Below, in pieces: positions 1 to 64,000 of a stretch of 64,000 bases of DNA (position 1 is the first letter of the stretch; each line of letters opens with the position of its first letter). Both the position numbers and the translations under genes were made by a program. The notes under the pieces were generated by a model. That model was not told the DNA's origin and did no database searches. It was given only the letters and a program-made list of their open reading frames with translations. The DNA comes from Tropicimonas marinistellae (GTDB taxonomy: Bacteria > Pseudomonadota > Alphaproteobacteria > Rhodobacterales > Rhodobacteraceae): the NCBI RefSeq assembly GCF_001509585.1, contig NZ_LNCI01000002.1, forward strand, positions 496,001-560,000. Reading direction: 5' to 3'.

Positions 1-125
1 AGCCCTGCGCCGTCTGTGGGGCAACCAAGTCCGAAGCGCACCACCCCAACTACAACGACCCTCTGAACGTCATCTGGCTCTGCCGTCGGCATCACCGGGC
101 GCTGCATGCGCGGGAGAGCAAATGA
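1..125 (+). CDS. HNH-like / zinc-binding phage protein, C-terminal fragment (cut by window start)
   Basis: Read in the frame that starts at base 3, the first bases encode about 40 residues ending in TGA at 123-125. The peptide has a CxxC pair (CAVC), a HH followed by PNYNDPLNVIWLC, and a final CRRHH. This Cys/His pattern is typical of the C-terminal half of small phage HNH or zinc-ribbon proteins. The start lies outside the window, so total length and catalytic residues cannot be judged. Its stop overlaps the start of the next gene (ATGA), which suggests one transcription unit with the element genes to the right. Confidence 0.6.
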   Translation, partial: PCAVCGATKSEAHHPNYNDPLNVIWLCRRHHRALHARESK

Positions 126-1000
126 TGAGCGTTTATCAGGCCAGCCCGTTAAAGCGTCGTCGCGCCACCAAGGACGAGATGGAGGTTCGGGCGCAATTCC
201 TCATCGGCTATGCGGTGGAGCATGCCCCGGTGACTGTACGGCAACTCTTCTACGCCGCGACAGTGGCAGCCGTACCCGGCATCGAGAAAACCGAGGCGGG
301 ATACAACAAGGTGCAGGCGCAGGTCTTGGATCTGCGTCGCGCTGGACGGCTACCCTACGACACAATTTCGGATGCGACCCGGTACATGCGCAAGCCTCGC
401 ACATACGACGGTTGGGAGGCCGCATTGCGGAACACGGCGCAACTGTATCGCAAGAACCTGTGGGCCGACAGCGAAGTTGAAGTTGAAATCTGGTTGGAGA
501 AGTCGGCGTTGGCTGGCGTGCTCTATCCTGTCACGTCCGAATTTGACGTACCGCTCATGCCGACCGGCGGGTATACGTCCGAGACCTTCGCCTACGGTTC
601 CGTCAACAACATGCGCGATACTGGCAAGACGCTGGTGATCTACGCCTTGTACGATTTCGACAGATCCGGCCGGGACGCGGCATATTCACTGCATGAAAAG
701 GTGGACCGCTTCGGTGCCGAGTTTGACGTGCCGGTGTGGTTCCATCAGCTCGGGTTGACCTATGACCAAGTGATCGACCTCGAGCTCCCGACGCGCCCGG
801 CCAAGAAGAACACCGCAGCGGATCGCCGGTGGCCCTATGACTTCGCTGCCGAGTTGGATGCCATTCCACCGGACACGATCCGCGACATCGTGCGAGATGC
901 CATCGAGGAACATCTGCCCGCGTGCGAATTGGAACACCTGAAACGAGTAGAACAGGCTGAGCGCGAGACCCTGATGCGGTTCATCGGGAGGGACGTGTGA
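122..1000 (+). CDS. Spo11/Topo VI A-like protein with winged helix and Toprim domain (Mini-A type candidate)
   Basis: The 292-residue protein begins with a winged-helix region containing RQLFY at residues 40-44. This resembles the 5Y-CAP motif of Spo11/topoisomerase VI A, where the second aromatic is the catalytic tyrosine (here Tyr44). A Toprim-like segment follows, with WLEKSA (Glu126) and DFDRSG (Asp178, Asp180), matching the acidic Glu and DxD of Toprim folds. It is shorter than a full Topo VI A subunit and no B subunit is present in the window. It starts at an ATGA overlap with the upstream fragment and ends overlapping the replication-type gene by 4 nt, so it is probably co-expressed with it. 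Role inferred: DNA cleavage or topology control during element replication. The fold assignment is by motif only. Confidence 0.55.
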   Translation: MMSVYQASPLKRRRATKDEMEVRAQFLIGYAVEHAPVTVRQLFYAATVAAVPGIEKTEAGYNKVQAQVLDLRRAGRLPYDTISDATRYMRKPRTYDGWEAALRNTAQLYRKNLWADSEVEVEIWLEKSALAGVLYPVTSEFDVPLMPTGGYTSETFAYGSVNNMRDTGKTLVIYALYDFDRSGRDAAYSLHEKVDRFGAEFDVPVWFHQLGLTYDQVIDLELPTRPAKKNTAADRRWPYDFAAELDAIPPDTIRDIVRDAIEEHLPACELEHLKRVEQAERETLMRFIGRDV

Positions 1001-1647
1001 TGACACGCAACTCTAACGGCGGCGAACACTGGACCAAGATGATCCGGCAGAACATGGAGACGCCAGCTTGGCGGGCGCTTTCCACGACAGCGCAGGCAAT
1101 ATATCCGTGGCTCAAGCTGGAGTGGAAGGGGCCGAAGGCGAACAACAATGGCAAAATCTCCATGTCCGTGCGGCAGATGGGGGAATGCGTTGGCTGCGAC
1201 AAGAAGACAGCCGGGCGAGCTTTCCATGAATTGCAGCGCAAGGGGTATGCCGTTGTCAAACGAACCGCGTGCCTGGGCATCGCTGGTGAGGCCCGTAGCC
1301 ACCTTATCGAACTCACCGAGATAGCCTGTCCGCCGAACGACCGTCCCCGAGCGCTCTTTCGAGAATGGCGTCCGGACGCGGAATTCCCCGTTGCCGAAGT
1401 GCGGACCAACAACCCTAGCGGCGTCAACGGAAAACAAAACCCTGTCCCCAAAATGGGGACGTCACGTCCCCAAAAACGGGACGAACAGAAAACCGACGTC
1501 CCCAAAATGGGGACAGCACGTCCCCAAAATTGGGACGAACAAGCCGAAATCCTTGAACCCTTCGTCCCCAAAACTGGGACACCCTTATCTACCAGGGGTT
1601 CGGGGGAAACGACTCAGCAAGCTACGACAAACGAGGTATTGAAATGA
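997..1647 (+). CDS. winged-helix replication initiator-like phage protein with internal iterons
   Basis: The 216-residue protein has an N-terminal region resembling phage replication organisers with a helix-turn-helix: WRALSTTAQAIYPWLK near residue 25, then SVRQMGECVGCDKKTAGRAFHELQRKGY near residues 60-90. The second half is low-complexity and holds alternating VPKMGT and RPQKRD/RPQNWD motifs. These are the translation of a DNA repeat array at 1444-1580. An origin embedded in the initiator gene is a known design in lambdoid phages (the O gene). The gene overlaps both neighbours by 4 nt (ATGA). Calling it a replication initiator is inference from the fold and the iterons; I do not recognise a named family. 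Confidence 0.55.
   Translation: MMTRNSNGGEHWTKMIRQNMETPAWRALSTTAQAIYPWLKLEWKGPKANNNGKISMSVRQMGECVGCDKKTAGRAFHELQRKGYAVVKRTACLGIAGEARSHLIELTEIACPPNDRPRALFREWRPDAEFPVAEVRTNNPSGVNGKQNPVPKMGTSRPQKRDEQKTDVPKMGTARPQNWDEQAEILEPFVPKTGTPLSTRGSGETTQQATTNEVLK
1444..1580. repeat. array of five 17-bp palindromic iterons inside the replication-type gene
   Basis: Five copies of GTCCCCAAAAnnGGGAC lie at 1444-1460, 1466-1482, 1498-1514, 1520-1536 and 1564-1580. Copies 1 and 3 are identical (GTCCCCAAAATGGGGAC); the others differ only in the centre or in one arm position. Start-to-start spacings are 22, 32, 22 and 44 bp, close to whole turns of B-DNA. Copies 1, 3 and 5 are read as VPKMGT/VPKTGT while copies 2 and 4 are read in another phase as RPQKRD/RPQNWD. 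What is conserved is therefore the DNA and not the peptide. The likely role is an initiator-binding origin. Confidence 0.75.
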
Positions 1648-1898
1648 CCGCGCAGAAATACACCAAAGAGCAGGCTGAAATCGCACTGGAGGAAATGAAG
1701 CGGGTGCAGGAAATGCTGCGCCGCACCACCGCGACGATGAACGAAACCGGCGGCGACATCGAATGGTTCGCGAGCTTCCTTCTGCGTCACGCCATCGAGT
1801 TGCACTCCGAAATTTTCGGCTCTGAGCAATTGGAATTGGCGATAACGAAAATCGGCAAAGAATTGCTTGTTGGCGACGGCAAGGCCGGTCGCGCTTGA
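1644..1898 (+). CDS. small hypothetical element protein
   Basis: This 84-residue, charged, mostly helical protein (KYTKEQAEIALEEMKRVQEML near the N-terminus) is not one I recognise. It starts at ATG 1644, overlapping the TGA of the replication-type gene (ATGA), so translation is probably coupled. There is no signal peptide, membrane segment or known motif. Its place between the replication gene and the capsid gene suggests a small regulatory or accessory phage protein. Confidence 0.55.
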   Translation: MTAQKYTKEQAEIALEEMKRVQEMLRRTTATMNETGGDIEWFASFLLRHAIELHSEIFGSEQLELAITKIGKELLVGDGKAGRA

Positions 1899-1911
1899 GG
1901 CGCTAATTGCT

Positions 1912-2058
1912 ATGGGATATCGTCTCATCAACGCTCAAGGCCGATGGCACGAGCCGACAATCCGCTTTTCCGCAAAGCCGATGGCAGAGCGCGAAAGTCA
2001 CCCTCACACCGGGGGCGCTTTCGTGCATCCCGGCAAATCACAGGAAAACCGGATATGA
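1912..2058 (+). CDS. possible 48-residue ORF leading into the capsid gene
   Basis: An ORF from ATG 1912 (preceded by GAGGCG) ends at TGA 2056-2058, overlapping the capsid start by ATGA. The peptide is rich in His, Gly and Arg and matches nothing I know. The frame is open further upstream to a TTG at 1867. The only support is the coupling geometry, which equals that of the other genes here. It may be a leader that feeds ribosomes to the capsid gene, or chance. Confidence 0.3.
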   Translation: MGYRLINAQGRWHEPTIRFSAKPMAERESHPHTGGAFVHPGKSQENRI

Positions 2059-3416
2059 CAATCCAATTTACTGATCGTAGCGGCGAACTGGCCATTCAAC
2101 GCCATTGCCAAGCGCTACTGCGCGACATGGGCACCCGCAAACCTCACTCCCTCGAAGTTCACCGGATGCAATGGCAGGAACTCAACCGGCTTGAAAACCG
2201 GGTTTCGACCACAGCGCGCGACCTGATGAAGCGCATCAACGACAACACCCCGCAGGACGAAGCCGAAAGCATCGAGCGAGCCTTCGACGCCCTGATGGAC
2301 ATTCACGACGCCCTCGCTGGCGAGAAGGACTATCGCATGGAATTGGATAGCAAAGAACCTCGCGCCGCAGGCGGCGACCCGCGTCGACCGCTTCTCAATG
2401 GGATGGCCCCTGGCGTAGATGAACCCCGCGCCGGAACCGAACACACGGCGGCATTCACCAACTGGCTCCGAGCGCCGCTCAGTGCCAGAGCGGGGGCAAC
2501 ACTGACCGACGCCGAGAGCCGCGCTGGCACAACCCTCACCGGACCTGCGGGCGGGTACGTGGTGCCCTCGCTGATCGCCGATCCGCTCATGTCGCGGGCG
2601 CGCGCGTCCAACCCGTTCCGGGGCATTATCCGGGTCGCCGAGGTTGCCTCTGCCGACGTATCTTTCCCGCTGTCCAACTCCGACGCGACGAGCGGATGGG
2701 TTGGCGAGACCGACACGCGCTCGGCGACGACCGAGCCAACGCTGGCAAGCAAGGTTCCAACTTTCGGCACCTGTTACAGCTACGTCAGCCTGACCGAAGA
2801 ACTTGCCTCAGACGCCATGCTCGACATTGGCGACTGGTTCGCCGAGGAAGCAGGCAAGGCGCTTGGCGAGGCGGAACTCACCGCCATCGTTTCCGGTGAC
2901 GGCGACGACAAGCCTACCGGCCTGTTGGACACCGCGCCCGAGTCCGGTGCGGATGGAAGCCGAACGGCGGATGCGTTCAAGTATATCGCATCCGGTGTCG
3001 CGGCCGATATCGAGGCTGATAACCTGCTGACCGCCATCTACGACCTCAAGGCCGACTACCGGGCCAACGGGCGTTGGTTGATGAACTCGGTAACCGCCGG
3101 TGTTGTCCGCAAGCTAAAGGACGGCGAAGGCCGCTACATGTGGACTGACAGCCTCAGCATGGGTCAGCCCGCGACCCTGGCTGGCTATCCTGTGACCATC
3201 GCGGAGAGCATGCCAGACATTGGCGCGAATGCGCACCCGCTCGCCTTCGGTGATTGGCGCCGTGCCTACGTCCTTGCCACCCGTGGCGGCTTGTCGGTGA
3301 CGGTAGACGCCAACATCACCACGCCGGGTTACATCAAACTCTACATCCGGCATCGGATCGGCGGCTGCGTCTACGACGAGAACGCGGCGCGTTTCATCAA
3401 GTGCGCCACGTCGTAA
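2055..3416 (+). CDS. HK97-fold major capsid protein
   Basis: The 453-residue protein matches HK97 gp5-type capsid subunits. A charged helical N-terminal delta region (about residues 1-90) is followed by a linker. Then comes the mature capsid core, with TLTGPAGGYVVP, NPFRGIIRV, TSGWVGETD, SYVSLTEELASDA, PTGLLDT, LAGYPV and LAFGDWRRAYVL in the order expected for this fold. I chose ATG 2055 because it forms an ATGA overlap with the preceding frame and gives the usual N-terminus; upstream in-frame Met codons add an Arg-rich extension with no family support. The prohead protease and portal genes that normally sit upstream are absent. Next downstream is the small terminase gene, which reverses the usual order. 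Confidence 0.9.
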   Translation: MTIQFTDRSGELAIQRHCQALLRDMGTRKPHSLEVHRMQWQELNRLENRVSTTARDLMKRINDNTPQDEAESIERAFDALMDIHDALAGEKDYRMELDSKEPRAAGGDPRRPLLNGMAPGVDEPRAGTEHTAAFTNWLRAPLSARAGATLTDAESRAGTTLTGPAGGYVVPSLIADPLMSRARASNPFRGIIRVAEVASADVSFPLSNSDATSGWVGETDTRSATTEPTLASKVPTFGTCYSYVSLTEELASDAMLDIGDWFAEEAGKALGEAELTAIVSGDGDDKPTGLLDTAPESGADGSRTADAFKYIASGVAADIEADNLLTAIYDLKADYRANGRWLMNSVTAGVVRKLKDGEGRYMWTDSLSMGQPATLAGYPVTIAESMPDIGANAHPLAFGDWRRAYVLATRGGLSVTVDANITTPGYIKLYIRHRIGGCVYDENAARFIKCATS

Positions 3417-3437
3417 CGGCCAAGGCAGGTTGCGCCT

Positions 3438-3564
3438 GGGGCTTTTCGTTGCGTGCCCCTAAGCAGCCCCGTCAGCCGGGAGTGGGTAAACCCCGGCAGC
3501 CACGGCGGTCAACGCTCCGGCGCCGTGACGTGGCACCACAGCGGGCAGGGTTTCGACCCTGTCC
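3438..3564 (+). other. highly structured intergenic DNA upstream of the small terminase (candidate cos site or structured RNA)
   Basis: Within the 251 bp between capsid and terminase there are four consecutive inverted repeats. They are GGGGC/GCCCC at 3438-3442/3455-3459, CCGGG/CCCGG at 3476-3480/3492-3496, CACGGCG/CGCCGTG at 3501-3507/3521-3527, and an 8-bp stem at 3543-3550/3557-3564 (one G-U pair) with a TTTCGA loop. The last resembles a tRNA T-arm. No convincing ORF covers it. In many HK97-like phages the cos site lies just before terS, so packaging DNA is one reading; a structured RNA is the other. Confidence 0.4.
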
Positions 3565-3667
3565 GTCTATCGCAAGGGGGGCGGGGTAGCTTTCTGCCGA
3601 CGCAACAACGGCAACCGATCGCACCACCGCTCGCACGCATCCGCAGTTCAAATATTCGAGGCCCATC

Positions 3668-4048
3668 ATGCCAGCACGTAAGAAGCCCCTGACCCTTGCC
3701 CAACTCGACGGCAGCGCGGCCAAAGACCCGCAACGCTACCGCGACCGCGCGGAACCTAAGGTTGTACCCCTTGGAGCCGCGCCGTCGCACCTGACAGCGC
3801 AGGAGCGCACCGCCTGGGCCGAGTTCTCGCAGGAGGCGCCGTGGCTCGCAGAAAGCGACCGTGCCCTTGTGGCGTCCGCCTGCGCGCTGCGAGCGCAGAT
3901 CCAGGCTGGTGAGTTCAATGCTGCGCTGATCCGTGAACTTCGCATGCATTTGACGCCGATGGGCATGACTCCTACGAGCCGGCAGGGATTGCATGCGCCG
4001 GAAGAACCGGAAACAGACGATCCGTGGGCGCAGTTCGATGCTTGTTGA
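3668..4048 (+). CDS. P27-family phage terminase small subunit
   Basis: The 126-residue protein starts MPARKKPLTLAQLDG, then PQRYRDRAEPKVVPLGAAPSHLTAQERTAWAEF and WLAESDRALVASACALRAQI. This is the typical helix-turn-helix part of P27-type TerS proteins, which bind pac/cos DNA and present it to the large terminase. The C-terminal LTPMGMTPTSRQGLH segment is also characteristic. The length is normal to slightly short for the family. The large subunit that normally follows immediately is missing; a 352-bp gap and unrelated AT-richer genes follow. The element would therefore need a helper phage for packaging, or it is a decayed prophage. Confidence 0.8.
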   Translation: MPARKKPLTLAQLDGSAAKDPQRYRDRAEPKVVPLGAAPSHLTAQERTAWAEFSQEAPWLAESDRALVASACALRAQIQAGEFNAALIRELRMHLTPMGMTPTSRQGLHAPEEPETDDPWAQFDAC

Positions 4049-4400
4049 GCGTGGACCGAAACGGCAACCTCCCCCTTCAATGGGGGTCATCTCGGCATGC
4101 TACAAATTGTCGCACTTCAATGATTGCCCAACGACGAGTGAAGCCTAAGATATTCCATGTAGTCGATAGATATGAAGAGCGAGCACAATGCAATGTTGAG
4201 AGTCTTAGCGTGGCCCAACCCATTGAAAATATGGCGCTATAATGGCTATGGATAGGCTTAAGCCACATTGTGAGTCTCAGCGAGCCCTAAGAATCCCCTA
4301 CGCGGGCGAGATGTGAAAAATGATCGCGTCGGTATCGCGGATCATCGCGCCATTTTCGCTTCCTGTGCTAACATCGTTTTGTTTTAGATGAGTCGGGATT
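4049..4400. other. gene-free stretch between terminase and cargo genes
   Basis: No ORF of credible length or codon use is present. The base composition drops sharply to AT-rich after about 4100, which marks the change from phage-type to cargo-type DNA. A TATAAT hexamer lies at 4238-4243, but the TTGAAA before it is only 9 bp away, so I do not call a promoter. The downstream ATG at 4401 has no clear Shine-Dalgarno sequence. Confidence 0.4.
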
Positions 4401-4886
4401 ATGCCCAGCGACGTAACTGAACATTCGAGTAGGTCAGCATTATGGCCTACAGTGACGGCGGTCGCCGGTTTGTTGGCGTCGGTCGCTACTGTAGCTGCAC
4501 TTTTTTATATGAACCAAAGTAATAAACTCAGCAAGACATTGGCGACATATGAGAACGCCAAGATACGGTTTCAGGCTGACTTAGATCAGGAAGGATCCCT
4601 GGTTGTGTGGAACGCTGGAGACTCAGAGATTTTTCCGCAAACAATTCGTGCTATTCCGATCTTCCCGCACGACGATACTGTTCGCCGAACGGATGAGGGT
4701 ATGCCGCTGGAAATGGATCTTGCCAGATCATCCGATGAAGGTCGGATGTATTTTCCCAATATTGAGGATGCAATTTGCGGCTTCCCGAAGTATCGTAAGC
4801 TGTGCGCGGTCAAAGCACCTGAGCAACTTGTTGTCGTTTTTACTCTTGGAGAATTTAAGACAGGGAAGCCGGTTGCTTTTGACTAA
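4401..4886 (+). CDS. membrane-anchored hypothetical protein (cargo gene 1)
   Basis: The 161-residue protein has one N-terminal hydrophobic segment (about residues 15-37, WPTVTAVAGLLASVATVAALF). A short helical linker (NQSNKLSKTLATYENAK) and a soluble C-terminal domain of about 110 residues with two Cys follow. I do not recognise the family. Codon use and composition are clearly AT-richer than the flanking genes, a sign of recent transfer. The stop overlaps the start region of the next gene, so the two probably act together. Position between capsid/terminase genes and the tRNA junction is where phage satellites and prophages carry defence or exclusion cargo; that role is inference only. Confidence 0.65.
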   Translation: MPSDVTEHSSRSALWPTVTAVAGLLASVATVAALFYMNQSNKLSKTLATYENAKIRFQADLDQEGSLVVWNAGDSEIFPQTIRAIPIFPHDDTVRRTDEGMPLEMDLARSSDEGRMYFPNIEDAICGFPKYRKLCAVKAPEQLVVVFTLGEFKTGKPVAFD

Positions 4887-6075
4887 GTACTCCAACTTTT
4901 TGCTTGGGATCTTGCTCTCCTCGTTTGCCTTGCATTTGCCAGCGAGCGCATCGTGCGGTAGAACTTTGACCGGAAGCTGTTGGGACACATCGCTTCATAG
5001 CAGCGGAAAGACAATCCTCTGGTTGTCCCGAACTAGTGCCGAATTGGCAAAAGACTTTTTCATGGGGCATCCATTTTATCTCGATGAGCATACGGCTGAC
5101 ATTGGGGCGCTTAATGCGATTATTTCGCTTAATAGTGATGCTCCAGTAATGCTGCTGCTGAATCGAGAGCGTGACGTCCGCAAGGTGGAAGAGGTTGATT
5201 GTCAACTCTACGACGCTGACCAAAACTCACTTGGGGAGTTAATTCCCAGTGATTGGCAAAATGGAAATAGGAATTGTGAGCATGTAAAGCATACGATTGG
5301 AATGGGTGTTGAGTTCACTCTTGCCACAGAAATGGCTGCTGCGAAAGTTTCTGGCCGTGTTTATTTCTCTGCTGTTATTGATGAAATAAAGAGTCGATCA
5401 CGAAACTCCTATGGCGGTTATGAACTTGCTAGTTACAAAGCCTCGTACGCTGAAGAGCAAGCTATGGCGAATTTGAGGCAAGCCATTGGACAGCTTGAGC
5501 TGACGAATATGGCTGTGCTGAGCACGGCAGCAATCGCCGCGATGTCCGAAGTTCAGCCTCAAACGGAGGATTGGAGGAAATTTGTTAGTATAGCCAGGTT
5601 GTCTGGATTCTCGCCAATGGTTGTCGCCCCGGAAACCTTTTTCCCGGAGTTTCCTGGAGAATCTGGAACTTTTGTTGATACTGATACGTTGGCAACCGCG
5701 GCTGTTGTATTGAATACGGCCAATATGCCGTCATTGGCGGGTGCAATGGACGTAGAGCCCGGAAATTATGTTGTTTGGCTTCGCAATGATGTCAATGTTA
5801 GTGAGCCATTCGACTCAGAGAGCGTCTTTTTGTGGGGTTACAAAACCTATCGCAGTGTGGCGCCAGAAGAGCTCATGAACTCATACCGCTCGCGAGACTT
5901 GGCATTTGTTCCTTTTGATGGTGAAATCCATATTTTCGACGCCGACCCTCGGAATGCCCTGATTGAGGACGAAATTAGCTCAAGGCTTTCGCTCTACGAT
6001 CACTTTATTGAGTATATGGCGTACTTTGATATACCTGCCGCCATTTTGCTTGCAGGCCCAGAATCATCATTTTGA
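4873..6075 (+). CDS. exported hypothetical protein (cargo gene 2)
   Basis: The protein has about 400 residues and starts at TTG 4873 (GGGAAG a few bases upstream) or TTG 4879. Only these starts give a clean signal peptide (LLTKYSNFLLGILLSSFALH, cleavage probably after ASA). The same frame is open back to 4603, but that part overlaps cargo gene 1 and reads as a shadow. Several Cys near the mature N-terminus (SCGRTLTGSCW) and at VDCQLYD and NRNCEH suggest disulfides outside the cytoplasm. I do not recognise the family. It is AT-rich like its partner and overlaps it by 14 nt. Envelope location plus mobile context makes a superinfection-exclusion or defence function conceivable but unproven. Confidence 0.65.
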   Translation: MLLTKYSNFLLGILLSSFALHLPASASCGRTLTGSCWDTSLHSSGKTILWLSRTSAELAKDFFMGHPFYLDEHTADIGALNAIISLNSDAPVMLLLNRERDVRKVEEVDCQLYDADQNSLGELIPSDWQNGNRNCEHVKHTIGMGVEFTLATEMAAAKVSGRVYFSAVIDEIKSRSRNSYGGYELASYKASYAEEQAMANLRQAIGQLELTNMAVLSTAAIAAMSEVQPQTEDWRKFVSIARLSGFSPMVVAPETFFPEFPGESGTFVDTDTLATAAVVLNTANMPSLAGAMDVEPGNYVVWLRNDVNVSEPFDSESVFLWGYKTYRSVAPEELMNSYRSRDLAFVPFDGEIHIFDADPRNALIEDEISSRLSLYDHFIEYMAYFDIPAAILLAGPESSF

Positions 6076-6151
6076 TGTGGTCGTGTAGCGTTTTTCGCCA
6101 GAAGTTTTAATAGAGTGCTAAGACGGGAGCGTTTTTGCGACCTATATCGGT

Positions 6152-6430
6152 GTGTCCTGCGCCGCCCCGCTTGCCAAGCTTTGGGCCGAGTGGAAGTGCG
6201 CCCGAGCCGAGTTTGAGACCTGCAGCGATGCCGATTTTGAAGCGTTCTATGAACGTATGAGGGCCGCCGAATTGGCGGTTTCCTGTTCTAAGCCTACTTA
6301 CCTGACTGGGGCAGTGGGGCAGGCGGAATATCTCCGCTCTGAGGTCGGGGACGAGATCCGCAGCGCTTGGGGCGATGGCGCCTGTATCATCGACAACTTT
6401 TGCGACGGGCTGGCAGCAATCTCCGAATAG
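6152..6430 (+). CDS. small hypothetical protein next to the tRNA junction
   Basis: This 92-residue acidic protein (AEWKCARAEFETCSDADFEAFYERMRAAELAV) starts at GTG 6152; the frame is open back to 6122 without a better start. I do not recognise it, although small helical proteins of this kind are common at the ends of Rhodobacterales prophages. It returns to a higher GC content than the two cargo genes before it. It has no signal peptide or membrane segment. A pseudogene remnant is possible. Confidence 0.4.
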   Translation: MSCAAPLAKLWAEWKCARAEFETCSDADFEAFYERMRAAELAVSCSKPTYLTGAVGQAEYLRSEVGDEIRSAWGDGACIIDNFCDGLAAISE

Positions 6431-6522
6431 CCCTGCCAGTGGAACCGCTACACAGTACGTCGCACTTCGGTGCGGAGCGTTTTCTTTTGGTGCGGCATGT
6501 TGGCCGGGAAATTGGGAGAATC

Positions 6523-6570
6523 TGTTACCCCAGATGTTACCCCGAGGGCCAAATGCGACGAATGCCCTCG
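6523..6570. repeat. direct and inverted repeats beside the tRNA-Asn 3' end (candidate integrase arm sites)
   Basis: TGTTACCCC occurs twice 12 bp apart (6523-6531 and 6535-6543). It is followed by a perfect 7-bp inverted repeat CGAGGGC/GCCCTCG (6543-6549/6564-6570) with a 14-nt loop. They lie 40-87 bp from the tRNA-Asn 3' end. Short direct repeats this close to a tRNA junction are what tyrosine-integrase arm-type sites look like. The hairpin has no T-run, so I do not call it a terminator. No integrase gene is in the window to test this. Confidence 0.35.
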
Positions 6571-6609
6571 AGAGATCTTGGCGTAAGCCTATGTATTTTA
6601 TGAGATTTT

Positions 6610-6684
6610 TGGCTCCGGCGGTAGGGATCGAACCTACGACCAATTGATTAACAGTCAACTGCTCTACCGCTGAGCTACGCCGGA
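6610..6684 (-). tRNA. tRNA-Asn (GTT)
   Basis: On the minus strand the sequence folds as a standard cloverleaf: acceptor TCCGGCG/CGCCGGA, D-arm GCTC/GAGC, anticodon loop CTGTTAA with anticodon GTT, T-arm with GGTTCGATCCC, discriminator G and an encoded CCA (plus-strand TGG at 6610-6612). Its 3' end faces the phage-like region to the left, so this gene is the probable attachment site of that element. Translated frames over it give the familiar false peptide SSAVEQLTVNQLVVGSIPTA and should be ignored. Confidence 0.95.
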
Positions 6685-6733
6685 ACACGCCGGGCGATAT
6701 AGCAACGGGTCTGACAGGCGTCCAGAGGCATTT

Positions 6734-7654
6734 TCACATTTTTGCATCTGCTTCCCATTCACGTGGCTGGTCGGTGAAGCATGTGGTGCTTGAGAGTGGC
6801 CCGACAGGGTGGGCGAGGTTTCGTTCGGCCAGGTCTATCAAGTGGGCGAACACGTTTCGCTCTGCTGCGGCGCGCAGGGAGTCCGGCGTATCGGTGTAGA
6901 TCGTCGCGGTCAGCTCCGACACGGATTGCGGGTGCGGGCCGAGCTGCTCAAGGATTTGCGCCTCGCGGCCGCGGCGGTGGGCGATGAGCCAAGCGACTCG
7001 TGCGGCCGGATCGTCGACCGGGGCTCCATGGCCGGGATAATAGATCCGATCGGACCGGCTTGCGAGGCGGCCGCAGGATGCCATGAACGCAGAAAGGTCG
7101 CCGTCGGGTGGGGAGACCAGAGACGAGGCCCAGCCCATGACGTGGTCGCCAGTGAACAATGCGTCGCCCCACGCGAAAGCGAGATGATTGGACGTGTGAC
7201 CCGGCGTGTGTAGGGCCTGAAGGCGCCAGCCGTTTCCGTCGATCACTTCACCATCCGCGAGCTCTATTTCGGGCGCAAAGTCCTCATCGGCCCCTTCGCC
7301 GCCGCCCGCGAGCCCATCGGCGGCGAGCCGCACCATGACATCAGATCTCCCCGCACCGTGCGGCCCGAAGGCCAGCACGGGAGCCCCCGTCGCTTGAGAC
7401 AGCGGGCGCGCGAGCGGGGAATGATCGAGATGGGAGTGGGTGACGAAGATGTGGGTAATCCGCTCGCCCGGCGAGAGGGCCGCGAGAAGCGCATCGTAGT
7501 GCGCTGGCAGGGCAGGGCCGGGGTCGATCACGGCGACATTACCTTCGCCGATGACATAAGTGTTGGTGCCGTGTTCTGTCATCGGCGAGGGGTTTGGCGC
7601 GCGCAGGCATCGCAGCCCGGGTTCAAGGCGCGTCAGAGCAGGCTGGGCGGTCAT
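6734..7654 (-). CDS. metallo-beta-lactamase-fold hydrolase, LACTB2-like
   Basis: The 306-residue protein has the full MBL metal signature: THSHLDH (HxHxDH), TPGHT, FTGDHVMG with the bridging Asp, and YPGHG. The C-terminal part (about residues 225-290, HRRGREAQILEQL...) looks like the winged-helix domain of LACTB2-type members, some of which are endoribonucleases. I start at ATG 7654 because GAGGAGAA lies just upstream on the minus strand; the open frame extends further but overlaps the divergent kinase gene. The 42-bp divergent spacer suggests shared promoters. The substrate is unknown. Confidence 0.85.
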   Translation of the reverse strand: MTAQPALTRLEPGLRCLRAPNPSPMTEHGTNTYVIGEGNVAVIDPGPALPAHYDALLAALSPGERITHIFVTHSHLDHSPLARPLSQATGAPVLAFGPHGAGRSDVMVRLAADGLAGGGEGADEDFAPEIELADGEVIDGNGWRLQALHTPGHTSNHLAFAWGDALFTGDHVMGWASSLVSPPDGDLSAFMASCGRLASRSDRIYYPGHGAPVDDPAARVAWLIAHRRGREAQILEQLGPHPQSVSELTATIYTDTPDSLRAAAERNVFAHLIDLAERNLAHPVGPLSSTTCFTDQPREWEADAKM

Positions 7655-7696
7655 TTCGGCATTTCTCCTCGGCCAATCCGGCGATAGCGTTGTGCC

Positions 7697-9052
7697 ATGA
7701 AACTGGACTGGCTCAAACGCTCCTTGCCGCGCGGGCTCTACGGACGGGCGGCGCTTATTCTCGTCGTGCCCGTCGTGGTGCTCGTCGTCGTCGTCTCGCT
7801 GGTCTTCATCCAGCGGCATTTCGAAGACGTGACGCAGCAGCTTACGCGCGGGATTGTGCTGGAGTTGAGCGAGGTTGTCGAAGTCCTTGAAGCATCGCCG
7901 GACATGGCGTCCGGACTCGTCGCGATGCAACCCTTCGTGACGACGCTGGGAATTGGTGTCCGACCGGCCGAAACGATCCGGTCGGGAGACCGGCGCGTGT
8001 TCTACGATGTGTCCGGGCGGACGGTGATCGATACATTGCGGCGCGGACTTCCGGGCGTGCGTTCCGTGGACCTCGCGCAATCGAGCCGCAAGGTGATCGT
8101 GCAGATTGACACGGCACGCGGCACCATCGAAACGGATATCGACCGCCGGCGTGCCTCGGCGTCCAATCCGCACCAATTCCTGGTCCTCATGGCCACGATC
8201 GGCGTTTTGATGACGGGGATTGCCTTCGTGTACCTACGCAATCAGCTTCGGCCAATCACGCAGCTTGCGGATGCGGCAGAGGCCTTCGGAAAAGGGCGTG
8301 TGGTTCGGTACAAGCCATCGGGCGCTCTCGAAGTTCGGGCGGCCGGGCGGGCATTCCTGGACATGCGGTCGCGGATTGAACGACAGATCGAGCAACGCAC
8401 GATGATGCTATCCGGCGTGAGCCACGATCTGCGAACGCCGTTGACGAGGTTGAAGCTGGCGCTGTCGATGCAGCCTGAATCCGCTGAGGTGGACGACATG
8501 CAGCGCGACGTCGCGGAAATGGAGGGGCTGATCGAGGCCTTTCTGGACTTCGCGCGTTCCGACCAGGGCGAAGATCCGGAACCAGCCGATCCTGTGGAAC
8601 TGGCCCGTGATGTGGTCGCGCGGACGGCCCGGGGCGGCGGTGCGGTGACGTTTGTTGACTCTGACGCGGACGGAGACGGTGATGCGATCTCCGAATTGGT
8701 CGCGGAGCGGCTTGTGCCGCTGCGCAAGCACTCTGTTGACAGGGCGGTGAGCAACCTCGTCGGCAATGCTCTGCGCTATGGTCAAAGTGCTGAGGTGTCG
8801 GTGGAAATGCGACCAGGAAGCGTTTGTTTTTGCGTTGAAGACGATGGGCCCGGTATCCCGGAGGCCGATCGTATCCGGGCGATGATGCCGTTCACGCGCC
8901 TTGACAGCGCGCGAAATCAGGATCGGGGCTCCGGCGTGGGTTTGGGTCTCTCCATCGCACGGGACATCGCGCGCCGTCACGGCGGTGCGCTGCGATTGTC
9001 GGAAAGCGAGAGGCTCGGCGGGCTCAGGGCAGAGCTCGTGTTGGCGCGCTAG
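7697..9052 (+). CDS. EnvZ-like sensor histidine kinase
   Basis: The 451-residue protein has TM1 at about residues 18-40, a periplasmic region of about 110 residues, and TM2 at about 155-173. A HAMP segment follows, then HisKA with the phospho-accepting His in GVSHDLRTPLTRL. The HATPase domain shows the N-box (NLVGNALRYG), G1 (EDDGPGIP) and G2 (GSGVGLGLSIARDIARRHGG). The HDLRTPLTRLKLAL spacing is EnvZ-type. There is no response regulator next to it, so its partner lies elsewhere. It probably autophosphorylates in response to an envelope or osmotic cue; the signal is not evident. Confidence 0.88.
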   Translation: MKLDWLKRSLPRGLYGRAALILVVPVVVLVVVVSLVFIQRHFEDVTQQLTRGIVLELSEVVEVLEASPDMASGLVAMQPFVTTLGIGVRPAETIRSGDRRVFYDVSGRTVIDTLRRGLPGVRSVDLAQSSRKVIVQIDTARGTIETDIDRRRASASNPHQFLVLMATIGVLMTGIAFVYLRNQLRPITQLADAAEAFGKGRVVRYKPSGALEVRAAGRAFLDMRSRIERQIEQRTMMLSGVSHDLRTPLTRLKLALSMQPESAEVDDMQRDVAEMEGLIEAFLDFARSDQGEDPEPADPVELARDVVARTARGGGAVTFVDSDADGDGDAISELVAERLVPLRKHSVDRAVSNLVGNALRYGQSAEVSVEMRPGSVCFCVEDDGPGIPEADRIRAMMPFTRLDSARNQDRGSGVGLGLSIARDIARRHGGALRLSESERLGGLRAELVLAR

Positions 9053-9336
9053 GACGATGCAATCTCCAAACCGCGCGACACATGGTCCGGGGCGCTTGCC
9101 GGTGACATTCTCAGTAAGTGGTATGCGGCGTGCGGAAGTCGGCAACTTGTTCATAAAAAAGAGATGGTTGCGGTAACAGGTCGACGCGGTTTCGCTCCCT
9201 CGGTCTCGGGAACGCTGCATCGAACATGCATGGGTGGCATGAGCCGGGAGCGGTTGACGAAGAGAATTGCGGGCCGCATGCAGATGACACGTGACGCCCC
9301 TGGCGCCGAAACCCGCTCATCAGCAGGGAGTGCCGT

Positions 9337-11007
9337 ATGACTGAACTGTTTCCGCCCCTTAACGAGGTGGCACTCACTGTCATCGCCATTTCCATCAGCG
9401 GCGCGCTTGGCCTCTTGCTGGGGCGACAGCAGATACGCGGTGTCGGCCTTGGAATCGGCGGCGTGCTGTTCGCCGGTATCGCCATTGGCGATCTCTCTGC
9501 ACGGCTGGGACTGCACTTCAGTGCGGAAATGATGGAGTTCGTGCGCGAGTTCGGGCTGATCCTTTTCGTTTTCACGATCGGCATTCAGGTCGGGCCGGGC
9601 TTCTTCGCCTCGCTGCGCAAGTCGGGCATGCAACTCAATCTCGCCGCAGCCTGCATCGTGGCATTGGGCGTGCTGATCACCGTGGCGATCCACTTCGTAT
9701 TTGGCGTTCCCGTTCCTGCACTTGTCGGGCTTATGTCGGGCGCAGTGACCAATACCCCCGGGTTGGGTGCCGCAACGCAGGCTCTTACCGACATGGGAGC
9801 CGGCGCCGATGCCGTGGCTCAACCCTCTTTGGGCTACGCGGTGGCCTATCCTTTCGGGATCCTCGGTATCCTGCTGACCATGTTGCTGGTTCGCTTCGCC
9901 ACGCGCGTCGATGTTCCAGCCGAAGCCGCGGCCTACGACGCGGCGCGTCGCAAGGGAGCGAGCGCGCTGCCGTCGATGAACATTCTTGTGCGAAACGAGA
10001 ACCTCGATGGGCTGACCGCCGGCAAGGTGCCGGGATTGTTTGACGAAGGTGTCGTGGCCTCGCGCATGAAGAAGGGGGACGAGCTCCTGCTGCCGCTGCC
10101 GGAGACGGTCGTCAATGTCGGTGACGTGCTGCACCTGGTGGGCCCGAAGGACAAGCTGGAGGGGATGCGTATCATCCTCGGTGAGCGGACCGACACGGAC
10201 CTGACGACCAAGGGCACGCACATGACCTGGTCGCGTGTGCTGGTGACGGACCGCAAGGTGGCCGGGCATCGGCTGCGGTCGCTGAGCTTGCAGGAGACCC
10301 ATGGTGTCACGGTTTCGCGCATTCTGCGCGCCGGTGTGGAACTTCCGGCGCAGGCGGATTCAACGCTGGAGTTTGGCGATATCGTCACGGTCGTCGGCAG
10401 CACCGAGTCTGTGCAGGCCGTTCGCGGCGTATTGGGCGACGAGAGCAAGCGCCTCGACGAGGTAGACTTTCCCGGTCTCTTCGTTGGGATCGCGCTTGGG
10501 GTACTATTGGGGAGCCTGCCGCTCGCCATTCCGGGATTGCCGGCGCCGCTGAAGCTGGGGTTGGCAGGCGGCCCGCTGGTGGTGGCGATCTTGCTCGGAC
10601 GGCTGGGGCATTGGGGACCCTTCATGTGGGTCATGCCTCCGGTGGCAAACCACGCACTCCGCGAATTCGGCATCATATTGTTTCTGGCCGTCGTCGGGCT
10701 GAAGGCGGGTGACCAGTTCCTGGAAACTCTGCTGCACGGGGACGGCGTATCCTGGGTGGCCTACGGGGTGTTGATCACGTTGATCCCGTTGGTCGTGGTG
10801 GGGTTCGTGGCCCGGATATTCTTCAATTTCAACTACCTGACGCTTTGCGGCGTCCTGTCGGGTTCAATGACGGACCCGCCGGCACTGGCATTCGCCAATG
10901 CGCAGAGCGCCTCGCCGGCCTCCTCGATAGCCTACGCGACTGTCTATCCGCTGGTCATGGGGCTCAGGATCTTTGCACCGCAGCTCATCGTCCTGCTGCT
11001 GCTCTGA
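9337..11007 (+). CDS. YidE/AspT-family (aspartate:alanine exchanger type) transporter
   Basis: This 556-residue polytopic membrane protein has two hydrophobic halves of about five helices each. The hydrophilic middle (about residues 205-370) contains two TrkA-C-like domains. Motifs such as GLILFVFTIGIQVGPGFF, SGAVTNTPGLGAA, FGIILFLAVVGLKAG and LSGSMTDPPALAFA are the duplicated signature of the AAE/YidE family. E. coli YidE and YbjL are homologues of unknown substrate; AspT exchanges aspartate and alanine. The gene appears monocistronic, with a 284-bp upstream region in which I see no clear operator. Confidence 0.88.
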   Translation: MTELFPPLNEVALTVIAISISGALGLLLGRQQIRGVGLGIGGVLFAGIAIGDLSARLGLHFSAEMMEFVREFGLILFVFTIGIQVGPGFFASLRKSGMQLNLAAACIVALGVLITVAIHFVFGVPVPALVGLMSGAVTNTPGLGAATQALTDMGAGADAVAQPSLGYAVAYPFGILGILLTMLLVRFATRVDVPAEAAAYDAARRKGASALPSMNILVRNENLDGLTAGKVPGLFDEGVVASRMKKGDELLLPLPETVVNVGDVLHLVGPKDKLEGMRIILGERTDTDLTTKGTHMTWSRVLVTDRKVAGHRLRSLSLQETHGVTVSRILRAGVELPAQADSTLEFGDIVTVVGSTESVQAVRGVLGDESKRLDEVDFPGLFVGIALGVLLGSLPLAIPGLPAPLKLGLAGGPLVVAILLGRLGHWGPFMWVMPPVANHALREFGIILFLAVVGLKAGDQFLETLLHGDGVSWVAYGVLITLIPLVVVGFVARIFFNFNYLTLCGVLSGSMTDPPALAFANAQSASPASSIAYATVYPLVMGLRIFAPQLIVLLLL

Positions 11008-11067
11008 GCCGCGCGCGCGAGCGAGACACAGTGCTTCCGTTGGGCCCGGCTGGGCGCAGTTGAACGG

Positions 11068-11084
11068 TCAGCGATTTTCGCTGA
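11068..11084. terminator. possible weak hairpin terminator between convergent genes
   Basis: TCAGCGA and TCGCTGA form a perfect 7-bp stem with a 3-nt loop in the 130-bp space between the converging transporter and aminotransferase genes. It lacks a U-run on either strand, so the terminator reading is weak. Confidence 0.3.
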
Positions 11085-11137
11085 ATATCATTGCTTTGTG
11101 CCGAGGTCTTCACGCAAAACAGGACGTCGCTCGCGGC

Positions 11138-12343
11138 TCAGCGGAGCATGAGGTAATCGCGCATTCGGTCCAATGCACGCGCAATATTCTCGCGACTGTT
11201 GGCGTAGCTCAGACGGATGTAACCTTCCCCGAGAATGCCGAAGTCCGGTCCGCCGATCGTCGCGACGCCGGTCTCCTCCAGCAGCGCCGATGCAAGCGCC
11301 TTCGCCTGCCTGCCAGTGCCCGAGACATTCGGAAAGGCATAGAAAGCGCCCTTGGGCGAGATGCAACTGACACCGGGCAGCGCATTCAACCCGTCAACAA
11401 CGAGCCTGCGGCGCGCATCGAATTCTGCGACCATCTCTGCGACGGCATCCTGCGGGCCCGTGAGGGCCTCCAGCGCGGCGTGTTGGGTGGGTGCGTTCAC
11501 GCAGGACCATGCATTGACCGCCAGCTTGCGCGCCTTGTCATAGAGACCGTCTGGCCAGACGGAATAGCCGATGCGCCAGCCCGTCATCGCGTAGGTCTTG
11601 GACCAGCCATTCAGCAGGATCAGCCGGTCACGGATCTCCGGGAAGGCGAGAAGGCTCACATGTTCCTCGCCATCGTAGAGCATCTGATCGTAGATCTCAT
11701 CCGACAGAATTGCTACCTGAGGATGGGCACCCAATCCTTTGACAAGGTGTTCTATTTCCCCTCTTGGCGTAACGCCGCCGCAGGGATTGGCCGGAGAATT
11801 CAGGATCAGCAGCCGTGTTTGCGGCGTGATCAGCGACAATGTCTCTTCGGCGGAGAAGGCAAAGCCATTTGCCTCGCGGATCGGGACGGGTACGGGATTG
11901 GCGCCAGTGAACTCGATCATCGAGCGATAGATGGGAAATCCCGGGTCGGGGTAGAGGATATCCACGCCCGGTGCGCCGAGCATCAGGATAGCCGCGAACA
12001 TCGTTACCTTGCCGCCGGGTACCACCAGCACCCGGTCGGGAGAAATCTCCACTGAGAAGCGGCGATGCAGATCGGCAGCCACTGCCTCGCGCAACACCGG
12101 CAAACCGGTGGCGGGCGTGTATCCGTGATGGCCGTCGCGGAGGGCCTTCACGGCGGCTTCGACGATATTGGGCGGCGTCGGAAAATCCGGCTGACCGATC
12201 CCGAGGTTGATCACATCCATCCCGCCCGCGGCCAGTTCGCCCGCGCGTGCCAGAACGGCGAAGGCGTTTTCCTCGCCGATCCGGTCGAACCCCGAGACCG
12301 TCTCGAGCCGCGCACCAGCGGCTAGCGCAGAGTGACCGCTCAC
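11138..12343 (-). CDS. class I/II PLP-dependent aminotransferase
   Basis: The 401-residue fold-type I aminotransferase has IGQPDFPTP near the N-terminus, NSPANPCGG (Asn contacting PLP), SDEIYDQM (Asp), SKTYAMTGWRIGY with the Schiff-base Lys, and RLSYANS with the substrate-carboxylate Arg. It belongs to the aspartate/aromatic aminotransferase group; the substrate cannot be fixed from sequence. The GTG start overlaps the stop of the upstream FAH gene (GTGA), so it is the last gene of the homoprotocatechuate operon. This suggests that it feeds an aromatic or related amino acid, such as tyrosine or DOPA, towards the pathway (inference). Confidence 0.85.
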   Translation of the reverse strand: MSGHSALAAGARLETVSGFDRIGEENAFAVLARAGELAAGGMDVINLGIGQPDFPTPPNIVEAAVKALRDGHHGYTPATGLPVLREAVAADLHRRFSVEISPDRVLVVPGGKVTMFAAILMLGAPGVDILYPDPGFPIYRSMIEFTGANPVPVPIREANGFAFSAEETLSLITPQTRLLILNSPANPCGGVTPRGEIEHLVKGLGAHPQVAILSDEIYDQMLYDGEEHVSLLAFPEIRDRLILLNGWSKTYAMTGWRIGYSVWPDGLYDKARKLAVNAWSCVNAPTQHAALEALTGPQDAVAEMVAEFDARRRLVVDGLNALPGVSCISPKGAFYAFPNVSGTGRQAKALASALLEETGVATIGGPDFGILGEGYIRLSYANSRENIARALDRMRDYLMLR

Positions 12344-13182
12344 GCTTCCCAGGCCCGTACGGATTGCCGCTGTTCGCCGAGCCCGGATATCCCGAGACGC
12401 ATTTCATCCCCCGGATTGAGGTACCGAGGGGGTTTCATCCCCATTCCGACGCCGGGCGGCGTGCCGGTGGAGATCAGGTCGCCGGGTTCCAACGTGACGA
12501 AACGGCTCAGGTGGGAAATGACCTCCGCGACCGGGAAGATCATCGTGCGTGTGTTGCCGCTTTGGCATCGCTCGCCGTTCACGTCGAGGAAAAGGTCGAG
12601 CGCTTGCGGGTCCGGCACCTCGTCCGGGGTTACCAGCCAGGGGCCGACCGGGGCGAAGCTGTCGCAGGATTTGCCCTTGACCCATTGGCCGCCCATCTCG
12701 ATTTGAAACGCCCGTTCGGAGACATCGTTCACGATGCAATACCCGGCCACGTGGTCGAGTGCAGCTTCGGGAGTGACGTGCTGCGCGCGGCGGCCGATCA
12801 CCGCGCCAAGCTCAACTTCCCAGTCCGTCTTCTCCGACCCTTTCGGGATGACCACCGGATCGTTGGCGCCCGTGGTGGGACAGACTTTCATGAAGAGGAT
12901 CGGGAAATCCGGGATTGGATTGCCGGTTTCCTCGGCGTGATCGGAGTAGTTGAGGCCAATGCAGAAGATCCGCCGGATATCTGCGAGGATCGGCGCGTAG
13001 TCCGTGTCATTCAGAGCGGGCAGGGCAGAAAGATCCAGCGCTTCGAGATGCGACAGCCCGCCATAGGCGATCGTGTCGGCGGTTATATCGTCCACCTCGC
13101 CGATCAGGCTACGCAGGATACCGTCCGCGTCGACGGCGGCAGGCACGATGCCGTCAGCGGTGCGAATTCGGCAGAACTTCAT
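12340..13182 (-). CDS. fumarylacetoacetate hydrolase (FAH) family protein, operon-distal copy
   Basis: The 280-residue FAH-fold protein has FCIGLNYSDHAEE, the metal-binding DWEVELGAVIG (two Glu) and NDVSER (Asp), plus KSCDSFAPVGPWLVT, SGNTRTMIF and ISTGTPPGVG. These are all canonical for FAH-type hydrolases and decarboxylases. ATG 13182 follows a strong GGAGG; an upstream in-frame extension of 11 codons has no SD. In E. coli HpaG two FAH domains are fused and carry out decarboxylation and isomerisation. Here two single-domain FAH genes occur in one operon, and this may be one half of that function. Confidence 0.85.
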   Translation of the reverse strand: MKFCRIRTADGIVPAAVDADGILRSLIGEVDDITADTIAYGGLSHLEALDLSALPALNDTDYAPILADIRRIFCIGLNYSDHAEETGNPIPDFPILFMKVCPTTGANDPVVIPKGSEKTDWEVELGAVIGRRAQHVTPEAALDHVAGYCIVNDVSERAFQIEMGGQWVKGKSCDSFAPVGPWLVTPDEVPDPQALDLFLDVNGERCQSGNTRTMIFPVAEVISHLSRFVTLEPGDLISTGTPPGVGMGMKPPRYLNPGDEMRLGISGLGEQRQSVRAWEA

Positions 13183-13210
13183 TTGGATTTCCTCCGAGTT
13201 GCCACTCCGG

Positions 13211-13232
13211 CGCACCGGGCGTTACCGGTGCG
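13211..13232 (-). other. intercistronic hairpin between the LigB dioxygenase and FAH genes
   Basis: CGCACCGG and CCGGTGCG form a perfect 8-bp stem with a 6-nt loop, located in the 155-bp spacer just upstream of the FAH ribosome binding site. There is no U-run, so RNA stabilisation or processing is more likely than termination. A second, imperfect GC-rich fold lies at about 13285-13330. Confidence 0.4.
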
Positions 13233-13337
13233 TTTCGGACTCGGAGGGATCGAAGCGGATTCGCCGGGCGGCTGCAAGCGGCATTGCGATGGCGGGCCTT
13301 GCTTTGGCCTGCCACCGCCATTGCGCCTGCGTGGCAA

Positions 13338-14198
13338 TCAGTCCAGCGAGAACACCACGTTGGTTTGTCCGGTGCCGGAGGAGGGGAAGTACTCCGTGAT
13401 CACCTCGCCCGTGCCCGTGTACCGATCCCATCCGAGCGCGCCGAAGAGCATGATCGTGTCGTGCATGTCGCCTTCGCCGTCACAGTATTTGGCGTAGTCG
13501 GGCAGCATCTGAAGAAACAGCTCGGTTTCGCCGTTTTGCCACATCTCCAATACCCGTCGGTCCACGACCTCGTTGAATTTCGAGGAGATTGTGAAGGTGC
13601 CATTGTTCTCGGCATAGATGTCGTTGGGCCAGATCTGGTGGCTGAGTGAACCCGACGCAATCAGCGCAACATTGCTATCGGATTTCTCGATGGCTTCGCG
13701 GATCGCTTCGCCTAGTTTTCGCGACTGTTCAAGCGAATGCACCGTGCACATGGCGGCGACCGAAACGACCTTGAGCGCCGGTTCCGGACCTCGATTCATG
13801 TATCGCATGGGCACAAGGGTGCCGTATTCCAGATCCAGGCTGTCGACCTGGTGACTGAGCGTGTAAACGCCGTTCTCGCGCGCGGTCTCCGCGATCAGGT
13901 CGCCAAGCGCGGCGTTACCCTCGTATTCGTAGGGCAGATCCTTGATGAATTGCGGAAATTCGTGGGAGGTGAACATCCCCTTGAAGCGGTGGTTGGCGTT
14001 TATGTGATAGGCGGCATTCACCAGCCAGTGCGTGTCGAGGATCACAAAGGTGTCTGCGCCTGCTTCTCGCGCGCGGCGGCCAATCTCCGCATGGCCATCG
14101 ATAGCGGCTTGCCGGGCGCCCTTCAGCGGCCCGTCCTGCTCGGACATCACCATGGTCGGAACATGTGTGACCTTTGCGGCGAGCACGATTTTACCCAT
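13338..14198 (-). CDS. hpaD: 3,4-dihydroxyphenylacetate (homoprotocatechuate) 2,3-dioxygenase, class III (LigB type)
   Basis: The 286-residue protein resembles E. coli HpaD along its whole length. Shared stretches include MGKIVLAAKVTHVP, DTHWLVNAAYHIN, LEYGTLVPMRYMN, ASGSLSHQIW, GDMHDTIMLFGALGWD and SSGTGQ(T/V)N. The conserved His residues in VTHVP and SGSLSH are the class III ligand and acid-base positions. It cleaves homoprotocatechuate at the 2,3-bond to 5-carboxymethyl-2-hydroxymuconate semialdehyde. GGAGGAG precedes the ATG. It lies downstream of the TRAP genes, outside the core catabolic block, while an unrelated VOC-type enzyme for the same step sits in that block. Confidence 0.92.
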   Translation of the reverse strand: MGKIVLAAKVTHVPTMVMSEQDGPLKGARQAAIDGHAEIGRRAREAGADTFVILDTHWLVNAAYHINANHRFKGMFTSHEFPQFIKDLPYEYEGNAALGDLIAETARENGVYTLSHQVDSLDLEYGTLVPMRYMNRGPEPALKVVSVAAMCTVHSLEQSRKLGEAIREAIEKSDSNVALIASGSLSHQIWPNDIYAENNGTFTISSKFNEVVDRRVLEMWQNGETELFLQMLPDYAKYCDGEGDMHDTIMLFGALGWDRYTGTGEVITEYFPSSGTGQTNVVFSLD

Positions 14199-14241
14199 CT
14201 TGGTTTCTCCTCCAGGAATGCGAAGTCTGTGTTTCTCGGTG

Positions 14242-15549
14242 TCAGGTGAGGGCGAGCGAAAGGGCCGGGATGGCGATCAGCACGCCCATGCGAATGATGT
14301 CGGCGATCCAGAAAGGCAGGATGCCGCGGAAGATCGTCTTGAGCGCGACGTCGGGCAGCATGGCGTTGAGCACGAAAACGTTCATGCCCACGGGTGGCGT
14401 GATGAGGCTCACCTCGGTGACGACGACGACGATGATGCCGAACCAGATCAGCACCGCTTCCGGGTCCGACAGGATGTCGAGGCCGAAATCGAGCTGATAC
14501 ATCAGCGGGTAGAAGATCGGCACCGTCAGCAGGATCATCGACAGGCTTTCCAGCACGCACCCCAGCACGAGGTAGATGACAATTATGAGTGCGAGAACCA
14601 GCCAGGCGTTGAGCTCCATCTCGTAGACAAGATCGGCCAGTGCATCTGGCAGGCCGGCAAGGTTGATGTAGTTGGAAAAAACCTCCGCCCCGATGACGAT
14701 AACGAAAATCATCGCGGTAGAGACGGCCGTTTCGGTGAGTGACTGGCCTACGTCGCGCAGGCTGGCGTGACCGGTGGCGAGCACCATGACGAGGGCCGCG
14801 CCGGCGCCCATGCCTGCCGCCTCAATGGGCGTGAAAAAGCCGCCATAGATGCCGACCATGATGAAGAGGAACAGTCCGGCGGCGAGGATCACGCCGTAGA
14901 GTTCCTCGCCCGGGTGGTCCTCCACCTCGAAACTCTGTGGGGCGAGTTTTGGGTTGAGAACCACCGCCACCGCAACGGCCAGTACGTATAGTGCGAGCCC
15001 GATCAGACCCGGCACGATCCCGGCGAGAAAGAGCTGGCCGATATCGCTCTCCGTCAGGATGCCGTAGATGATGAGGATCACCGAGGGCGGGATCAGGATG
15101 CCCAGCGTGCCGCCCGCAGCGATGGCGCCGGCCGAGAGGCTGTCGGAATAGCCGAATTTGCGCAGCGAAGGCATCGCGACCTTTGACATTGTCGCGGCGG
15201 TCGCAAGCGACGAGCCCGATACGGCGGAGAACCCGCCACAGCTGAGAACGGCCGCCATCGCGAGCCCGCCCGGCAAGCGCCGCACCAGCCGTTGCGCGGC
15301 GGCGAACAGGCCGCCCGCGACGCCGGAATGTGCCAGCAGGTTGCCCATGAAGATGAACAGCGGGATCACCGAGAGCGAATAGGAGAAGATCGTGTCAAAG
15401 GCTGAGGCGCCCAACATGTTCGCAGCCGGACCGATCCCGCGCAATATGGCGAAGCCGACGGCGCCGACCAGAACCATGGCAAAGGCGATCGGCACGCGAA
15501 ACATTGCGAGCGCAAGAAGGATCGCCGTGGCAATGAGCGGCTCGAGCAT
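14242..15549 (-). CDS. dctM: TRAP transporter large permease (DctM type)
   Basis: The 435-residue, 12-13 helix permease has the DctM signatures SVIPLFIFMGNLLAHSG, GGFSAVSGSSLATAATMSKVAMP, GILIPPSVILIIYGILTE and PPVGMNVFVLN. It provides the Na+-dependent transport channel. Only 1 nt separates its ATG from the stop of the small permease gene. Embedding in the homoprotocatechuate operon suggests import of an aromatic acid such as hydroxyphenylacetate or homoprotocatechuate rather than C4-dicarboxylate, an inference from context. Confidence 0.92.
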   Translation of the reverse strand: MLEPLIATAILLALAMFRVPIAFAMVLVGAVGFAILRGIGPAANMLGASAFDTIFSYSLSVIPLFIFMGNLLAHSGVAGGLFAAAQRLVRRLPGGLAMAAVLSCGGFSAVSGSSLATAATMSKVAMPSLRKFGYSDSLSAGAIAAGGTLGILIPPSVILIIYGILTESDIGQLFLAGIVPGLIGLALYVLAVAVAVVLNPKLAPQSFEVEDHPGEELYGVILAAGLFLFIMVGIYGGFFTPIEAAGMGAGAALVMVLATGHASLRDVGQSLTETAVSTAMIFVIVIGAEVFSNYINLAGLPDALADLVYEMELNAWLVLALIIVIYLVLGCVLESLSMILLTVPIFYPLMYQLDFGLDILSDPEAVLIWFGIIVVVVTEVSLITPPVGMNVFVLNAMLPDVALKTIFRGILPFWIADIIRMGVLIAIPALSLALT

Positions 15550-15550
15550 G

Positions 15551-16048
15551 TCAGAGGCTCCGAATGTGATGGTGCGGCCGAAGCGCGATGAGCGCGCTGA
15601 CGGCGAAGGTCAGGGTGCCGAGCGCGGCGGCCGGCCAGACGGGAAGAGCGAGATCGTTGGTCACCGCGCCGTCGTGAAAGAGGTTCTTCCCATGCATGGC
15701 CACGGTCCAGCTAAGGGCGAGCAACACCGTCGCACTCACCCCCGCACCAAAGGCAATTGCAATCCGGTCGACGCGCGGGGACCACACGGAGCTGAGAAGA
15801 TCGACCTCCACGTGGCTTCCCTTGAGCGTGGTGATCGGCAGGGCCGCCAGAACAAGATCCGCGAGCAGCACCTGCGTCAGTTCGAACGCACCGGGTAGCG
15901 GCGTGTTGAAGACATAGCGCCCCACCACATCGACGACCGTCACAGTGACCATCGCGAGGATCAATCCGCCACAGAGCGCCGAAAGCACTCGAAGGACGAA
16001 TAGGTTAAGCCCCTCAGCGGGCCTCGGAATGGGCGCAGCGCGGTTCAT
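15551..16048 (-). CDS. dctQ: TRAP transporter small permease (DctQ type)
   Basis: The 165-residue protein has four predicted membrane helices and the usual TRAP small-subunit pattern (VDVVGRYVFNTPLPGAFELTQVLLADLVLAALP, then HVEVDLL). It joins the large permease and aids docking of the binding protein. The ATG overlaps the stop of the binding-protein gene (ATGA), so the three genes form a coupled P-Q-M unit. The first helix (NLFVLRVLSALCGGLILAMV) is preceded by a short cytoplasmic tail. Confidence 0.88.
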   Translation of the reverse strand: MNRAAPIPRPAEGLNLFVLRVLSALCGGLILAMVTVTVVDVVGRYVFNTPLPGAFELTQVLLADLVLAALPITTLKGSHVEVDLLSSVWSPRVDRIAIAFGAGVSATVLLALSWTVAMHGKNLFHDGAVTNDLALPVWPAAALGTLTFAVSALIALRPHHHIRSL

Positions 16049-17070
16049 CGTGCCGGTTTCGCCGTCTGCATGGCCGCAAGGGCTGCCGTGCCTTCAAACC
16101 CCTGGGCATCCACCGCTTCGATCCAAGCGGCCTCAAGCGGCGCGCTGACTTCCAGCACCTTGTCGAGAACTCCCGCATCGGCGTCGTAGACTGTGATGCC
16201 GGCCTTTTCCGTCGCAGCCAGCCCGTCGCCATCGGCGTCATTCCAGGCCGACCCGGCGAGTTCCGCAAAGGCGGTGCCGGAGACGGACATGATCGCGTCC
16301 TGGTCTTCCGGGGTCAGGGCATCCCACTGGCCCTCGTTCATCACCAGGAACCAGGAGGTGTTGTAGAGGCCGCCGGGCACCGTCATCACATCGGTAATGT
16401 GCTTGTCGAGCTTGAAGGCGCGGACCGAATCCATCGCCATGCAGATGCCGTCGATCACGCCGCGCGTGAGTTTTTCATAAACCTCGCCGGAGGACATGAA
16501 GAGCGTGGTCGCACCGAGGCCCGACATCAGGTCCGCGGGATAGCCGCCGGGGGTGCGCACCTTGAAACCGGAAAACTGGTCGGCCGTGTCGAAGTGCCAG
16601 TCCTTCGAGAGCAGCACGCCCTGACCATGGGTGAAAAGACCGAGCAGCTTGGTGCCAGCGTGCTCTCCGGCGGCGTCGAGTTGTACGGTGTAGACGTTCC
16701 AGAAGTTTTTGGAAGTCTCGACCGCATCGTCGCCGAGGAAGGAAAACTGGCCAACCCGGCTGCGCATGAAGCGGTCATCGCTGGTGAAGCTGTGCAGCCC
16801 GTAGGTGATATCGGCCACACCATCGCGGGCCATGTCGAAATGCGCCGGAGGGGCGCCGAGAGGCTTGGAGAGTACCCGAACGGTAACGCGTCCGTCCGTC
16901 GCGTCCTCGACCTGTTTGGCCCAGGGTTTGATCGCACCTATGACAAGCGGGTGGCGCGGTGGCAGCCAGCTCGAAAGAACGAGCGTTGTGTCAGCGAAGG
17001 CCGGAAATGCGGATACGAGCCCCGCGGCGAGCGCCGCGCCTTTCAGGAAATTGCGCTTGTTCAGTTTCAT
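16045..17070 (-). CDS. dctP: TRAP transporter solute-binding protein (DctP type)
   Basis: The 341-residue periplasmic protein begins MKLNKRNFLKGAALAAGLVS, a Tat-like signal (KR before NFLKG) with cleavage after AFA. The core shows the DctP fold, including SGLGATTLFMSSGEVYEKLTRGVIDG, where the conserved Arg that pairs with a substrate carboxylate is expected. I chose ATG 17070, which has GGGAGGA upstream and gives the signal peptide; the longer frame adds 22 residues with no export function. It captures the ligand for the DctQM pair that follows. Confidence 0.9.
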   Translation of the reverse strand: MKLNKRNFLKGAALAAGLVSAFPAFADTTLVLSSWLPPRHPLVIGAIKPWAKQVEDATDGRVTVRVLSKPLGAPPAHFDMARDGVADITYGLHSFTSDDRFMRSRVGQFSFLGDDAVETSKNFWNVYTVQLDAAGEHAGTKLLGLFTHGQGVLLSKDWHFDTADQFSGFKVRTPGGYPADLMSGLGATTLFMSSGEVYEKLTRGVIDGICMAMDSVRAFKLDKHITDVMTVPGGLYNTSWFLVMNEGQWDALTPEDQDAIMSVSGTAFAELAGSAWNDADGDGLAATEKAGITVYDADAGVLDKVLEVSAPLEAAWIEAVDAQGFEGTAALAAMQTAKPAR

Positions 17071-17159
17071 GTAATCCTCCCGTAGGTGGGGTATGCGTGC
17101 CAACGGGCGCGCTTTTTTCGTTGCGTGTGTGTTCACCTGCCCCCGGGTGGGGGGCGTTT

Positions 17160-17918
17160 TCAGAAGGCGGCGCGCAAGGATCTGAGGCCGCCCAAAAGGA
17201 CGCCGACGTCGGATCCGACGGCGAGAAATTCGACACCGGCCCCCGCATAGCTTGCGGCAAGCGTCCGGTCGGATGTGAGGATCCCGGCTGCCCGCCCGGC
17301 AGCACGGATGCGCGTGAGCGCATCGGAAATCACCGCTTGCACCTCAGGTGCGCCCGGCCTGCCGATGAAGCCCATGTCGGCGGCGAGATCCGCCGGACCA
17401 ATGAAGATGCCGTCCACGCCCTCGACCGCAAGGATCTCGTCCAGCGCATCCAGACCGGACAGGGATTCGACCTGTAACAACAGGCAAATTTCATCTCCGG
17501 CCGTTTGCAGGTAGTCGGGGATCGTGTTGTAGCCCGAGGCTCGCACCAGTGCCGCGCCGACCCCGCGCATTCCCTTGGGCGGGTAGTGCACCGAACGAAC
17601 CACTTCCCGGGCCTGGGCTGCTGTTTCGATCATCGGCACAAGCAAGGTCTGTGCGCCAAGGTCGAGCATCTGCTTGATCTCGGCGCGGTTGTCGTCGCGT
17701 GGGCGCACAACAACGGCACTCCGATCAGCCACGGCCCGTAATTGCGCCAGCACATCGCGCAGCCCGTTTGGGCCGTGTTCCGCATCGATCACCAGCCAGT
17801 CGAAGCCGGTCTGGGCAGCCAGCTCGGCCACCGACGGATCGCCGAGGCCGACCCACAGGCCGATCTGCGTCTCGCCGGATTTCAGCCGGGCTTTGAATCT
17901 GTTGGTCGGGGCAGGCAT
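17160..17918 (-). CDS. hpaI: 4-hydroxy-2-oxoheptanedioate aldolase
   Basis: The 252-residue class II aldolase of the HpcH/HpaI family has IGLWVGLGDP, DWLVIDAEHGPN (catalytic His), VVRPRDDN, MRGVGAALVRASGYN, LLLQVESLSGLDALDEI (metal Glu) and DGIFIGPADLAADMG (metal Asp). It splits 2,4-dihydroxyhept-2-ene-1,7-dioate to pyruvate and succinate semialdehyde, the last ring-derived step. The downstream spacer holds a 6-bp G/C hairpin (17139-17155) before the TRAP genes, which may weaken or stabilise transcript across that junction. Confidence 0.93.
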   Translation of the reverse strand: MPAPTNRFKARLKSGETQIGLWVGLGDPSVAELAAQTGFDWLVIDAEHGPNGLRDVLAQLRAVADRSAVVVRPRDDNRAEIKQMLDLGAQTLLVPMIETAAQAREVVRSVHYPPKGMRGVGAALVRASGYNTIPDYLQTAGDEICLLLQVESLSGLDALDEILAVEGVDGIFIGPADLAADMGFIGRPGAPEVQAVISDALTRIRAAGRAAGILTSDRTLAASYAGAGVEFLAVGSDVGVLLGGLRSLRAAF

Positions 17919-17927
17919 CGGATTACC

Positions 17928-18728
17928 TCACTCGAAGTTCACGGAGACAGCGCCGAATGGGCCGAAGTCGGCCGCGATCTTCGTGCCCGGCGGGCACTCG
18001 ATCGGCGCGATGAATGAGCCCGAGAGCACCACATGGCCGGCCTCGATCCGCTGGCCGTACTGGTGCATGCGCCGCGCAAGCCAGACCAGGCCTGTCACCG
18101 GATCGTCCAGCACTGCGGCCCCCAAGCCGGTGGCCTCCACATCGTCGTTCTTGCGAACGATGGCACCCACCCAGCGGAGGTCGAACGCCTCGGACGCGTG
18201 GCGGGCCCGACCCAGAACGATGCCCGCGTTGGCGGCATTGTCGGAAACGGTGTCGACAATTTTGCGCGTTGCGCCGCTGTCCGGGTCCTTTCGCAGGATA
18301 CGGGTGTCGAGGATCTCGATGGATGGCACCACGGCTTCGGTGGCGGCCAGAACGTCCGCGCGCGTGACCTCGCCGTCGAGTGCTTCCTTCATCACGAATG
18401 CGATTTCGGTTTCGATCCGCGGTTGTATGAAGCGACCCGCCGGAATTGTGGCGCCGTCCTCGAAGACCATGTCGTCGTAGAGCACGCCACTGTCTGGCGT
18501 GGTGATCCCGAGTGCCTGTTGCATGATCCTGGACGTCAGGCCGATTTTCCAACCGATGATCTTTCGCCCGGCGCTGAGTTTGCGGCCAATCTGCGCCGTC
18601 TGGATTGCATAGGCATCGTCAAGCGTCATGTCAGGGTACCGGAGAGACAGGAGGCCGATCTGACGCCGGCTTTCCTCGGCTTCCAGCAGGTCTTCTGCCG
18701 CAGCTTCGATTCTTGCTGAACTCAGCAT
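17928..18728 (-). CDS. hpaH: 2-oxo-hept-4-ene-1,7-dioate hydratase
   Basis: The 266-residue hydratase of the MhpD/HpaH group (FAH-like fold) has DDAYAIQTAQIGRKLSAGRKIIGWKIGLTS, the PDSGVLYDDM loop, FIQPRIETEIAFVM (metal-binding Glu residues), VPSIEILDTRI and AADFGPFGAVSVNFE. It adds water to 2-oxohept-4-ene-1,7-dioate before HpaI cleavage. Its start overlaps the stop of the FAH gene upstream by 7 nt, and hpaI follows after 9 nt, so the order matches the reaction order. Confidence 0.93.
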   Translation of the reverse strand: MLSSARIEAAAEDLLEAEESRRQIGLLSLRYPDMTLDDAYAIQTAQIGRKLSAGRKIIGWKIGLTSRIMQQALGITTPDSGVLYDDMVFEDGATIPAGRFIQPRIETEIAFVMKEALDGEVTRADVLAATEAVVPSIEILDTRILRKDPDSGATRKIVDTVSDNAANAGIVLGRARHASEAFDLRWVGAIVRKNDDVEATGLGAAVLDDPVTGLVWLARRMHQYGQRIEAGHVVLSGSFIAPIECPPGTKIAADFGPFGAVSVNFE

Positions 18729-19600
18729 GGCTCGTCCTCCACGCCGTTGCGCAGGATGCCGATCCCATCGGCTTCCACTTCGATCACGTCGCCGGGTTCA
18801 AGCCAGATCGGCGGATCGAAGCGAGCGCCGGCACCGGTGGGTGTACCGCATACGATGACGTCGCCCGGTACCAGCGTGCAAAACGTGGAGACGTAGTTCA
18901 CGATAAAACGGAAATCGAACATCATGTTGGACGTCCGGTCCTGTTGGCGGATCTCGCCGTTTACGCGGGTCGTCAGTTCGATGTCGTCGAGTTGTGCCGC
19001 CTCGCGGAAAGGCACCAGCCAGGGGCCAATGGCGCCCGACGAGTCCCAGTTCTTGCCCTGCGTCACGTTGAACTTGGCGTGACGGACCCAGTCGCGGATT
19101 GTGCCCTCGTTGCAGAGGGTCAGCGCGGCGATGTGGTCATAGGCGTCTTCTTTGGCGATGCGGCGGCCGGCCTTGCCGATGACGATGGTTATCTCACCCT
19201 CGTAGTCGAGTTGCTCGCTTTCCGGCGGGCGGACGAGGTTTTGCCCGTGGCCGGTGAAACTCCGTGGGAAACGGATGAACATCGAGGGCTTGGTGGGCTG
19301 GGCCTGGCCATCCTTGTATTCAGCGTTCCGGTCGGGGAAGTTCACGCCGATGCAGATGAGTTTCTCGGGCGCGGCGATCGGGATGAGGTATTCCACATCG
19401 GCCTCGGCGAATGTCGGTTTGCGGCCTTCGGTGGCGGCGATCACCTCGTCCAACGCTCCGGCTTCGATAACCTGCTGCAACCCTTTGAACCGGGCGCCGT
19501 AATCGGGCGTCAGGTCGATGATGCCATCATCGGTCACCACGCCGTAGCGGTCTGTTTCATTGGCGCGAAAGGCGGCGATACGTGCGGGAATGGGTTTCAT
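18722..19600 (-). CDS. FAH-family protein, probable 5-carboxymethyl-2-oxohex-3-ene-1,7-dioate decarboxylase/isomerase role
   Basis: The 292-residue FAH-fold protein has LICIGVNFPDRNAEY, LDYEGEITIVIGKAGR (metal Glu pair), KNWDSSGAIGPWLVP, TSNMMFDFRFIVNYVSTF and CGTPTGAGARF. The usual third ligand motif (NDxSxR, Asp) reads NEGTIRDW here, with Glu in place of Asp. It lies between gabD and hpaH, the usual place of hpaG in this pathway. E. coli HpaG is a fused double-domain enzyme, whereas this is a single domain, so part of the job may fall to the other FAH gene in the operon. The exact reaction is inferred. Confidence 0.8.
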   Translation of the reverse strand: MKPIPARIAAFRANETDRYGVVTDDGIIDLTPDYGARFKGLQQVIEAGALDEVIAATEGRKPTFAEADVEYLIPIAAPEKLICIGVNFPDRNAEYKDGQAQPTKPSMFIRFPRSFTGHGQNLVRPPESEQLDYEGEITIVIGKAGRRIAKEDAYDHIAALTLCNEGTIRDWVRHAKFNVTQGKNWDSSGAIGPWLVPFREAAQLDDIELTTRVNGEIRQQDRTSNMMFDFRFIVNYVSTFCTLVPGDVIVCGTPTGAGARFDPPIWLEPGDVIEVEADGIGILRNGVEDEPC

Positions 19601-19611
19601 GGAGCGACTCC

Positions 19612-21060
19612 TCAGGCAATCCCGCCGAAGCAGAGATACTTGATTTCAAGGAACTCCTCGATGCCGTAGCGCGAACCCTCGCGCCCCAGGCCGGAGGATT
19701 TGACCCCGCCGAAGGGCGCTTCGGCAGTGGAGATGAGACCGGTGTTAATGCCCACCATCCCGTATTCGAGCCGCTCTCCCACGGCCCAGGCACGGGAAAG
19801 ATCGCGGGTGTAGAAATAGGAGGCGAGGCCGAATTCGGTATCGTTGGCCATGGCAACCACCTCGTCATCGGTATCGAACCGGAAAAGCGGGGCGACGGGG
19901 CCAAAGGTCTCTTCGCGGGCGACGGTCATGGCCTGCGTGACACCGGTGAGAACCGTCGGTTCAAAGAACGTCCCGCCAAGCGCGTGACGCCTGCCACCGA
20001 GCGCGACCGCTGCGCCTTTGCCAGTGGCATCGGCGATGTGCTCCTCGACCTTTTCCACGGCCGCCGCGTCGATCAGCGGGCCGAATGTGGTTTCGGCCTC
20101 CAGCCCGTCGCCGACTTTCAGCATGGCGATCTTCGCACTGAGCCTTTCGGCAAAGTCCTCGTAGACACCCGACTGCACGTAGATCCGGTTGGCGCAGACG
20201 CAGGTCTGCCCGTTGTTGCGGAACTTGGAGATGATCGCGCCGTCGACTGCCGCATCGAGATCGGCATCGTCGAAGACGATGAAGGGCGCATTGCCGCCGA
20301 GTTCCAGCGCGAGTTTCTTCACCGTGCCGGCCGATTGACGCATGAGCAGGATGCCGATCTCGGTTGAGCCGGTGAAGGTGAGCTTTCGCACGACCGGGCT
20401 CGCTGTCATTGCGCCGCCGATGGCCTGCGCGTCCCCGGTGAGCACGGAGAGAAGCCCGGCGGGTAGTCCGGCGCGCTCGGCCAGGACGGCCAGAGCGATG
20501 GCGGAAAACGGGGTTTGCTCGGCTGGTTTGAGCACCATGGCACAGCCGGCGGCCAGAGCCGGACCTGCCTTGCGCGTTATCATGGCGTTGGGGAAGTTCC
20601 AGGGTGTGATCGCTGCGACGACGCCGATGGGCTGCTTGACGACGACGATGCGCTTGTCTGGCGCATGGCCGGGGATCACGTCGCCATAGACGCGGCGGGC
20701 TTCCTCGGCGAACCACTCGATGAAGGAGGCGCCGTAGAGGATTTCCCCCTTGGCCTCGGCCAAGGGTTTGCCCTGTTCCATCGTCAGGATAAGCGCCAGA
20801 TCGTCGGCGTTTTCGAGGATCAACTCGTACCAGCGGCGCAGGATGCCAGCACGATCCTTGGCAGTGCGCGCAGCCCACGCCGCCTGCGCCGCCTCTGCCG
20901 CCGAAATGGCAGCCATGGTCTCGGCATCGCCAAGATCCGGCACATGACCGATGACCGCACCACTCGCCGGGTTGGTCACCGCGAGTGCCGTCTCACCGGC
21001 GGCGATCCAGTCGCCGCCAACGAGGGCTGCCTCGCGGAAAAGGCTGGGATCCTTCAGCAT
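19612..21060 (-). CDS. gabD: NAD(P)-dependent succinate-semialdehyde dehydrogenase
   Basis: The 482-residue aldehyde dehydrogenase has PWNFPNAMITRKAGPALAAG, the cofactor-binding KPAEQTP and FTGSTEIG, the catalytic Glu in LELGGNAPFIVF, and the catalytic Cys in NNGQTCVCANR. The C-terminal APFGGVKSSGLGREGSRYG is typical of GabD-type enzymes. It would oxidise the succinate semialdehyde released by HpaI to succinate. I place the start at ATG 21060; the longer open frame upstream overlaps the VOC dioxygenase gene and shows no family similarity. Confidence 0.92.
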   Translation of the reverse strand: MLKDPSLFREAALVGGDWIAAGETALAVTNPASGAVIGHVPDLGDAETMAAISAAEAAQAAWAARTAKDRAGILRRWYELILENADDLALILTMEQGKPLAEAKGEILYGASFIEWFAEEARRVYGDVIPGHAPDKRIVVVKQPIGVVAAITPWNFPNAMITRKAGPALAAGCAMVLKPAEQTPFSAIALAVLAERAGLPAGLLSVLTGDAQAIGGAMTASPVVRKLTFTGSTEIGILLMRQSAGTVKKLALELGGNAPFIVFDDADLDAAVDGAIISKFRNNGQTCVCANRIYVQSGVYEDFAERLSAKIAMLKVGDGLEAETTFGPLIDAAAVEKVEEHIADATGKGAAVALGGRRHALGGTFFEPTVLTGVTQAMTVAREETFGPVAPLFRFDTDDEVVAMANDTEFGLASYFYTRDLSRAWAVGERLEYGMVGINTGLISTAEAPFGGVKSSGLGREGSRYGIEEFLEIKYLCFGGIA

Positions 21061-21068
21061 CGGGCTGC

Positions 21069-22049
21069 TCACGGCGCGATGATCGGAGTTGCTGCGAGGT
21101 CGGAATCCACTGGCTCTACACCCTGGAAGGTCGAACCATGCTCGAACCAGCTTCGCGGGGCAGGGGCGCCCCAGAGCGTCTGGCGCTGCGGATCTTTGAG
21201 ATCCCATTTGATCGGCTCGAGATCGGGATCCACTGTCTGATAATCGGAGCAATAGATCTCGATCCGATGCCCGTCGGGGTCGAGGACATAGAGGAAGAAG
21301 GCGTTGGAAATCCCGTGCCGACCGGGACCGCGTTCGATATTCGCGACGTAGCCAGTCGTGGCCATCAGGTCGCAAAGGTCAATGATGTTGAGTGGGGTAG
21401 GGACCCAGAAGGCGGTGTGATGAAGCCGTGGTCCCGTCCCGTTGGTGAAGGCAATGTCGTGGACGCCGCCCTTGCGATGAGTCCAGGCGGCCCAGAGCCG
21501 TCCCGTTTCCTCGTCCTCCGTGTACTCGGTTACCCGGAAACCCATCTCGTTATAGAAGGCGACGGCCGTGTCCACATTCGAGGCAAAGGCGTTGAAATGG
21601 TCGATCCTGAGCGGCTTCACCCCGTTATAGAGCGCGTACTGCTGGTGAATCGGAGGGAGCCTGTCCATCTGAAAATAGAATTCGATGGGCATGCCAAAGC
21701 AGTCATGGGTACGCAATGTGCGGCCCTGATAGGCGCGTTCCACCCATTCGACGCTGTGTCCCTTCCCTCTGAACCAAGCTTCGGCCTTGTCGAGTTCGTC
21801 TTCGTCGAACAGCTTGAATGCGAGGCTGCGGACTTCGGCGGTGTCGTCCTTTCGCAACACCAGGCTATGATGGCCGCGCTCTTCCATGGCGCGCAGGAAG
21901 ATATGCTCTTCGTCTTCGTCGGTCACCTGGAGTCCCAGCGTGTCGACGTAGAAGGCGCGGGAGGCGGCGAGGTCTTTGACACCGAAGACGGCATGGCTCA
22001 GGCGGATGATGTTGAATGGCGGGTAGAGGTTCGGGGCCGGAATGGGCAT
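21069..22049 (-). CDS. homoprotocatechuate 2,3-dioxygenase, class I (VOC fold, HPCD type)
   Basis: The 326-residue two-domain VOC dioxygenase has the expected metal ligands in the C-terminal half: RIDHFNAF (His), LHHTAFWV (His) and HRIEIYCSDY (Glu). The long C-terminal tail (PIKWDLKDPQRQTLWGAPAP) is characteristic of the Brevibacterium/Arthrobacter 3,4-dihydroxyphenylacetate 2,3-dioxygenases. It is unrelated in fold to the LigB-type HpaD at 13338-14198, yet catalyses the same cleavage. It lies between hpaE and gabD in the core block and is probably the main enzyme of the operon. Confidence 0.9.
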   Translation of the reverse strand: MPIPAPNLYPPFNIIRLSHAVFGVKDLAASRAFYVDTLGLQVTDEDEEHIFLRAMEERGHHSLVLRKDDTAEVRSLAFKLFDEDELDKAEAWFRGKGHSVEWVERAYQGRTLRTHDCFGMPIEFYFQMDRLPPIHQQYALYNGVKPLRIDHFNAFASNVDTAVAFYNEMGFRVTEYTEDEETGRLWAAWTHRKGGVHDIAFTNGTGPRLHHTAFWVPTPLNIIDLCDLMATTGYVANIERGPGRHGISNAFFLYVLDPDGHRIEIYCSDYQTVDPDLEPIKWDLKDPQRQTLWGAPAPRSWFEHGSTFQGVEPVDSDLAATPIIAP

Positions 22050-22130
22050 GGTTCGTTCCTTCGGGTATTCGCGCGGTCGGATGAAAAAGGCGGGGCGGTC
22101 CTGGGAGGCGAGCCGCCCCGCAGTTCCAAC

Positions 22131-23642
<1,512 letters not shown>

Positions 23643-23652
23643 GGCTGGTCCT

Positions 23653-24042
23653 TCAGTTCTGGCCCGAGAGGCGGGCATGTATTGGCGTGTCCTTCCAGCT
23701 CAGGTCCGGGTCGATGACGCGGATTTCGAGTGAAAGGGCGAAATGCGGTGTCGAGAGTGGTTCGGCGAGCGCGCTACGCGCAGCGGCGAAAATCTCGTCG
23801 CCAGCGGCGCGCAATGCATCGGTGCTGCGGCCAGCGCCAACCGCAAGTGTAAGTGCGGCAAAGTCGTTTTCGGGCGACCCGTCGGCGACAATGCAATGGT
23901 CTGCGCGATAGGCACGGATACGGATTCCCGCCAAAGGAAAGATACCCGCCGACGTCATGGCGCGATGCAACGCTCTGCAAAGCGCAGGAAGGTCGGCCCG
24001 GGACTCGAGGCCCGGGGAATATTCGACTGTCAGATGCGGCAC
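23653..24042 (-). CDS. hpaF: 5-carboxymethyl-2-hydroxymuconate delta-isomerase
   Basis: The 129-residue protein of the CHMI/tautomerase superfamily begins MPHLTVEYSPGL. Removal of the initiator Met leaves the N-terminal Pro that acts as catalytic base in this family. FALSLEIRVIDPDLSWKDTPIHARL at the C-terminus also matches. The start is GTG 24042, with GGGAGGAG upstream; it is the first gene of the operon, 67 bp downstream of the predicted -10. It interconverts the isomers of carboxymethyl-hydroxymuconate after HpaE. Confidence 0.9.
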   Translation of the reverse strand: MPHLTVEYSPGLESRADLPALCRALHRAMTSAGIFPLAGIRIRAYRADHCIVADGSPENDFAALTLAVGAGRSTDALRAAGDEIFAAARSALAEPLSTPHFALSLEIRVIDPDLSWKDTPIHARLSGQN

Positions 24043-24065
24043 GAGTCTCCTCCCTCGAAGCCATT

Positions 24066-24144
24066 CTTAACGTGTTAAGTTGCTCGGCAAGCGGCAGGGC
24101 AACGATTCTTTGCGCCAATATATCATTAACATGATAAATAACAA
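24066..24144 (-). promoter_or_regulatory. hpa operon promoter with two HpaR-type operators
   Basis: On the minus strand a -35 TTGTTA (24139-24144) and a -10 TATATT (24117-24122) are 16 bp apart. An imperfect palindrome TTAACATGATAA (24126-24137) fills the spacer. A better palindrome CTTAACGTGTTAAG (24066-24079) lies between the promoter and the hpaF start. The shared pattern TTAAC-N2-GTTAA is 59 bp centre to centre in the two copies. A MarR-type repressor gene (hpaR) is divergent from here, so repression by occlusion plus a downstream block is the natural model. Confidence 0.65.
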
Positions 24145-24274
24145 GCGGGAGACAACGGAATGATCAGAAAAATATCTGCCATAGGCGTGGTCTGGAAAGT
24201 TCGCGCGTTAAGTCATAGGCTTGGCCCAACCCCGAGTATTTGCCACAGCGGTCAAGAAGGCGCGAAAAACCACC

Positions 24275-24739
24275 ATGACACCCACTGCTCTGCGCGACGG
24301 CTTCGAACTGGCGGAAACGCGCCGGACACTGCCCATTCTGTTACTACGGTCGCGTGAAGCGGTGATGGAGCGATTTCGGCCGATGCTGCATGCCCATGAT
24401 ATCACCGAACAGCAATGGCGGGTGATACGTGTGCTGCACGAAGGTGGCGAGACGGACGCGTCGCGCCTGGCGGACCTGGCCTGTGTTCTGGCGCCGTCGC
24501 TGACGCGGATGATCAAGTCGTTGGAAGCGCGCAAACTGGTGGTCAGTCGGCGGGACGAGGCCGATGGGCGCCGCAGCCTGATTTCGCTCACGGAAAAGGG
24601 GCGGACCTTCATCGAGACTGTCACGCCAGCCAGCGCGGAGATCTATGCCGAAATCGAGGCGCAGGTCGGCGCGGAGTTGATCGAGCGACTGACCGGAGAC
24701 CTCATGGCATTGCAGGCGGCGCTGTCACGCAGAGATTGA
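24275..24739 (+). CDS. hpaR: MarR-family repressor of homoprotocatechuate catabolism
   Basis: The 154-residue MarR protein is very close to E. coli HpaR in its core: REAVMERFRPMLHAHDITEQQWRVIRVLHE, LACVLAPSLTRMIKSLEARKLV (recognition helix) and the wing DEADGRRSLISLTEKG. It binds the divergent promoter and is expected to be released by a hydroxyphenylacetate-type ligand. I use ATG 24275, since it gives the family N-terminus; an upstream TTG (24221) has no SD and adds 18 unsupported residues. The leader from the divergent promoter is long (about 130 nt). Confidence 0.9.
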   Translation: MTPTALRDGFELAETRRTLPILLLRSREAVMERFRPMLHAHDITEQQWRVIRVLHEGGETDASRLADLACVLAPSLTRMIKSLEARKLVVSRRDEADGRRSLISLTEKGRTFIETVTPASAEIYAEIEAQVGAELIERLTGDLMALQAALSRRD

Positions 24740-24865
24740 ACGGCATTGTCCGTCGGGACGTGCGGGCAACCTTGACCGGAGCAATCCCTTCATCGTGCTG
24801 GGCGCGTCCGCTACCCATTGCAAATCGGTCACGCGCGTGCAGTGATTTGAAACGGAGGTGACACT

Positions 24866-25480
24866 ATGTGCGGTCGTTTCATCGATCCCGACATTCGCGG
24901 AACGGAAATCGATTTCGACCAATTGAAACTCGATCCGTGGTCGCGCCGATACAACATCAAGCCGACAAATGACGTCCTGACTATCGATGCGGAGGGGAAT
25001 GGGGCCATGGCCCGCTGGTGGCTCATTCCGACCTGGCACAAGGGCGATCTTCGCGACTGGAAAGCGACCACATTCAACGCTCGGATCGAGGAGGCGGCGT
25101 CGAAACCGACCTTTCGCGGCGCCTGGCGATACGGACGATGCCTGATACCGGCGGGTGGGTACTACGAATGGACCGGTCCAAAGGGGGCCAAACAACCTCA
25201 TTTCATCTGCTCCGCGGGTAACGAGGAGACGCTCTGGTTTGCCGGGCTCATATCGGTCTGGCAGGATCTGCGCACCTGCACGATCATGACCCGCGCGTCA
25301 ATTCCGGCGGTTTCTGACATTCACACGCGCATGCCCGTCATCCTGAATTCGGAAGAACGGGAGACGTGGATCATGGGCGGAAGCGATGCCGGGTTTGGCG
25401 CGACGGCAGCGCTGCGCCACTACCCCGTCGCCCCGCTCCGGAGCGCCGAGGACGGCCCGGAGCTTATCGAGGCACTCTAG
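24866..25480 (+). CDS. SOS response-associated peptidase family protein (SRAP, YedK/HMCES type)
   Basis: The 204-residue protein begins MCGRF, and Cys2 becomes N-terminal and forms the thiazolidine crosslink to abasic sites in this family. Other signatures are RYNIKPT, WWLIPTW, TFNARIEEA (Asn/Arg), IPAGGYYEWTG (Glu) and IHTRMPVIL (His). It protects abasic sites in single-stranded DNA. A strong GGAGGTGA precedes the ATG. It appears monocistronic, with hpaR 126 bp upstream. Confidence 0.92.
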   Translation: MCGRFIDPDIRGTEIDFDQLKLDPWSRRYNIKPTNDVLTIDAEGNGAMARWWLIPTWHKGDLRDWKATTFNARIEEAASKPTFRGAWRYGRCLIPAGGYYEWTGPKGAKQPHFICSAGNEETLWFAGLISVWQDLRTCTIMTRASIPAVSDIHTRMPVILNSEERETWIMGGSDAGFGATAALRHYPVAPLRSAEDGPELIEAL

Positions 25481-25925
25481 GCTGCTCACATGAGACATGT
25501 CCGCGCCAATCATACGCTCGATCAGGCCGCCCGATTCGAGAGTTGATATAGCTTGCCGTAGTACGGCCCGAACTGCGGGTGCCGTGCGATAGTCAGACGG
25601 GCGCCGGGGTGCTGTAAAACATCGAGAAGAACCCGATTGGAACCGATCCAGCCCGTGTCGGCAGGTGTCTCGGCTTGGTTGAAGGTTCGAACGTGGGGCA
25701 CCACACACTCATTCCGCGCCCGACGTCGATGCTCGGTTTTCCCATTGCACAACTCTTCGCCCAACGACCAGAAACCAATGCGCGTGCGACTACCGCTGTC
25801 GACACGCGTCTGCATGGTGTCGCCCCGGAAACCGTTGACAACGGGTGTCGCAGCCGATCCCGATCACGTCCGTTCCGGCGATCTCCGCTCTTGCACGGGC
25901 ACATCGCTGCGGCCAAACATGCCGC
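25481..25925. other. 445-bp stretch before dctB without a convincing gene
   Basis: A minus-strand frame at 25522-25815 could encode 97 residues but has no recognisable motif or SD and overlaps nothing known, so I do not call it. Plus-strand frames are weaker. No terminator-type hairpin with a T-run is seen. The dctB promoter presumably lies here, but I cannot pick a confident -35/-10 pair. Confidence 0.4.
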
Positions 25926-27656
25926 ATGCGGAAGTTGATGGTTATCATTGCGATCTTGACCGCGACGGTTGGCGGCTGGGGGATCTATCGGCTTTCGTAT
26001 GAGTATTTCGTGACCGACGAACTCAACGAAGCCGGGGGGCGCTTGTCCCTCTACCGTGGGTCCATCGCCGCGGAATTGGAGCAATACGCGCCGCTCATAC
26101 ATGTGCTCGCGCGGGATACATTCGTCATCGACGCCGCGACCGGCGGAAATATGGATCGGCTGGATCCGAGACTGAAGGATTTCTCCGATCAGGCCGGTTT
26201 GGACGCTATATACCTCATACGTCCTGACGGGGTCACGGTCGCGTCGGCGAACTATGACCAGCCGGGCAGCTTCGTCGGAGAGGATTACTCCTTTCGCCCT
26301 TACTTCCAACAGGCGATGGCCGGGAAGAGAGGCCGGTTCTACGCAATTGGCACGACAACTGGCAGACCGGGATATTTCCTGGCAGAGCCCGTCGTCAGCG
26401 GCGGGGGAGGTCTCGTTGGCGTCATTTCCCTCAAGATCAGCTTTGCGGAACTGGAAAACAACTGGCGAAACACTGGTGAACAGCTCTTCCTTGCCAACGA
26501 GGATGGCGTGATCATCCTGGCGTCCAATTCCTCGTGGTTGTACCGTGTTCTTTCGCCGCTCACGCCGTCGCAGAGGGCTGAAATCGATCGGACGAAGCAG
26601 TTTGCCGATAAACCGCTGGACGTGCTGGATTGGTCTCCAAGACCGGGCCGGAAAGCGCGCATTGGCGGGGTGGAGAGGCTGCACCTGGTTTCGGATGATC
26701 TTCCGCATGGGTGGGCATTACATTACTTCGCAACAGATGACCGGGCTGTCGCGCGTAGCTGGCTGGTGACCGCTTCGGCGGCTGTGGCGGCGGGGTTGAT
26801 GCTCTATATCGTTCAGATCCAGCGCGCTCGCCGGATTGGGGCGGCCCTTCAGAGGTCGGAGCAGGAAGAGGCCCAGTTGCGCCAGGCGAACGAGCGTCTC
26901 GCCGTCGAGATTGCCGAGCGCCGGCAGGCGGAGACGGACCTTCGGCGTACCCAGAATGAGCTGGAACGCGCCAGCCGGCTTGCCGCGCTCGGCGAATTGT
27001 CCGCATCCGTGACGCATGAGCTTGGCCAACCCATCTCGGCGATGCGCAATCATCTGGTGGCGGCGGAACTCGGCGCCGGCAAACCGGATCGGCTATTGGG
27101 CCGGCTGGGCGGGTTGGTAGACAGGATGGAAGGGATCACGCGACAGTTGAAATTCTTCGCGACGCCGGACCCGGAGCCATTCGAAACGTTCGATCTGCGG
27201 GAGGCGATGCAGGCATCGTTAGGTCTTCTGCGACACAACATCGAGGATGGAGGGGTAGCGGTCGAGATGGAACTGCCAACCGAGGCCGTGTTGGTCCGAG
27301 GCAGCCGCCTGCGGACCGAGCAGGTCATGACGAATCTTATTCGGAATGCCCTGAATGCCGTCGAAGATGTGCCCAGTCCCAAGGTCGAAATCCTCATGGG
27401 CACAACCGAGTCGGCTGCCTGGTTCGACGTCTGCGACAACGGCCACGGGCTTGGGCAGGCGACACTCGACGAGTTGCAGGAACCCTTTGTCACAACTCGT
27501 GCGAGCGGCCACGGCATGGGCCTCGGTCTTGCCATTTCTGCCAATATTATCAAGGATCACGAGGGCGAAATGAAAGCCAGAAATACAGAGAATGGCGGGG
27601 CCGTCTTCCACGTGTCCTTTCCCCGTCCGACTGGTACAAACCGAGCCGTGCGATGA
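25926..27656 (+). CDS. dctB: C4-dicarboxylate sensor kinase DctB-type
   Basis: The 576-residue kinase has TM1 at about residues 4-22 and a periplasmic double-Cache/PDC-like region (DAIYLIRPDGVTVASANYDQPGSFVGEDYSFRPYFQQAM). TM2 is at about 280-300, followed by a coiled-coil linker (QRSEQEEAQLRQANERLAVEIAERRQAE). The HisKA is of the DctB/NtrB kind (ALGELSASVTHELGQPISAMRNHL), and the HATPase has NLIRNALNAVE, DNGHG and GMGLGLAIS. The ATG at 25926 gives the signal-anchor helix; upstream codons would add a charged leader. It overlaps dctD by 4 nt and senses dicarboxylates or related acids. Confidence 0.9.
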   Translation: MRKLMVIIAILTATVGGWGIYRLSYEYFVTDELNEAGGRLSLYRGSIAAELEQYAPLIHVLARDTFVIDAATGGNMDRLDPRLKDFSDQAGLDAIYLIRPDGVTVASANYDQPGSFVGEDYSFRPYFQQAMAGKRGRFYAIGTTTGRPGYFLAEPVVSGGGGLVGVISLKISFAELENNWRNTGEQLFLANEDGVIILASNSSWLYRVLSPLTPSQRAEIDRTKQFADKPLDVLDWSPRPGRKARIGGVERLHLVSDDLPHGWALHYFATDDRAVARSWLVTASAAVAAGLMLYIVQIQRARRIGAALQRSEQEEAQLRQANERLAVEIAERRQAETDLRRTQNELERASRLAALGELSASVTHELGQPISAMRNHLVAAELGAGKPDRLLGRLGGLVDRMEGITRQLKFFATPDPEPFETFDLREAMQASLGLLRHNIEDGGVAVEMELPTEAVLVRGSRLRTEQVMTNLIRNALNAVEDVPSPKVEILMGTTESAAWFDVCDNGHGLGQATLDELQEPFVTTRASGHGMGLGLAISANIIKDHEGEMKARNTENGGAVFHVSFPRPTGTNRAVR

Positions 27657-28993
27657 GTCCGACCGCCGCCCATTCCATACTGGTCGTCGACGACGACAAG
27701 GCGATGCGGCAGTCGTTGGCCGACCTGCTGGAGGCTGCAGGGTGGCAGGTGGACACGGTCTCCCGCGCCGAACAGGCGCTTGAGGTCCTGAAAGGGCATT
27801 CGCCCGATGTCATCCTTTCGGACGTGCGAATGCCAGGAATGTCCGGCCTCGACCTTTTGGCGCGCCTGGACGCCGCCTTCGCGCCGCCGCTTGTATTGAT
27901 TTCGGCCCATGGTGACATCCCGATGGCGGTGCAGGCGATGCAGGATGGCGCCTATGGGTTTATCGAAAAGCCCTACCACCCGAAGCGGCTTCTGACGGTG
28001 TTAACGCATGCGGCGGACCAGAGCCGCATGCGGTCCAGCAATGCGCGGCTGAAGACGCGCTTGTACCAGCTCTCGGGACTCGACCGGATTCTGGTCGGAC
28101 AGACGGATTCCGTGGTCGCGCTGCGGGAGGATATCCTCGACCTTGCAGGTACCGAGGCCGCGGTGCTGATCCAGGGTGAAACGGGAACCGGCAAGGAACT
28201 TGTGGCCAGGGCGCTGCACGACCTCGGCCCGGCGGCGGACCGGCCCTTCCTGCCAATCAACTGTGCCTCGCTCCGGACCGAGACCTTCGAGGCGGAAATG
28301 TTTGGTACCTTCGAGGATCAGGAGGGCCGGCTGCGCGCGGCCTCCGGCGGAACGCTTTTTCTCGACGAGGTCTGCGCGTGCTCACCGGAAGTGCAGACCA
28401 AGCTTCTACGCGTCATCGAGAACAAACAGATCCTGCCGGTTGGCGGGCCTGCGCCGGTATCGGTCAGCTTTCGTGTGATATCGGCAACGAACGAAAGTGT
28501 TGAGGAGGCTGTTGCCGCAGGGCGGTTTCGCAAGGATCTGCTGTTCCGCCTCAATACGTTTGTGCTCGATTTGCCGTCCTTGAAGCATCGGCGGGACGAC
28601 ATAGGCCTCCTCGCGGCGCATTTCCTGGCGGAATACGCGCGGATACACGAGAGTGCCGCGCCCGAGCTAAGCCCTGACGACTTTGCTGCAATGCTGGCCC
28701 ATGACTGGCCAGGTAACGTGCGCGAGATGCGCAACGTTTGTGAAAGGCGCGTGCTTTCTGCCCGCCGCGGTGGCGGCAGCATGGCAACAGCGCTGCGAGC
28801 AGACATTGCGTTCGATGATGTTCCCGATACGCTTCGGGAGGCGGTGGCGGCCTTTGAGCGGGAATTGATCGGTAAGGCGATCAAGGCCCACGAGGGTCGG
28901 ATGGATGCCGCCGCCGAGGCGCTTGGTATCGGCCGGCGCACTCTCAACGAGAAAATCGTGAAACTGGGCCTCGACAAAAGCGCGCTGCTCTGA
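27653..28993 (+). CDS. dctD: DctD/NtrC-type response regulator lacking the GAFTGA loop
   Basis: The 446-residue protein has a receiver domain (VVDDDKAM, phospho-acceptor Asp in LSDVRMPG, EKPYHPKRL), then an AAA+ domain with Walker A GETGTGKE, Walker B GGTLFLDEV and the arginine finger region GRFRKDLLFRLN. A Fis-type HTH (AAAEALGIGRRTLNEKI) ends it. Where sigma-54 activators have EKGAFTGA after the ESELFG motif, this protein reads EAEMFGTFEDQEGRL, so about ten residues including the whole sigma-54-contacting loop are gone. Rhodobacter NtrC and TyrR also lack it and act with sigma-70. It partners dctB (4-nt overlap) and faces the dctPQM operon. Confidence 0.9.
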   Translation: MSPTAAHSILVVDDDKAMRQSLADLLEAAGWQVDTVSRAEQALEVLKGHSPDVILSDVRMPGMSGLDLLARLDAAFAPPLVLISAHGDIPMAVQAMQDGAYGFIEKPYHPKRLLTVLTHAADQSRMRSSNARLKTRLYQLSGLDRILVGQTDSVVALREDILDLAGTEAAVLIQGETGTGKELVARALHDLGPAADRPFLPINCASLRTETFEAEMFGTFEDQEGRLRAASGGTLFLDEVCACSPEVQTKLLRVIENKQILPVGGPAPVSVSFRVISATNESVEEAVAAGRFRKDLLFRLNTFVLDLPSLKHRRDDIGLLAAHFLAEYARIHESAAPELSPDDFAAMLAHDWPGNVREMRNVCERRVLSARRGGGSMATALRADIAFDDVPDTLREAVAAFERELIGKAIKAHEGRMDAAAEALGIGRRTLNEKIVKLGLDKSALL

Positions 28994-29004
28994 TGCCGAC
29001 GCGG

Positions 29005-29022
29005 CCTGCGGAAATCCGCAGG
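29005..29022. promoter_or_regulatory. perfect palindrome upstream of dctP (candidate DctD site)
   Basis: CCTGCGGAAATCCGCAGG has perfect 8-bp arms with a 2-bp centre. It lies 12 bp after the dctD stop and 100 bp before the dctP start. No T-run follows, so a dimeric activator site is more likely than a terminator. No -24/-12 sigma-54 element (TGGCAC-N5-TTGC) is present in the 128-bp interval. Confidence 0.5.
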
Positions 29023-29121
29023 TGCTCGTCGATAGGGGCAGGCGATTTTTTTCATAGTCAGGGAAGCGGATTTGCCGGAAGTTCGGAGCGTATAAAAAAT
29101 CGCGAATCTGGGAGGAGACGG

Positions 29122-30132
29122 ATGCGTACTCTCTTGAGCCGGACGGCACTTGCCGCCCTGACCTTGACCTTTGCCTCGGAAGCTATTGCAACAGAGTGGA
29201 ATGTTTCGCTCTGGGGTAAGCGGCGGGCATTCACCGAGAACGTCGAAAAACTGGCGGAACTCGTCAGCGAGAAAACCGGCGGCGAGTTCACGCTGAACAT
29301 ATCCTACGGCGGTCTGAGCAAGAACACCGAAAACCTCGACGGGATCGAGATCGGGGCGTTCGAGATGGCGCAGTTCTGTGCCGGCTACCACCCGGACAAG
29401 AACCCCTCGATCACCGTGCTGGAACTGCCGTTTCTCGGCATCTCCTCGCTTGAGGTGGAGCGCAAGGCCTCCATGGCCGTCTACAATCACCCCGCGGTCG
29501 CGGAGGATCTGGCGCGCTGGAACGCCAAGTTGCTGATGCCCTCACCACTGCCACAGTACAACATCGCTGGTGTCGGCGACGCGCCGCATTCGCTGGCGGA
29601 TTTCGAGGGGCTGACCGTTCGTGCCACCGGCGGCATCGGTGCTGCAATGGAGGCCGCGGGTGCCGTGCCGACCTCGATGTCGGCCACCGAGGTGCGGCAG
29701 GCAATGGACAGCGGTGTGATCAAAGCCGCCTCCTTCGCACCCCATGCGCATATGTCCTTCGGGACGGCCGAGGTGGCGAAATGGTGGACCACAAACCTCA
29801 ACCCTGGTGCTGTGAATTGCCCCGTTGTGGTGAACATCGACGCCTATGAGGCGCTCACCGACGAGGAACGGGCTGCGCTGGATGGCTCCGTCGACGAAGC
29901 GCTTGACCACTACATTTCGTTTTACAACGACAACACCATGGCGCGCTGGTGGCCGATGCTTGAGGAGAAAGGGATCGAGCAGGTCACGTTCTCCGAAGAA
30001 GAGGTCTCCGCCTTCAGGGAGGCCGCCGCGTCCCCCGCAGCCCAGGCCTGGATCGAGGAGAACACCGCCCGCGGCCTTCCCGCGCAGGAATTGTACGACC
30101 TCGTGGTCGGCATCGCAGCCGAAGGCGAGTGA
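29122..30132 (+). CDS. dctP: TRAP transporter solute-binding protein (DctP type), second system
   Basis: The 336-residue periplasmic binding protein has a Sec signal (MRTLLSRTALAALTLTFASE, cleavage after AIA). Its core includes GLTVRATGGIGAAMEAAGAVPTSMSATEVRQAMDSGVIKAASFA, with the Arg position expected to bind a ligand carboxylate. The start ATG 29122 has GGGAGGAG upstream; the open frame further left crosses the palindrome and is not coding. It sits directly downstream of dctBD, so its ligand is probably what DctB senses, but the sequence does not fix it as a C4-dicarboxylate. Confidence 0.9.
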   Translation: MRTLLSRTALAALTLTFASEAIATEWNVSLWGKRRAFTENVEKLAELVSEKTGGEFTLNISYGGLSKNTENLDGIEIGAFEMAQFCAGYHPDKNPSITVLELPFLGISSLEVERKASMAVYNHPAVAEDLARWNAKLLMPSPLPQYNIAGVGDAPHSLADFEGLTVRATGGIGAAMEAAGAVPTSMSATEVRQAMDSGVIKAASFAPHAHMSFGTAEVAKWWTTNLNPGAVNCPVVVNIDAYEALTDEERAALDGSVDEALDHYISFYNDNTMARWWPMLEEKGIEQVTFSEEEVSAFREAAASPAAQAWIEENTARGLPAQELYDLVVGIAAEGE

Positions 30133-30142
30133 ACGACCCACT

Positions 30143-30166
30143 GGCGGGGCCGCTTCCGGCCCCGCC
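30143..30166 (+). other. strong intercistronic hairpin between dctP and dctQ
   Basis: GGCGGGGCCG and CGGCCCCGCC form a perfect 10-bp stem with a CTTC loop just after the dctP stop. There is no U-run. Such elements between an abundant binding protein gene and its permease genes usually protect the upstream mRNA from 3' decay, giving more binding protein than permease. Confidence 0.65.
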
Positions 30167-30190
30167 ACCCGACGACCATGGGAGGGGAAG

Positions 30191-30823
30191 ATGGCGGGAA
30201 CGTCGAGCGTCCTGACGGACAACAGTCTTGTGAGCCGGCTGGATCAACGCCTCCACGTTTTGGAGGGCGTTCTCGCCTTGCTGAGCGGGTTGACGGTGTT
30301 TGCACTGATGCTGCTGGCAGTGGTGTCCGTTTCGGGCCGCAATTTCTTCAATGCCCCCTTGCCGGGCTACGTGGATTGGATCCAGCAAGCGATGCCGCTG
30401 ATCGCTTTCATGGGGATTTCCTACACGCAGCGTAACGGCGGACACATTCGAATGGACATGCTGGTGGGCGCCTTGAAGGGGCGGCCGCTCTTTGTTGTCG
30501 AATTCCTGACAACGCTTGCGATGCTCGTGCTCATGGTGCTTTTGGTCTGGGGCACTTGGGCGCATTTCCAGCGTAGTTTCGATTTCGGATCGCCGCTCTG
30601 GAGTCGTGACAGCACGATGGACATCGGGCTTCCGATCTGGCCGGCCAAGCTGCTCGCGCCGGTGGCGTTTTCGGTGCTGTGCCTTCGGCTCACGCTTCAA
30701 CTCTGGGTCTATGGCCGGGCAGTGATACTGGGCGAAGAGAACCCCGTTGCCGTACCGTTGCCCGTCGATGTGGCCACCCAGGCCGCGATGGAAGCCGAGC
30801 ACGTCTCGGGCCACGACAGCTAA
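30191..30823 (+). CDS. dctQ: TRAP transporter small permease (DctQ type), second system
   Basis: The 210-residue protein has four predicted helices and DctQ motifs (VSVSGRNFFNAPLPGYVDWIQQAMPLIAFMGISYTQRNGGHIRMDML). It is longer than many DctQ proteins, with a hydrophilic N-terminal stretch of about 25 residues and a C-terminal tail. The ATG at 30191 follows GGGAGGGG. It bridges the binding protein and the large permease, with dctM starting 10 nt after its stop. Confidence 0.88.
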   Translation: MAGTSSVLTDNSLVSRLDQRLHVLEGVLALLSGLTVFALMLLAVVSVSGRNFFNAPLPGYVDWIQQAMPLIAFMGISYTQRNGGHIRMDMLVGALKGRPLFVVEFLTTLAMLVLMVLLVWGTWAHFQRSFDFGSPLWSRDSTMDIGLPIWPAKLLAPVAFSVLCLRLTLQLWVYGRAVILGEENPVAVPLPVDVATQAAMEAEHVSGHDS

Positions 30824-30833
30824 GGACTGATCA

Positions 30834-32234
30834 ATGGACAGTATCGAAATCGGCCTGGTCGTCTCTGGCGGTCTTCTCCTTCTCGTCGTGCTTGGCATGC
30901 GTGTCGCCTTCGCCGCCGGTCTTGCCGGTCTGGTGGGGCTTATCTGGATTTTCTGGTCCAAGAAGGGATACGACCCCGCGGAATTTGACTGGGCGCTCGG
31001 TGTGGCGGTCAAGACCGCGGGCCAGGTGCCGCATTCCAAGGTCGCAAGCCAGGCGCTCAGCCTGATCCCAACCTTCATCCTTATCGGGTATCTCGCGTAC
31101 TACGCCGGGCTCACCAAGGCGCTCTTCACCGCCGCGAAACGCTGGGTTGCCTGGGTGCCGGGTGGCATGGCCGTGGCGACGGTCTTCGCCACCGCAGGTT
31201 TCGCCGCGGTTTCCGGCGCCTCCATTGCCACATCCGCCGTCTTCGCGCGCATCGCCATCCCCGAGATGCTTGAAGTCGGCTACGACAAGAAGTTCGCGGC
31301 CGGCGTGGTGGCCGCGGGCGGAACGCTGGCCTCCCTGATCCCGCCGTCGGCGATCCTCGTGATCTACGCCATCATCGTGGAGCAAGACGTTGGCAAACTG
31401 CTGCTGGCGGGGTTCATTCCCGGTATCTTCTCTGCCATCGTCTATGCCGCTTTGATCATCGGAATGGCCAAGGCGATCAAGGGGTTCGGCCCGCCGGTCG
31501 GCGGCTTCACCTGGCGCGAGCGCTTCGCGTCGCTCCCGCCCGCCGCACCGATCATGATCGTCGTTTTGACCATCGTGCTTTTTGTCTACAACCCATTCGG
31601 CGGTGAGGCCTGGGGTACGCCCACCGAAGGCGGCGCGATCGGCGCTTTCGTTGTATTCTGCATGGCCCTCTACAATGGGATGCGGTGGGGGGAATTCCGC
31701 GACGCATTGCTCGAAACCGCCAAGCTCGCAGTGATGATTTTCACGATCATCTGGGGCGTGCTGATCTATGTCCGGTTCCTCGGCTTCGCAGACCTGCCCG
31801 GTGCATTCTCCGACTGGCTGACCTCGCTCACCATGCCGCCGATGATGATCCTGGTCTGCATCCTGCTCGCCTATGCGGTGCTCGGCATGTTCATGGACGC
31901 CATCGGCATGATGCTCCTGACGCTGCCGGTCGTCTATCCGGCGGTCATGGCGCTCAATGGCGGCGAGGGCGTGACCGCGGCTGAAAGCACGTTCGGCATG
32001 AATGGGACAATGTGTGCGATCTGGTTTGGCATCCTGGTCGTGAAGATGGCCGAGTTCTGCCTCATCACGCCGCCTATTGGCCTCAACTGTTTTGTGGTCG
32101 CCGGGGTGCGCGAGGACCTGAGCGTTCAGGATGTTTTCAAGGGCGTCACGCCTTTCTTCATCGCCGACGCCGTGACGATTGCGCTCTTGGTTGCATTCCC
32201 GGCCATCGTGCTGTGGCTACCCAGCCTGGCCTAG
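30834..32234 (+). CDS. dctM: TRAP transporter large permease (DctM type), second system
   Basis: The 466-residue polytopic permease has GFAAVSGASIATSAVFARIAIPEMLEVGYDKKFAAGVVAAGGTL, LIPPSAILVIYAIIVEQ and CLITPPIGLNCFVVAGV. An extra hydrophilic insert near residues 30-70 (WSKKGYDPAEFDWALGV) makes it longer than the copy at 14242-15549, so the two TRAP systems are not recent duplicates. It is the last gene of the dctBD-dctPQM block; a G/C-rich inverted repeat without a T-run follows at about 32254-32275. Confidence 0.9.
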   Translation: MDSIEIGLVVSGGLLLLVVLGMRVAFAAGLAGLVGLIWIFWSKKGYDPAEFDWALGVAVKTAGQVPHSKVASQALSLIPTFILIGYLAYYAGLTKALFTAAKRWVAWVPGGMAVATVFATAGFAAVSGASIATSAVFARIAIPEMLEVGYDKKFAAGVVAAGGTLASLIPPSAILVIYAIIVEQDVGKLLLAGFIPGIFSAIVYAALIIGMAKAIKGFGPPVGGFTWRERFASLPPAAPIMIVVLTIVLFVYNPFGGEAWGTPTEGGAIGAFVVFCMALYNGMRWGEFRDALLETAKLAVMIFTIIWGVLIYVRFLGFADLPGAFSDWLTSLTMPPMMILVCILLAYAVLGMFMDAIGMMLLTLPVVYPAVMALNGGEGVTAAESTFGMNGTMCAIWFGILVVKMAEFCLITPPIGLNCFVVAGVREDLSVQDVFKGVTPFFIADAVTIALLVAFPAIVLWLPSLA

Positions 32235-32368
32235 CGCGTGACCTAAGCTCGATGCCGCCATTTCAAGCGGCGGCGTCCGCGCAATGCCGCACCGGAATGA
32301 TCCGCGTGCGGGGGTTGCAGCCCAACGTCATTGGATTCGCGTAAGGAAAGCGCGGATCGGCTCGAATT

Positions 32369-33448
32369 TCACTGTGGTGTCGCGCATTGGATCTCGTGAC
32401 AGGACAACGCGCGATCAACTTGTGTGACGATCCGGTCGATTTCCGGCACTTCGATACCAAGCGATCGCCCGCAAAGCTGGACCATTCGATCAACGCGTTC
32501 GATCCTTGCGGCGCCGGCGGCTATGGCTCTGGCGAAGGAAGATGGCCTGCTGAGGGACCGGGCGGCCTTCGCGTAATGCTCAAACGGTACGATGTCCCCG
32601 TCAGCCGCGCCGGTTGCCTTCACGATGTCGACGGTCCGATCGTAAATGCGATTGCTCGTGGCGATATCGTCCTCGACGGCCCGCGAGATCGACACGATGC
32701 TTCCGTCGGAACGCAGGCATCGGCAATTGCCGGTCGTCAGCATTGGCCACTTTGCCAGAGGGACGTGCAACGACGTGTGGGCGAGGATCCTGACAGGCAG
32801 CGGACGCCCGTCGTAGCGGTACGCCGAAACATCCGAAGCAATGGTTTCGATCAAGTCCTGGTGCTTCGCGGCTGCAAAAGGCGCGACCTTGAAATTGGAG
32901 GCGAGGGTCACCGACAATTCGTTGAGGCGGGCAGGGTCGCTCCGTACGGCCTGTGCATCCGGACTGGCCGCCGAGACGAGGTCCGGTGAGAGGCTTTGCC
33001 AGGCGGCCCAGGACGTGTAGGCGCCGCGGAGCTTGTCGACATCGAGGGTCCCGAGCCGGTCAAGGAACGGCGGCGGAAGCGCATTCATCAACGATATGAC
33101 CGGAAGGCCGGCCTGTGCGATCCGCTTCACGAGTGCCGCGATCTCGGCGTCGGCGAATTGCGGCTCGCTCATGGCGAGGAACACGATGTCAAATGCGCCG
33201 AGGTCCACCTTCGCCCCGCATACACCGAGGTCGTTCGCGACGCTGGTTGTGTGAACCGCTGGCGCGGATAGGCGCGTAGCGGTCTCACCGTTGCGGCGCA
33301 GGAAAGCGATAGATGCTCCGTGGGTCGCCAGCGCAGATTGCTCCTGCGGTCGACACACGACCGTCACCCGATGCCCGGCAAGCAGTATCCGCAGCGCGGG
33401 CAGTAGGCCGTAGGAAGCACCGAGAACGAGGGCGTTGATCTGTGACAT
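32369..33448 (-). CDS. PanE/ApbA-like (ketopantoate reductase-type) oxidoreductase
   Basis: The 359-residue protein has an N-terminal Rossmann segment (INALVLGASYGLLPALRILLAGHRVTVVCRP) and the PanE-like VFLAMSEPQF and VISLMNALPPP. GASYGLL departs from the classic GxGxxG of NAD(P) sites. The C-terminal half is helical and diverged, so I would not assume ketopantoate as substrate. It starts 5 nt after the NRPS-like gene ends and is the last gene of the biosynthetic locus, suggesting a tailoring reduction or oxidation. Confidence in the fold is moderate. Confidence 0.65.
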   Translation of the reverse strand: MSQINALVLGASYGLLPALRILLAGHRVTVVCRPQEQSALATHGASIAFLRRNGETATRLSAPAVHTTSVANDLGVCGAKVDLGAFDIVFLAMSEPQFADAEIAALVKRIAQAGLPVISLMNALPPPFLDRLGTLDVDKLRGAYTSWAAWQSLSPDLVSAASPDAQAVRSDPARLNELSVTLASNFKVAPFAAAKHQDLIETIASDVSAYRYDGRPLPVRILAHTSLHVPLAKWPMLTTGNCRCLRSDGSIVSISRAVEDDIATSNRIYDRTVDIVKATGAADGDIVPFEHYAKAARSLSRPSSFARAIAAGAARIERVDRMVQLCGRSLGIEVPEIDRIVTQVDRALSCHEIQCATPQ

Positions 33449-33453
33449 GGATA

Positions 33454-36400
33454 TTATCCCTGGGATTGAACCTCAACTGACGCGCGCTTTCCAAATGTGA
33501 TCCTCCGCTCAGCGAGGCGGTTCACGCCAATCCTAATGAGGATCGGACGCACCGCCATGCCGACCGCAACGCCAATGCAGAGCTGCCAGACAACACTCGC
33601 GACCCTCAGGTCCGCGGACCCGACGAGACTGTCGAAGACCGTTTCGGCCCCTGTGTGCGTCAGATAGATCATGAGCGAATGTGCGGCGACGATCACCACG
33701 ATGCCGGACACCAGACGCGGCAGTCTCACATTGGGAACCGCGACGCAGAGGATGAGTGCAAGGACCCACCAGTACTCGGTGTGATTGCGGAAGACGAACG
33801 CACTCATGCCCAAGTGCAGAAGCGCAATGCCCAGACTGGCAACGTATCTTTGGCGCGTGTCGGCCATGGCGAATAGCGCGCCAACCACGAGGAAGGGGAG
33901 TGTCGCCGTCGGCAGCCTTTCGACGAGGTCCGGCACATCCGCGCTTCCGCCTTGTGAAATCGTGGCGGCAAGGAAAATGGCGGTGTTCACCGCCTCGACA
34001 ATCACGAAAAAGACCGCGAGCCCGCGCCATGGATCATCGGACAACCTGCGCCGGATGGCCGGGAAGCCAAGGAGAAGCGCGATGGCCAGAAACATCTGGA
34101 GATAGGCATGAAGGAACCAGAGCCACTCCGACTTGGTCTCACTCACGCCCCGCCCCAGAATGATGACATCGGTGAAATCGACCAAGTTCCTGTAGAACAG
34201 GATTGTGGACAGGTGAAGCTCGTTGTCCGATAGGGCGTGCTTGGCGAAATACACCAGCGACAGCGGCACCAACGGGACGAGCAGCCGGGCCATGAGAGCC
34301 CAGACACGTCCGACGTGATCATCTCTCAGTATCGCCGGCAACTGAAGGTGCCCGAAGGAGAATCCAGCGAGCGCGAAGAGAATGATCGATGCGCCGATCG
34401 GAGCTTTCAGATCGGTGTGAAAGGCAACGACTGCCACAATCGCAAGGGTCCGCATCAGGATAAAGGTCTCGATGCTGGAGCCCTTCAGTATCGTGGCAGG
34501 CGTTCCGCGATCCGCAGGCTCGCTGGGTTTGTGATGTGCCAGTTCCGCCACGCTCATCCAGGGCCAGCTCTCGGGCAGGTGTAGGCCCATCGCCTCCAGG
34601 TCGAGCCGGGCTTCGATCGAGGCAAGGCTGTCGGCTCCGAGATCGGAAAGGGAGTGGTCGCGATGGACGTGGTTTCGCCCGGTAAGTCTGCCAAAGAGCG
34701 CCGCAATCGCTTCTTCGGTGTCGCCGCGGGGAGATTGGCCGTGAAGGGGAGCGGAAGTCGAGGCTTCCGCGGCCAGCGCCATGGACAGGAGCGCATCGCG
34801 GTCCACCTTGCCATTGGGCGTCAGGGGAAAGCTGTCCATAACCATGATCCCCGCTGGCACCATGTATGCGGGAAGATCGCGGGCAAGCGCGGCACGGACC
34901 CTCTTTTCCGTCACATCATCTGCGGCCGCGAGCACAAACAACCGAAGCGTTTCGTCGTCGAATATCGTGCTGGCTTGCTCGACACCCGGAAGCGCCTCCG
35001 CCGTTGCCTCGATTTCGCCGAGTTCGACGCGAAAGCCGTTGATCTTGATCTGTGCGTCCCTGCGCCCGGCGTAGTAGATGAGGCCGTCCGGCAACTGGTA
35101 GCCCAAGTCGCCGGTGAAATGGCGTGACGAGGCGCTATCTGGCGACGCCGCCAACCGGTCCTTGGCACCGATAACTGGGTCGGCGAGATCGGCGACGATT
35201 TCACCGACTTCGCCGGCCGAAACCGGCGTGCCATCGTCGGACACCAATTGCACGCCAGTCCAGGGCAGGGGGCGCCCTAGGGGAATGTCACGGCGTTTCT
35301 CGGCACCGGGTGTGATCTCGTGAATGAGAAACGCCTGGGGCGTTTCGGTTGTCCCGAAAACGTTGAACTGGCGGAGTGCGGGCATCCTTTCCCGCCATTG
35401 CTCCACCGACCGGTGGGGCAAGCGTTCGCCACCCCAGAAGACCGCGCGAAGATCGGCAAACCCGCCGCCGCTTTCCATCCCCGTCGTAAGAAGACGCGCA
35501 GTTGCCGGGCTTAGACGCAGCACGTTGCAACGGGTCTTCCTCAAAAGGCCGCGAAGCGCCTCGGGCTCCGTCATTTCGCGTGGATTGGGAATGGTGACGC
35601 TCCCCCCGTGTGAGAGCGGCAAGAATACATCCCGAAGGGTCGGATCGTGAGCAAGCCCCGCCAGCATCATGGTCACAACCGGGCCGGGCAGTTGAAGCGT
35701 GCGATATTGCCATTCCACGAACCGTTGGAGCGTCCGGTCCGGATGCGTGATTAGCTTGGGTTGCCCAGTCGTTCCCGAGGTGAAGAGGTGGCATGCCGCC
35801 TCCCGAGGAGGCTCGTTGGGGGTACTTGGCTGTGCTGTGCCAGCGGAGACTGGCGATACGCGCACGATATCTGCAATCTCCGGGGGTAAAACAGCGCCCG
35901 CCTCGACGACGAAACGTGTACCGAGTTCTGCGAACATCCGTTTCATGCGCGAGGGAGGATAACTCGCATCCATCAAGGCAAACGATGCGCCGTGCGCCGA
36001 CACGCCGAGCATCGCGGCGACAAGGCTCGGATCACGTTGGGCAAGGATCACGACACGGTCATCCGCTCCAACACCTTTCGCGTGTAGCCCCGCGACCACC
36101 TCTCGTGCTCGCTCAGCGAGTTCACGATAGGTAATCCGTCCACTCGACGTTTCGATGGCCGTCGCTTCGGGCGTGCGACCTGCCCAATCGAAGAACGCGG
36201 TATGAAGCCGGGACTTCGGTTGTGGTTCCAAGCTTTGCTGCGTGTAGACGACCTCGTGACCTGTTCGCGCCGCTCTCAGGATCTGTCTGCATGTCATGCT
36301 TGGGTCGGCGATTGCAGCGTCGAGCAGGCGAGCTTGAAAATCGAGGAACTGGGTCGCCCGGTCGTTTGAGATCTGCGCGCGATCGTAGAAGGCGCGAGCC

Positions 36401-37560
36401 GTCATCACTCGCCGATCCTCAGACCACACAAGATTCAGGTCGAATTCCGTGCGCCGGTCGAGAAACTCCCGCGGTCCCACCTCAAGATCACCCGCGGTGA
36501 TCCGGGAAGCCGGCGGGAACATATTGATCGAGACGCTTGGAGCCTTGCGCGCGGCAATGACCTCCTCCAGTACCGGATCGTTTTCCAGCGCAACCATTTC
36601 GCGCGTCTGTTCCCCCACAGCGCGTGCGAGAGACGAGAATGCCTGGTCCGGATCGAAACTGAGATCCAGAGGCAGAGTCTTCGAAAACGGACCGACAACG
36701 GAATTCGGTGCGCCGAGGGATTTCCTGCCCTCCGTCTGAAAGAAACTCGAAACCCTCGTTTCTCCCGAGAAACCGTGCAGCCCCAGAGAGTAGATCGCGG
36801 CAAGAAATCCGAACTTTGTCGTGCCAATTGATTTTGCCGACGCCCGGAGCGGTTTGGAAATACCCGCGAATTCTCGTTCCAGAAAGTGCCCGGACGAGGG
36901 CTCCTCGCCATCGGCTATTCCATCCCCCACGATCCGAACAGGAGTTGGCAAGGAATTGGCTGTCGCTTGCGCCACATCTGAACGCGGTACCGGACCGAAC
37001 CTGTCGGGGCGCGTGAAATCATAGTAGGAGGCAGCGGGGGAGAGCGTTTCGCCCACATAGAGCTTGAGCAATTCCTTTGCCATGACGCCACGCGAAAACC
37101 CGTCCGTTGTCGCGTGATGCGCCGCTATCGTGAAACGCCAGCGCCCGCCGAGATCCGCCGCCAGGATACGGATCAGTGCACCCGGATTGCGCGGGTCGAC
37201 ATCGTCAAACACGCGCGGCAGCGCCCACTCACGGAACGCCGCGAAGCTTTCGTCTTCCAATCGGCAGGTGTGATAGCGAAACGCCGCTTCCGGAGACAGA
37301 AACGCATGCACCGCGCCATCTGCCACGTCAAAGCGTGTGCGAAGCGCATCGTGACGGTGTACCAAGGCCTCTGATGCCGACCGAAATGCGCCCTCGTCAA
37401 ATGCACCCTCGACGAGGTGACCCATTGAAATCATGTAGGATCCCAAACCGGCGAGTTCAGACAAGACATAGCGCGTTTGGTTGTCGCTCGCGGCGACACG
37501 GGTATCTCCTACGACCTCAGCGTTGTCCGTCTTGGAAATGTCTCCAAGTCTATGAAGCAA
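33454..37560 (-). CDS. NRPS-like protein: condensation-adenylation-carrier fused to a membrane acyltransferase-3 domain
   Basis: The protein has 1368 residues. The condensation domain (about 25-430) has the active-site HHATTDG at 148-154. The adenylation domain (about 450-930) has FTSGTTGQPK near 595, GGERLP and FGTTET near 709-740, TGDLG at 816, KINGFRVELGEIE near 838 and NGKVDRD at 916. The carrier has LGADSL with phosphopantetheine Ser978. After that comes a multi-helix membrane domain (about 1030-1345) with the acyltransferase-3 hallmark R-X10-H (Arg1037, His1048). There is no thioesterase or reductase. TTG 37560 has CAGGAG at good spacing. It suggests loading one amino or other carboxylic acid and handing it to a membrane acyl transfer step. 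This architecture is unusual. Confidence 0.88.
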   Translation of the reverse strand: MLHRLGDISKTDNAEVVGDTRVAASDNQTRYVLSELAGLGSYMISMGHLVEGAFDEGAFRSASEALVHRHDALRTRFDVADGAVHAFLSPEAAFRYHTCRLEDESFAAFREWALPRVFDDVDPRNPGALIRILAADLGGRWRFTIAAHHATTDGFSRGVMAKELLKLYVGETLSPAASYYDFTRPDRFGPVPRSDVAQATANSLPTPVRIVGDGIADGEEPSSGHFLEREFAGISKPLRASAKSIGTTKFGFLAAIYSLGLHGFSGETRVSSFFQTEGRKSLGAPNSVVGPFSKTLPLDLSFDPDQAFSSLARAVGEQTREMVALENDPVLEEVIAARKAPSVSINMFPPASRITAGDLEVGPREFLDRRTEFDLNLVWSEDRRVMTARAFYDRAQISNDRATQFLDFQARLLDAAIADPSMTCRQILRAARTGHEVVYTQQSLEPQPKSRLHTAFFDWAGRTPEATAIETSSGRITYRELAERAREVVAGLHAKGVGADDRVVILAQRDPSLVAAMLGVSAHGASFALMDASYPPSRMKRMFAELGTRFVVEAGAVLPPEIADIVRVSPVSAGTAQPSTPNEPPREAACHLFTSGTTGQPKLITHPDRTLQRFVEWQYRTLQLPGPVVTMMLAGLAHDPTLRDVFLPLSHGGSVTIPNPREMTEPEALRGLLRKTRCNVLRLSPATARLLTTGMESGGGFADLRAVFWGGERLPHRSVEQWRERMPALRQFNVFGTTETPQAFLIHEITPGAEKRRDIPLGRPLPWTGVQLVSDDGTPVSAGEVGEIVADLADPVIGAKDRLAASPDSASSRHFTGDLGYQLPDGLIYYAGRRDAQIKINGFRVELGEIEATAEALPGVEQASTIFDDETLRLFVLAAADDVTEKRVRAALARDLPAYMVPAGIMVMDSFPLTPNGKVDRDALLSMALAAEASTSAPLHGQSPRGDTEEAIAALFGRLTGRNHVHRDHSLSDLGADSLASIEARLDLEAMGLHLPESWPWMSVAELAHHKPSEPADRGTPATILKGSSIETFILMRTLAIVAVVAFHTDLKAPIGASIILFALAGFSFGHLQLPAILRDDHVGRVWALMARLLVPLVPLSLVYFAKHALSDNELHLSTILFYRNLVDFTDVIILGRGVSETKSEWLWFLHAYLQMFLAIALLLGFPAIRRRLSDDPWRGLAVFFVIVEAVNTAIFLAATISQGGSADVPDLVERLPTATLPFLVVGALFAMADTRQRYVASLGIALLHLGMSAFVFRNHTEYWWVLALILCVAVPNVRLPRLVSGIVVIVAAHSLMIYLTHTGAETVFDSLVGSADLRVASVVWQLCIGVAVGMAVRPILIRIGVNRLAERRITFGKRASVEVQSQG

Positions 37561-37814
37561 TATACGCTCCTGCGGATCGATTGATTCAGAATGCGACGTC
37601 GTTATCGACGTGGTCGGATTATTCGACGCGTAAGTGGGAACAATATGTCGAGTGGAAGTGAATTCTGTGTCGGACCGTAACTACGTTTTTCCCAAGATGC
37701 TGACGGGGCGCGACCCGTTGCAAGGTGCCATTCCATTGCCGGAACAGGCGGCGCGCGACCGTCCAGAGGCTTAGATCCGACGAAATTGGTCTGACGAAGC
37801 GCCAGCGCATTCCA

Positions 37815-39425
37815 TCAGCTTGCTTCTTCGGTTTCACCACACCCGATCTCGGATTTCAGATGATCCGCAAGCCTCAGCGCCAAGGCCACGATGGTCAGCG
37901 TCGGATTGACATATCCCCCCGTGGGGAAGACCGAGCTTCCCGCAACGTAGAAGTTGCGGGTACCGTGCAATCGGCAGTCGGGGTCGACCACGCCATTGTC
38001 GGGGTCGGAGGACATGCGCGTGGTTCCCATGTGGTGTTTGCCACCTTCCATGCTGACCGGAAAACCCTCGCGATCGGTCGCTCCATGCAGGCTAAGCTTC
38101 CCGATCCCGGCGGCGTCAAACCACCTGACGAGCCCCGACCGCAGACGATCAATCCCGCCGCGGTCGTGATCGCTGAGCCTCCAGTCGACTTGTAATTGTG
38201 GCATTCCGAAGCGATCACGGCGTTTTGGGTCGAGCCGAATGCGGCTCTCCGGGATCGGCAGGGCCTCGAGTGTGAAGCGGGCCGCGAAGGTTCTCTTTTT
38301 CGAGAACGCTCCGCGAACCCGTTCGGTCGTTGAACGGGTCACGTCGCCGGCATTCGTGAACAGCGCCGGTATATGGCGTTGAAGGCGCCCATCGGGTAAT
38401 TCGCGGTGCATCATCACGTCGATCACACGGGTCATCGCAACGCCGCCCCGCGACAGAAAGTGAGGCGAGGATTTATGCGCGGCGCGTTCGACGAAGAACA
38501 CGCCCGCGCCGTTCAGGGCCTCCTCGCGCCGCAGCCGCTCGCTAACGGCGAAAGCACCATGCGCGCGCTGCGCGGAGCCGGCCTGTTCATACCCCTTCAG
38601 AGCACCGATTGCCTCTGGTTCCACGCCGTCGGCAAGTTGCACCGAGCCGCCGAAAAAGAACGGGTGGTCCATGAAGTATCGCCCGACGAGGTCGCGCGCA
38701 TTGCCGACACCCTCCGCTTGAACAGATCGCGACGCAAGCAGCAGGCGCGCGTTTTCCATTCCACCGCAAGCCAGCACGAACCGGTCCGCGACGACGCGCA
38801 CGTTACGGCCGTCGTCGCCACGGGCCTCGATGTGGGAAACCGTGTCGCCATCCGGAACGATCTCGACCGCGTGAAGATCGAAAAACACCCGCACATCTCG
38901 GGCCGCGTCGAGATCCGCTCCGAATACCTGTGCGAAATCGACGTTGTGTCCATGCCGGTATCGAACCGGAGCAATGTCTGCGTCCGGGCCAAACGACGCG
39001 CCGGCGAAATCGGGGCGCTCGAACCGCCAATCGTCCAGGTCGCAGACGGTTGCGGCTTGGCGATAGTAGGGCGCGAGCGTCTCGGCGCCAATGGGCCATC
39101 CTGTATTCGGTAGTCCGGCGCGGGCTTCGAAATCGACTGGGTCAAGGGGGCGACACTGACCGGCCCAACGGGTGGTACTGCCGCCGAACATGCGCAGGCG
39201 TGCCTTGCCGGGGGCAAAGCTCTCCCGGCCCACGTTTCTGCCATGATAAAGGATTTGGCTCTTGTGGCGGAAATCTCGCCCGCCGCCGGCCAGCATGGCC
39301 ACCTCGATACCGTGCCCGGAAAGTGCGCGTGCGATTGCGATTCCGGCAGCGCCGGCTCCGATGATGCACAGGTCCGCCTCAATCGTCGTGCCGGGTGCCA
39401 CATCTCGTTTTTCGACAATGGTCAT
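37815..39425 (-). CDS. GMC-family FAD-dependent oxidoreductase
   Basis: The 536-residue flavoprotein has the N-terminal dinucleotide motif (DLCIIGAGAAGIAIARAL), GGSTTRWAGQ as the FAD-contact segment, VLACGGMENARLLL, and the C-terminal GMC catalytic region. That region has HHMGTTRM, GVVDPDCRLHG, NFYVAGSSVFPTGGYVNPTLTIVALALRLADHL. It probably oxidises an alcohol, possibly a sugar hydroxyl, given the glycan-type neighbours. The ATG overlaps the stop of the AP-superfamily gene upstream (ATGA). A 254-bp gap then separates it from the NRPS-like gene, the only real break in this locus. Confidence 0.88.
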   Translation of the reverse strand: MTIVEKRDVAPGTTIEADLCIIGAGAAGIAIARALSGHGIEVAMLAGGGRDFRHKSQILYHGRNVGRESFAPGKARLRMFGGSTTRWAGQCRPLDPVDFEARAGLPNTGWPIGAETLAPYYRQAATVCDLDDWRFERPDFAGASFGPDADIAPVRYRHGHNVDFAQVFGADLDAARDVRVFFDLHAVEIVPDGDTVSHIEARGDDGRNVRVVADRFVLACGGMENARLLLASRSVQAEGVGNARDLVGRYFMDHPFFFGGSVQLADGVEPEAIGALKGYEQAGSAQRAHGAFAVSERLRREEALNGAGVFFVERAAHKSSPHFLSRGGVAMTRVIDVMMHRELPDGRLQRHIPALFTNAGDVTRSTTERVRGAFSKKRTFAARFTLEALPIPESRIRLDPKRRDRFGMPQLQVDWRLSDHDRGGIDRLRSGLVRWFDAAGIGKLSLHGATDREGFPVSMEGGKHHMGTTRMSSDPDNGVVDPDCRLHGTRNFYVAGSSVFPTGGYVNPTLTIVALALRLADHLKSEIGCGETEEAS

Positions 39426-40942
39426 CGGATCCCTCCGCCGAGCAACGCTCGCCCCCGCATCTCGTCTGGGACAGCCGCGCCCAGACGCGCGAGGATCGTG
39501 GGTGCGAGGTCGACAATATTACCTGATGGGGCGCTGCCGGGCGTCGTTCCGGAGCCCGACACGAGGTAGAATCCGCCCGCCCGGTGATTGCCCGATCTTC
39601 CGCTGGGATGACAGCCAGGGGTGGGCCAGTCGATAGTGCCGAAACGCGGTGAAACAATCGCGCGATGCCGCGCGGCCGGTGTGTCGTTCCAGTCCACCAT
39701 GAGGTCCGGGAGCCTGTCACGATTGGGGCCGGGCGGAACCACGTCCTCGACGCGGGCTGTTTGGCGGACCACCGGTTCACCTGTGTCGGCATCGGCGAAA
39801 CTTGCGAGACCCTCGACGATCCGTTGCGTGATCTCGTCCGCCTGTGCCGCTGTCAACATGCCCTGGTTCTCCCTGCCTTTTCGGTTGAGGCGAATGTACC
39901 CGGTCAGATCGGCCACCTGGGTCAGGGCCGGTGTCTTCTGCCAGTCGCGCCCGCCGGTGCGCCAGAAGCCCGTCAGCCTGTCCTGAAGGGACGTGGGAAG
40001 GCTGTCCTTCACGCGGTGGCGCAAACGAGGCGGCAAGGCGTGACGTATCCGCTGCATCGTCGACAGCGGTGAGACGTTTTGGCTCTCTTCACCGAGCACG
40101 CGGTCGAGCATGGCGTCGAGAACCTCGACCCGGCTGGTGTTCGGCCCCATACCGTGCAGCGAAAAGAGAATGACCTCATCGGGTTGTGCCGCGTCCAGCA
40201 CCCGGCCGAGCGCCTGGTCGGTGGCGGCATAGACGGCGGGCAGGGCAGCCTCCAACTCGCGTTGCTCGGCAGCCGTCGGCGGTGTGAGAAGACCCGTTTC
40301 GTCCCAAAGCCAATGACCGCCGCGGTGAAGCCCGGGGAAGGTAATTGCGAAGAGATCGACGGTTTCGCGTTGCAGCAAGTGCTCCGAGATTTCGGCGAGC
40401 ATGCCGGCAATTTCCACCTGTTCGTCCCTGAGCTTGCGCAGCGCGTCCATCGACTGCAGCGCGTGCATCTCCGCCACTCGCGGAGATCCGCCGTGCCGCG
40501 CGGTGATATCTGTCAGCAGGGACGAAGGATGGGATCTGGGCGGCTCCAGGCTGTCGAGCGTCGCCCAACCGGTAAGCTCGATGCCCGTGCTCGGCGCGGA
40601 GGCAAAGGGCATGTCGATCGCGATCACCCGGCCACCTTCGTCGGCAATCCGGCGCCAGAACGGTTCGCCCGGTTGCCGCGGGTCGGGGCGGCGCATGGTC
40701 ATCGTCTGGGGCGACCACTGCAGGTAGTGGTGAAAACCTGTGTCGGACGGCGGTGACGAGGTGAAGAAGCTCGGCCAAACCGAGCCGGGCAGCCATCGGC
40801 CCAATGAGTCGAGATTTCCAAGGGCACCTTCGGCGAGCAGACGGCCGATGACCGGCGCCTGACCCTGATCGACGCAGCGCTGCAGAATTCCCATGTCGGC
40901 AGCATCCAGCGCCACCAGGACAATTTTCGCGCGTCCTGTCAT
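39422..40942 (-). CDS. alkaline-phosphatase-superfamily protein, paralog 1 (diverged active site)
   Basis: The 506-residue protein resembles AP-superfamily phosphodiesterases/phosphomutases: ALDAADMGIL near the N-terminus (metal Asp), SVWPSFFTSSPPSDTGFHHYLQW (nucleophile region), LHRGGHWLW, FSLHGMGPN and GNHRAGG. Its two paralogs read GTVWPSF or GTPWPSF and PPEHG at the equivalent site. Here Ser replaces Thr and PPSDTG replaces PPEHG, so catalysis may differ or be lost. No signal peptide is visible, so it is probably cytoplasmic. It overlaps both neighbours by 4 nt. Substrate unknown; a phosphorylated sugar or lipid intermediate is plausible. Confidence 0.75.
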   Translation of the reverse strand: MTGRAKIVLVALDAADMGILQRCVDQGQAPVIGRLLAEGALGNLDSLGRWLPGSVWPSFFTSSPPSDTGFHHYLQWSPQTMTMRRPDPRQPGEPFWRRIADEGGRVIAIDMPFASAPSTGIELTGWATLDSLEPPRSHPSSLLTDITARHGGSPRVAEMHALQSMDALRKLRDEQVEIAGMLAEISEHLLQRETVDLFAITFPGLHRGGHWLWDETGLLTPPTAAEQRELEAALPAVYAATDQALGRVLDAAQPDEVILFSLHGMGPNTSRVEVLDAMLDRVLGEESQNVSPLSTMQRIRHALPPRLRHRVKDSLPTSLQDRLTGFWRTGGRDWQKTPALTQVADLTGYIRLNRKGRENQGMLTAAQADEITQRIVEGLASFADADTGEPVVRQTARVEDVVPPGPNRDRLPDLMVDWNDTPAARHRAIVSPRFGTIDWPTPGCHPSGRSGNHRAGGFYLVSGSGTTPGSAPSGNIVDLAPTILARLGAAVPDEMRGRALLGGGIR

Positions 40943-42522
40943 TCCTTCTCCCGCAACTTGACAAGTTCACTGATGGGATTGCCGCGCATGTCGACAGGTT
41001 GTGTAAGGCCGAAATGAGCAAACACGGTCGCGGTCAAATCCTGTACCGGGTGCGTCGAAGCGGCTTCGGAGCCGGGGCCCTGACCGGGCCCACAGGCAAG
41101 CGCCCATCCGAATGGCTGGTGGTGACCTGACCGCCCGTCAGGTTGCGTGTCTTTCCACGGGTTGAGGAAAGCGCCGTAGTGTTCGGATTTCAACGCCCCA
41201 AGCCCCATCGGCGAGCGATGCGCCCATCGAACCACCAGATCGGGTGCGTCGCGTCGTTCCCTTGCATCGGGCCAAAGCTCCGCGGTCGGCCACACATCCG
41301 CTATGATCGGTTCGCCGGAATCCGCATCCACGAAACTTGGCAAACCCTGTACGAGCTTCTCGCAAAGCTCGTTGTATTCGCGTCCGGGCGCAACGATCCC
41401 GTCGCGCTCGCGTCCGCGCACGTTCAACCGCACCTGGCCTTCGAAATCGCTTCCGATCAGGCGAAACGCCCGCACAGAGGACCAGTCGCGTGCCTCCGCC
41501 CGGCGCCAGTAGCGGCCGAGTCCGTCCTTGACGCTGACCGGGAGGTTCTCCTTCACGGCGCTGCGCCACTCCAAAGGCACCCTTTTGCGAATGCGATGCA
41601 GCAAAGGTTCCGTCGGCAACGGTTGCCCGGTGGCGTCCGACCTGTCGTTGTTGAGGATCCGGCGCAGCATCTCCGGCAGAAGGAAGTGATGCGACGTGTT
41701 CTGGACCATGCCATTCAGTGAAAAGACGATCAGCGGGCAGCCCGGTGGAAGCGCGTCGACGACTTCTCCGATCGCAGCGTCGCAGGCCACATAGACGTCT
41801 CGAAGCGCGTCGGAGACCTCGTTGTTGGCGGAGGCAGCGTCCCGGAGGATGAGCGGTGCCTGAAGCTTGTGTCCGGCCCGGTGCGCGGCGCCGAAGCCCA
41901 GAACCAACAGGTCCCATTCCGTCGTCCCGATCAGATCGCGCGCGAGTGCGGATTGCTGCCGTGCAGTCGCATTCAACCGGTCGCGCAGGCGTAGTAGGCC
42001 CTTGGCGGTCTGGGGCCCGTAGATTTCATCGCGCATGATCGGGCGGCCGTGGCGGCGCTGCATGCGGGCGGCAAGATCCTCTGGCCAGGACCCTCTGTTC
42101 CCGCGCACCGCATGCGCGTTCCAGGAGACGATCTCGGTGCCGTTGAACGGGCGGGCGGAGGGCGCGAAGGGCGCGTCGATCGCGAGCACGCGCGGGCCGT
42201 CATCGCCGAATTTCCGATAGAACGGCGTGGTGTCGATCCAGCCGTCCTCGTCGGGGCGCTCGTGGCGCATCGTCTCCGCACGCCACTGGACGATCCCGAA
42301 GATTCCGTGCTCGGGCGGAAGCAGGCCGGAGTAGAAGCTCGGCCACACTGTCCCGACCATGATGTCGCTGTCCGACTTGAGACGAAGGAATGTCCCCTGT
42401 TCCCGCAGCTTGGCCAGTCGTGGCAACCAGCCGGCGGCAATGCCGGCCGTTATCAGGTCGATCTCGGCGGCGTCGAAGGCGATCATCGCCAGTTTCGGAA
42501 ACTGCGACTGCCCGGGCGTCAT
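40939..42522 (-). CDS. alkaline-phosphatase-superfamily protein, paralog 2
   Basis: The 527-residue protein has AFDAAEIDLI, GTVWPSFYSGLLPPEHGIFGIVQW, AIDAPFAP, GAAHRAGHKL, FSLNGMVQNTSHHFLLPEML and SGHHQPFGWALACG. The Thr before VWPSF fits the nucleophile position. The FSLHGM motif of the other paralogs reads FSLNGM, losing one potential metal His. The start is ATG 42522, which forms an ATGA overlap with the epimerase stop; the longer open frame upstream overlaps that gene. Sequence similarity to paralogs 1 and 3 runs the full length, so the three arose by duplication. No export signal. Confidence 0.75.
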   Translation of the reverse strand: MTPGQSQFPKLAMIAFDAAEIDLITAGIAAGWLPRLAKLREQGTFLRLKSDSDIMVGTVWPSFYSGLLPPEHGIFGIVQWRAETMRHERPDEDGWIDTTPFYRKFGDDGPRVLAIDAPFAPSARPFNGTEIVSWNAHAVRGNRGSWPEDLAARMQRRHGRPIMRDEIYGPQTAKGLLRLRDRLNATARQQSALARDLIGTTEWDLLVLGFGAAHRAGHKLQAPLILRDAASANNEVSDALRDVYVACDAAIGEVVDALPPGCPLIVFSLNGMVQNTSHHFLLPEMLRRILNNDRSDATGQPLPTEPLLHRIRKRVPLEWRSAVKENLPVSVKDGLGRYWRRAEARDWSSVRAFRLIGSDFEGQVRLNVRGRERDGIVAPGREYNELCEKLVQGLPSFVDADSGEPIIADVWPTAELWPDARERRDAPDLVVRWAHRSPMGLGALKSEHYGAFLNPWKDTQPDGRSGHHQPFGWALACGPGQGPGSEAASTHPVQDLTATVFAHFGLTQPVDMRGNPISELVKLREKE

Positions 42523-43505
42523 ACCAGACCCTCCCTCTGCATCCACTGGGTCGCCCGCGTAACCGCCTGCGTAACACTGAAGCGCGGCGAAAATCCGAGC
42601 CGTTCCACCGTGCCGCCCACGTCGAAGTGGTTCGGCCAGGCATAGAACTCTGCCGTGAATCCGTAGGGCAGTTCGCGGCCGACCAGCCGGAAGGTCATAT
42701 CGTTCAGCCGCTTGTGGAACCGGATGGGGCCGCCGGGAAAACGAAGTGGCGCGAGATTTGCCCCGAGCGTTGTTGCAATCGCTGCCAGGATTCTGTCCAC
42801 CGCCGCCGGTTTCCGAGCCGTCAGCACATAGGTCTCGCCCGCGCGCGCCTTGTCGCCGGCGCAGAGTTGGAGGCCGATGATCACGTCCTCCACATCGCAA
42901 CTGTGCACGCCGCCACCGCGCGGGAGCAGCCGATACCGGCCGTCGCGGACGGCGCAAACGATGGAGCGCCAGTCGATTGCGCCCGGGCCGGCGACCCGTT
43001 CGGCGATCCGGGCGATTCTGAAGTCGAGCCCCTTTGGCGCCCAATGCTCGGTCAGGCGGCGTTCCGCTGCGGCGCGCGATGCGGAATAGTTCGAACTCGG
43101 GCGCGGCGGCACCGAAAGTGCAGGCGTTGCCGGTGGCCATCCACTCATCACCTTCACGGTACTGGCCGCGACGAGCCGTGCACCGGCCGCGCTGGCGGCT
43201 TCGGCAGCGACGTCCAGAAGATCGATGTTTAGTCGAAGGTAGTCTTTCCGCGGCAGTTTCTTCGTGCCGCGGACCGCAGCGAGGTGATAGACGACCGAAC
43301 ACCCATCGGCTGCGCGCGCCATGAGCGGGCCGTCGGTGGCGTCGCCGAGAAAAGTCTCGACGCCAGCGACCCGCAGGTCCGCCACATCGTGCTCCGGCCG
43401 GGCCAGCGCTCGGACAGGCGTGTCGGCGCGGCGCAGTTCCATCGCCAGGCGCTGCCCGATAAACCCGGCAGCGCCGGTCACCAGTACCGGGTTGTCTCCG
43501 GTCAT
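42519..43505 (-). CDS. NAD-dependent epimerase/dehydratase-family (extended SDR) protein
   Basis: The 328-residue protein has the cofactor motif VTGAAGFIGQRLA, VVYHLAAV and SNYSASRAAAERRL. The catalytic YxxxK of extended SDRs reads YSASR, with Arg in place of Lys. The Ser/Thr before it (AASTVKV) is kept. Such proteins act on nucleotide sugars or prenyl-linked sugars, which fits the glycosyltransferases nearby. It lies between two AP-superfamily paralogs with 4-nt overlaps on both sides. With the Lys-to-Arg change, activity must be tested rather than assumed. Confidence 0.8.
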   Translation of the reverse strand: MTGDNPVLVTGAAGFIGQRLAMELRRADTPVRALARPEHDVADLRVAGVETFLGDATDGPLMARAADGCSVVYHLAAVRGTKKLPRKDYLRLNIDLLDVAAEAASAAGARLVAASTVKVMSGWPPATPALSVPPRPSSNYSASRAAAERRLTEHWAPKGLDFRIARIAERVAGPGAIDWRSIVCAVRDGRYRLLPRGGGVHSCDVEDVIIGLQLCAGDKARAGETYVLTARKPAAVDRILAAIATTLGANLAPLRFPGGPIRFHKRLNDMTFRLVGRELPYGFTAEFYAWPNHFDVGGTVERLGFSPRFSVTQAVTRATQWMQREGLV

Positions 43506-45070
43506 TCCTGTGCCGATGCTCCCGTAGGTGCCAGGCCGGGCACCGGTGTGCCGCGCATTTCGGGACGCATCTTCTGCCCCAGAAGGTCGTGAACGCTGGC
43601 GAGCAGGTCGTGTTCGTGGATCAGAGACAAGTCACCTTGCCCGGAGATGTCCGCGCCGGATGCCACGAACCAGCCCTCTCCGACATGGTGGCCAGGCCGT
43701 CCGTCGACGTACCCGCCGTGATCGTAGTTGCGGACAGTGCCGTAGCGCTCCGAACGGTAACCGCGGATGCTGCGGGCGCTGCGTACTGGCGAATAGACAA
43801 TCATGTCAGGCATGGTCCGGCGCTGCACGGCGTCCGGCCAAATCTGCGACCCGCGATGGATCTCCCGCACCAGCGGCTCGCCGGTGTCCATATCGACGAA
43901 GGACTTCATGCCATCGCTGATTTCATCAAGCAGGGTCTCGTATTCGGCGCCGGGAGAAACAATGCCCTCGCGCTCGCGCCCTTTCAGGTTCACCTGGATC
44001 AGCCCTTCGAGGTCGCCGGCAAGGATGAATGCCTTGGTCTTGGACCAGTCGCGCTTGTCGCTGCGCCAGTACATTGTCATGGCGTCCTGAACGCCGAACG
44101 GCAGCTGGGCCTTGATGCGGGAGCGGAGGCCAAGCGGGATCGACTCGCGGACCTGCGACAGCGGCGACCGGGTGAGTTCCTCTGGATCGTCGCGCTTCTC
44201 GTCGTCGAGAATGCGGCGCAGCATCCGGTCGAACAGAGGCTGAACCGAGTAGTTCTCGGTCATACCGTGCAGGGAAAAGGCAATCACGTTGACGTCTTCG
44301 CCCGCCGCTTCCAGAAGCTCACCGAGCGCTTTGTCGGTGGCGATGGCGACCTGCCGCATCGCATCATCGAGGTCCGCACCCTCTGCCTCGGTCATCTCGC
44401 CCTGGCTTCCGTGACGGTTCCAGAGCTTGTGACCGGCGCGGTGGACGGAACCGAAACCCAGCATGAACAGGTCCCAGTCGTTTTCGCGCATGAGCATCTT
44501 TCCGGCCTTGCAGTGCCAGTCGGCGGCGGCAATGAGCTCGTCGCGCAGGCCGAGCAACTCCTTCGCGCTCTGCAACCCGGCGAATTCGTCCGGGATCGGC
44601 AGGGGGCCGAGTTCCTTCTTGACCCGCTCGATCAACCCCAACGGATAGGCGCTCGGTGCGCCGATCTTGTCATGCGTGCCCCAGCCGGTCAGTTCGACAC
44701 CGTTGAAGGGTTTTGGCGCATAGGTGATCGGCACGTCGATGGCGATCGTCTTCGGCCCGTCGAGTGGGAAGTTCCGGTAAAAGGGTTCGATAGGCTGCCA
44801 GTCGGGCGTGGCACGCATGAACCGCATGAGGTCGGGTCGCCACACCAGGTAGAAGAGCCAGCCGTGCTCCGGTGGGAAGCTGCCGGTGTAGAAACTTGGC
44901 CATGGCGTCCCCACCAGGTGGTGCGCGGTCGAGTCGATTTTGCCATGAGCGCCACTTTCGCGGAGCCTTGCAAGGTTCGGGAGCGATCCGTCGTCCATCC
45001 ACCGGGTCATCCGGTCCGACGGAGAGGCATCGACCGCGAGGAGCATGAGCTTTCTGGGTTTTTGTACCAT
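43502..45070 (-). CDS. alkaline-phosphatase-superfamily protein, paralog 3
   Basis: The 522-residue protein has LLAVDASPSDRM, HHLVGTPWPSFYTGSFPPEHGWLFYLVWR, AIDVPITYAPKPFNGVELTGWG, GSVHRAGHKLW, FSLHGMTENYSVQPLFDRMLRR and GRPGHHVGEGWF. It keeps the Thr, the HG and the LHGM motif, so it is the best-preserved of the three and the likely active reference. In most AP-superfamily enzymes the last motif is S/T-DHG; here Leu stands before His in all three. I start at ATG 45070, as the longer upstream frame overlaps the GT2 gene. No signal peptide. Confidence 0.75.
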   Translation of the reverse strand: MVQKPRKLMLLAVDASPSDRMTRWMDDGSLPNLARLRESGAHGKIDSTAHHLVGTPWPSFYTGSFPPEHGWLFYLVWRPDLMRFMRATPDWQPIEPFYRNFPLDGPKTIAIDVPITYAPKPFNGVELTGWGTHDKIGAPSAYPLGLIERVKKELGPLPIPDEFAGLQSAKELLGLRDELIAAADWHCKAGKMLMRENDWDLFMLGFGSVHRAGHKLWNRHGSQGEMTEAEGADLDDAMRQVAIATDKALGELLEAAGEDVNVIAFSLHGMTENYSVQPLFDRMLRRILDDEKRDDPEELTRSPLSQVRESIPLGLRSRIKAQLPFGVQDAMTMYWRSDKRDWSKTKAFILAGDLEGLIQVNLKGREREGIVSPGAEYETLLDEISDGMKSFVDMDTGEPLVREIHRGSQIWPDAVQRRTMPDMIVYSPVRSARSIRGYRSERYGTVRNYDHGGYVDGRPGHHVGEGWFVASGADISGQGDLSLIHEHDLLASVHDLLGQKMRPEMRGTPVPGLAPTGASAQE

Positions 45071-45084
45071 CGTTTTGCGTCCAA

Positions 45085-46062
45085 TTACTTGTTGAGATTC
45101 CCGTGCATGACGGATGCTTTGCCCTGCCTGGGTGGCGGGTCGACTTCGTGGAGCCCTTTGCGAAACCCAACCGTCCAGGCGGCAGCCCCGATCAGCAGGA
45201 AGGGTGAAACCAGCGCGGTCGCCGGCAGTTTCAATGGGCTCAGGGCGGTCACGCGACCGAAGATGTAGATCAGCCGCCGCAGAACGACCGCGGGCGCCAT
45301 TACAGCCATTCCGGCAAGCCGCACCTGTCGGTCGGTCAGGAGCAACCGCAGCTTTCCGCGAGAATATCCGAAGGCATGATGGTGACGGATCATGCCTGCA
45401 ATCGTTCTTCGGCCAGCGTGGCGGACCTGCATCTGGGGGTTGAACCGGATGCCCTCCGGCCAGAGCGCGGTCAGGCGTTCGCAGAAATCCACGTCCTCGC
45501 CCGTTGCCAACCCCTCCCGGTGCTGGAACCCACCAAGATTGGCGAAATCCTCGGCATGTATGGCGATATTGCACGAAGGTGCCATGTGCAGGGTGCCGGC
45601 CGGGCGCTCCGGGGGCAGGTCCGCGAACTGGAGAAGGTTGTCGGCACGTGCGATTGGGTGCCGTGGCGTGAGATCTGCCACTGGGCCGGTTGCAAGACGA
45701 GCGCCGCTTTCGAGCGTGGCGACTGCGGCGGCCAGCCATCCCGGTTGCACGCGGCAGTCGGCATCGACAAAGACAAGGACTTCACCCTGCGCGGCGTTTG
45801 CGCCGAGGTTGCGGGCCGCGCCCGGCAGGTGGCCGCTGCCTTGGCGGACAACGCGCGCGCCCTCGGCTTCGGCGGCCGCCTTGATCGTGTCGTCGCTCCA
45901 GGCATCGACGACGATCACTTCGAACGAACGGTCGAGCGCTTGAGCCAGTACGTCGCGCAGGAGCCACACGAGCGCCTCGGGGTTCCCCTTGCAGGGAATG
46001 ACGACTGAAACAGCCGGCGCTCCGTCAATCCGCGGCGTCATTTCCGGGTTGCGCTCATCCAT
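45085..46062 (-). CDS. GT2-family glycosyltransferase with C-terminal membrane segment
   Basis: The 325-residue GT-A fold protein has VSVVIPCKGNPEALVWLLRDVL, VIVVDAWSDDT, the metal-binding DADCRVQPGWL (DxD), ASCNIAIHAEDFANLGGF and TGEDVDFCERL. It ends with a hydrophobic region (AGMAVMAPAVVLRRLIYIF and ATALVSPFLLIGAAAWTVGF), so it is membrane-attached. GGAGG lies 9 nt before ATG 46062. It overlaps the flippase gene by 8 nt. It probably adds a sugar to a lipid-linked acceptor on the cytoplasmic face. Confidence 0.85.
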   Translation of the reverse strand: MDERNPEMTPRIDGAPAVSVVIPCKGNPEALVWLLRDVLAQALDRSFEVIVVDAWSDDTIKAAAEAEGARVVRQGSGHLPGAARNLGANAAQGEVLVFVDADCRVQPGWLAAAVATLESGARLATGPVADLTPRHPIARADNLLQFADLPPERPAGTLHMAPSCNIAIHAEDFANLGGFQHREGLATGEDVDFCERLTALWPEGIRFNPQMQVRHAGRRTIAGMIRHHHAFGYSRGKLRLLLTDRQVRLAGMAVMAPAVVLRRLIYIFGRVTALSPLKLPATALVSPFLLIGAAAWTVGFRKGLHEVDPPPRQGKASVMHGNLNK

Positions 46063-47368
46063 CGCGCGGTGCCTCCGGAGCGGGTACGCGCGATGCGCGA
46101 AGGATAAGCAGGATGAGGATGGCGGCGGCGAGGCATTCGGTGGCAAAGGTCGTCCAGGCCGCACCGAGGGCGCCATGACGCGGGATCACCACCGCGTTCA
46201 ACGCAGCATTGGCAATCGCCGTGACCGTCAGAATCCCCAAACAATCCCGTTCCCGGTGCAGGGCGCCTGCCAGATGCAGCGCTGCCATGCCCAGGAAGAG
46301 CGGAACGGTGGACAGAGCCAGGACCGTGAAGATTGCGGCGCTCGATCGGTAGCCGCTTCCCCAGACGGTAACCACAATCGGCTCTGCTAACGCGATGCAA
46401 ATGACGGCAAGGACCGCGCCGGCGAGGCTCACGGCGGTCAGCAATTTGCGGATGAGTCTGCCGAGCTCGTCGCCGCGGCCGGTCGCGGCCATGGCGGCGG
46501 CAATCGGAACAAAGACCATCATGAGAGGCCTGATAAGGGTGCGCGTGACCTCCAGGAGACGATAGGAGGCTTCGTATTCTGCCACTTGTGTGGCAGTGCT
46601 CAGGGCGAAAATCATCAAAACGTCGACCTTGCCCTGCAGCAGCAAAACGATCTCGGTAAACAAAAACGGCGCGGCCACCGTCAGCATCGGTTTGAGCCGC
46701 TCGAAACGCCATTCGAGGTGCGGACGACCCAAGCGCGCGCGCGTTGCCAGAGCGGCGACGGTGACCATCAGGGCATTGGCGCAAACGTAGAGCGCCAGGA
46801 CTGCTGGCAGCGACCAGCCGAGGAAGACAGCGAGAGACGACAGCGCAATCAGCAACGGTCCGATGGCGCCGACTGCCAGCCGCAACCCCATCCAGCGAAA
46901 CCCGACGAACACCGCCGAGTAGGAGAAGAACAGATCGCCAACGAGCATGTAAGCGGTGCAGAGCGCCGAAATGGCCAGCATGTCCGGTGATAGCAGGGCG
47001 ACGGCTGCGTTGATCCCGACGAAGAGAACGACAATCGACACGAGGCGCAAGGGCAGCACCTGACCGAGCATATCCAGCGCCTCGTCGGGGCGCTGTGCCA
47101 CCGACCGGCGCAATTCACGGTCCGTGCCGAGGTGGCTCGCGGTTGCCGCAATTGACGCGACAACGCCGAAGAAAAAGAACTGGCCGATCAGGTCCTTGTC
47201 GAAATGGCGCGCGAGGACCATGGCCGCAACAAGCCCGGGCAGTTTCTGCACCAGTTGCGAGAGCACCGAGAGAACAAGGTCCCGTTCCCATCCGGTGATG
47301 CGAGCGATGAGCGCCGCGGTCCTCGGGCGATCTTGCGGCACCTCGCGCATGTCAACCGGCCGCGACAC
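46055..47368 (-). CDS. oligosaccharide flippase (Wzx/MOP-type polysaccharide biosynthesis protein)
   Basis: The 437-residue protein has about 12-14 predicted helices and the polysaccharide-export look of the MOP superfamily: LVLSVLSQLVQKLPGLVAAMVLARHFDKDLIGQFFFF at the N-terminus and FERLKPMLTVAAPFLFTEIVLLLQGKVDVLMI in the middle. It would flip a lipid-linked glycan to the periplasm. GTG 47368 has GGAAGG upstream; ATG 47350 is a weaker alternative. It overlaps the GT2 genes on both sides. No Wzy polymerase or Wzz is in the locus, so the product may be a single unit rather than a polymer. Confidence 0.85.
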   Translation of the reverse strand: MSRPVDMREVPQDRPRTAALIARITGWERDLVLSVLSQLVQKLPGLVAAMVLARHFDKDLIGQFFFFGVVASIAATASHLGTDRELRRSVAQRPDEALDMLGQVLPLRLVSIVVLFVGINAAVALLSPDMLAISALCTAYMLVGDLFFSYSAVFVGFRWMGLRLAVGAIGPLLIALSSLAVFLGWSLPAVLALYVCANALMVTVAALATRARLGRPHLEWRFERLKPMLTVAAPFLFTEIVLLLQGKVDVLMIFALSTATQVAEYEASYRLLEVTRTLIRPLMMVFVPIAAAMAATGRGDELGRLIRKLLTAVSLAGAVLAVICIALAEPIVVTVWGSGYRSSAAIFTVLALSTVPLFLGMAALHLAGALHRERDCLGILTVTAIANAALNAVVIPRHGALGAAWTTFATECLAAAILILLILRASRVPAPEAPRDG

Positions 47369-48428
47369 GGATCACCTTCCAGTAGAGCTGAAGTCCCGCG
47401 GAGAGAGCCGAGATCATTGCCTTGAGCACGCGGTTCGACACCAGGCCCTCGGTGAGTGGCAAGGGACCGCCTTTGAGGATTGCCCTGTCCGGCAGTTCCC
47501 TCCGCGACTGGACAGCCTGCCGCATCTCCGCGACGTGCCCACGGTTGGCCAGCAACCATCGCCAACTCGCGGCCCATTGGGGCAGCCACCCTCGGTGCAG
47601 CGCAAGCGCGAGGGTTGCGATCTCATACAGCACAAGGGCAGGGGCAATCACCAGCATGGTACGCCAGCGGAAGCAGATCGCGATGGTCAGAAGCCGGTTC
47701 CGCATTGACAGATAGGCGCGACGCTGCGGATATGCGCCGCTCCCTCTGAAGGACAATCCTGAGTAACCCGAACCCCGGTCATGCACGACGACGGCGCGCG
47801 AAGCGCTAACGATGTCATGTGCGCGCAACCGCATGCGAAGACCGAACTCCAAATCCTCGAAATAGAAAAAGAATGTCTCGTTGAATCCCCCGGCATCCAG
47901 GGCAGCCGCGCGGTCGACAAGCAGGAAGGTGCTGATCAGCCCATCGACCGGGACCGGTGGCTGACCGGTGTCCGGCGCGGTGTTCGCATTCAGCAGGATC
48001 AACGTGCCGATGAAATGCGGTGCGGCGCCGTCACATTGGACCACGTCTTCGCCCGGGGCGAAGATGAGGCGGGGGCAAACAACGGCGGCACCGGTTTTGG
48101 CACGGGCCCCCAACATTTCCGCCACCGCGCCGGGCGTGAGCCGCGTGTCCGAATCCGCCAGGAGAACGAGGGGGTTGGCAGCAGCCTCCAGCCCCCGGTT
48201 TCGGGCAGCCGACGGGCCCGGATTGTCGTTCAACCGGACGACTTTCGTGGTCGGATAGGCGGAGAGGGCAAGCTCGACGCTTCCGTCCTGTGAGCCGTTG
48301 TCCACAAGGATGATTTCCTCGACGCCAACGCCGTGGTCGTGAATGGAACGGATGCAGGCGACGAGACGCTCCCCTCCGTTGTAGTTTATGACGACGGCGC
48401 TGAGCGTCGGATCCGGCACGTCACTCAT
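47352..48428 (-). CDS. GT2-family glycosyltransferase (rhamnosyltransferase-like)
   Basis: The 358-residue GT-A protein has LSAVVINYNGGERLVACIRSI, IILVDNGSQDGSVE, GPSAARNRGLEAA, LLADSDTRLTPG (DxD), DGLISTFLLVDRAAALDAGGFNETFFFYFEDLEFGLRMR (acceptor/base region) and a C-terminal membrane-associated stretch (MLVIAPALVLYEIATLALAL). This arrangement is typical of rhamnosyl- and related transferases of surface glycans. ATG 48428 overlaps the GT4 stop by 4 nt (ATGA). The sugar donor cannot be told from sequence. Confidence 0.87.
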   Translation of the reverse strand: MSDVPDPTLSAVVINYNGGERLVACIRSIHDHGVGVEEIILVDNGSQDGSVELALSAYPTTKVVRLNDNPGPSAARNRGLEAAANPLVLLADSDTRLTPGAVAEMLGARAKTGAAVVCPRLIFAPGEDVVQCDGAAPHFIGTLILLNANTAPDTGQPPVPVDGLISTFLLVDRAAALDAGGFNETFFFYFEDLEFGLRMRLRAHDIVSASRAVVVHDRGSGYSGLSFRGSGAYPQRRAYLSMRNRLLTIAICFRWRTMLVIAPALVLYEIATLALALHRGWLPQWAASWRWLLANRGHVAEMRQAVQSRRELPDRAILKGGPLPLTEGLVSNRVLKAMISALSAGLQLYWKVIRVAAG

Positions 48429-49699
48429 GAAACGGCCGGGACTTCGGCGCCACGGACATCGGAGAGTGCCTGCTCATAGGCATGATGGACGCGCATTGCG
48501 ATGGCGTTCCAGGAATAGTCCCTGAAGGCCCGCTGCCGTGCGGTCCCCCCCAGATCATCGGCGCGATCCGGATTCGACAAAAGCCCAGCGATTCCCTTGG
48601 CAAATCCCGGGATGTCCTCGTCTGGAACAAGCACGGCGTCCACACCGTTGCGCAGGTTTTTCCCAGAGCTGTCGAACGACACGATCGGGCGTCCGGCGGC
48701 CATGTAGTTCAGAAGCTTCAGCGGATATCCGGGGCAGTGCACGCGCGGGTTGACGAGCACGCTCGCGGAGCGGAGCTCGAATGGCAGGTCGGCATGCTCG
48801 GCATCGACGAAACTCACACGGTCGCCGATTCCGAGGTTATCAGCCGCTTCCTGAACCGGCCCGTGTGGCTTCGGGCTGACAAGTACGAGCTGCGCCTCCT
48901 GACATTCCGCAGCCGCCAGCTTGAAGGCTTCAAGCAGCAGGTCGATCCCCTGGTAGGCGGCGAGATTGCCCGCATAGACAACCCGGCCAGGAACGGGTGC
49001 AACGTCACCCTGGCTGAAGGCCTCGATAGCTTCCTCCTCGATGCCATTGCCGATGATGGTCATTCGTTCGCCGTTGCCGCCGTGTTCCGCGATCTTGTCG
49101 AAGATGTCGTCGGTGACCGGAATCACGTGGTTGGCCCGCTTCGGCAGCGTGCGGTCCAGATAGGTCCCGAACCGGGTAAGTGCCCCTTTGGAAAACTCGG
49201 GTCCGTAGTAGGACAACTCGTCGCCCAGCAATGTGTGCGCGTCGTAGACGATCGAGACGGGCAGCAACTGGCGCACCGCGAGCCCGACAAGCAAACCTTC
49301 GTAATGATGGCAGTGCAAAAGGCGGATTCCGTGCTGGCGAACGACCTTCACCGTCTTCGCCAGGAGCAGAGGGTTCAGGATTGCCATCTTGCCCAGGCCG
49401 GGACCTGGCGCAGGATCCCAGGAGCCGGGAACGCGGGGAATTCGGTGCAACTGGTAGACAGGGTCCGACGCTCCGAGCGAGACGTTCCCGTCGCCGGCGT
49501 AGTGATAGGCGACAACATGCACAGGCCGTCCGGATCGCGCGACCGCTTCCGCCAGCCTTTCAATGCGGATTGGTGTGCCCCGGCGACAGGGAAACGGACA
49601 TGCCGCGACCATTAGGACCGGTTCAATACCGGTCCGTGTTTTCGCATCCGGCTCTGGTAATACAGAAGGTCCGTGATCGGAGCCTTTCATTGACAACAT
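48425..49699 (-). CDS. GT4-family glycosyltransferase
   Basis: The 424-residue GT-B protein has an N-terminal acceptor domain (FPCRRGTPIRIERLAEAVARSGRPVHVVAYHY, HCHHYEGLLVGLAVRQLL, YDAHTLLGDELSYYG). The C-terminal donor domain has VVYAGNLAAYQGIDLLLEAFKLA and a GT4-like NPRVHCPGYPLKLLNYMAAGRPIVSFD (equivalent of the E-x7-E region). It is the first gene of the locus; the start is ATG 49699, with 49690 as an alternative. It probably starts or extends glycan assembly on a lipid carrier. Confidence 0.87.
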   Translation of the reverse strand: MLSMKGSDHGPSVLPEPDAKTRTGIEPVLMVAACPFPCRRGTPIRIERLAEAVARSGRPVHVVAYHYAGDGNVSLGASDPVYQLHRIPRVPGSWDPAPGPGLGKMAILNPLLLAKTVKVVRQHGIRLLHCHHYEGLLVGLAVRQLLPVSIVYDAHTLLGDELSYYGPEFSKGALTRFGTYLDRTLPKRANHVIPVTDDIFDKIAEHGGNGERMTIIGNGIEEEAIEAFSQGDVAPVPGRVVYAGNLAAYQGIDLLLEAFKLAAAECQEAQLVLVSPKPHGPVQEAADNLGIGDRVSFVDAEHADLPFELRSASVLVNPRVHCPGYPLKLLNYMAAGRPIVSFDSSGKNLRNGVDAVLVPDEDIPGFAKGIAGLLSNPDRADDLGGTARQRAFRDYSWNAIAMRVHHAYEQALSDVRGAEVPAVS

Positions 49700-50429
49700 C
49701 TCATCTCATACAATTGCCCAGAGGCTAACAGCGGCGATCTCTCGGTGTTGAGTATTTTCAGGACAAGTCGCCCGACCGATATCGACTGTTGCGCAAAGGT
49801 TTCTATGGTCATTCCAAAGGCGCGATTTCTGATCATTGTGAGGCGAAACGGAGGTGCATTGTAGGCATTCCGCAGATCCGCATCGGGGCATTCCGGTGCG
49901 TCTGAACCCCCTAGCGTCTGAGCATTTGCTGCGCGGCAGCACAACCCACAAGCGGTCCTGTCATTGCTCGTGAAAGCCAACGGTGCATGGACGTATTCCT
50001 AAGCCGTTCACATGGTTCCCAAGCACCCGCTGCCGCGACCTTACGGGGTGCATTCCAGTTAGGGCGCCGCAGAAGTAGCGGCTCAAGGAACCAGATGTGA
50101 ATCACAGGTGACGGAATCGATGACGTTGGGGGTCCGCCCGTGCCGGTGGCCGGATATCGGGTTGGCGCACCCGCAACGGTTGCATCCGGGGTGACGTGGC
50201 GACCCGAGTGCGGAGTGCAACCCATTCGTCGGCTCCCGCTGGTCCGAAAGGGTGAGGCAGCCCGCAGCAGGTTATGCGTATCTAATCTGGCCCGACAAGT
50301 AGTCGGATAGGTTCCCGAACCCGATCGCGGGCTCGGCAACAATTGAAACGTACATATCAGTCAACCGAAATACCGCCGAAACGTTCAATCGGCAATCTCC
50401 GGCGTAGTGCATAGCAAAGGAGAAATACT
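49700..50429. other. 730-bp region upstream of the biosynthetic locus without a convincing gene
   Basis: Short frames on both strands (for example minus 49911-50342) have no SD and an unlikely composition. This is the natural place for the promoters of the minus-strand glycan locus and of the plus-strand small gene at 50430. A stretch with TTGAAA near 50343 may belong to the latter, but I cannot pair it confidently with a -10. No tRNA, long repeat or terminator is evident. Confidence 0.4.
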
Positions 50430-50603
50430 ATGAAAGTCTTCACAACAAAGGCCCGTCATCCCAACCCCGCTGATGTGATCGGTCCGTATTCGCTCTGGCC
50501 GCAGGCTCGCTCGAATCGGAACTGGAAGAAGCCGGCGACCGTCGCCGCCGGAATTGCCGCCGCGGGCATTTTCGTTCACTGCGCCGTCCCGTTGATGGCC
50601 TGA
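50430..50603 (+). CDS. 57-residue small protein with a C-terminal hydrophobic segment
   Basis: The ORF starts at ATG 50430 with an excellent SD (AAGGAG, 7 nt spacing) and ends at TGA 50603, followed within 45 bp by a strong terminator. It is thus a compact, probably well-expressed single-gene unit. The peptide has a Lys/Arg/Trp-containing N-terminal part (KVFTTKARHPNPADVIGPYSLWPQ) and a hydrophobic C-terminus (TVAAGIAAAGIFVHCAVPLM) that could span or insert into a membrane. I do not recognise it; a small membrane or stress peptide, or a gene whose mRNA matters more than its product, are possible. Confidence 0.7.
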   Translation: MKVFTTKARHPNPADVIGPYSLWPQARSNRNWKKPATVAAGIAAAGIFVHCAVPLMA

Positions 50604-50643
50604 ATTCTTCCAAGAATTTCGCCCTCCCGACACGGAAACAGAC

Positions 50644-50671
50644 AAGCGACCAGCATTGCGTGGTCGCTTTT
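50644..50671 (+). terminator. rho-independent terminator of the 57-residue gene
   Basis: AAGCGACCA (50644-50652) and TGGTCGCTT (50661-50669) form a perfect 9-bp stem with an 8-nt loop, followed by TTTT (50668-50671). The remaining bases to the tRNA at 50952 hold no gene; a G/C-rich hairpin (GCGGGC/GCCCGC) lies at about 50855-50870. Confidence 0.85.
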
Positions 50672-50951
50672 CTGCTTCTGACCGGATGGTCTCGCCACGC
50701 CAGATGGACTTGCTGCGACTGGGGGCCTGAGGCGGCTGCGCGTACGCCGGGCGAGGTATCCTGTGAAGCGGCGCCTGATAAGTAGTCCACGGAATTGCCG
50801 TGCCAGACGGGGCGACGATCTAGCCGGAAAACCACTCACGACGTTTGCGGTGCGGGCGGAGGCCCGCTGCGGAGAATCCCGCTTTTCGGCATGAGATGCG
50901 CGTTGTGCACGGCAGTCGAAATGAGGAGGTGCCGCAGGGCGTTAGTGCGAA

Positions 50952-51028
50952 TGGTAGGCCCGGAGGGACTTGAACCCCCAACCAAAGCGTTATGAGCGCT
51001 CTGCTCTAACCAATTGAGCTACAGGCCC
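50952..51028 (-). tRNA. tRNA with CAT anticodon, probably tRNA-Ile2 (lysidine-modified)
   Basis: The minus strand folds as a cloverleaf: acceptor GGGCCTG/CGGGCCT, D-arm GCTC/GAGC, anticodon loop CTCATAA, T-arm GGGGG/CCCTC with TTCAAGT, discriminator A and encoded CCA. The anticodon CAT fits either elongator Met or Ile2. The C4-G69 and C5-G68 pairs in the acceptor are TilS recognition features of tRNA-Ile2 in E. coli, while the alphaproteobacterial elongator tRNA-Met I know has a different acceptor. I therefore favour Ile2. Confidence 0.9.
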
Positions 51029-51149
51029 GCGCTCGCCTTGCGTAGCAGGTTGGCCCCCGGGGTCAAGCCATATGCGCCGGCGCCATGGACACCGGACGCG
51101 ACGCTTGCTAACTCGCGGCTCAAACCTCCATGCGGGAAAGGGCGAGCGG

Positions 51150-52196
51150 GTGAGTGCAGGCAAAAACGGACTGACCTACGCGGAAGCGGGCGTGGATATC
51201 GATGCCGGCAACGCGCTGGTGGAGCGGATCAAGCCCGCCGCGAAATCGACAGACCGGGCCGGGGTCATGGCGGGCCTGGGTGGCTTCGGCGGGCTCTTCG
51301 ACCTCAAGGCGGCGGGTTATGACGATCCGGTGCTGGTCGCGGCAACCGACGGGGTGGGAACCAAGCTGAAGATCGCTATCGATACCGGCCGCGTCACTGG
51401 CGTTGGCGTGGATCTCGTTGCGATGTGTGTCAACGATCTGGTCTGTCAGGGTGCCGAACCCTTGTTCTTCCTCGATTACTTTGCCTGCGGGTCGCTCGAC
51501 GTGGAGCTGGCGGCGCAGGTGGTCGAGGGGATCGCCGCAGGGTGCCGCCAGGCCGGTTGCGCCCTGATCGGAGGCGAGACGGCAGAGATGCCCGGGATGT
51601 ATGCGGCAGAGGATTTCGATCTCGCCGGTTTCTCCGTGGGCGCGATGGAACGCGGCACGGCGCTTCCGTCCGGGGTCGCGGAAGGGGACGTCTTGCTCGG
51701 CCTTGCCTCCGACGGCGTGCATTCCAACGGCTATTCGTTGGTGCGAAAGGTGGTAGAGGTCCAAGGCCTCGGCTGGGACGCCCCTTCGCCCTTTGGTGAC
51801 GGCGCGCTCGGGGCGGCATTGCTGGCTCCCACGCGTATCTACGTCCAACCCGCCCTCGCAGCGATTCGAACAGGCGGTGTGAATGGCCTGGCGCATATCA
51901 CCGGTGGCGGGCTGACCGAGAACCTTCCACGCGTCCTGCCCGAAGGGCTGGGTGCCGACGTCGATCTTTCCACCTGGTCGCTGCCACCGGTGTTCACCTG
52001 GCTGGCAGAGGCGGGCGGTCTGGAAACGTCGGAACTGCTCAAGACGTTTAACGCCGGGATCGGAATGGTGCTCGTGGTCGCCGCGGACCGGGCCGAGGGT
52101 GTTGCGGATCTCGTGGCCGACGCGGGCGAGCGCGTGTTCCGGATCGGCACCGTGCAGGTTGGCGAGGGCGTCCGCTATTCCGGAACGTTGGTGTGA
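51150..52196 (+). CDS. purM: phosphoribosylformylglycinamidine cyclo-ligase (AIR synthetase)
   Basis: The 348-residue enzyme of purine synthesis has [73 protein letters not shown] and [16 protein letters not shown], all diagnostic of PurM. The start is GTG 51150, which gives the family N-terminus; in-frame codons upstream run into the tRNA region. It closes FGAM to AIR using ATP. Its stop overlaps the purN start (GTGA). Confidence 0.96.
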
Positions 52197-52786
52197 AACG
52201 GGTCGCCATTCTGATCTCGGGCGGCGGTTCCAACATGCTGGCCCTGCTCGACAGTATGGAGGAAGCAGGCCATCCCGCCACGCCTTGCCTGGTTGCGTCA
52301 AACGACCCGGCCGCACCGGGGCTGGAGCGTGCAGCGGCGCGAGGCGTGGCGACGGCGGCAGTCGACCATCGGCCCTTTGGCAGGGACCGTCCGGCCTTCG
52401 AGGAGGAGCTTCAGAAGGTCATCGCGTCGCATGGAGCAGATATCGTTTGCCTTGCGGGCTTCATGCGGGTGCTGACGGCTGGCTTCGTCACACAATGGTC
52501 CGGGCGAATGTTGAATATCCATCCGTCGTTGCTGCCCAAGTATCGCGGGTTGCATACTCACGCGCGCGCATTGGAGGCAGGAGAGGCCGAGCATGGCTGC
52601 ACTGTTCACGAGGTCACGCCGGAACTGGATGACGGACCGATCCTCGGTCAGGCGCGCGTGCCGGTCGACCCGGGCGATACACCGGACTCCCTTGCCGCGC
52701 GGGTTCTGGTCATGGAGCACCGGCTTTATCCTGCAGTGTTGCGCCGTTTCGCAGCCGGAGACCGACGCCCGATCTGGCTTTCCTGA
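52193..52786 (+). CDS. purN: phosphoribosylglycinamide formyltransferase
   Basis: The 197-residue protein has [66 protein letters not shown] (catalytic His and substrate loop) and [19 protein letters not shown] (catalytic Asp). It transfers a formyl group from 10-formyl-THF to GAR. It is translationally coupled to purM by a GTGA overlap, a common pairing in alphaproteobacteria. Confidence 0.96.
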
Positions 52787-52874
52787 CGGCACTTTCAATC
52801 CCTTGTGATTGCCGCTAGAACGGTTCGAGCGGAAAAAAACGCCGGATCGGCAGAGCACGACAAGAGCCGCATAT

Positions 52875-54032
52875 ATGCGAACACTGACAACGACTGAAGA
52901 ACTCGCGGCCTTTTGCGAGGCGGCGCAAAGCGGCCCGTATGTTACATTGGACACCGAGTTTCTGCGGGAACGGACCTACTATTCCAAATTGTGCCTGATC
53001 CAGATGGCGCTGCCAGGCGATGGTGAGGCGGTCCTGGTTGACCCGATCGAAGGCGGCGACGGGCTTTCGCTGGAGCCACTCTACAAGTTGTTTAGCGACA
53101 AGTCGGTGGTGAAGGTCTTTCACGCGGCGCGGCAGGATCTGGAAATCTTCTTCCACGAGGGCGATGTCTTTCCCGAACCGCTGTTCGATACGCAAGTTGC
53201 CGCGATGGTCTGCGGCTTCGGCGAGCAGGTGGGATACGAAACGCTGGTGCGAAAGATCGCGCGGGCGAGCGTGGACAAGTCGTCGCGTTTCACAGACTGG
53301 TCGCGGCGGCCACTGTCCGAGGCACAGCAATCCTATGCGCTGGCCGATGTCACCCATCTGCGGGTCATCTATGAACACCTCGCGCACGATCTCGAACGTT
53401 CCGGTCGACAGCACTGGGTGGAAGAGGAACTCTCGGTTCTTACCGATCCGGCGACCTATCGGGTCGAGCCTCGGGAAGCCTGGCGGCGCGTGAAGACCCG
53501 TACCAATTCCGGGCGGTTCCTCGCCATCGTGCGCGAACTGGCGGCTTTTCGGGAGATCCATGCGCAAACCCGCAATATTCCCCGCAACCGCGTGTTCAAG
53601 GACGATGCATTGCTCGAGTTGGCATCGACCAAGCCGCGTGGCATGAAGGATCTCGGGAAGTCCCGTATGCTGTTGCGCGAGGGCCGAAAGGGCCAGATCG
53701 CCGAAGGGATCCTTGCTGCCATCGAGACCGGAATCGCAACTGCGCCGGAAGATCAGCCGCAGGCAGATACGAGCCGCGACAAGTTGCAGGTGAACCCGGC
53801 ACTTGCGGACCTGCTACGCGTGCTCCTCAAGGCGAAATCCGAAGAGGCGGGCGTCGCCCAGAAGCTGATCGCGACATCCGCGGATCTCGACGCCATTGCC
53901 GCCGGACAGCGCGATGGCGCGGCTCTGAAGGGCTGGCGCCACGAAGTGTTCGGGGCGGACGCGCTGCGGCTCTGCGCCGGGGAGATTGCCTTGGCCGCGC
54001 GCGGTCCGGCTGTCGTGGTGCTCGACGTCTGA
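52875..54032 (+). CDS. rnd: ribonuclease D
   Basis: The 385-residue 3'-5' exoribonuclease has the DEDDy motifs VTLDTEFLRERTYY (Exo I), VFHAARQDLEIFF (Exo II) and SYALADVTHL with the YxxxD arrangement (Exo III). An HRDC-like helical region follows, with the second half more diverged. It trims tRNA and small RNA 3' ends. ATG 52875 gives the usual N-terminus RTLTTTEELAAF; the longer frame from 52809 adds 22 unsupported residues. Transcription may continue from purMN across an 88-bp spacer. Confidence 0.93.
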   Translation: MRTLTTTEELAAFCEAAQSGPYVTLDTEFLRERTYYSKLCLIQMALPGDGEAVLVDPIEGGDGLSLEPLYKLFSDKSVVKVFHAARQDLEIFFHEGDVFPEPLFDTQVAAMVCGFGEQVGYETLVRKIARASVDKSSRFTDWSRRPLSEAQQSYALADVTHLRVIYEHLAHDLERSGRQHWVEEELSVLTDPATYRVEPREAWRRVKTRTNSGRFLAIVRELAAFREIHAQTRNIPRNRVFKDDALLELASTKPRGMKDLGKSRMLLREGRKGQIAEGILAAIETGIATAPEDQPQADTSRDKLQVNPALADLLRVLLKAKSEEAGVAQKLIATSADLDAIAAGQRDGAALKGWRHEVFGADALRLCAGEIALAARGPAVVVLDV

Positions 54033-54065
54033 CGATCGCGCCCGTTCAGCTGCGGCTGGCCGGAT

Positions 54066-54545
54066 TCAGCGGCGGGAACTGCGGCGGTTGTTCTGCCCGA
54101 CGACGGTGACCGTACGAACGCCCTGCAAGGTCTGATCCGAAAGGAAGATCCCGGCAGTCACCTCGCGCGACTGGGCGTTAATTGCCGGCTGCGGCGCGCG
54201 CGGCGGCACGATCCTGAACTCCAGAAGGATCTCGCCGTTGTTCGCGGCAACGTCGCCCACGACGTCCACATAGGTGGAGAGCAGGTCCGCGGCCCAATAG
54301 CCCTGCGTCGGCGGAAGGCCGACAGCGGTTACGATCGCGCCGCCGGGGGCACGTTCGATGCGCATCGAGACGACCTGTGAGACGAGTGGCCGGATATCGG
54401 TCGTGTCCTCATACCCGTCGGACGGTGCAAGCGTTGGGGTGGACTGGCTACGCCCGAACCAGCCCCAGTTGGCTGGGTTGTAACTGGATTCACACCCGGC
54501 CAGGAGCAGAACGGCCAGCAGGCCAGCAACATGTTGCGCTTTCAT
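54066..54545 (-). CDS. lipoprotein of unknown function
   Basis: The 159-residue protein has a lipoprotein signal peptide (VAGLLAVLLLAGCESS, lipobox LAGC). A Ser/Thr/Pro-containing linker follows, then a compact domain of about 110 residues (RPLVSQVVSMRIERAPGGAIVTAVGLPPTQGYWAADLLS). I do not know its function; similar small lipoproteins occur in Rhodobacterales. ATG 54545 has GGGGAT before it and places the signal at the start. It converges on rnd and diverges from sufE. Confidence 0.8.
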   Translation of the reverse strand: MKAQHVAGLLAVLLLAGCESSYNPANWGWFGRSQSTPTLAPSDGYEDTTDIRPLVSQVVSMRIERAPGGAIVTAVGLPPTQGYWAADLLSTYVDVVGDVAANNGEILLEFRIVPPRAPQPAINAQSREVTAGIFLSDQTLQGVRTVTVVGQNNRRSSRR

Positions 54546-54684
54546 GATAGATCCCCGTCGTCCCGCCTCGTCGGCTTCCCGATTAGCGAAAACCGTGTCG
54601 GTTGAAAAGCCTGCGTCGCGAGTGGCGGCTCTGGACCCCCGCTGCACGGCAGCATAATCTCCGGCCAGCGGAATGGAGTATGCC

Positions 54685-55110
54685 ATGGCACGGGACGCCT
54701 TCGAGGACATTGTCGAAACTTTCGAATTCCTGGACGACTGGGAAGACCGCTATCGGCATGTCATCGACATGGGAAAGGCGATGGCGCCGCTGGAGGAAAG
54801 CCTGCGGGTGCCCGCCACGAAGGTGGAGGGCTGCGCCAGTCAGGTCTGGCTGGTCCCGGAGATCAGCGGACAGGGGCGGGAAGCGACCTTTCAGTTTCGG
54901 GGCGACAGTGACGCGATGATCGTACGCGGGCTGATCGCGATCCTCGTGGCGTTGTATTCCGGATTGAATGTCGCAGACGTTGCGAAAGTGGACGCGCCTG
55001 CGGAACTGGCGCGGCTCGGACTAGACGAGCATCTGTCGTCGCAACGGTCGAACGGCTTGCGCGCTATGGTGGAACGTATCCGATTACTGGGCGAGAAGGC
55101 GTCTGCGTGA
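54685..55110 (+). CDS. sufE: SufE-family sulfur acceptor protein
   Basis: The 141-residue protein has the SufE fold motifs FLDDWEDRYRHVIDMGKAM and KVEGCASQVWLVP, with the persulfide-carrying Cys, then LIAILVALYSG and LDEHLSSQRSNGLRAMVERIR. It accepts sulfur from SufS and passes it to the SufBCD scaffold. I prefer ATG 54685, which has GGAG at 7 nt spacing; ATG 54673 is an alternative that adds four residues. No suf operon is adjacent, as is usual for this stand-alone copy. Confidence 0.92.
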   Translation: MARDAFEDIVETFEFLDDWEDRYRHVIDMGKAMAPLEESLRVPATKVEGCASQVWLVPEISGQGREATFQFRGDSDAMIVRGLIAILVALYSGLNVADVAKVDAPAELARLGLDEHLSSQRSNGLRAMVERIRLLGEKASA

Positions 55111-55149
55111 CCGTCGGCGGGGGCTTTCGCGGCCCCTCTGAATGGTCGT

Positions 55150-55830
55150 TCAGAGGCTTTGTCGCGCGACCGCGGTGAGGGTCGTCGCCAGATCGCCAAA
55201 TCCGGTGAACCGGCGCTCATAGGTGAGGCCGAGGCGGTCTGCACACTCCTTGGCATTGGCCGTCAATTCCGGATCGTCGGTTTGCGCTTGGTGAACCAGC
55301 TTGGTGTAATGCGCGAAATAGCTGTGTCTGAGCTCCGGGTGTCGATCCATTCCCAGTGGTCGCCAGACGAAGGCGTCGAATTGCCGGACGAGGAAGTCGG
55401 TGAGATAGAATGCCGTTATCTCCGCATCGGCTTGCGCCGCGAACGCGGCGTTTCCCTCGAAAAAACTGTAGCAATGCGGCCCGGCGATCATCTCCACGCC
55501 CAGGCGCTCGCACGCTTGTTGGAGCAGTCCGCCCGTGCCGCAATCGGCATAGGCGACGAAAATGCTGTCGAAATCCGCCCGGTGTTTCTCTATCGCCGCC
55601 TCCACGGCCGGAGTTATCCGCTCAGGGTGATTGTGCAATATCGCGGGCAGGCAGGTGAGTGCGATGTGGTCCCATTGGTTGACGGCCTTGAGCGCGAGGA
55701 TTTCGCGTGCAATCGCGCCGCAACCGATGACGAGAACGCGGCTGGCCGTGTTTCGGGCTGCGGCGATCCCGACTTCGGTGAGCGTCGTGTCGCTTGGCTG
55801 GGCGCTGTCGCGGGGATCGACGTGTTGCAT
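55150..55830 (-). CDS. DUF1638 protein
   Basis: The 226-residue protein has RVLVIGCGAIAREILAL, HIALTCLPAILHNHPERITPAVEAAI, FVAYADCGTGGLLQQACERLGVEMIAGPHCYSFFEG and a C-terminal LGLTYERRFTGFGDL, the pattern of DUF1638. Conserved Cys and His residues hint at metal or corrinoid-related chemistry. It sits in the same minus-strand group as the corrinoid protein gene, and members of this family regularly accompany B12-dependent methyl transfer. ATG 55830 is the likely start. Its reaction is not established to my knowledge. Confidence 0.85.
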   Translation of the reverse strand: MQHVDPRDSAQPSDTTLTEVGIAAARNTASRVLVIGCGAIAREILALKAVNQWDHIALTCLPAILHNHPERITPAVEAAIEKHRADFDSIFVAYADCGTGGLLQQACERLGVEMIAGPHCYSFFEGNAAFAAQADAEITAFYLTDFLVRQFDAFVWRPLGMDRHPELRHSYFAHYTKLVHQAQTDDPELTANAKECADRLGLTYERRFTGFGDLATTLTAVARQSL

Positions 55831-55860
55831 GTCTTCGCTCTCAGAAATCCACAAAACCCG

Positions 55861-56040
55861 TCACCGATGGCGGCGGACCAACAGGTGCCAGATGACCGCT
55901 AGAACAGCGGCACCCAATGCAATCCACGACCACGATTCGGGCCGCATTGCATCCGGCAAAATGGCTGCGACGCCAAACACGGTGGCTGCCGCCAGAACGA
56001 GTGTTCCGAGCATCAAGGCCAAGAAAGTCTTCGGGGGCAT
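55861..56040 (-). CDS. 59-residue membrane protein
   Basis: This small protein has two predicted helices (FLALMLGTLVLAAATVFGVAAIL and SWIALGAAVLAVIWHLLV) with a basic C-terminus (RRHR). ATG 56040 follows AAGGAGTT with ideal spacing; the open frame extends 12 codons further without an SD. It lies between the DUF1638 and corrinoid genes (30- and 44-nt spacers), so it is probably co-transcribed. Function unknown. Confidence 0.75.
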   Translation of the reverse strand: MPPKTFLALMLGTLVLAAATVFGVAAILPDAMRPESWSWIALGAAVLAVIWHLLVRRHR

Positions 56041-56084
56041 GTTAACTCCTTCCATGCCCCAGATAAGGTCTCGCACCGGCTCTT

Positions 56085-56789
56085 TCAGCCCGCGGCCACC
56101 TGGTTATGCTTGCGAGCGATGAAGTCCTTCGCCGTTTCCACGGCAACCGCGGCGTCCCGGCAATAGGCGTCGGCGCCGATGGCGCGGCCAAACTCCTCGT
56201 TGAGCGGCGCGCCTCCAACCAGGACGATGTATTCGTCGCGGATGCCCTGTTCGACCATCGTGTCGATGACGACCTTCATGTAGGGCATCGTTGTCGTCAG
56301 AAGCGCGGACATACCCACGATGTCGGCCTCTTCCTTTTTCGCGGCCTCGATGTAGTTCTCGACCGGATTGTTGATCCCGAGATCCACGACCTCGAATCCG
56401 GCGCCCTCCATCATCATCGACACGAGGTTTTTTCCGATGTCGTGGATGTCGCCCTTCACCGTACCGATCACCATCTTGCCCATCCGCGGCGCACCGGTCT
56501 CTGCCAGCAGCGGCTTGAGGATCGCCATACCCGCCTTCATCGCATTGGCCGCAAGCAGCACCTCCGGCACGAAGAGGATGCCGTCGCGAAAGTCGTTTCC
56601 GACGATGGTCATGCCGGCCACGAGCGCCTCGGTCAGTACCTTGTAGGGCGCCCATCCGCGTTCGAGCAGGATGTTGACGCCCTCCTCGATCTCTTCCTTG
56701 AGACCGTCATAAAGGTCGTCGTGCATCTGGAGCACCAGGTCTTCGGTCTCCAGTTCGGACAGGATGATATCGTCTTCCTCGTCGGCCAT
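56085..56789 (-). CDS. corrinoid-binding methyltransferase subunit (MtbC/MetH B12-domain type)
   Basis: The 234-residue protein has an N-terminal helical cap domain (NILLERGWAPYKVLTEALVAGMTIVGNDFRDGILFVPEVLLAANAMKAGM) and a Rossmann-like B12 domain. The base-off cobalamin motif GDIHDIGKNLV (DxHxxG, about residues 113-123) is there, with later motifs GMSALLTTT and VLVGGAP. It carries the methyl group between a methyl donor enzyme and an acceptor enzyme. Neighbours are a DUF1638 gene and, on the other side of a divergent gene, a homocysteine methyltransferase. Confidence 0.93.
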   Translation of the reverse strand: MADEEDDIILSELETEDLVLQMHDDLYDGLKEEIEEGVNILLERGWAPYKVLTEALVAGMTIVGNDFRDGILFVPEVLLAANAMKAGMAILKPLLAETGAPRMGKMVIGTVKGDIHDIGKNLVSMMMEGAGFEVVDLGINNPVENYIEAAKKEEADIVGMSALLTTTMPYMKVVIDTMVEQGIRDEYIVLVGGAPLNEEFGRAIGADAYCRDAAVAVETAKDFIARKHNQVAAG

Positions 56790-56964
56790 GTCAGTACTCC
56801 AGGCAGGGCGGCCGGCTAGCTGCCGGGCTTGGTTTCAGAATTCCATGCAAGTGGCGGTTCGCACGCGACGAATTACGACATGTGCCGCTCCGCGACCGAC
56901 TCGAATCCCATCGTACACGATCTGTCGCTTGCAGAATGTTCTTGTTGTGTTCTATTTTCGGCCC

Positions 56965-58056
56965 ATGCAGATCGACGATCCCGCCAATCCTCCGCGTGCC
57001 AGGCGACGGGCGCGTGCGGCCCGCTCCAACCGCGCAGGACGCTTTGAAACCCACGAAAGGGAAGGGGTCGCCGACGGCTGGGAGGAGGACATCGACGACC
57101 TGCCGCTTTTGCGCACGGAAGTGCAGGTGGAACGCCCACGCAGCATCATCACGCGCAATCGCTCGCCCGATGTCGGCTTCGACCGGTCGGTCAATCCGTA
57201 TCGCGGTTGCGAACACGGCTGCATCTATTGCTTTGCGCGCCCGACCCACGCCTTTCTCGGGTTGTCGCCGGGGCTCGATTTCGAAACCCGTCTTGTCGCC
57301 AAACCCAATGCGCCGATGTTGCTGCGCCAGGAGATATCGCGGCCACGGTATCGGCCGGCACCGATTGCCTTCGGTACCAATACCGACCCGTACCAACCGC
57401 AGGAGCGCGACCGTCGGATAACCCGCGGTTGCCTGGAAGTACTGCAGGAGTACCGCCATCCGCTCACCGTCGTGACCAAGGGAACCCTGGTCGAGCGCGA
57501 TGCGGATGTTCTGGGCGAGATGGGGCAGGCGGGCCTGGCGCAGGCGGCGCTGTCGATCACCACGTTGGACGCCCGCCTCGCGCGGTCGATGGAACCGCGC
57601 GTTCCGGCCCCGGCACAGCGTTTGCGCAGTATCGAGCGGCTTGCCGCGGCGGGGTGTCCGGTCATGGTCTCCGTCGCGCCTGTTATCCCGGGGCTCACCG
57701 ACCACGAGATCGAGGCGATCCTTCAGTCGGCCCGCGATGCCGGCGCCAGCCATGCCACGATGATCCTGCTGCGCCTGCCGCTGGAGGTGGCCGACTTGTT
57801 CCGCGAGTGGTTTGCCGATACCCGCCCGGACCGTGCGGCCCGTGTTCTCGCGCGTATCCGCGAAACCCACGGCGGGTCGGAGTATGACCCGACCTGGGGC
57901 ACCCGGATGACGGGGCAGGGAACCTATGCGGAGTTGTTGCAGCAGCGGTTTCACCTCTCACTCAAACGTCTTGGGATGGCGCGGCGACTTCCGCCCCTCA
58001 GGACGGATCTCTTTCGCGTCCCGCCGAAATCGGGCGATCAGCTCTCGCTCTTCTAG
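56965..58056 (+). CDS. PA0069-family radical SAM protein
   Basis: The 363-residue protein has RSIITRNRSPDVGFDRSVNPYRGCEHGCIYCFARPTH, with the CxxxCxYC iron-sulfur motif. It then has FGTNTDPYQPQER, TRGCLEVLQEYRHPLTVVTKG and SVAPVIPGLTDHEIEAIL, all characteristic of the PA0069/SplB-like group. The function is not established; SPL-type DNA repair has been suggested from similarity. ATG 56965 is used because the longer frame overlaps the divergent corrinoid gene. It stands alone on the plus strand between two genes of a minus-strand set. Confidence 0.87.
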   Translation: MQIDDPANPPRARRRARAARSNRAGRFETHEREGVADGWEEDIDDLPLLRTEVQVERPRSIITRNRSPDVGFDRSVNPYRGCEHGCIYCFARPTHAFLGLSPGLDFETRLVAKPNAPMLLRQEISRPRYRPAPIAFGTNTDPYQPQERDRRITRGCLEVLQEYRHPLTVVTKGTLVERDADVLGEMGQAGLAQAALSITTLDARLARSMEPRVPAPAQRLRSIERLAAAGCPVMVSVAPVIPGLTDHEIEAILQSARDAGASHATMILLRLPLEVADLFREWFADTRPDRAARVLARIRETHGGSEYDPTWGTRMTGQGTYAELLQQRFHLSLKRLGMARRLPPLRTDLFRVPPKSGDQLSLF

Positions 58057-58076
58057 GTCAGGCGCGGCAAGAGACC

Positions 58077-59087
58077 TCAGCCGCGACGTCGGCGGCGCGG
58101 GCGCTGAGCAACCGGGGCATCCCCCGTTCCATCGCTGGCGGAGGAAAATCCGCCGAGCTGCTCCGCGATCTGCTCCAGTGTCGGGCGTGGGCCGTGCGGG
58201 GTGCTTTCCAACGCTGCGCGCATGGATCTCAGGTGCTCAGGCGTCGTGCCACAGCAGCCGCCAATGATCTTCGCGCCCGAATCCCGCGCCAGGACGGCGT
58301 ATTGGCCCATCAGTTCGGGCGTCCCGTCGTAATGGATATGCCCGTCGACATATTTCGGTATACCGGCATTTCCCTTGGCCACGACCGGGATTTCCGGCCC
58401 CATGGCGCTAAACCCGAGCACCGTGCGCAGCAGGTCGGACGCGCCCACGCCGCAGTTCGCGCCAAAGGCCAATGGCTTGTGATCGAGCTTTCCAACCAGC
58501 GTCACCATATCGGACGACGTCACACCCATCATCGTGCGGCCCGCCGTGTCGAAGCTCATCGTGCCGACCCAGGGCATCTGTGCGAGCCGTGCGGCCTCGG
58601 CGGCGGCGCGGTATTCCTCGGGTGCAGAAATGGTCTCCACCCAAAGAACGTCTGCACCGCCTTCCTTCAGGCCCTCGGCCTGCTCGTGGAACATTTCCAC
58701 TGCGGTCTCGTGGGTCAGCGGCCCCATCGGCGCCATGATCTCGCCGGTCGGCCCCATCGAACCGGCAACGACAACGGGCCGGCCGGCTGCATCGGCGACC
58801 TCGCGGCCCAACTCGGCGGCGGACCGGTTCAACTCACCCACGCGGCTCTGCGCGTCATGGAGTTTCAGCCGTGCGGCGGTCCCGCCGAAGGAATTGGTTA
58901 GGAAAATGTCGCTGCCCGCGTCCACGGCGCCGCGATAGAGCGTGCGAATTCGATCGGGATGATCGGTGTTCCACAATTCCGGCGCGTCGCCCGATTGCAA
59001 CCCCATGTTGAAAAGCGTCGTGCCGGTGGCGCCATCGGCCATGAGCCAATCGCGGTCGGCAAGAAGTCGGGAGAGGGCGTCTGTCAT
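58077..59087 (-). CDS. homocysteine S-methyltransferase (betaine-homocysteine type / MetH domain 1 type)
   Basis: The 336-residue TIM-barrel protein has MADGATGTTLFNMGL, TNSFGGTAARLKLH, GSMGPTGEIM, ADVLWVETIS, and the zinc ligands in GANCGVGASD and GGCCGTTPEH (three Cys). It would methylate homocysteine to methionine. With the corrinoid protein nearby it may act as the homocysteine half of a split methionine synthase instead of a betaine enzyme. The start is ATG 59087. The C-terminus ends in an Arg-rich tail (QRPRRRRRG). Confidence 0.9.
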   Translation of the reverse strand: MTDALSRLLADRDWLMADGATGTTLFNMGLQSGDAPELWNTDHPDRIRTLYRGAVDAGSDIFLTNSFGGTAARLKLHDAQSRVGELNRSAAELGREVADAAGRPVVVAGSMGPTGEIMAPMGPLTHETAVEMFHEQAEGLKEGGADVLWVETISAPEEYRAAAEAARLAQMPWVGTMSFDTAGRTMMGVTSSDMVTLVGKLDHKPLAFGANCGVGASDLLRTVLGFSAMGPEIPVVAKGNAGIPKYVDGHIHYDGTPELMGQYAVLARDSGAKIIGGCCGTTPEHLRSMRAALESTPHGPRPTLEQIAEQLGGFSSASDGTGDAPVAQRPRRRRRG

Positions 59088-59184
59088 TTCATGCGGTCCG
59101 TTCGGCGGTGATGTCGGGGCTCTTCTCATGAACCGCGCCAAGAGGCAAACTGAATACGGACATGATCGTCATGAGCCGAAAACG

Positions 59185-59210
59185 AAAAAACGCGCCCGGC
59201 TTCGGGCGCG
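59185..59210 (-). terminator. rho-independent terminator after the zeta-type gene
   Basis: On the minus strand CGCGCCCG and CGGGCGCG form a perfect 8-bp stem with a 4-nt loop (59191-59210), followed by six T (59185-59190). It lies 30 bp after the stop of the DUF1476 gene and separates it from the methyltransferase gene. Confidence 0.9.
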
Positions 59211-59239
59211 CCTGAGAGTTTCGCAGCCGATAGAGCGGC

Positions 59240-59569
59240 TTACAGCATGGTCTTGATTTCGCCGGAATGCGCACGTTCGCGCGCCTCGGCGAGAAACTCG
59301 TCCATTCGCTGTCTGATGCGGTCTTCTGGGCGCAAGTCGCCCAGATCTGCCTTGAGTTTGGCGATCACCGCAGCATCCCCTCCCTCTTCGAGGTCAATGC
59401 GGATGATATCCTTGGCGTATCGCACAGCCTGCTCGGCGGTCATGCCCAAGAGCGCTGCGGCCCAGAACCCGATATGCTTGTTGCGGGACGCCTGTGCCAG
59501 GAACTCCATCTCCGCATCCCGTACGAATTTCGCTTCATAGGCGGCTTCGCGTTCGTCGAACGTCGTCAT
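59240..59569 (-). CDS. DUF1476 protein, F1Fo-ATPase zeta (inhibitor) subunit type
   Basis: The 109-residue, all-helical, charged protein begins MTTFDEREAAYEAKFVRDAEMEF and continues RNKHIGFWAAALLGMTAEQA, closely resembling the Paracoccus denitrificans ATP synthase zeta subunit. There the N-terminal segment inserts into F1 and blocks ATP hydrolysis. The family is restricted to alphaproteobacteria, which supports the taxonomic guess. GGGAGCAA precedes the ATG. It is followed by a clear terminator. Confidence 0.92.
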   Translation of the reverse strand: MTTFDEREAAYEAKFVRDAEMEFLAQASRNKHIGFWAAALLGMTAEQAVRYAKDIIRIDLEEGGDAAVIAKLKADLGDLRPEDRIRQRMDEFLAEARERAHSGEIKTML

Positions 59570-59666
59570 TTGCTCCCGTTACTCCTCCGCAACTTTGTTT
59601 CGTCTTCATATCTAAGAGACTGTCGCGACGTTGCCTAGTGCGACCCGCCGCCGTAGGGGCCTGTTT

Positions 59667-60818
59667 TCAGGCGCTTCGACCGAACAACTCGATGAGCCGG
59701 TCTGCAGCGGCCTGTTTCTCGGCGAGAGGGCGGTTTCCGGCATCGATAATCCGGCAGGCGTCCGCCAGGGCTGAATCGACGTCGCCTGCCTCCAGCCGCG
59801 CCGTGAGACTATCCAGCCACGCGACTTGCTCCTCAGGTGGAAGCGCGGAATCGACTGCCTCAACGAGCAGATGCGTGACTTCTTCCTCCCAGCTGCGTGT
59901 CGAACGCGGCAGGTCTTGTGGCGGGGATGCCTCTGTCGCCGACACCGTCTCGGAGTCGTCTTTGTCCGGTGGCGGCGATCGATCTTCCCGCACGGGAGCG
60001 TCCGGTGGTTTGCGGCGCTTTTCGGCGATGATGGTTTCGGCGGAGGAGAGCGGAAGCCCGCCGCGCGCATCGGATAGTTCGAGCGTGACATGTTGCTCGG
60101 ACGCTTCGAAGAAAAGCGTTTCCGGGTCGATCCCGAGCGCTTCGATTATTGATGCCTGCCTGACAGGCGTCATGATTTCCGAATTGGGTGTGCCCGGCGC
60201 AGGAAGGCTGTCCGTCTCCAACGGATGCGGTATTCCCGAATCGATCCCTTGCCAGTCGGCTTCAGGCGCGGTGCCATGCAAGCTTCGGGAGACCGCCCTG
60301 CGGCTCACTCGGCCATGCTGGTAAACGTGGAAGGCGAAATGCGCGCCCGGATGGCGGCTTCCCGAGTAGCGGAAATAGAATACCTCGTCGCCATCGAGAG
60401 CGGAGCTCAGCCTCTGGCAGAACGTCGATACATCGCCGTCGCCTTCGCGAAATTCGATCATGGTCAGTCCGGCCACCCCCAACGGAGCGGAAAGGCGCAC
60501 GGGACTATGCGTAACGCCGAACCCCATATCGGTAAGGACCGGCCGGGTAAGTGGCGGAGGCCCGAGCGTTCCGTCGGGCTGGATCAGAAGGTTGCCGCCC
60601 GTCGTTCTCCCGTTCCAGCCTTTCGAGGAAGAGCGCCCGAATACACGGGACAGGAGATTGCCGCGCCGCGGGCTTCCAGCGGAACCATCCCCCGGTGCGT
60701 CGCTGCCTCCGGCGGGGGTGTCGCGCACCCGGCCAAGCGCCGCGGCGACCTCCGCAAGCGGGCGCGCGGATATGGCGAAATCGATGAGGGCGAAGTCTTC
60801 GGCCGCCGTTTCGGTCAT
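59667..60818 (-). CDS. hypothetical protein of 383 residues
   Basis: I do not recognise this protein. The N-terminal ~45 residues look helical (FALIDFAISARPLAEVAAALGRV), then a Gly/Ser/Arg-rich linker, a globular region (about 75-260) with GLTMIEFREGDGDVSTFCQRLSSALDGDEVFYFRYSGS, a Pro/Asp/Arg-rich disordered stretch (about 275-320), and a helical C-terminus (EEEVTHLLVEAVDSALPPEEQVAWLDSLTARLEAGDVDSALADACRII). There is no signal peptide. ATG 60818 is preceded by AGGAG at a long spacing. It lies upstream of the zeta-type gene and divergent from purC. Confidence 0.7.
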   Translation of the reverse strand: MTETAAEDFALIDFAISARPLAEVAAALGRVRDTPAGGSDAPGDGSAGSPRRGNLLSRVFGRSSSKGWNGRTTGGNLLIQPDGTLGPPPLTRPVLTDMGFGVTHSPVRLSAPLGVAGLTMIEFREGDGDVSTFCQRLSSALDGDEVFYFRYSGSRHPGAHFAFHVYQHGRVSRRAVSRSLHGTAPEADWQGIDSGIPHPLETDSLPAPGTPNSEIMTPVRQASIIEALGIDPETLFFEASEQHVTLELSDARGGLPLSSAETIIAEKRRKPPDAPVREDRSPPPDKDDSETVSATEASPPQDLPRSTRSWEEEVTHLLVEAVDSALPPEEQVAWLDSLTARLEAGDVDSALADACRIIDAGNRPLAEKQAAADRLIELFGRSA

Positions 60819-61018
60819 CGTTACATGTCTCCTGGCCACCGACGCGGGAATGCGCCCCGACGCCGATCCACCGTCCGACAGGGGCAGGTATGTGTCAACT
60901 GCAACCGGCGACGACATTGCCGGAACGGGCCGGCGCTTGCGGGACAGTCAGGGTTGGCTTATAGGGCTGCACGGAAACGGCCCCGGGATATGCCCACAGG
61001 GACCGGGAAAAGGATTTC

Positions 61019-61780
61019 ATGGCACGTCGCAAGAAAATATACGAAGGCAAGGCGAAGATTCTCTACGAAGGGCCCGAACCGGGCACGCTTGTGCAGTATT
61101 TCAAGGACGACGCCACCGCGTTCAATGCTGAAAAGCGGGATGTGGTCGAGGGCAAGGGCGTTCTCAACAATCGCTTGTCCGAGTTCTTCATGAACGGCCT
61201 GAACACAATCGGCGTGCCGACGCATTTCATGAAGCGTCTCAATATGCGCGAGCAACTGGTTCGTGCGGTTGAGATTATTCCGCTCGAAGTCGTCGTACGC
61301 AACGTGGCTGCCGGCTCGATTTCCAAGCGTCTTGGCATCGAGGAAGGCACGCCGCTGCCGCGCCCGATCGTTGAGTTCTACTACAAGGACGATGCCCTCG
61401 GCGATCCGCTGGTTACCGAGGAGCACATCATCGCCTTCGGCTGGGCCTCCCAGCAGGATCTCGACGATATGGTGGCGCTGGCCCTGCGGGTAAACGATTT
61501 CATCTCCGGCATCATGCTGGGGGTCGGAATCAAGCTGGTGGACTTCAAGATCGAGATTGGCCGCATCTGGGACGGTGATTTCATGCGACTGGTGGTTGCC
61601 GACGAGATCAGCCCCGATTCCTGTCGCCTGTGGGACATCCACACCGGCCAGAAGCTCGACAAGGACGTGTTCCGGCGCGATCTCGGCAACCTGGCAGATG
61701 CCTACACGGAGGTCGCCCGGCGGCTCGGTGTATTGCCGCAGAACGGCGCGCCGCGGGGCAAGCCGACACTGATCAACTGA
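61019..61780 (+). CDS. purC: phosphoribosylaminoimidazole-succinocarboxamide synthase
   Basis: The 253-residue SAICAR synthetase has [73 protein letters not shown] and [16 protein letters not shown]. It ligates aspartate to CAIR. GGGAAAAGG lies upstream of the ATG. It leads the purC-purS-purQ cluster (69 nt to purS). Confidence 0.96.
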
Positions 61781-61848
61781 AAGCCCGTTCTCCTGACGGG
61801 AGGCGCGGACCGGACGACCAAGAGAGCCGCAACGAAGGACGCGAAGAC

Positions 61849-62088
61849 ATGAAGGCAACCGTGACCGTGATGCTGAAGACCGGGGTTCTCGATCCGCAGG
61901 GCGAGGCGGTGAAATCCGCGCTTGGCGCGCTCGGCTTTGGAGGCGTGGATGCGGTTCGGCAGGGCAAGGTGATCGAACTGGATTTGGCGGAGACGGATGC
62001 GGGCGCCGCCGAGGCCTCCGTGACCGAGATGTGCGAGAAGCTTCTCGCCAACACGGTGATCGAAAGCTACCGGGTGGAGATCGCCTGA
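61849..62088 (+). CDS. purS: phosphoribosylformylglycinamidine synthase subunit PurS
   Basis: The 79-residue small subunit has [30 protein letters not shown] and [11 protein letters not shown], typical of PurS. It bridges PurL and PurQ in the three-part FGAM synthase. Its TGA overlaps the purQ ATG by one base (TGATG), so the two are made in step. purL itself is not in the window. Confidence 0.95.
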
Positions 62089-62756
62089 TGCGCGCTGCGG
62101 TCGTCACTTTCCCCGGTTCGAACTGCGACCGGGACCTTGCGGTTGCCTTCGAGGCGGCCGGGTTCGAGGTTGCGCGCGTCTGGCACAAGGAAACGTCTCT
62201 GCCGGCGGGTCTCGATGTTGTCGGCCTTCCCGGCGGGTTCTCCTTTGGCGATTACCTACGCTGCGGGGCCATTGCGGCCAATTCGCCGATCTGTCGTGAG
62301 GTCAAGGCATTTGCCGAACGTGGCGGTCACGTGCTGGGAATTTGCAATGGATTCCAAGTATTGCTGGAAACCGGCTTGCTGCCGGGCGCACTCATGCGGA
62401 ACGCCAGCCTGCATTTCGTCTGCAAGCCCGTCACGCTACGCGTTGAAGGCGATGGATCGCCCTTTACCGGGCGCTACGGTGCCGGGACGCAAATCACTAT
62501 TCCGATCGCGCATCACGACGGCAACTTCCAGGCCGACACCGACACCATCGCCCGCTTGGCTGGCGAGGGGCAGGTGGCCTTCCGTTACCTCGACAACCCC
62601 AACGGGTCCGCGGGCGATATTGCGGGGATCCTCTCGCCGAACCGCCGCGTGCTCGGGATGATGCCCCACCCGGAACGCGCGATTGATGAGATCCACGGCG
62701 GCACCGATGGCGCGGCGCTCTTTGCGGGGCTTGCCGAGGCATTAGTCGCGGCCTGA
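62088..62756 (+). CDS. purQ: phosphoribosylformylglycinamidine synthase subunit PurQ (glutaminase)
   Basis: The 222-residue class I glutamine amidotransferase has [36 protein letters not shown], the nucleophile Cys in [15 protein letters not shown], and the His/Glu pair in [15 protein letters not shown]. It supplies ammonia to PurL. It is coupled to purS by TGATG. An inverted repeat CCCACGCC/GGCGTGGG (62771-62778/62802-62809) lies just downstream, without a T-run. Confidence 0.96.
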
Positions 62757-62957
62757 TTTCGTCCACCGGTCCCACGCCGTCACTTGCTTTTCGCGGTCGG
62801 TGGCGTGGGTCATGTGCCAAGGAACCGCGTTCCGCCGACCGCCGTTGCCGTATTCCACCTTGCCAATGCCGGTTGGAGGCGACGTATCGTCATGTGACGC
62901 TTGGGTTTTCGCCCTATTTCGCTTAACTTCCAACCATGTCTGACGCGCTGCCTCCAT
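62742..62957 (-). CDS. possible small basic protein (71 residues)
   Basis: This minus-strand frame overlaps the purQ 3' end by 15 nt and the start of the divergent sensor kinase by 22 nt if begun at ATG 62957; later TTG/GTG starts would avoid the second overlap. The C-terminal half ([27 protein letters not shown]) looks protein-like, the N-terminal half does not. I do not recognise a family, and there is no good SD. Confidence 0.3.
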
Positions 62958-64000
62958 CCGAGACTTCGGACGATCGCGCCCCCTGGCGGCTTCGCCTCGT
63001 GGCGTTGACGATCGTTGTTCTTGCGGCGGTGACGCTCTATTCCACGAACCTTTGGCTCACGGAGCGGTTCACGGAGACAACGCGAAACCGTGCCGAGCTT
63101 CGACTCGCGCTTTATTCGGGGAACGTCATCAGCGAGTTGCAGCGCAATTCCGTCGTGCCGCTGTTGCTGGCGCAGGACCCGGCATTGATCGGCGCGCTAA
63201 ACTCAGGTGACTTCTCGCAAAGCTCGCAACGCCTCATTTCGTTTCGGGACGAAATCGGCGCGGCCTCGCTGCTGATGCTCGACCGCGACGGGCGTGCCGT
63301 CGCTGCCACGGATCGCAACCAGATCGGCAGTCAGCATCGTCAGGCGCCCTATTTCGTGGACGCGCTCCGGGCCGGCGAGACGGTTTTCTCTGTTGTGGAA
63401 CTCGAAACCGGGGCAAAGAACTTCATATACTCGCGCAAGATCACGTCCGATCGCGAGGTGATCGGGGTCATCGTCGTGGCGGTGGACCTGCAGAAATTCG
63501 AAAGCAGTTGGGCCGGCATTGCCGACGCGGTGCTGGTCACCGACAGCGAAGGCACGATCATTCTCTCCACCGAGCCGCGGTGGCGCGGTCGAACGGTGGA
63601 CGAGGCGCTTGCCGCGACGCCGGCACCATCTGCGATAGCGCGGGCACTCTACGCAACGACGGATTGGTCATTGCGTGTGCCGGACGCGTACATCCTCGGC
63701 GAGGCCGTGATGCGGTCCGAGGGGCGGATTCCGTTCCAGGGGTGGCGGATCAGCAGTTTCACCACATACAGTTCGGTGCGGGAACGCGTGAACGGTGTTC
63801 TGGCTCTGGAAATCATGGGATTCGCGCTGCTGTTGGCCGCCGCCTTCTACTTCATGAGCCGGAAGGCGCAGACGCGTTCGCGCTTCTTTCAACGGGAATC
63901 GGCGGAGTTGCGGCAGCTCAACCAACGCTTGCAGCGGGAAATCGCGGAGCGGGAGCGCGCCGAAAAAAGCCTCGAAGTCGCCGAGCAAACCCTGGCCCAA
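62936..64000 (+). CDS. DctB-like sensor histidine kinase, N-terminal 355 residues (runs off the window)
   Basis: It begins at ATG 62936 ([13 protein letters not shown]), has TM1 at about residues 22-42, and a periplasmic Cache-type sensor (ASLLMLDRDGRAVAATDRNQIGSQHRQAPYFVDALRAGE, then LVTDSEGTIILSTEPRWRG). TM2 is at about 285-305, followed by a coiled coil (LRQLNQRLQREIAERERAEKSLEVAEQ) leading into the kinase core beyond 64000. This is the DctB layout, as in the complete kinase at 25926-27656, but the two sensor domains share little sequence, so ligands probably differ. Confidence 0.85.
   Translation, partial: MSDALPPSETSDDRAPWRLRLVALTIVVLAAVTLYSTNLWLTERFTETTRNRAELRLALYSGNVISELQRNSVVPLLLAQDPALIGALNSGDFSQSSQRLISFRDEIGAASLLMLDRDGRAVAATDRNQIGSQHRQAPYFVDALRAGETVFSVVELETGAKNFIYSRKITSDREVIGVIVVAVDLQKFESSWAGIADAVLVTDSEGTIILSTEPRWRGRTVDEALAATPAPSAIARALYATTDWSLRVPDAYILGEAVMRSEGRIPFQGWRISSFTTYSSVRERVNGVLALEIMGFALLLAAAFYFMSRKAQTRSRFFQRESAELRQLNQRLQREIAERERAEKSLEVAEQTLAQ

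Follow-up and report, generated by a model that had tools for sequence, protein, structure and literature searches.

How does a nonribosomal peptide synthetase (NRPS) module part with its product when its own chain runs on from the carrier domain into the membrane? The question is raised by one gene of Tropicimonas marinistellae, found in the window (the whole stretch of 64,000 nucleotides analysed here), in which condensation (C), adenylation (A) and carrier (T) domains are followed by a transmembrane domain of the acyltransferase-3 (AT3) type. The gene and its parts are:

33454..37560, minus strand: C-A-T-AT3 fusion protein gene, a single ORF of 1368 aa with a TTG start, recognised by its Pfam domains and six full-length homologues
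36256..37491, minus strand: condensation domain, about residues 24-435, ends approximate (Pfam match in two stretches, the best at 24-174)
37099..37119, minus strand: HHATTDG active-site motif, residues 148-154, by motif reading
34756..36210, minus strand: adenylation domain with its C-terminal subdomain, about residues 451-935 (Pfam AMP-binding and AMP-binding_C)
35332..35646, minus strand: substrate-pocket residues 639, 640, 643, 682, 708, 710, 734, 742 and 743, by motif alignment
34807-34809, minus strand: pocket residue K918, which completes the code DPRRFGVQAK
34525..34725, minus strand: peptidyl/acyl carrier domain, about residues 946-1012
34627..34629, minus strand: Ser978, phosphopantetheine attachment site by its motif (GADSL), invariant in 7/7 homologues
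33526..34473, minus strand: AT3 (TmAT-fold) transmembrane domain, about residues 1030-1345

ORF analysis of 33454-37560 on the minus strand found no internal stop, and Pfam matches taken at E up to 0.01 comprised five families: Condensation (6.9e-26), AMP-binding (8.6e-55), AMP-binding_C (2.4e-6), PP-binding (0.0029; 18.2 bits, below the cut-off of 20.8) and Acyl_transf_3 (PF01757; residues 1034-1337, 8.9e-11, 41.8 bits, above the curated cut-off of 31). Thioesterase, reductase and SGNH domains are not among the five, and the AT3 match stops at residue 1337 of 1368, with no C-terminal SGNH domain found by Pfam. The weak PP-binding match gains support from solved structures, a profile search of which returned the carrier part of PvdL (E 7.8e-5) and many ACPs, and from the predicted structure.

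A preliminary description drawn from the letters alone had proposed this same order of domains in one chain, which Pfam confirms. Its landmarks also hold up: HHATTDG is intact in the translated ORF, GADSL places the carrier serine at 978, and ten residues separate Arg1037 from His1048. Two findings that were to overturn it, a frameshift artefact joining two genes and homologues in which the two parts are always separate, are both excluded, as six further genomes encode the same chain without a break, giving seven C-A-T-AT3 proteins in all; a chimeric gene was rejected on the same six homologues. Other arrangements occur as well, including A-T-AT3 relatives without a C domain, a split gene pair (A-T plus AT3, locus L102), and a C-domain ORF adjoining an A-T-AT3 ORF with an apparent frame break between them (L125). 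Among 708 matching plasmid records, none had one place covering 80% of the full protein, and no relative is encoded in any of the 37 pattern-matching stretches of viral contigs.

Several known systems share some of these features. EntF is a C-A-T-TE protein. The fusion protein has the same C, A, T order with intact motifs (HHxxxDG, the A-domain core motifs and the carrier serine are all present), but a transmembrane acyltransferase stands in the place of the thioesterase. The AT3 (PF01757)/TmAT superfamily, including OafB, OatA and HGSNAT, has in common with this acyltransferase the Pfam match, the predicted TmAT fold, the R-X10-H motif, the glycines of TMH2 and TMH6 and the tyrosine of TMH9; the fusion AT3 differs in lying behind a carrier domain and in lacking TMH1-Asp, TMH2-Phe, TMH3-Arg and an SGNH domain. 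In the sections of PMC3783018 on these pathways, the Dlt system (DltA, DltC, DltB and DltD) likewise combines an adenylating enzyme, an intracellular carrier and a membrane acyltransferase, and the similar parts of AlmEFG put an amino acid on LPS in lipid A glycinylation. Both systems consist of separate proteins, however; Dlt has no C domain, DltB is an MBOAT, held unrelated to AT3 in the relevant part of PMC9558356, whereas the membrane domain here is an AT3, and AlmG has an LPLAT domain. The A-T-AT3 proteins (Rhodococcus, Leisingera, Phyllobacterium; on plasmids annotated “AMP-binding protein”) do have a carrier-fused AT3 with the same residue losses, but no C domain, and the adenylation parts of nine non-plasmid examples are 24-29% identical to that of the fusion protein where aligned, excluding one 25-residue match. 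No description of an AT3 fused with an NRPS, carrier or AMP-binding domain was found among the titles and abstract openings listed from the open-access literature, although print elsewhere is possible; the passages of PMC554113 that name the domains of the fusion do so only separately.

What the module would load is suggested by its adenylation pocket. Seven of the ten residues of the code, located by motif alignment (D, P, R, F, G, Q and K), are identical in 7/7 homologues, and the pattern D-P-R-x-F-G-x-Q-x-K may resemble the codes of side-chain-carboxyl-activating A domains of the aminoadipate/iso-Glu type. Published reference pocket codes were not found in the literature searched for them; the pocket suggests that the A domain may activate the side-chain carboxyl of a Glu/aminoadipate-like amino acid.

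The C domain is the first domain of the line, preceded by a short leader alone, and no other C or A domain genes were found near the fusion gene. First-position C domains of lipopeptide lines are termed starter C domains in the account of them in PMC1894796, and it is conceivable that this one is of that type and N-acylates the amino acid on the carrier with a fatty acid residue, after which the AT3 domain would link the lipoamino acid by an ester to a lipid or to a second alcohol. The SYYDF stretch, read as the C4 motif, would fit such an aminolipid synthase in having no following Trp, a position called unconserved in starters in that account. The same account gives motif C2 and the motif Asp as unconserved, yet both RHDALRTRF and Asp153 are well conserved across the seven homologues, in all of which H148, H149, D153 and G154 are invariant; the conservation of RHDALRTRF and Asp153 speaks for an ordinary C domain. 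The starter-type idea is rated lower because of these two kept features, and, with lipid genes absent among the scanned neighbours of the full-length homologues, aminolipid synthesis appears rather unlikely.

The AT3 residues compared are:

34417..34452, minus strand: Arg1037-X10-His1048 in TM helix 1
34459..34461, minus strand: Ile1034, at the site of Asp (DxxR) in most standalone AT3s, by alignment
34378..34380, minus strand: Leu1061, at the site of TMH2-Phe in standalone AT3s, by alignment
34294..34296, minus strand: Leu1089, at the site of the first Arg of TMH3 RxxR in standalone AT3s, by alignment

A TmAT fold is supported for this domain by its predicted structure; Foldseek alone did not find it (no E below 0.1). 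R-X10-H and Tyr1299 are retained, while DxxR of TM1 is without its Asp, FxxxxG of TM2 keeps Gly1066 and RxxR of TM3 keeps Arg1092 alone. The same holds at or near the CoA site across 32 carrier-linked AT3s, where TMH1-Asp/Glu is present in 1/32 (the alignment gap of L111, Gly by eye, being counted as lacking Asp), TMH2-Phe in 3/32 and TMH3-Arg/Lys in 0/32, with TMH1-Arg/Lys, TMH1-His, TMH2-Gly and TMH6-Gly each at 32/32. Corresponding counts in 44 control AT3s, which were the best Pfam scorers, a choice favouring canonical residues, are 33/44, 43/44 and 43/44, respectively. Fisher p values for these counts are far too small, since the sequences are related. Of the listed AT3 matches, only those with new loci (29) and L116 served as controls; the HMM matched all but one of 45 control loci, and the ORF of L057 was picked by HMM. 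For the final count L116 was added and two copies were removed, the carrier-linked L049 (of L115) and L114 (of L087), with the near-identical pairs L034/L108 and L105/L106 counted as two each. By tree and alignment, TMH1-Asp and TMH3-Arg were lost in two carrier-linked lineages, the tree, with some standalone rows on long branches, forcing only about two independent origins. Universal loss of TMH2-Phe was dropped as a claim, as three proteins of the second lineage keep it, and the split-gene locus L102 keeps TMH1-Asp. The preliminary description had given neither the strand of the gene nor these missing residues.

Two readings of this pattern must be weighed. AT3 enzymes modify many bacterial surface sugars, and those with in vitro donor data take acyl-CoA, which the authors of PMC9558356, where they name these enzymes, prefer over ACP as donor. 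The domain could therefore be an ordinary acetyl-CoA-fed O-acetyltransferase, fused by chance and acetylating a glycan or the C-A-T product, as its retained Arg1037, His1048 and Tyr1299 would allow. Against this stand the near-complete loss of TMH1-Asp/Glu and TMH3-Arg/Lys, mostly kept in standalone enzymes, and the position of the carrier directly before TM1 in 16 aligned proteins; this reading seems quite improbable. New here, from the alignments, is that carrier-linked AT3s lack several residues at or near the CoA site yet conserve the core ones, which is best read as the phosphopantetheine arm of the carrier, not CoA, feeding the AT3 pore. Besides the donor precedent, this reading has to contend with the kept TMH1-Arg, the dispensable TMH1 Asp of OacB, the absence of TMH1-Asp/Glu from 11/44 standalone controls and the lineage that keeps TMH2-Phe. 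In HGSNAT, TMH1-Arg also lines the cytosolic entrance.

The fusion protein is read, with a probability of roughly 60%, as a self-contained inner-membrane aminoacyl transferase. Its cytosolic A domain would adenylate an amino acid, probably dicarboxylic (glutamate or alpha-aminoadipate), via the side-chain carboxyl, and load it onto the phosphopantetheine of Ser978, where the N-terminal C domain could couple its amino group with a donor, either acyl or aminoacyl. On a tether of about 50 residues ahead of TM helix 1, the carrier would then reach into the AT3 pore with its pantetheine arm, in CoA's place, and the Arg1037/His1048 centre would move the acyl group onto an extracytoplasmic acceptor; the AT3 domain would take over the acyl group from the carrier and would therefore be the release domain. 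More broadly, at what we regard as even odds, there may be a widespread, unrecognised class of AT3 pores with a dismantled CoA pocket, fed from the cytosolic face by an attached carrier, of which this NRPS module, passing a side-chain-activated amino acid to an outside acceptor, would be the most elaborate form. If true, such a carrier-fed branch would account for membrane passage of acyl groups that are at no stage CoA esters and would provide a new release route for NRPS products, outside the cell; moreover, donor holding by AT3 pores becomes testable through point mutants at a few positions.

The neighbouring genes considered are:

32369..33448, minus strand: ketopantoate-reductase-like dehydrogenase, 359 aa (Pfam ApbA 0.001, below cut-off)
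37815..49699, minus strand, as the fusion gene: genes for a GMC oxidoreductase, phosphodiesterase-like proteins, an epimerase, glycosyltransferases and a flippase

The second group may share a pathway with the fusion gene. Its glycosyltransferases, flippase and epimerase are consistent with decoration of a surface glycan, an activated amino acid being passed to an exported polysaccharide or lipid-linked precursor much as in Dlt or AlmEFG, and glycan genes also lie near some A-T-AT3 relatives (Wzy_C and a sugar transferase at L033, GT2 at L035 and L036, a flippase at L102). Pfam scans of 30 genes neighbouring the six other full-length fusion genes, however, found no glycosyltransferase, polymerase or flippase (one epimerase occurs, in G481), and A-T-AT3 genes of Rhodococcus and Phyllobacterium adjoin ABC transporter genes, which leaves glycan decoration a tentative and somewhat doubtful candidate. 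The preliminary description was right to combine amino-acid activation with a membrane acyltransferase domain in a single chain that has no recognised release domain; the membrane glycolipid that it offered as acceptor is possible but is not borne out by this neighbour scan. Alternatively, a single protein could build a small metabolite, such as an iron-chelating or signalling aminoacyl compound, and push it out on release. Most genomes are without a conserved partner gene and ABC transporter genes adjoin the A-T-AT3 relatives L103, L120 and L122, as this would lead one to expect, but no conserved transporter or receptor was found beside the full-length homologues, and AT3 acceptors, as listed in PMC9558356, are sugars and glycosylated compounds; a metabolite is judged unlikely.

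The dehydrogenase gene starts 5 nt past the end of the fusion gene and possibly encodes a tailoring enzyme. A 59% identical homologue adjoins the fusion gene in G481, but a conserved operon partner was rejected, the dehydrogenase being a neighbour in only 2/7 cases and no other partner recurring among the neighbours seen. At E 1e-8 it had no match in genomes G004, G781, G782 and G783. Identity as an opine dehydrogenase was not supported, the matches being weak and to ketopantoate reductases only. Relatives away from the fusion gene occur in G605 (two, 41-42% identical) and in the genome of T. marinistellae itself (a second relative, 40%), and on three plasmids relatives lie near genes of oxalate or one-carbon metabolism.

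The fusion gene (33454..37560) lies on the minus strand, and the preliminary description of its product, an NRPS module joined in one chain to a membrane acyltransferase-3 (AT3) domain, proved to be both real and correctly positioned. Pfam finds Condensation, AMP-binding, AMP-binding_C, PP-binding (weak) and Acyl_transf_3 along the 1368-aa chain, and HHATTDG, Ser978, Arg1037 and His1048 all occur where that description had placed them. Although the Pfam score of the carrier domain is weak, fold comparison and a profile search against solved structures both support it.

Full-length proteins with condensation, adenylation, carrier and AT3 domains (C-A-T-AT3) number seven in this analysis, and they are 1342–1377 aa in length. 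The own genome carries a single full-length copy, and among 60 relatives (own counted) matches at 1e-60 were confined to this genome and one other, G004. Scanning genome contigs with a carrier-AT3 (T-AT3) alignment gave five loci, namely those of Tropicimonas sediminicola, two uncultured Roseobacter, a Gemmobacter nectariphilus MAG and an alphaproteobacterial MAG, the last with adenylation, carrier and AT3 domains (A-T-AT3) only. At the family level, 10 of 394 genomes match, own included, and two of these, G481 and G605, hold further full-length fusions; eight of the ten, including G605, have an A-T-AT3 protein each (824–920 aa). At the class level, matches were found in 2 of 385 genomes (own and G175), while all nine of the 398 genomes that match a 16-row T-AT3 profile at the phylum level belong to the same class, Alphaproteobacteria. 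The seven C-A-T-AT3 proteins align over their entire length, with 46–62% identity to the window protein, and retain HH-D-G, the carrier Ser, Arg1037 and His1048. Compared with the nearest homologue, C is 68% identical, A 64% and T-AT3 58%, so no part of the protein looks to be decaying.

The condensation domain occupies the first position of the chain, as in starter C domains. PMC1894796 describes motif C2 and the motif Asp as unconserved in starters; the fusion protein, unlike these, keeps both, and its donor may therefore be a different carrier's acyl or aminoacyl group.

The ten pocket positions of the adenylation domain read DPRRFGVQAK, of which D, P, R, F, G, Q and K are invariant across the seven homologues. 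A domains with D-P-R-H codes include those of Lys2, for alpha-aminoadipate, and of McyE, for iso-Glu, and each of the two activates a carboxyl group of the side chain. One of the better NCBIfam matches is TIGR03443 (aminoadipate reductase), although its 175.6 bits fall far short of the cut-off of 1030.

Predicted fold and core motif place the membrane domain among the AT3s, but its donor site makes it a variant. PMC12423673 lists the TmAT residues around acyl-CoA. Conserved positions were compared by HMM alignment in 32 carrier-linked AT3s (seven C-A-T-AT3, 15 A-T-AT3, one split pair, three from a second lineage that has TS or SS at the carrier site, and six from plasmids) and in 44 standalone controls. 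R317/F285 would equal R345/F313 of another paper if the numbering offset is 28, an equation made in this analysis.

Residues kept, at or near the acyl-CoA site and in the AT3 core (carrier-linked; controls). The controls are the best scorers of PF01757 searches and hence biased toward canonical residues.
TMH1-Asp/Glu: 1/32; 33/44
TMH2-Phe: 3/32; 43/44
TMH3-Arg/Lys: 0/32; 43/44
Second RxxR Arg/Lys: 17/32; 43/44
TMH1-Arg/Lys: 32/32; 43/44
TMH1-His: 32/32; 44/44
TMH2-Gly: 32/32; 43/44
TMH6-Gly: 32/32; 43/44
TMH9-Tyr: 30/32; 41/44

A Fisher comparison of these counts ignores the relatedness of the sequences, and its p values are not quotable. In a tree of 71 AT3 domains, with the six plasmid proteins left out, 23 carrier-linked AT3s form one clade (100/98) and the other three a second (100/97), nested with three standalone AT3s whose branches are starred, two being flagged as long. 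TMH1-Asp is absent from both carrier-linked clades except in the split pair (L102), and TMH3-Arg from both, so the loss of these residues may well be convergent; loss of TMH2-Phe is limited to the larger clade.

On the simplest account, the fusion would be a single-protein counterpart of Dlt or AlmEFG, its AT3 pore taking the acyl group directly from the tethered carrier. The protein would work like Dlt without being a member of that system, its membrane domain being an AT3 rather than an MBOAT.

Upstream in the window, on the same strand, lie genes for a GMC oxidoreductase, phosphodiesterase-like proteins, an epimerase, two GT2, a flippase and a GT4. Three phosphodiesterase-like (AlkP-type) genes stand in this glycan cluster (39422-45739, minus strand), with the epimerase between two of them; one has no Pfam match, and its relation to the others was judged by eye. 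Downstream, 5 nt past the stop, is a ketopantoate-reductase-like dehydrogenase. It likewise follows the fusion gene in G481 (59% identical, 4-nt overlap), but does not do so in the other five full-length loci. Among 30 scanned neighbours of six homologues, the only gene types in common with the window were the dehydrogenase, GMC oxidoreductase and epimerase, all in G481. Upstream of the T. sediminicola gene, for example, lie genes for hydrogenase maturation (HypD, HypF, an AIRS protein), and downstream of it one for a heavy-metal ATPase. No further C or A domain gene was found within the 64 kb of the window or the 14–19 kb around each of the six homologues, and thus the fusion gene seems self-sufficient. 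Elsewhere, the own genome also encodes a large NRPS whose open frame spans 3456 aa (G000:C37 315183-324578, inside locus L014).

Carrier-linked AT3s also occur without a C domain, as A-T-AT3. T-AT3 queries matched 87 and 84 plasmid records (Rhizobium 43, Leisingera 17, Rhodococcus 6, others), and the window's own T-AT3 matched seven; all six plasmid records inspected had a carrier motif, an AT3 and an adenylation motif, Pfam match or AMP-binding annotation. In genome G623, A-T and AT3 are encoded by separate genes with an 8-nt overlap, and a flippase and, by eye, glycosyltransferase-like genes lie nearby. A divergent relative on a Pseudorhodobacter turbinis plasmid (L125 3182-7218; pocket DMRHFGFQAK) has a C-domain ORF abutting an A-T-AT3 ORF in a different frame, and its sequence looks frame-shifted near the C/A border. 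Loci L110, L111 and L115 represent the separate second adenylation-carrier-AT3 lineage, with TS or SS instead of DS at the carrier and TMH2-Phe kept.

In an alphaproteobacterial MAG (L013 6451-15574, the same place as L019), A-T-AT3 is clustered with an MBOAT, an FMN-dependent dehydrogenase, an FkbH-like protein (below cut-off) and a small carrier (by eye), so that a single carrier system has membrane acyltransferases of two kinds beside it. A-T-AT3 adjoins ABC transporter genes in three distant bacteria (L120 7561-14176, a Rhodococcus opacus plasmid; L122 6603-13710, Phyllobacterium; L103 725-7544). The strand is shared in two of these cases, and the R. opacus transporter genes carry an iron-transport annotation; the arrangement hints at a transported product. 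Finally, two genomes have a standalone AT3 gene (L035 5162-6304, L124 7608-8630) adjoining the one for A-T-AT3, which may reflect a two-step acylation.
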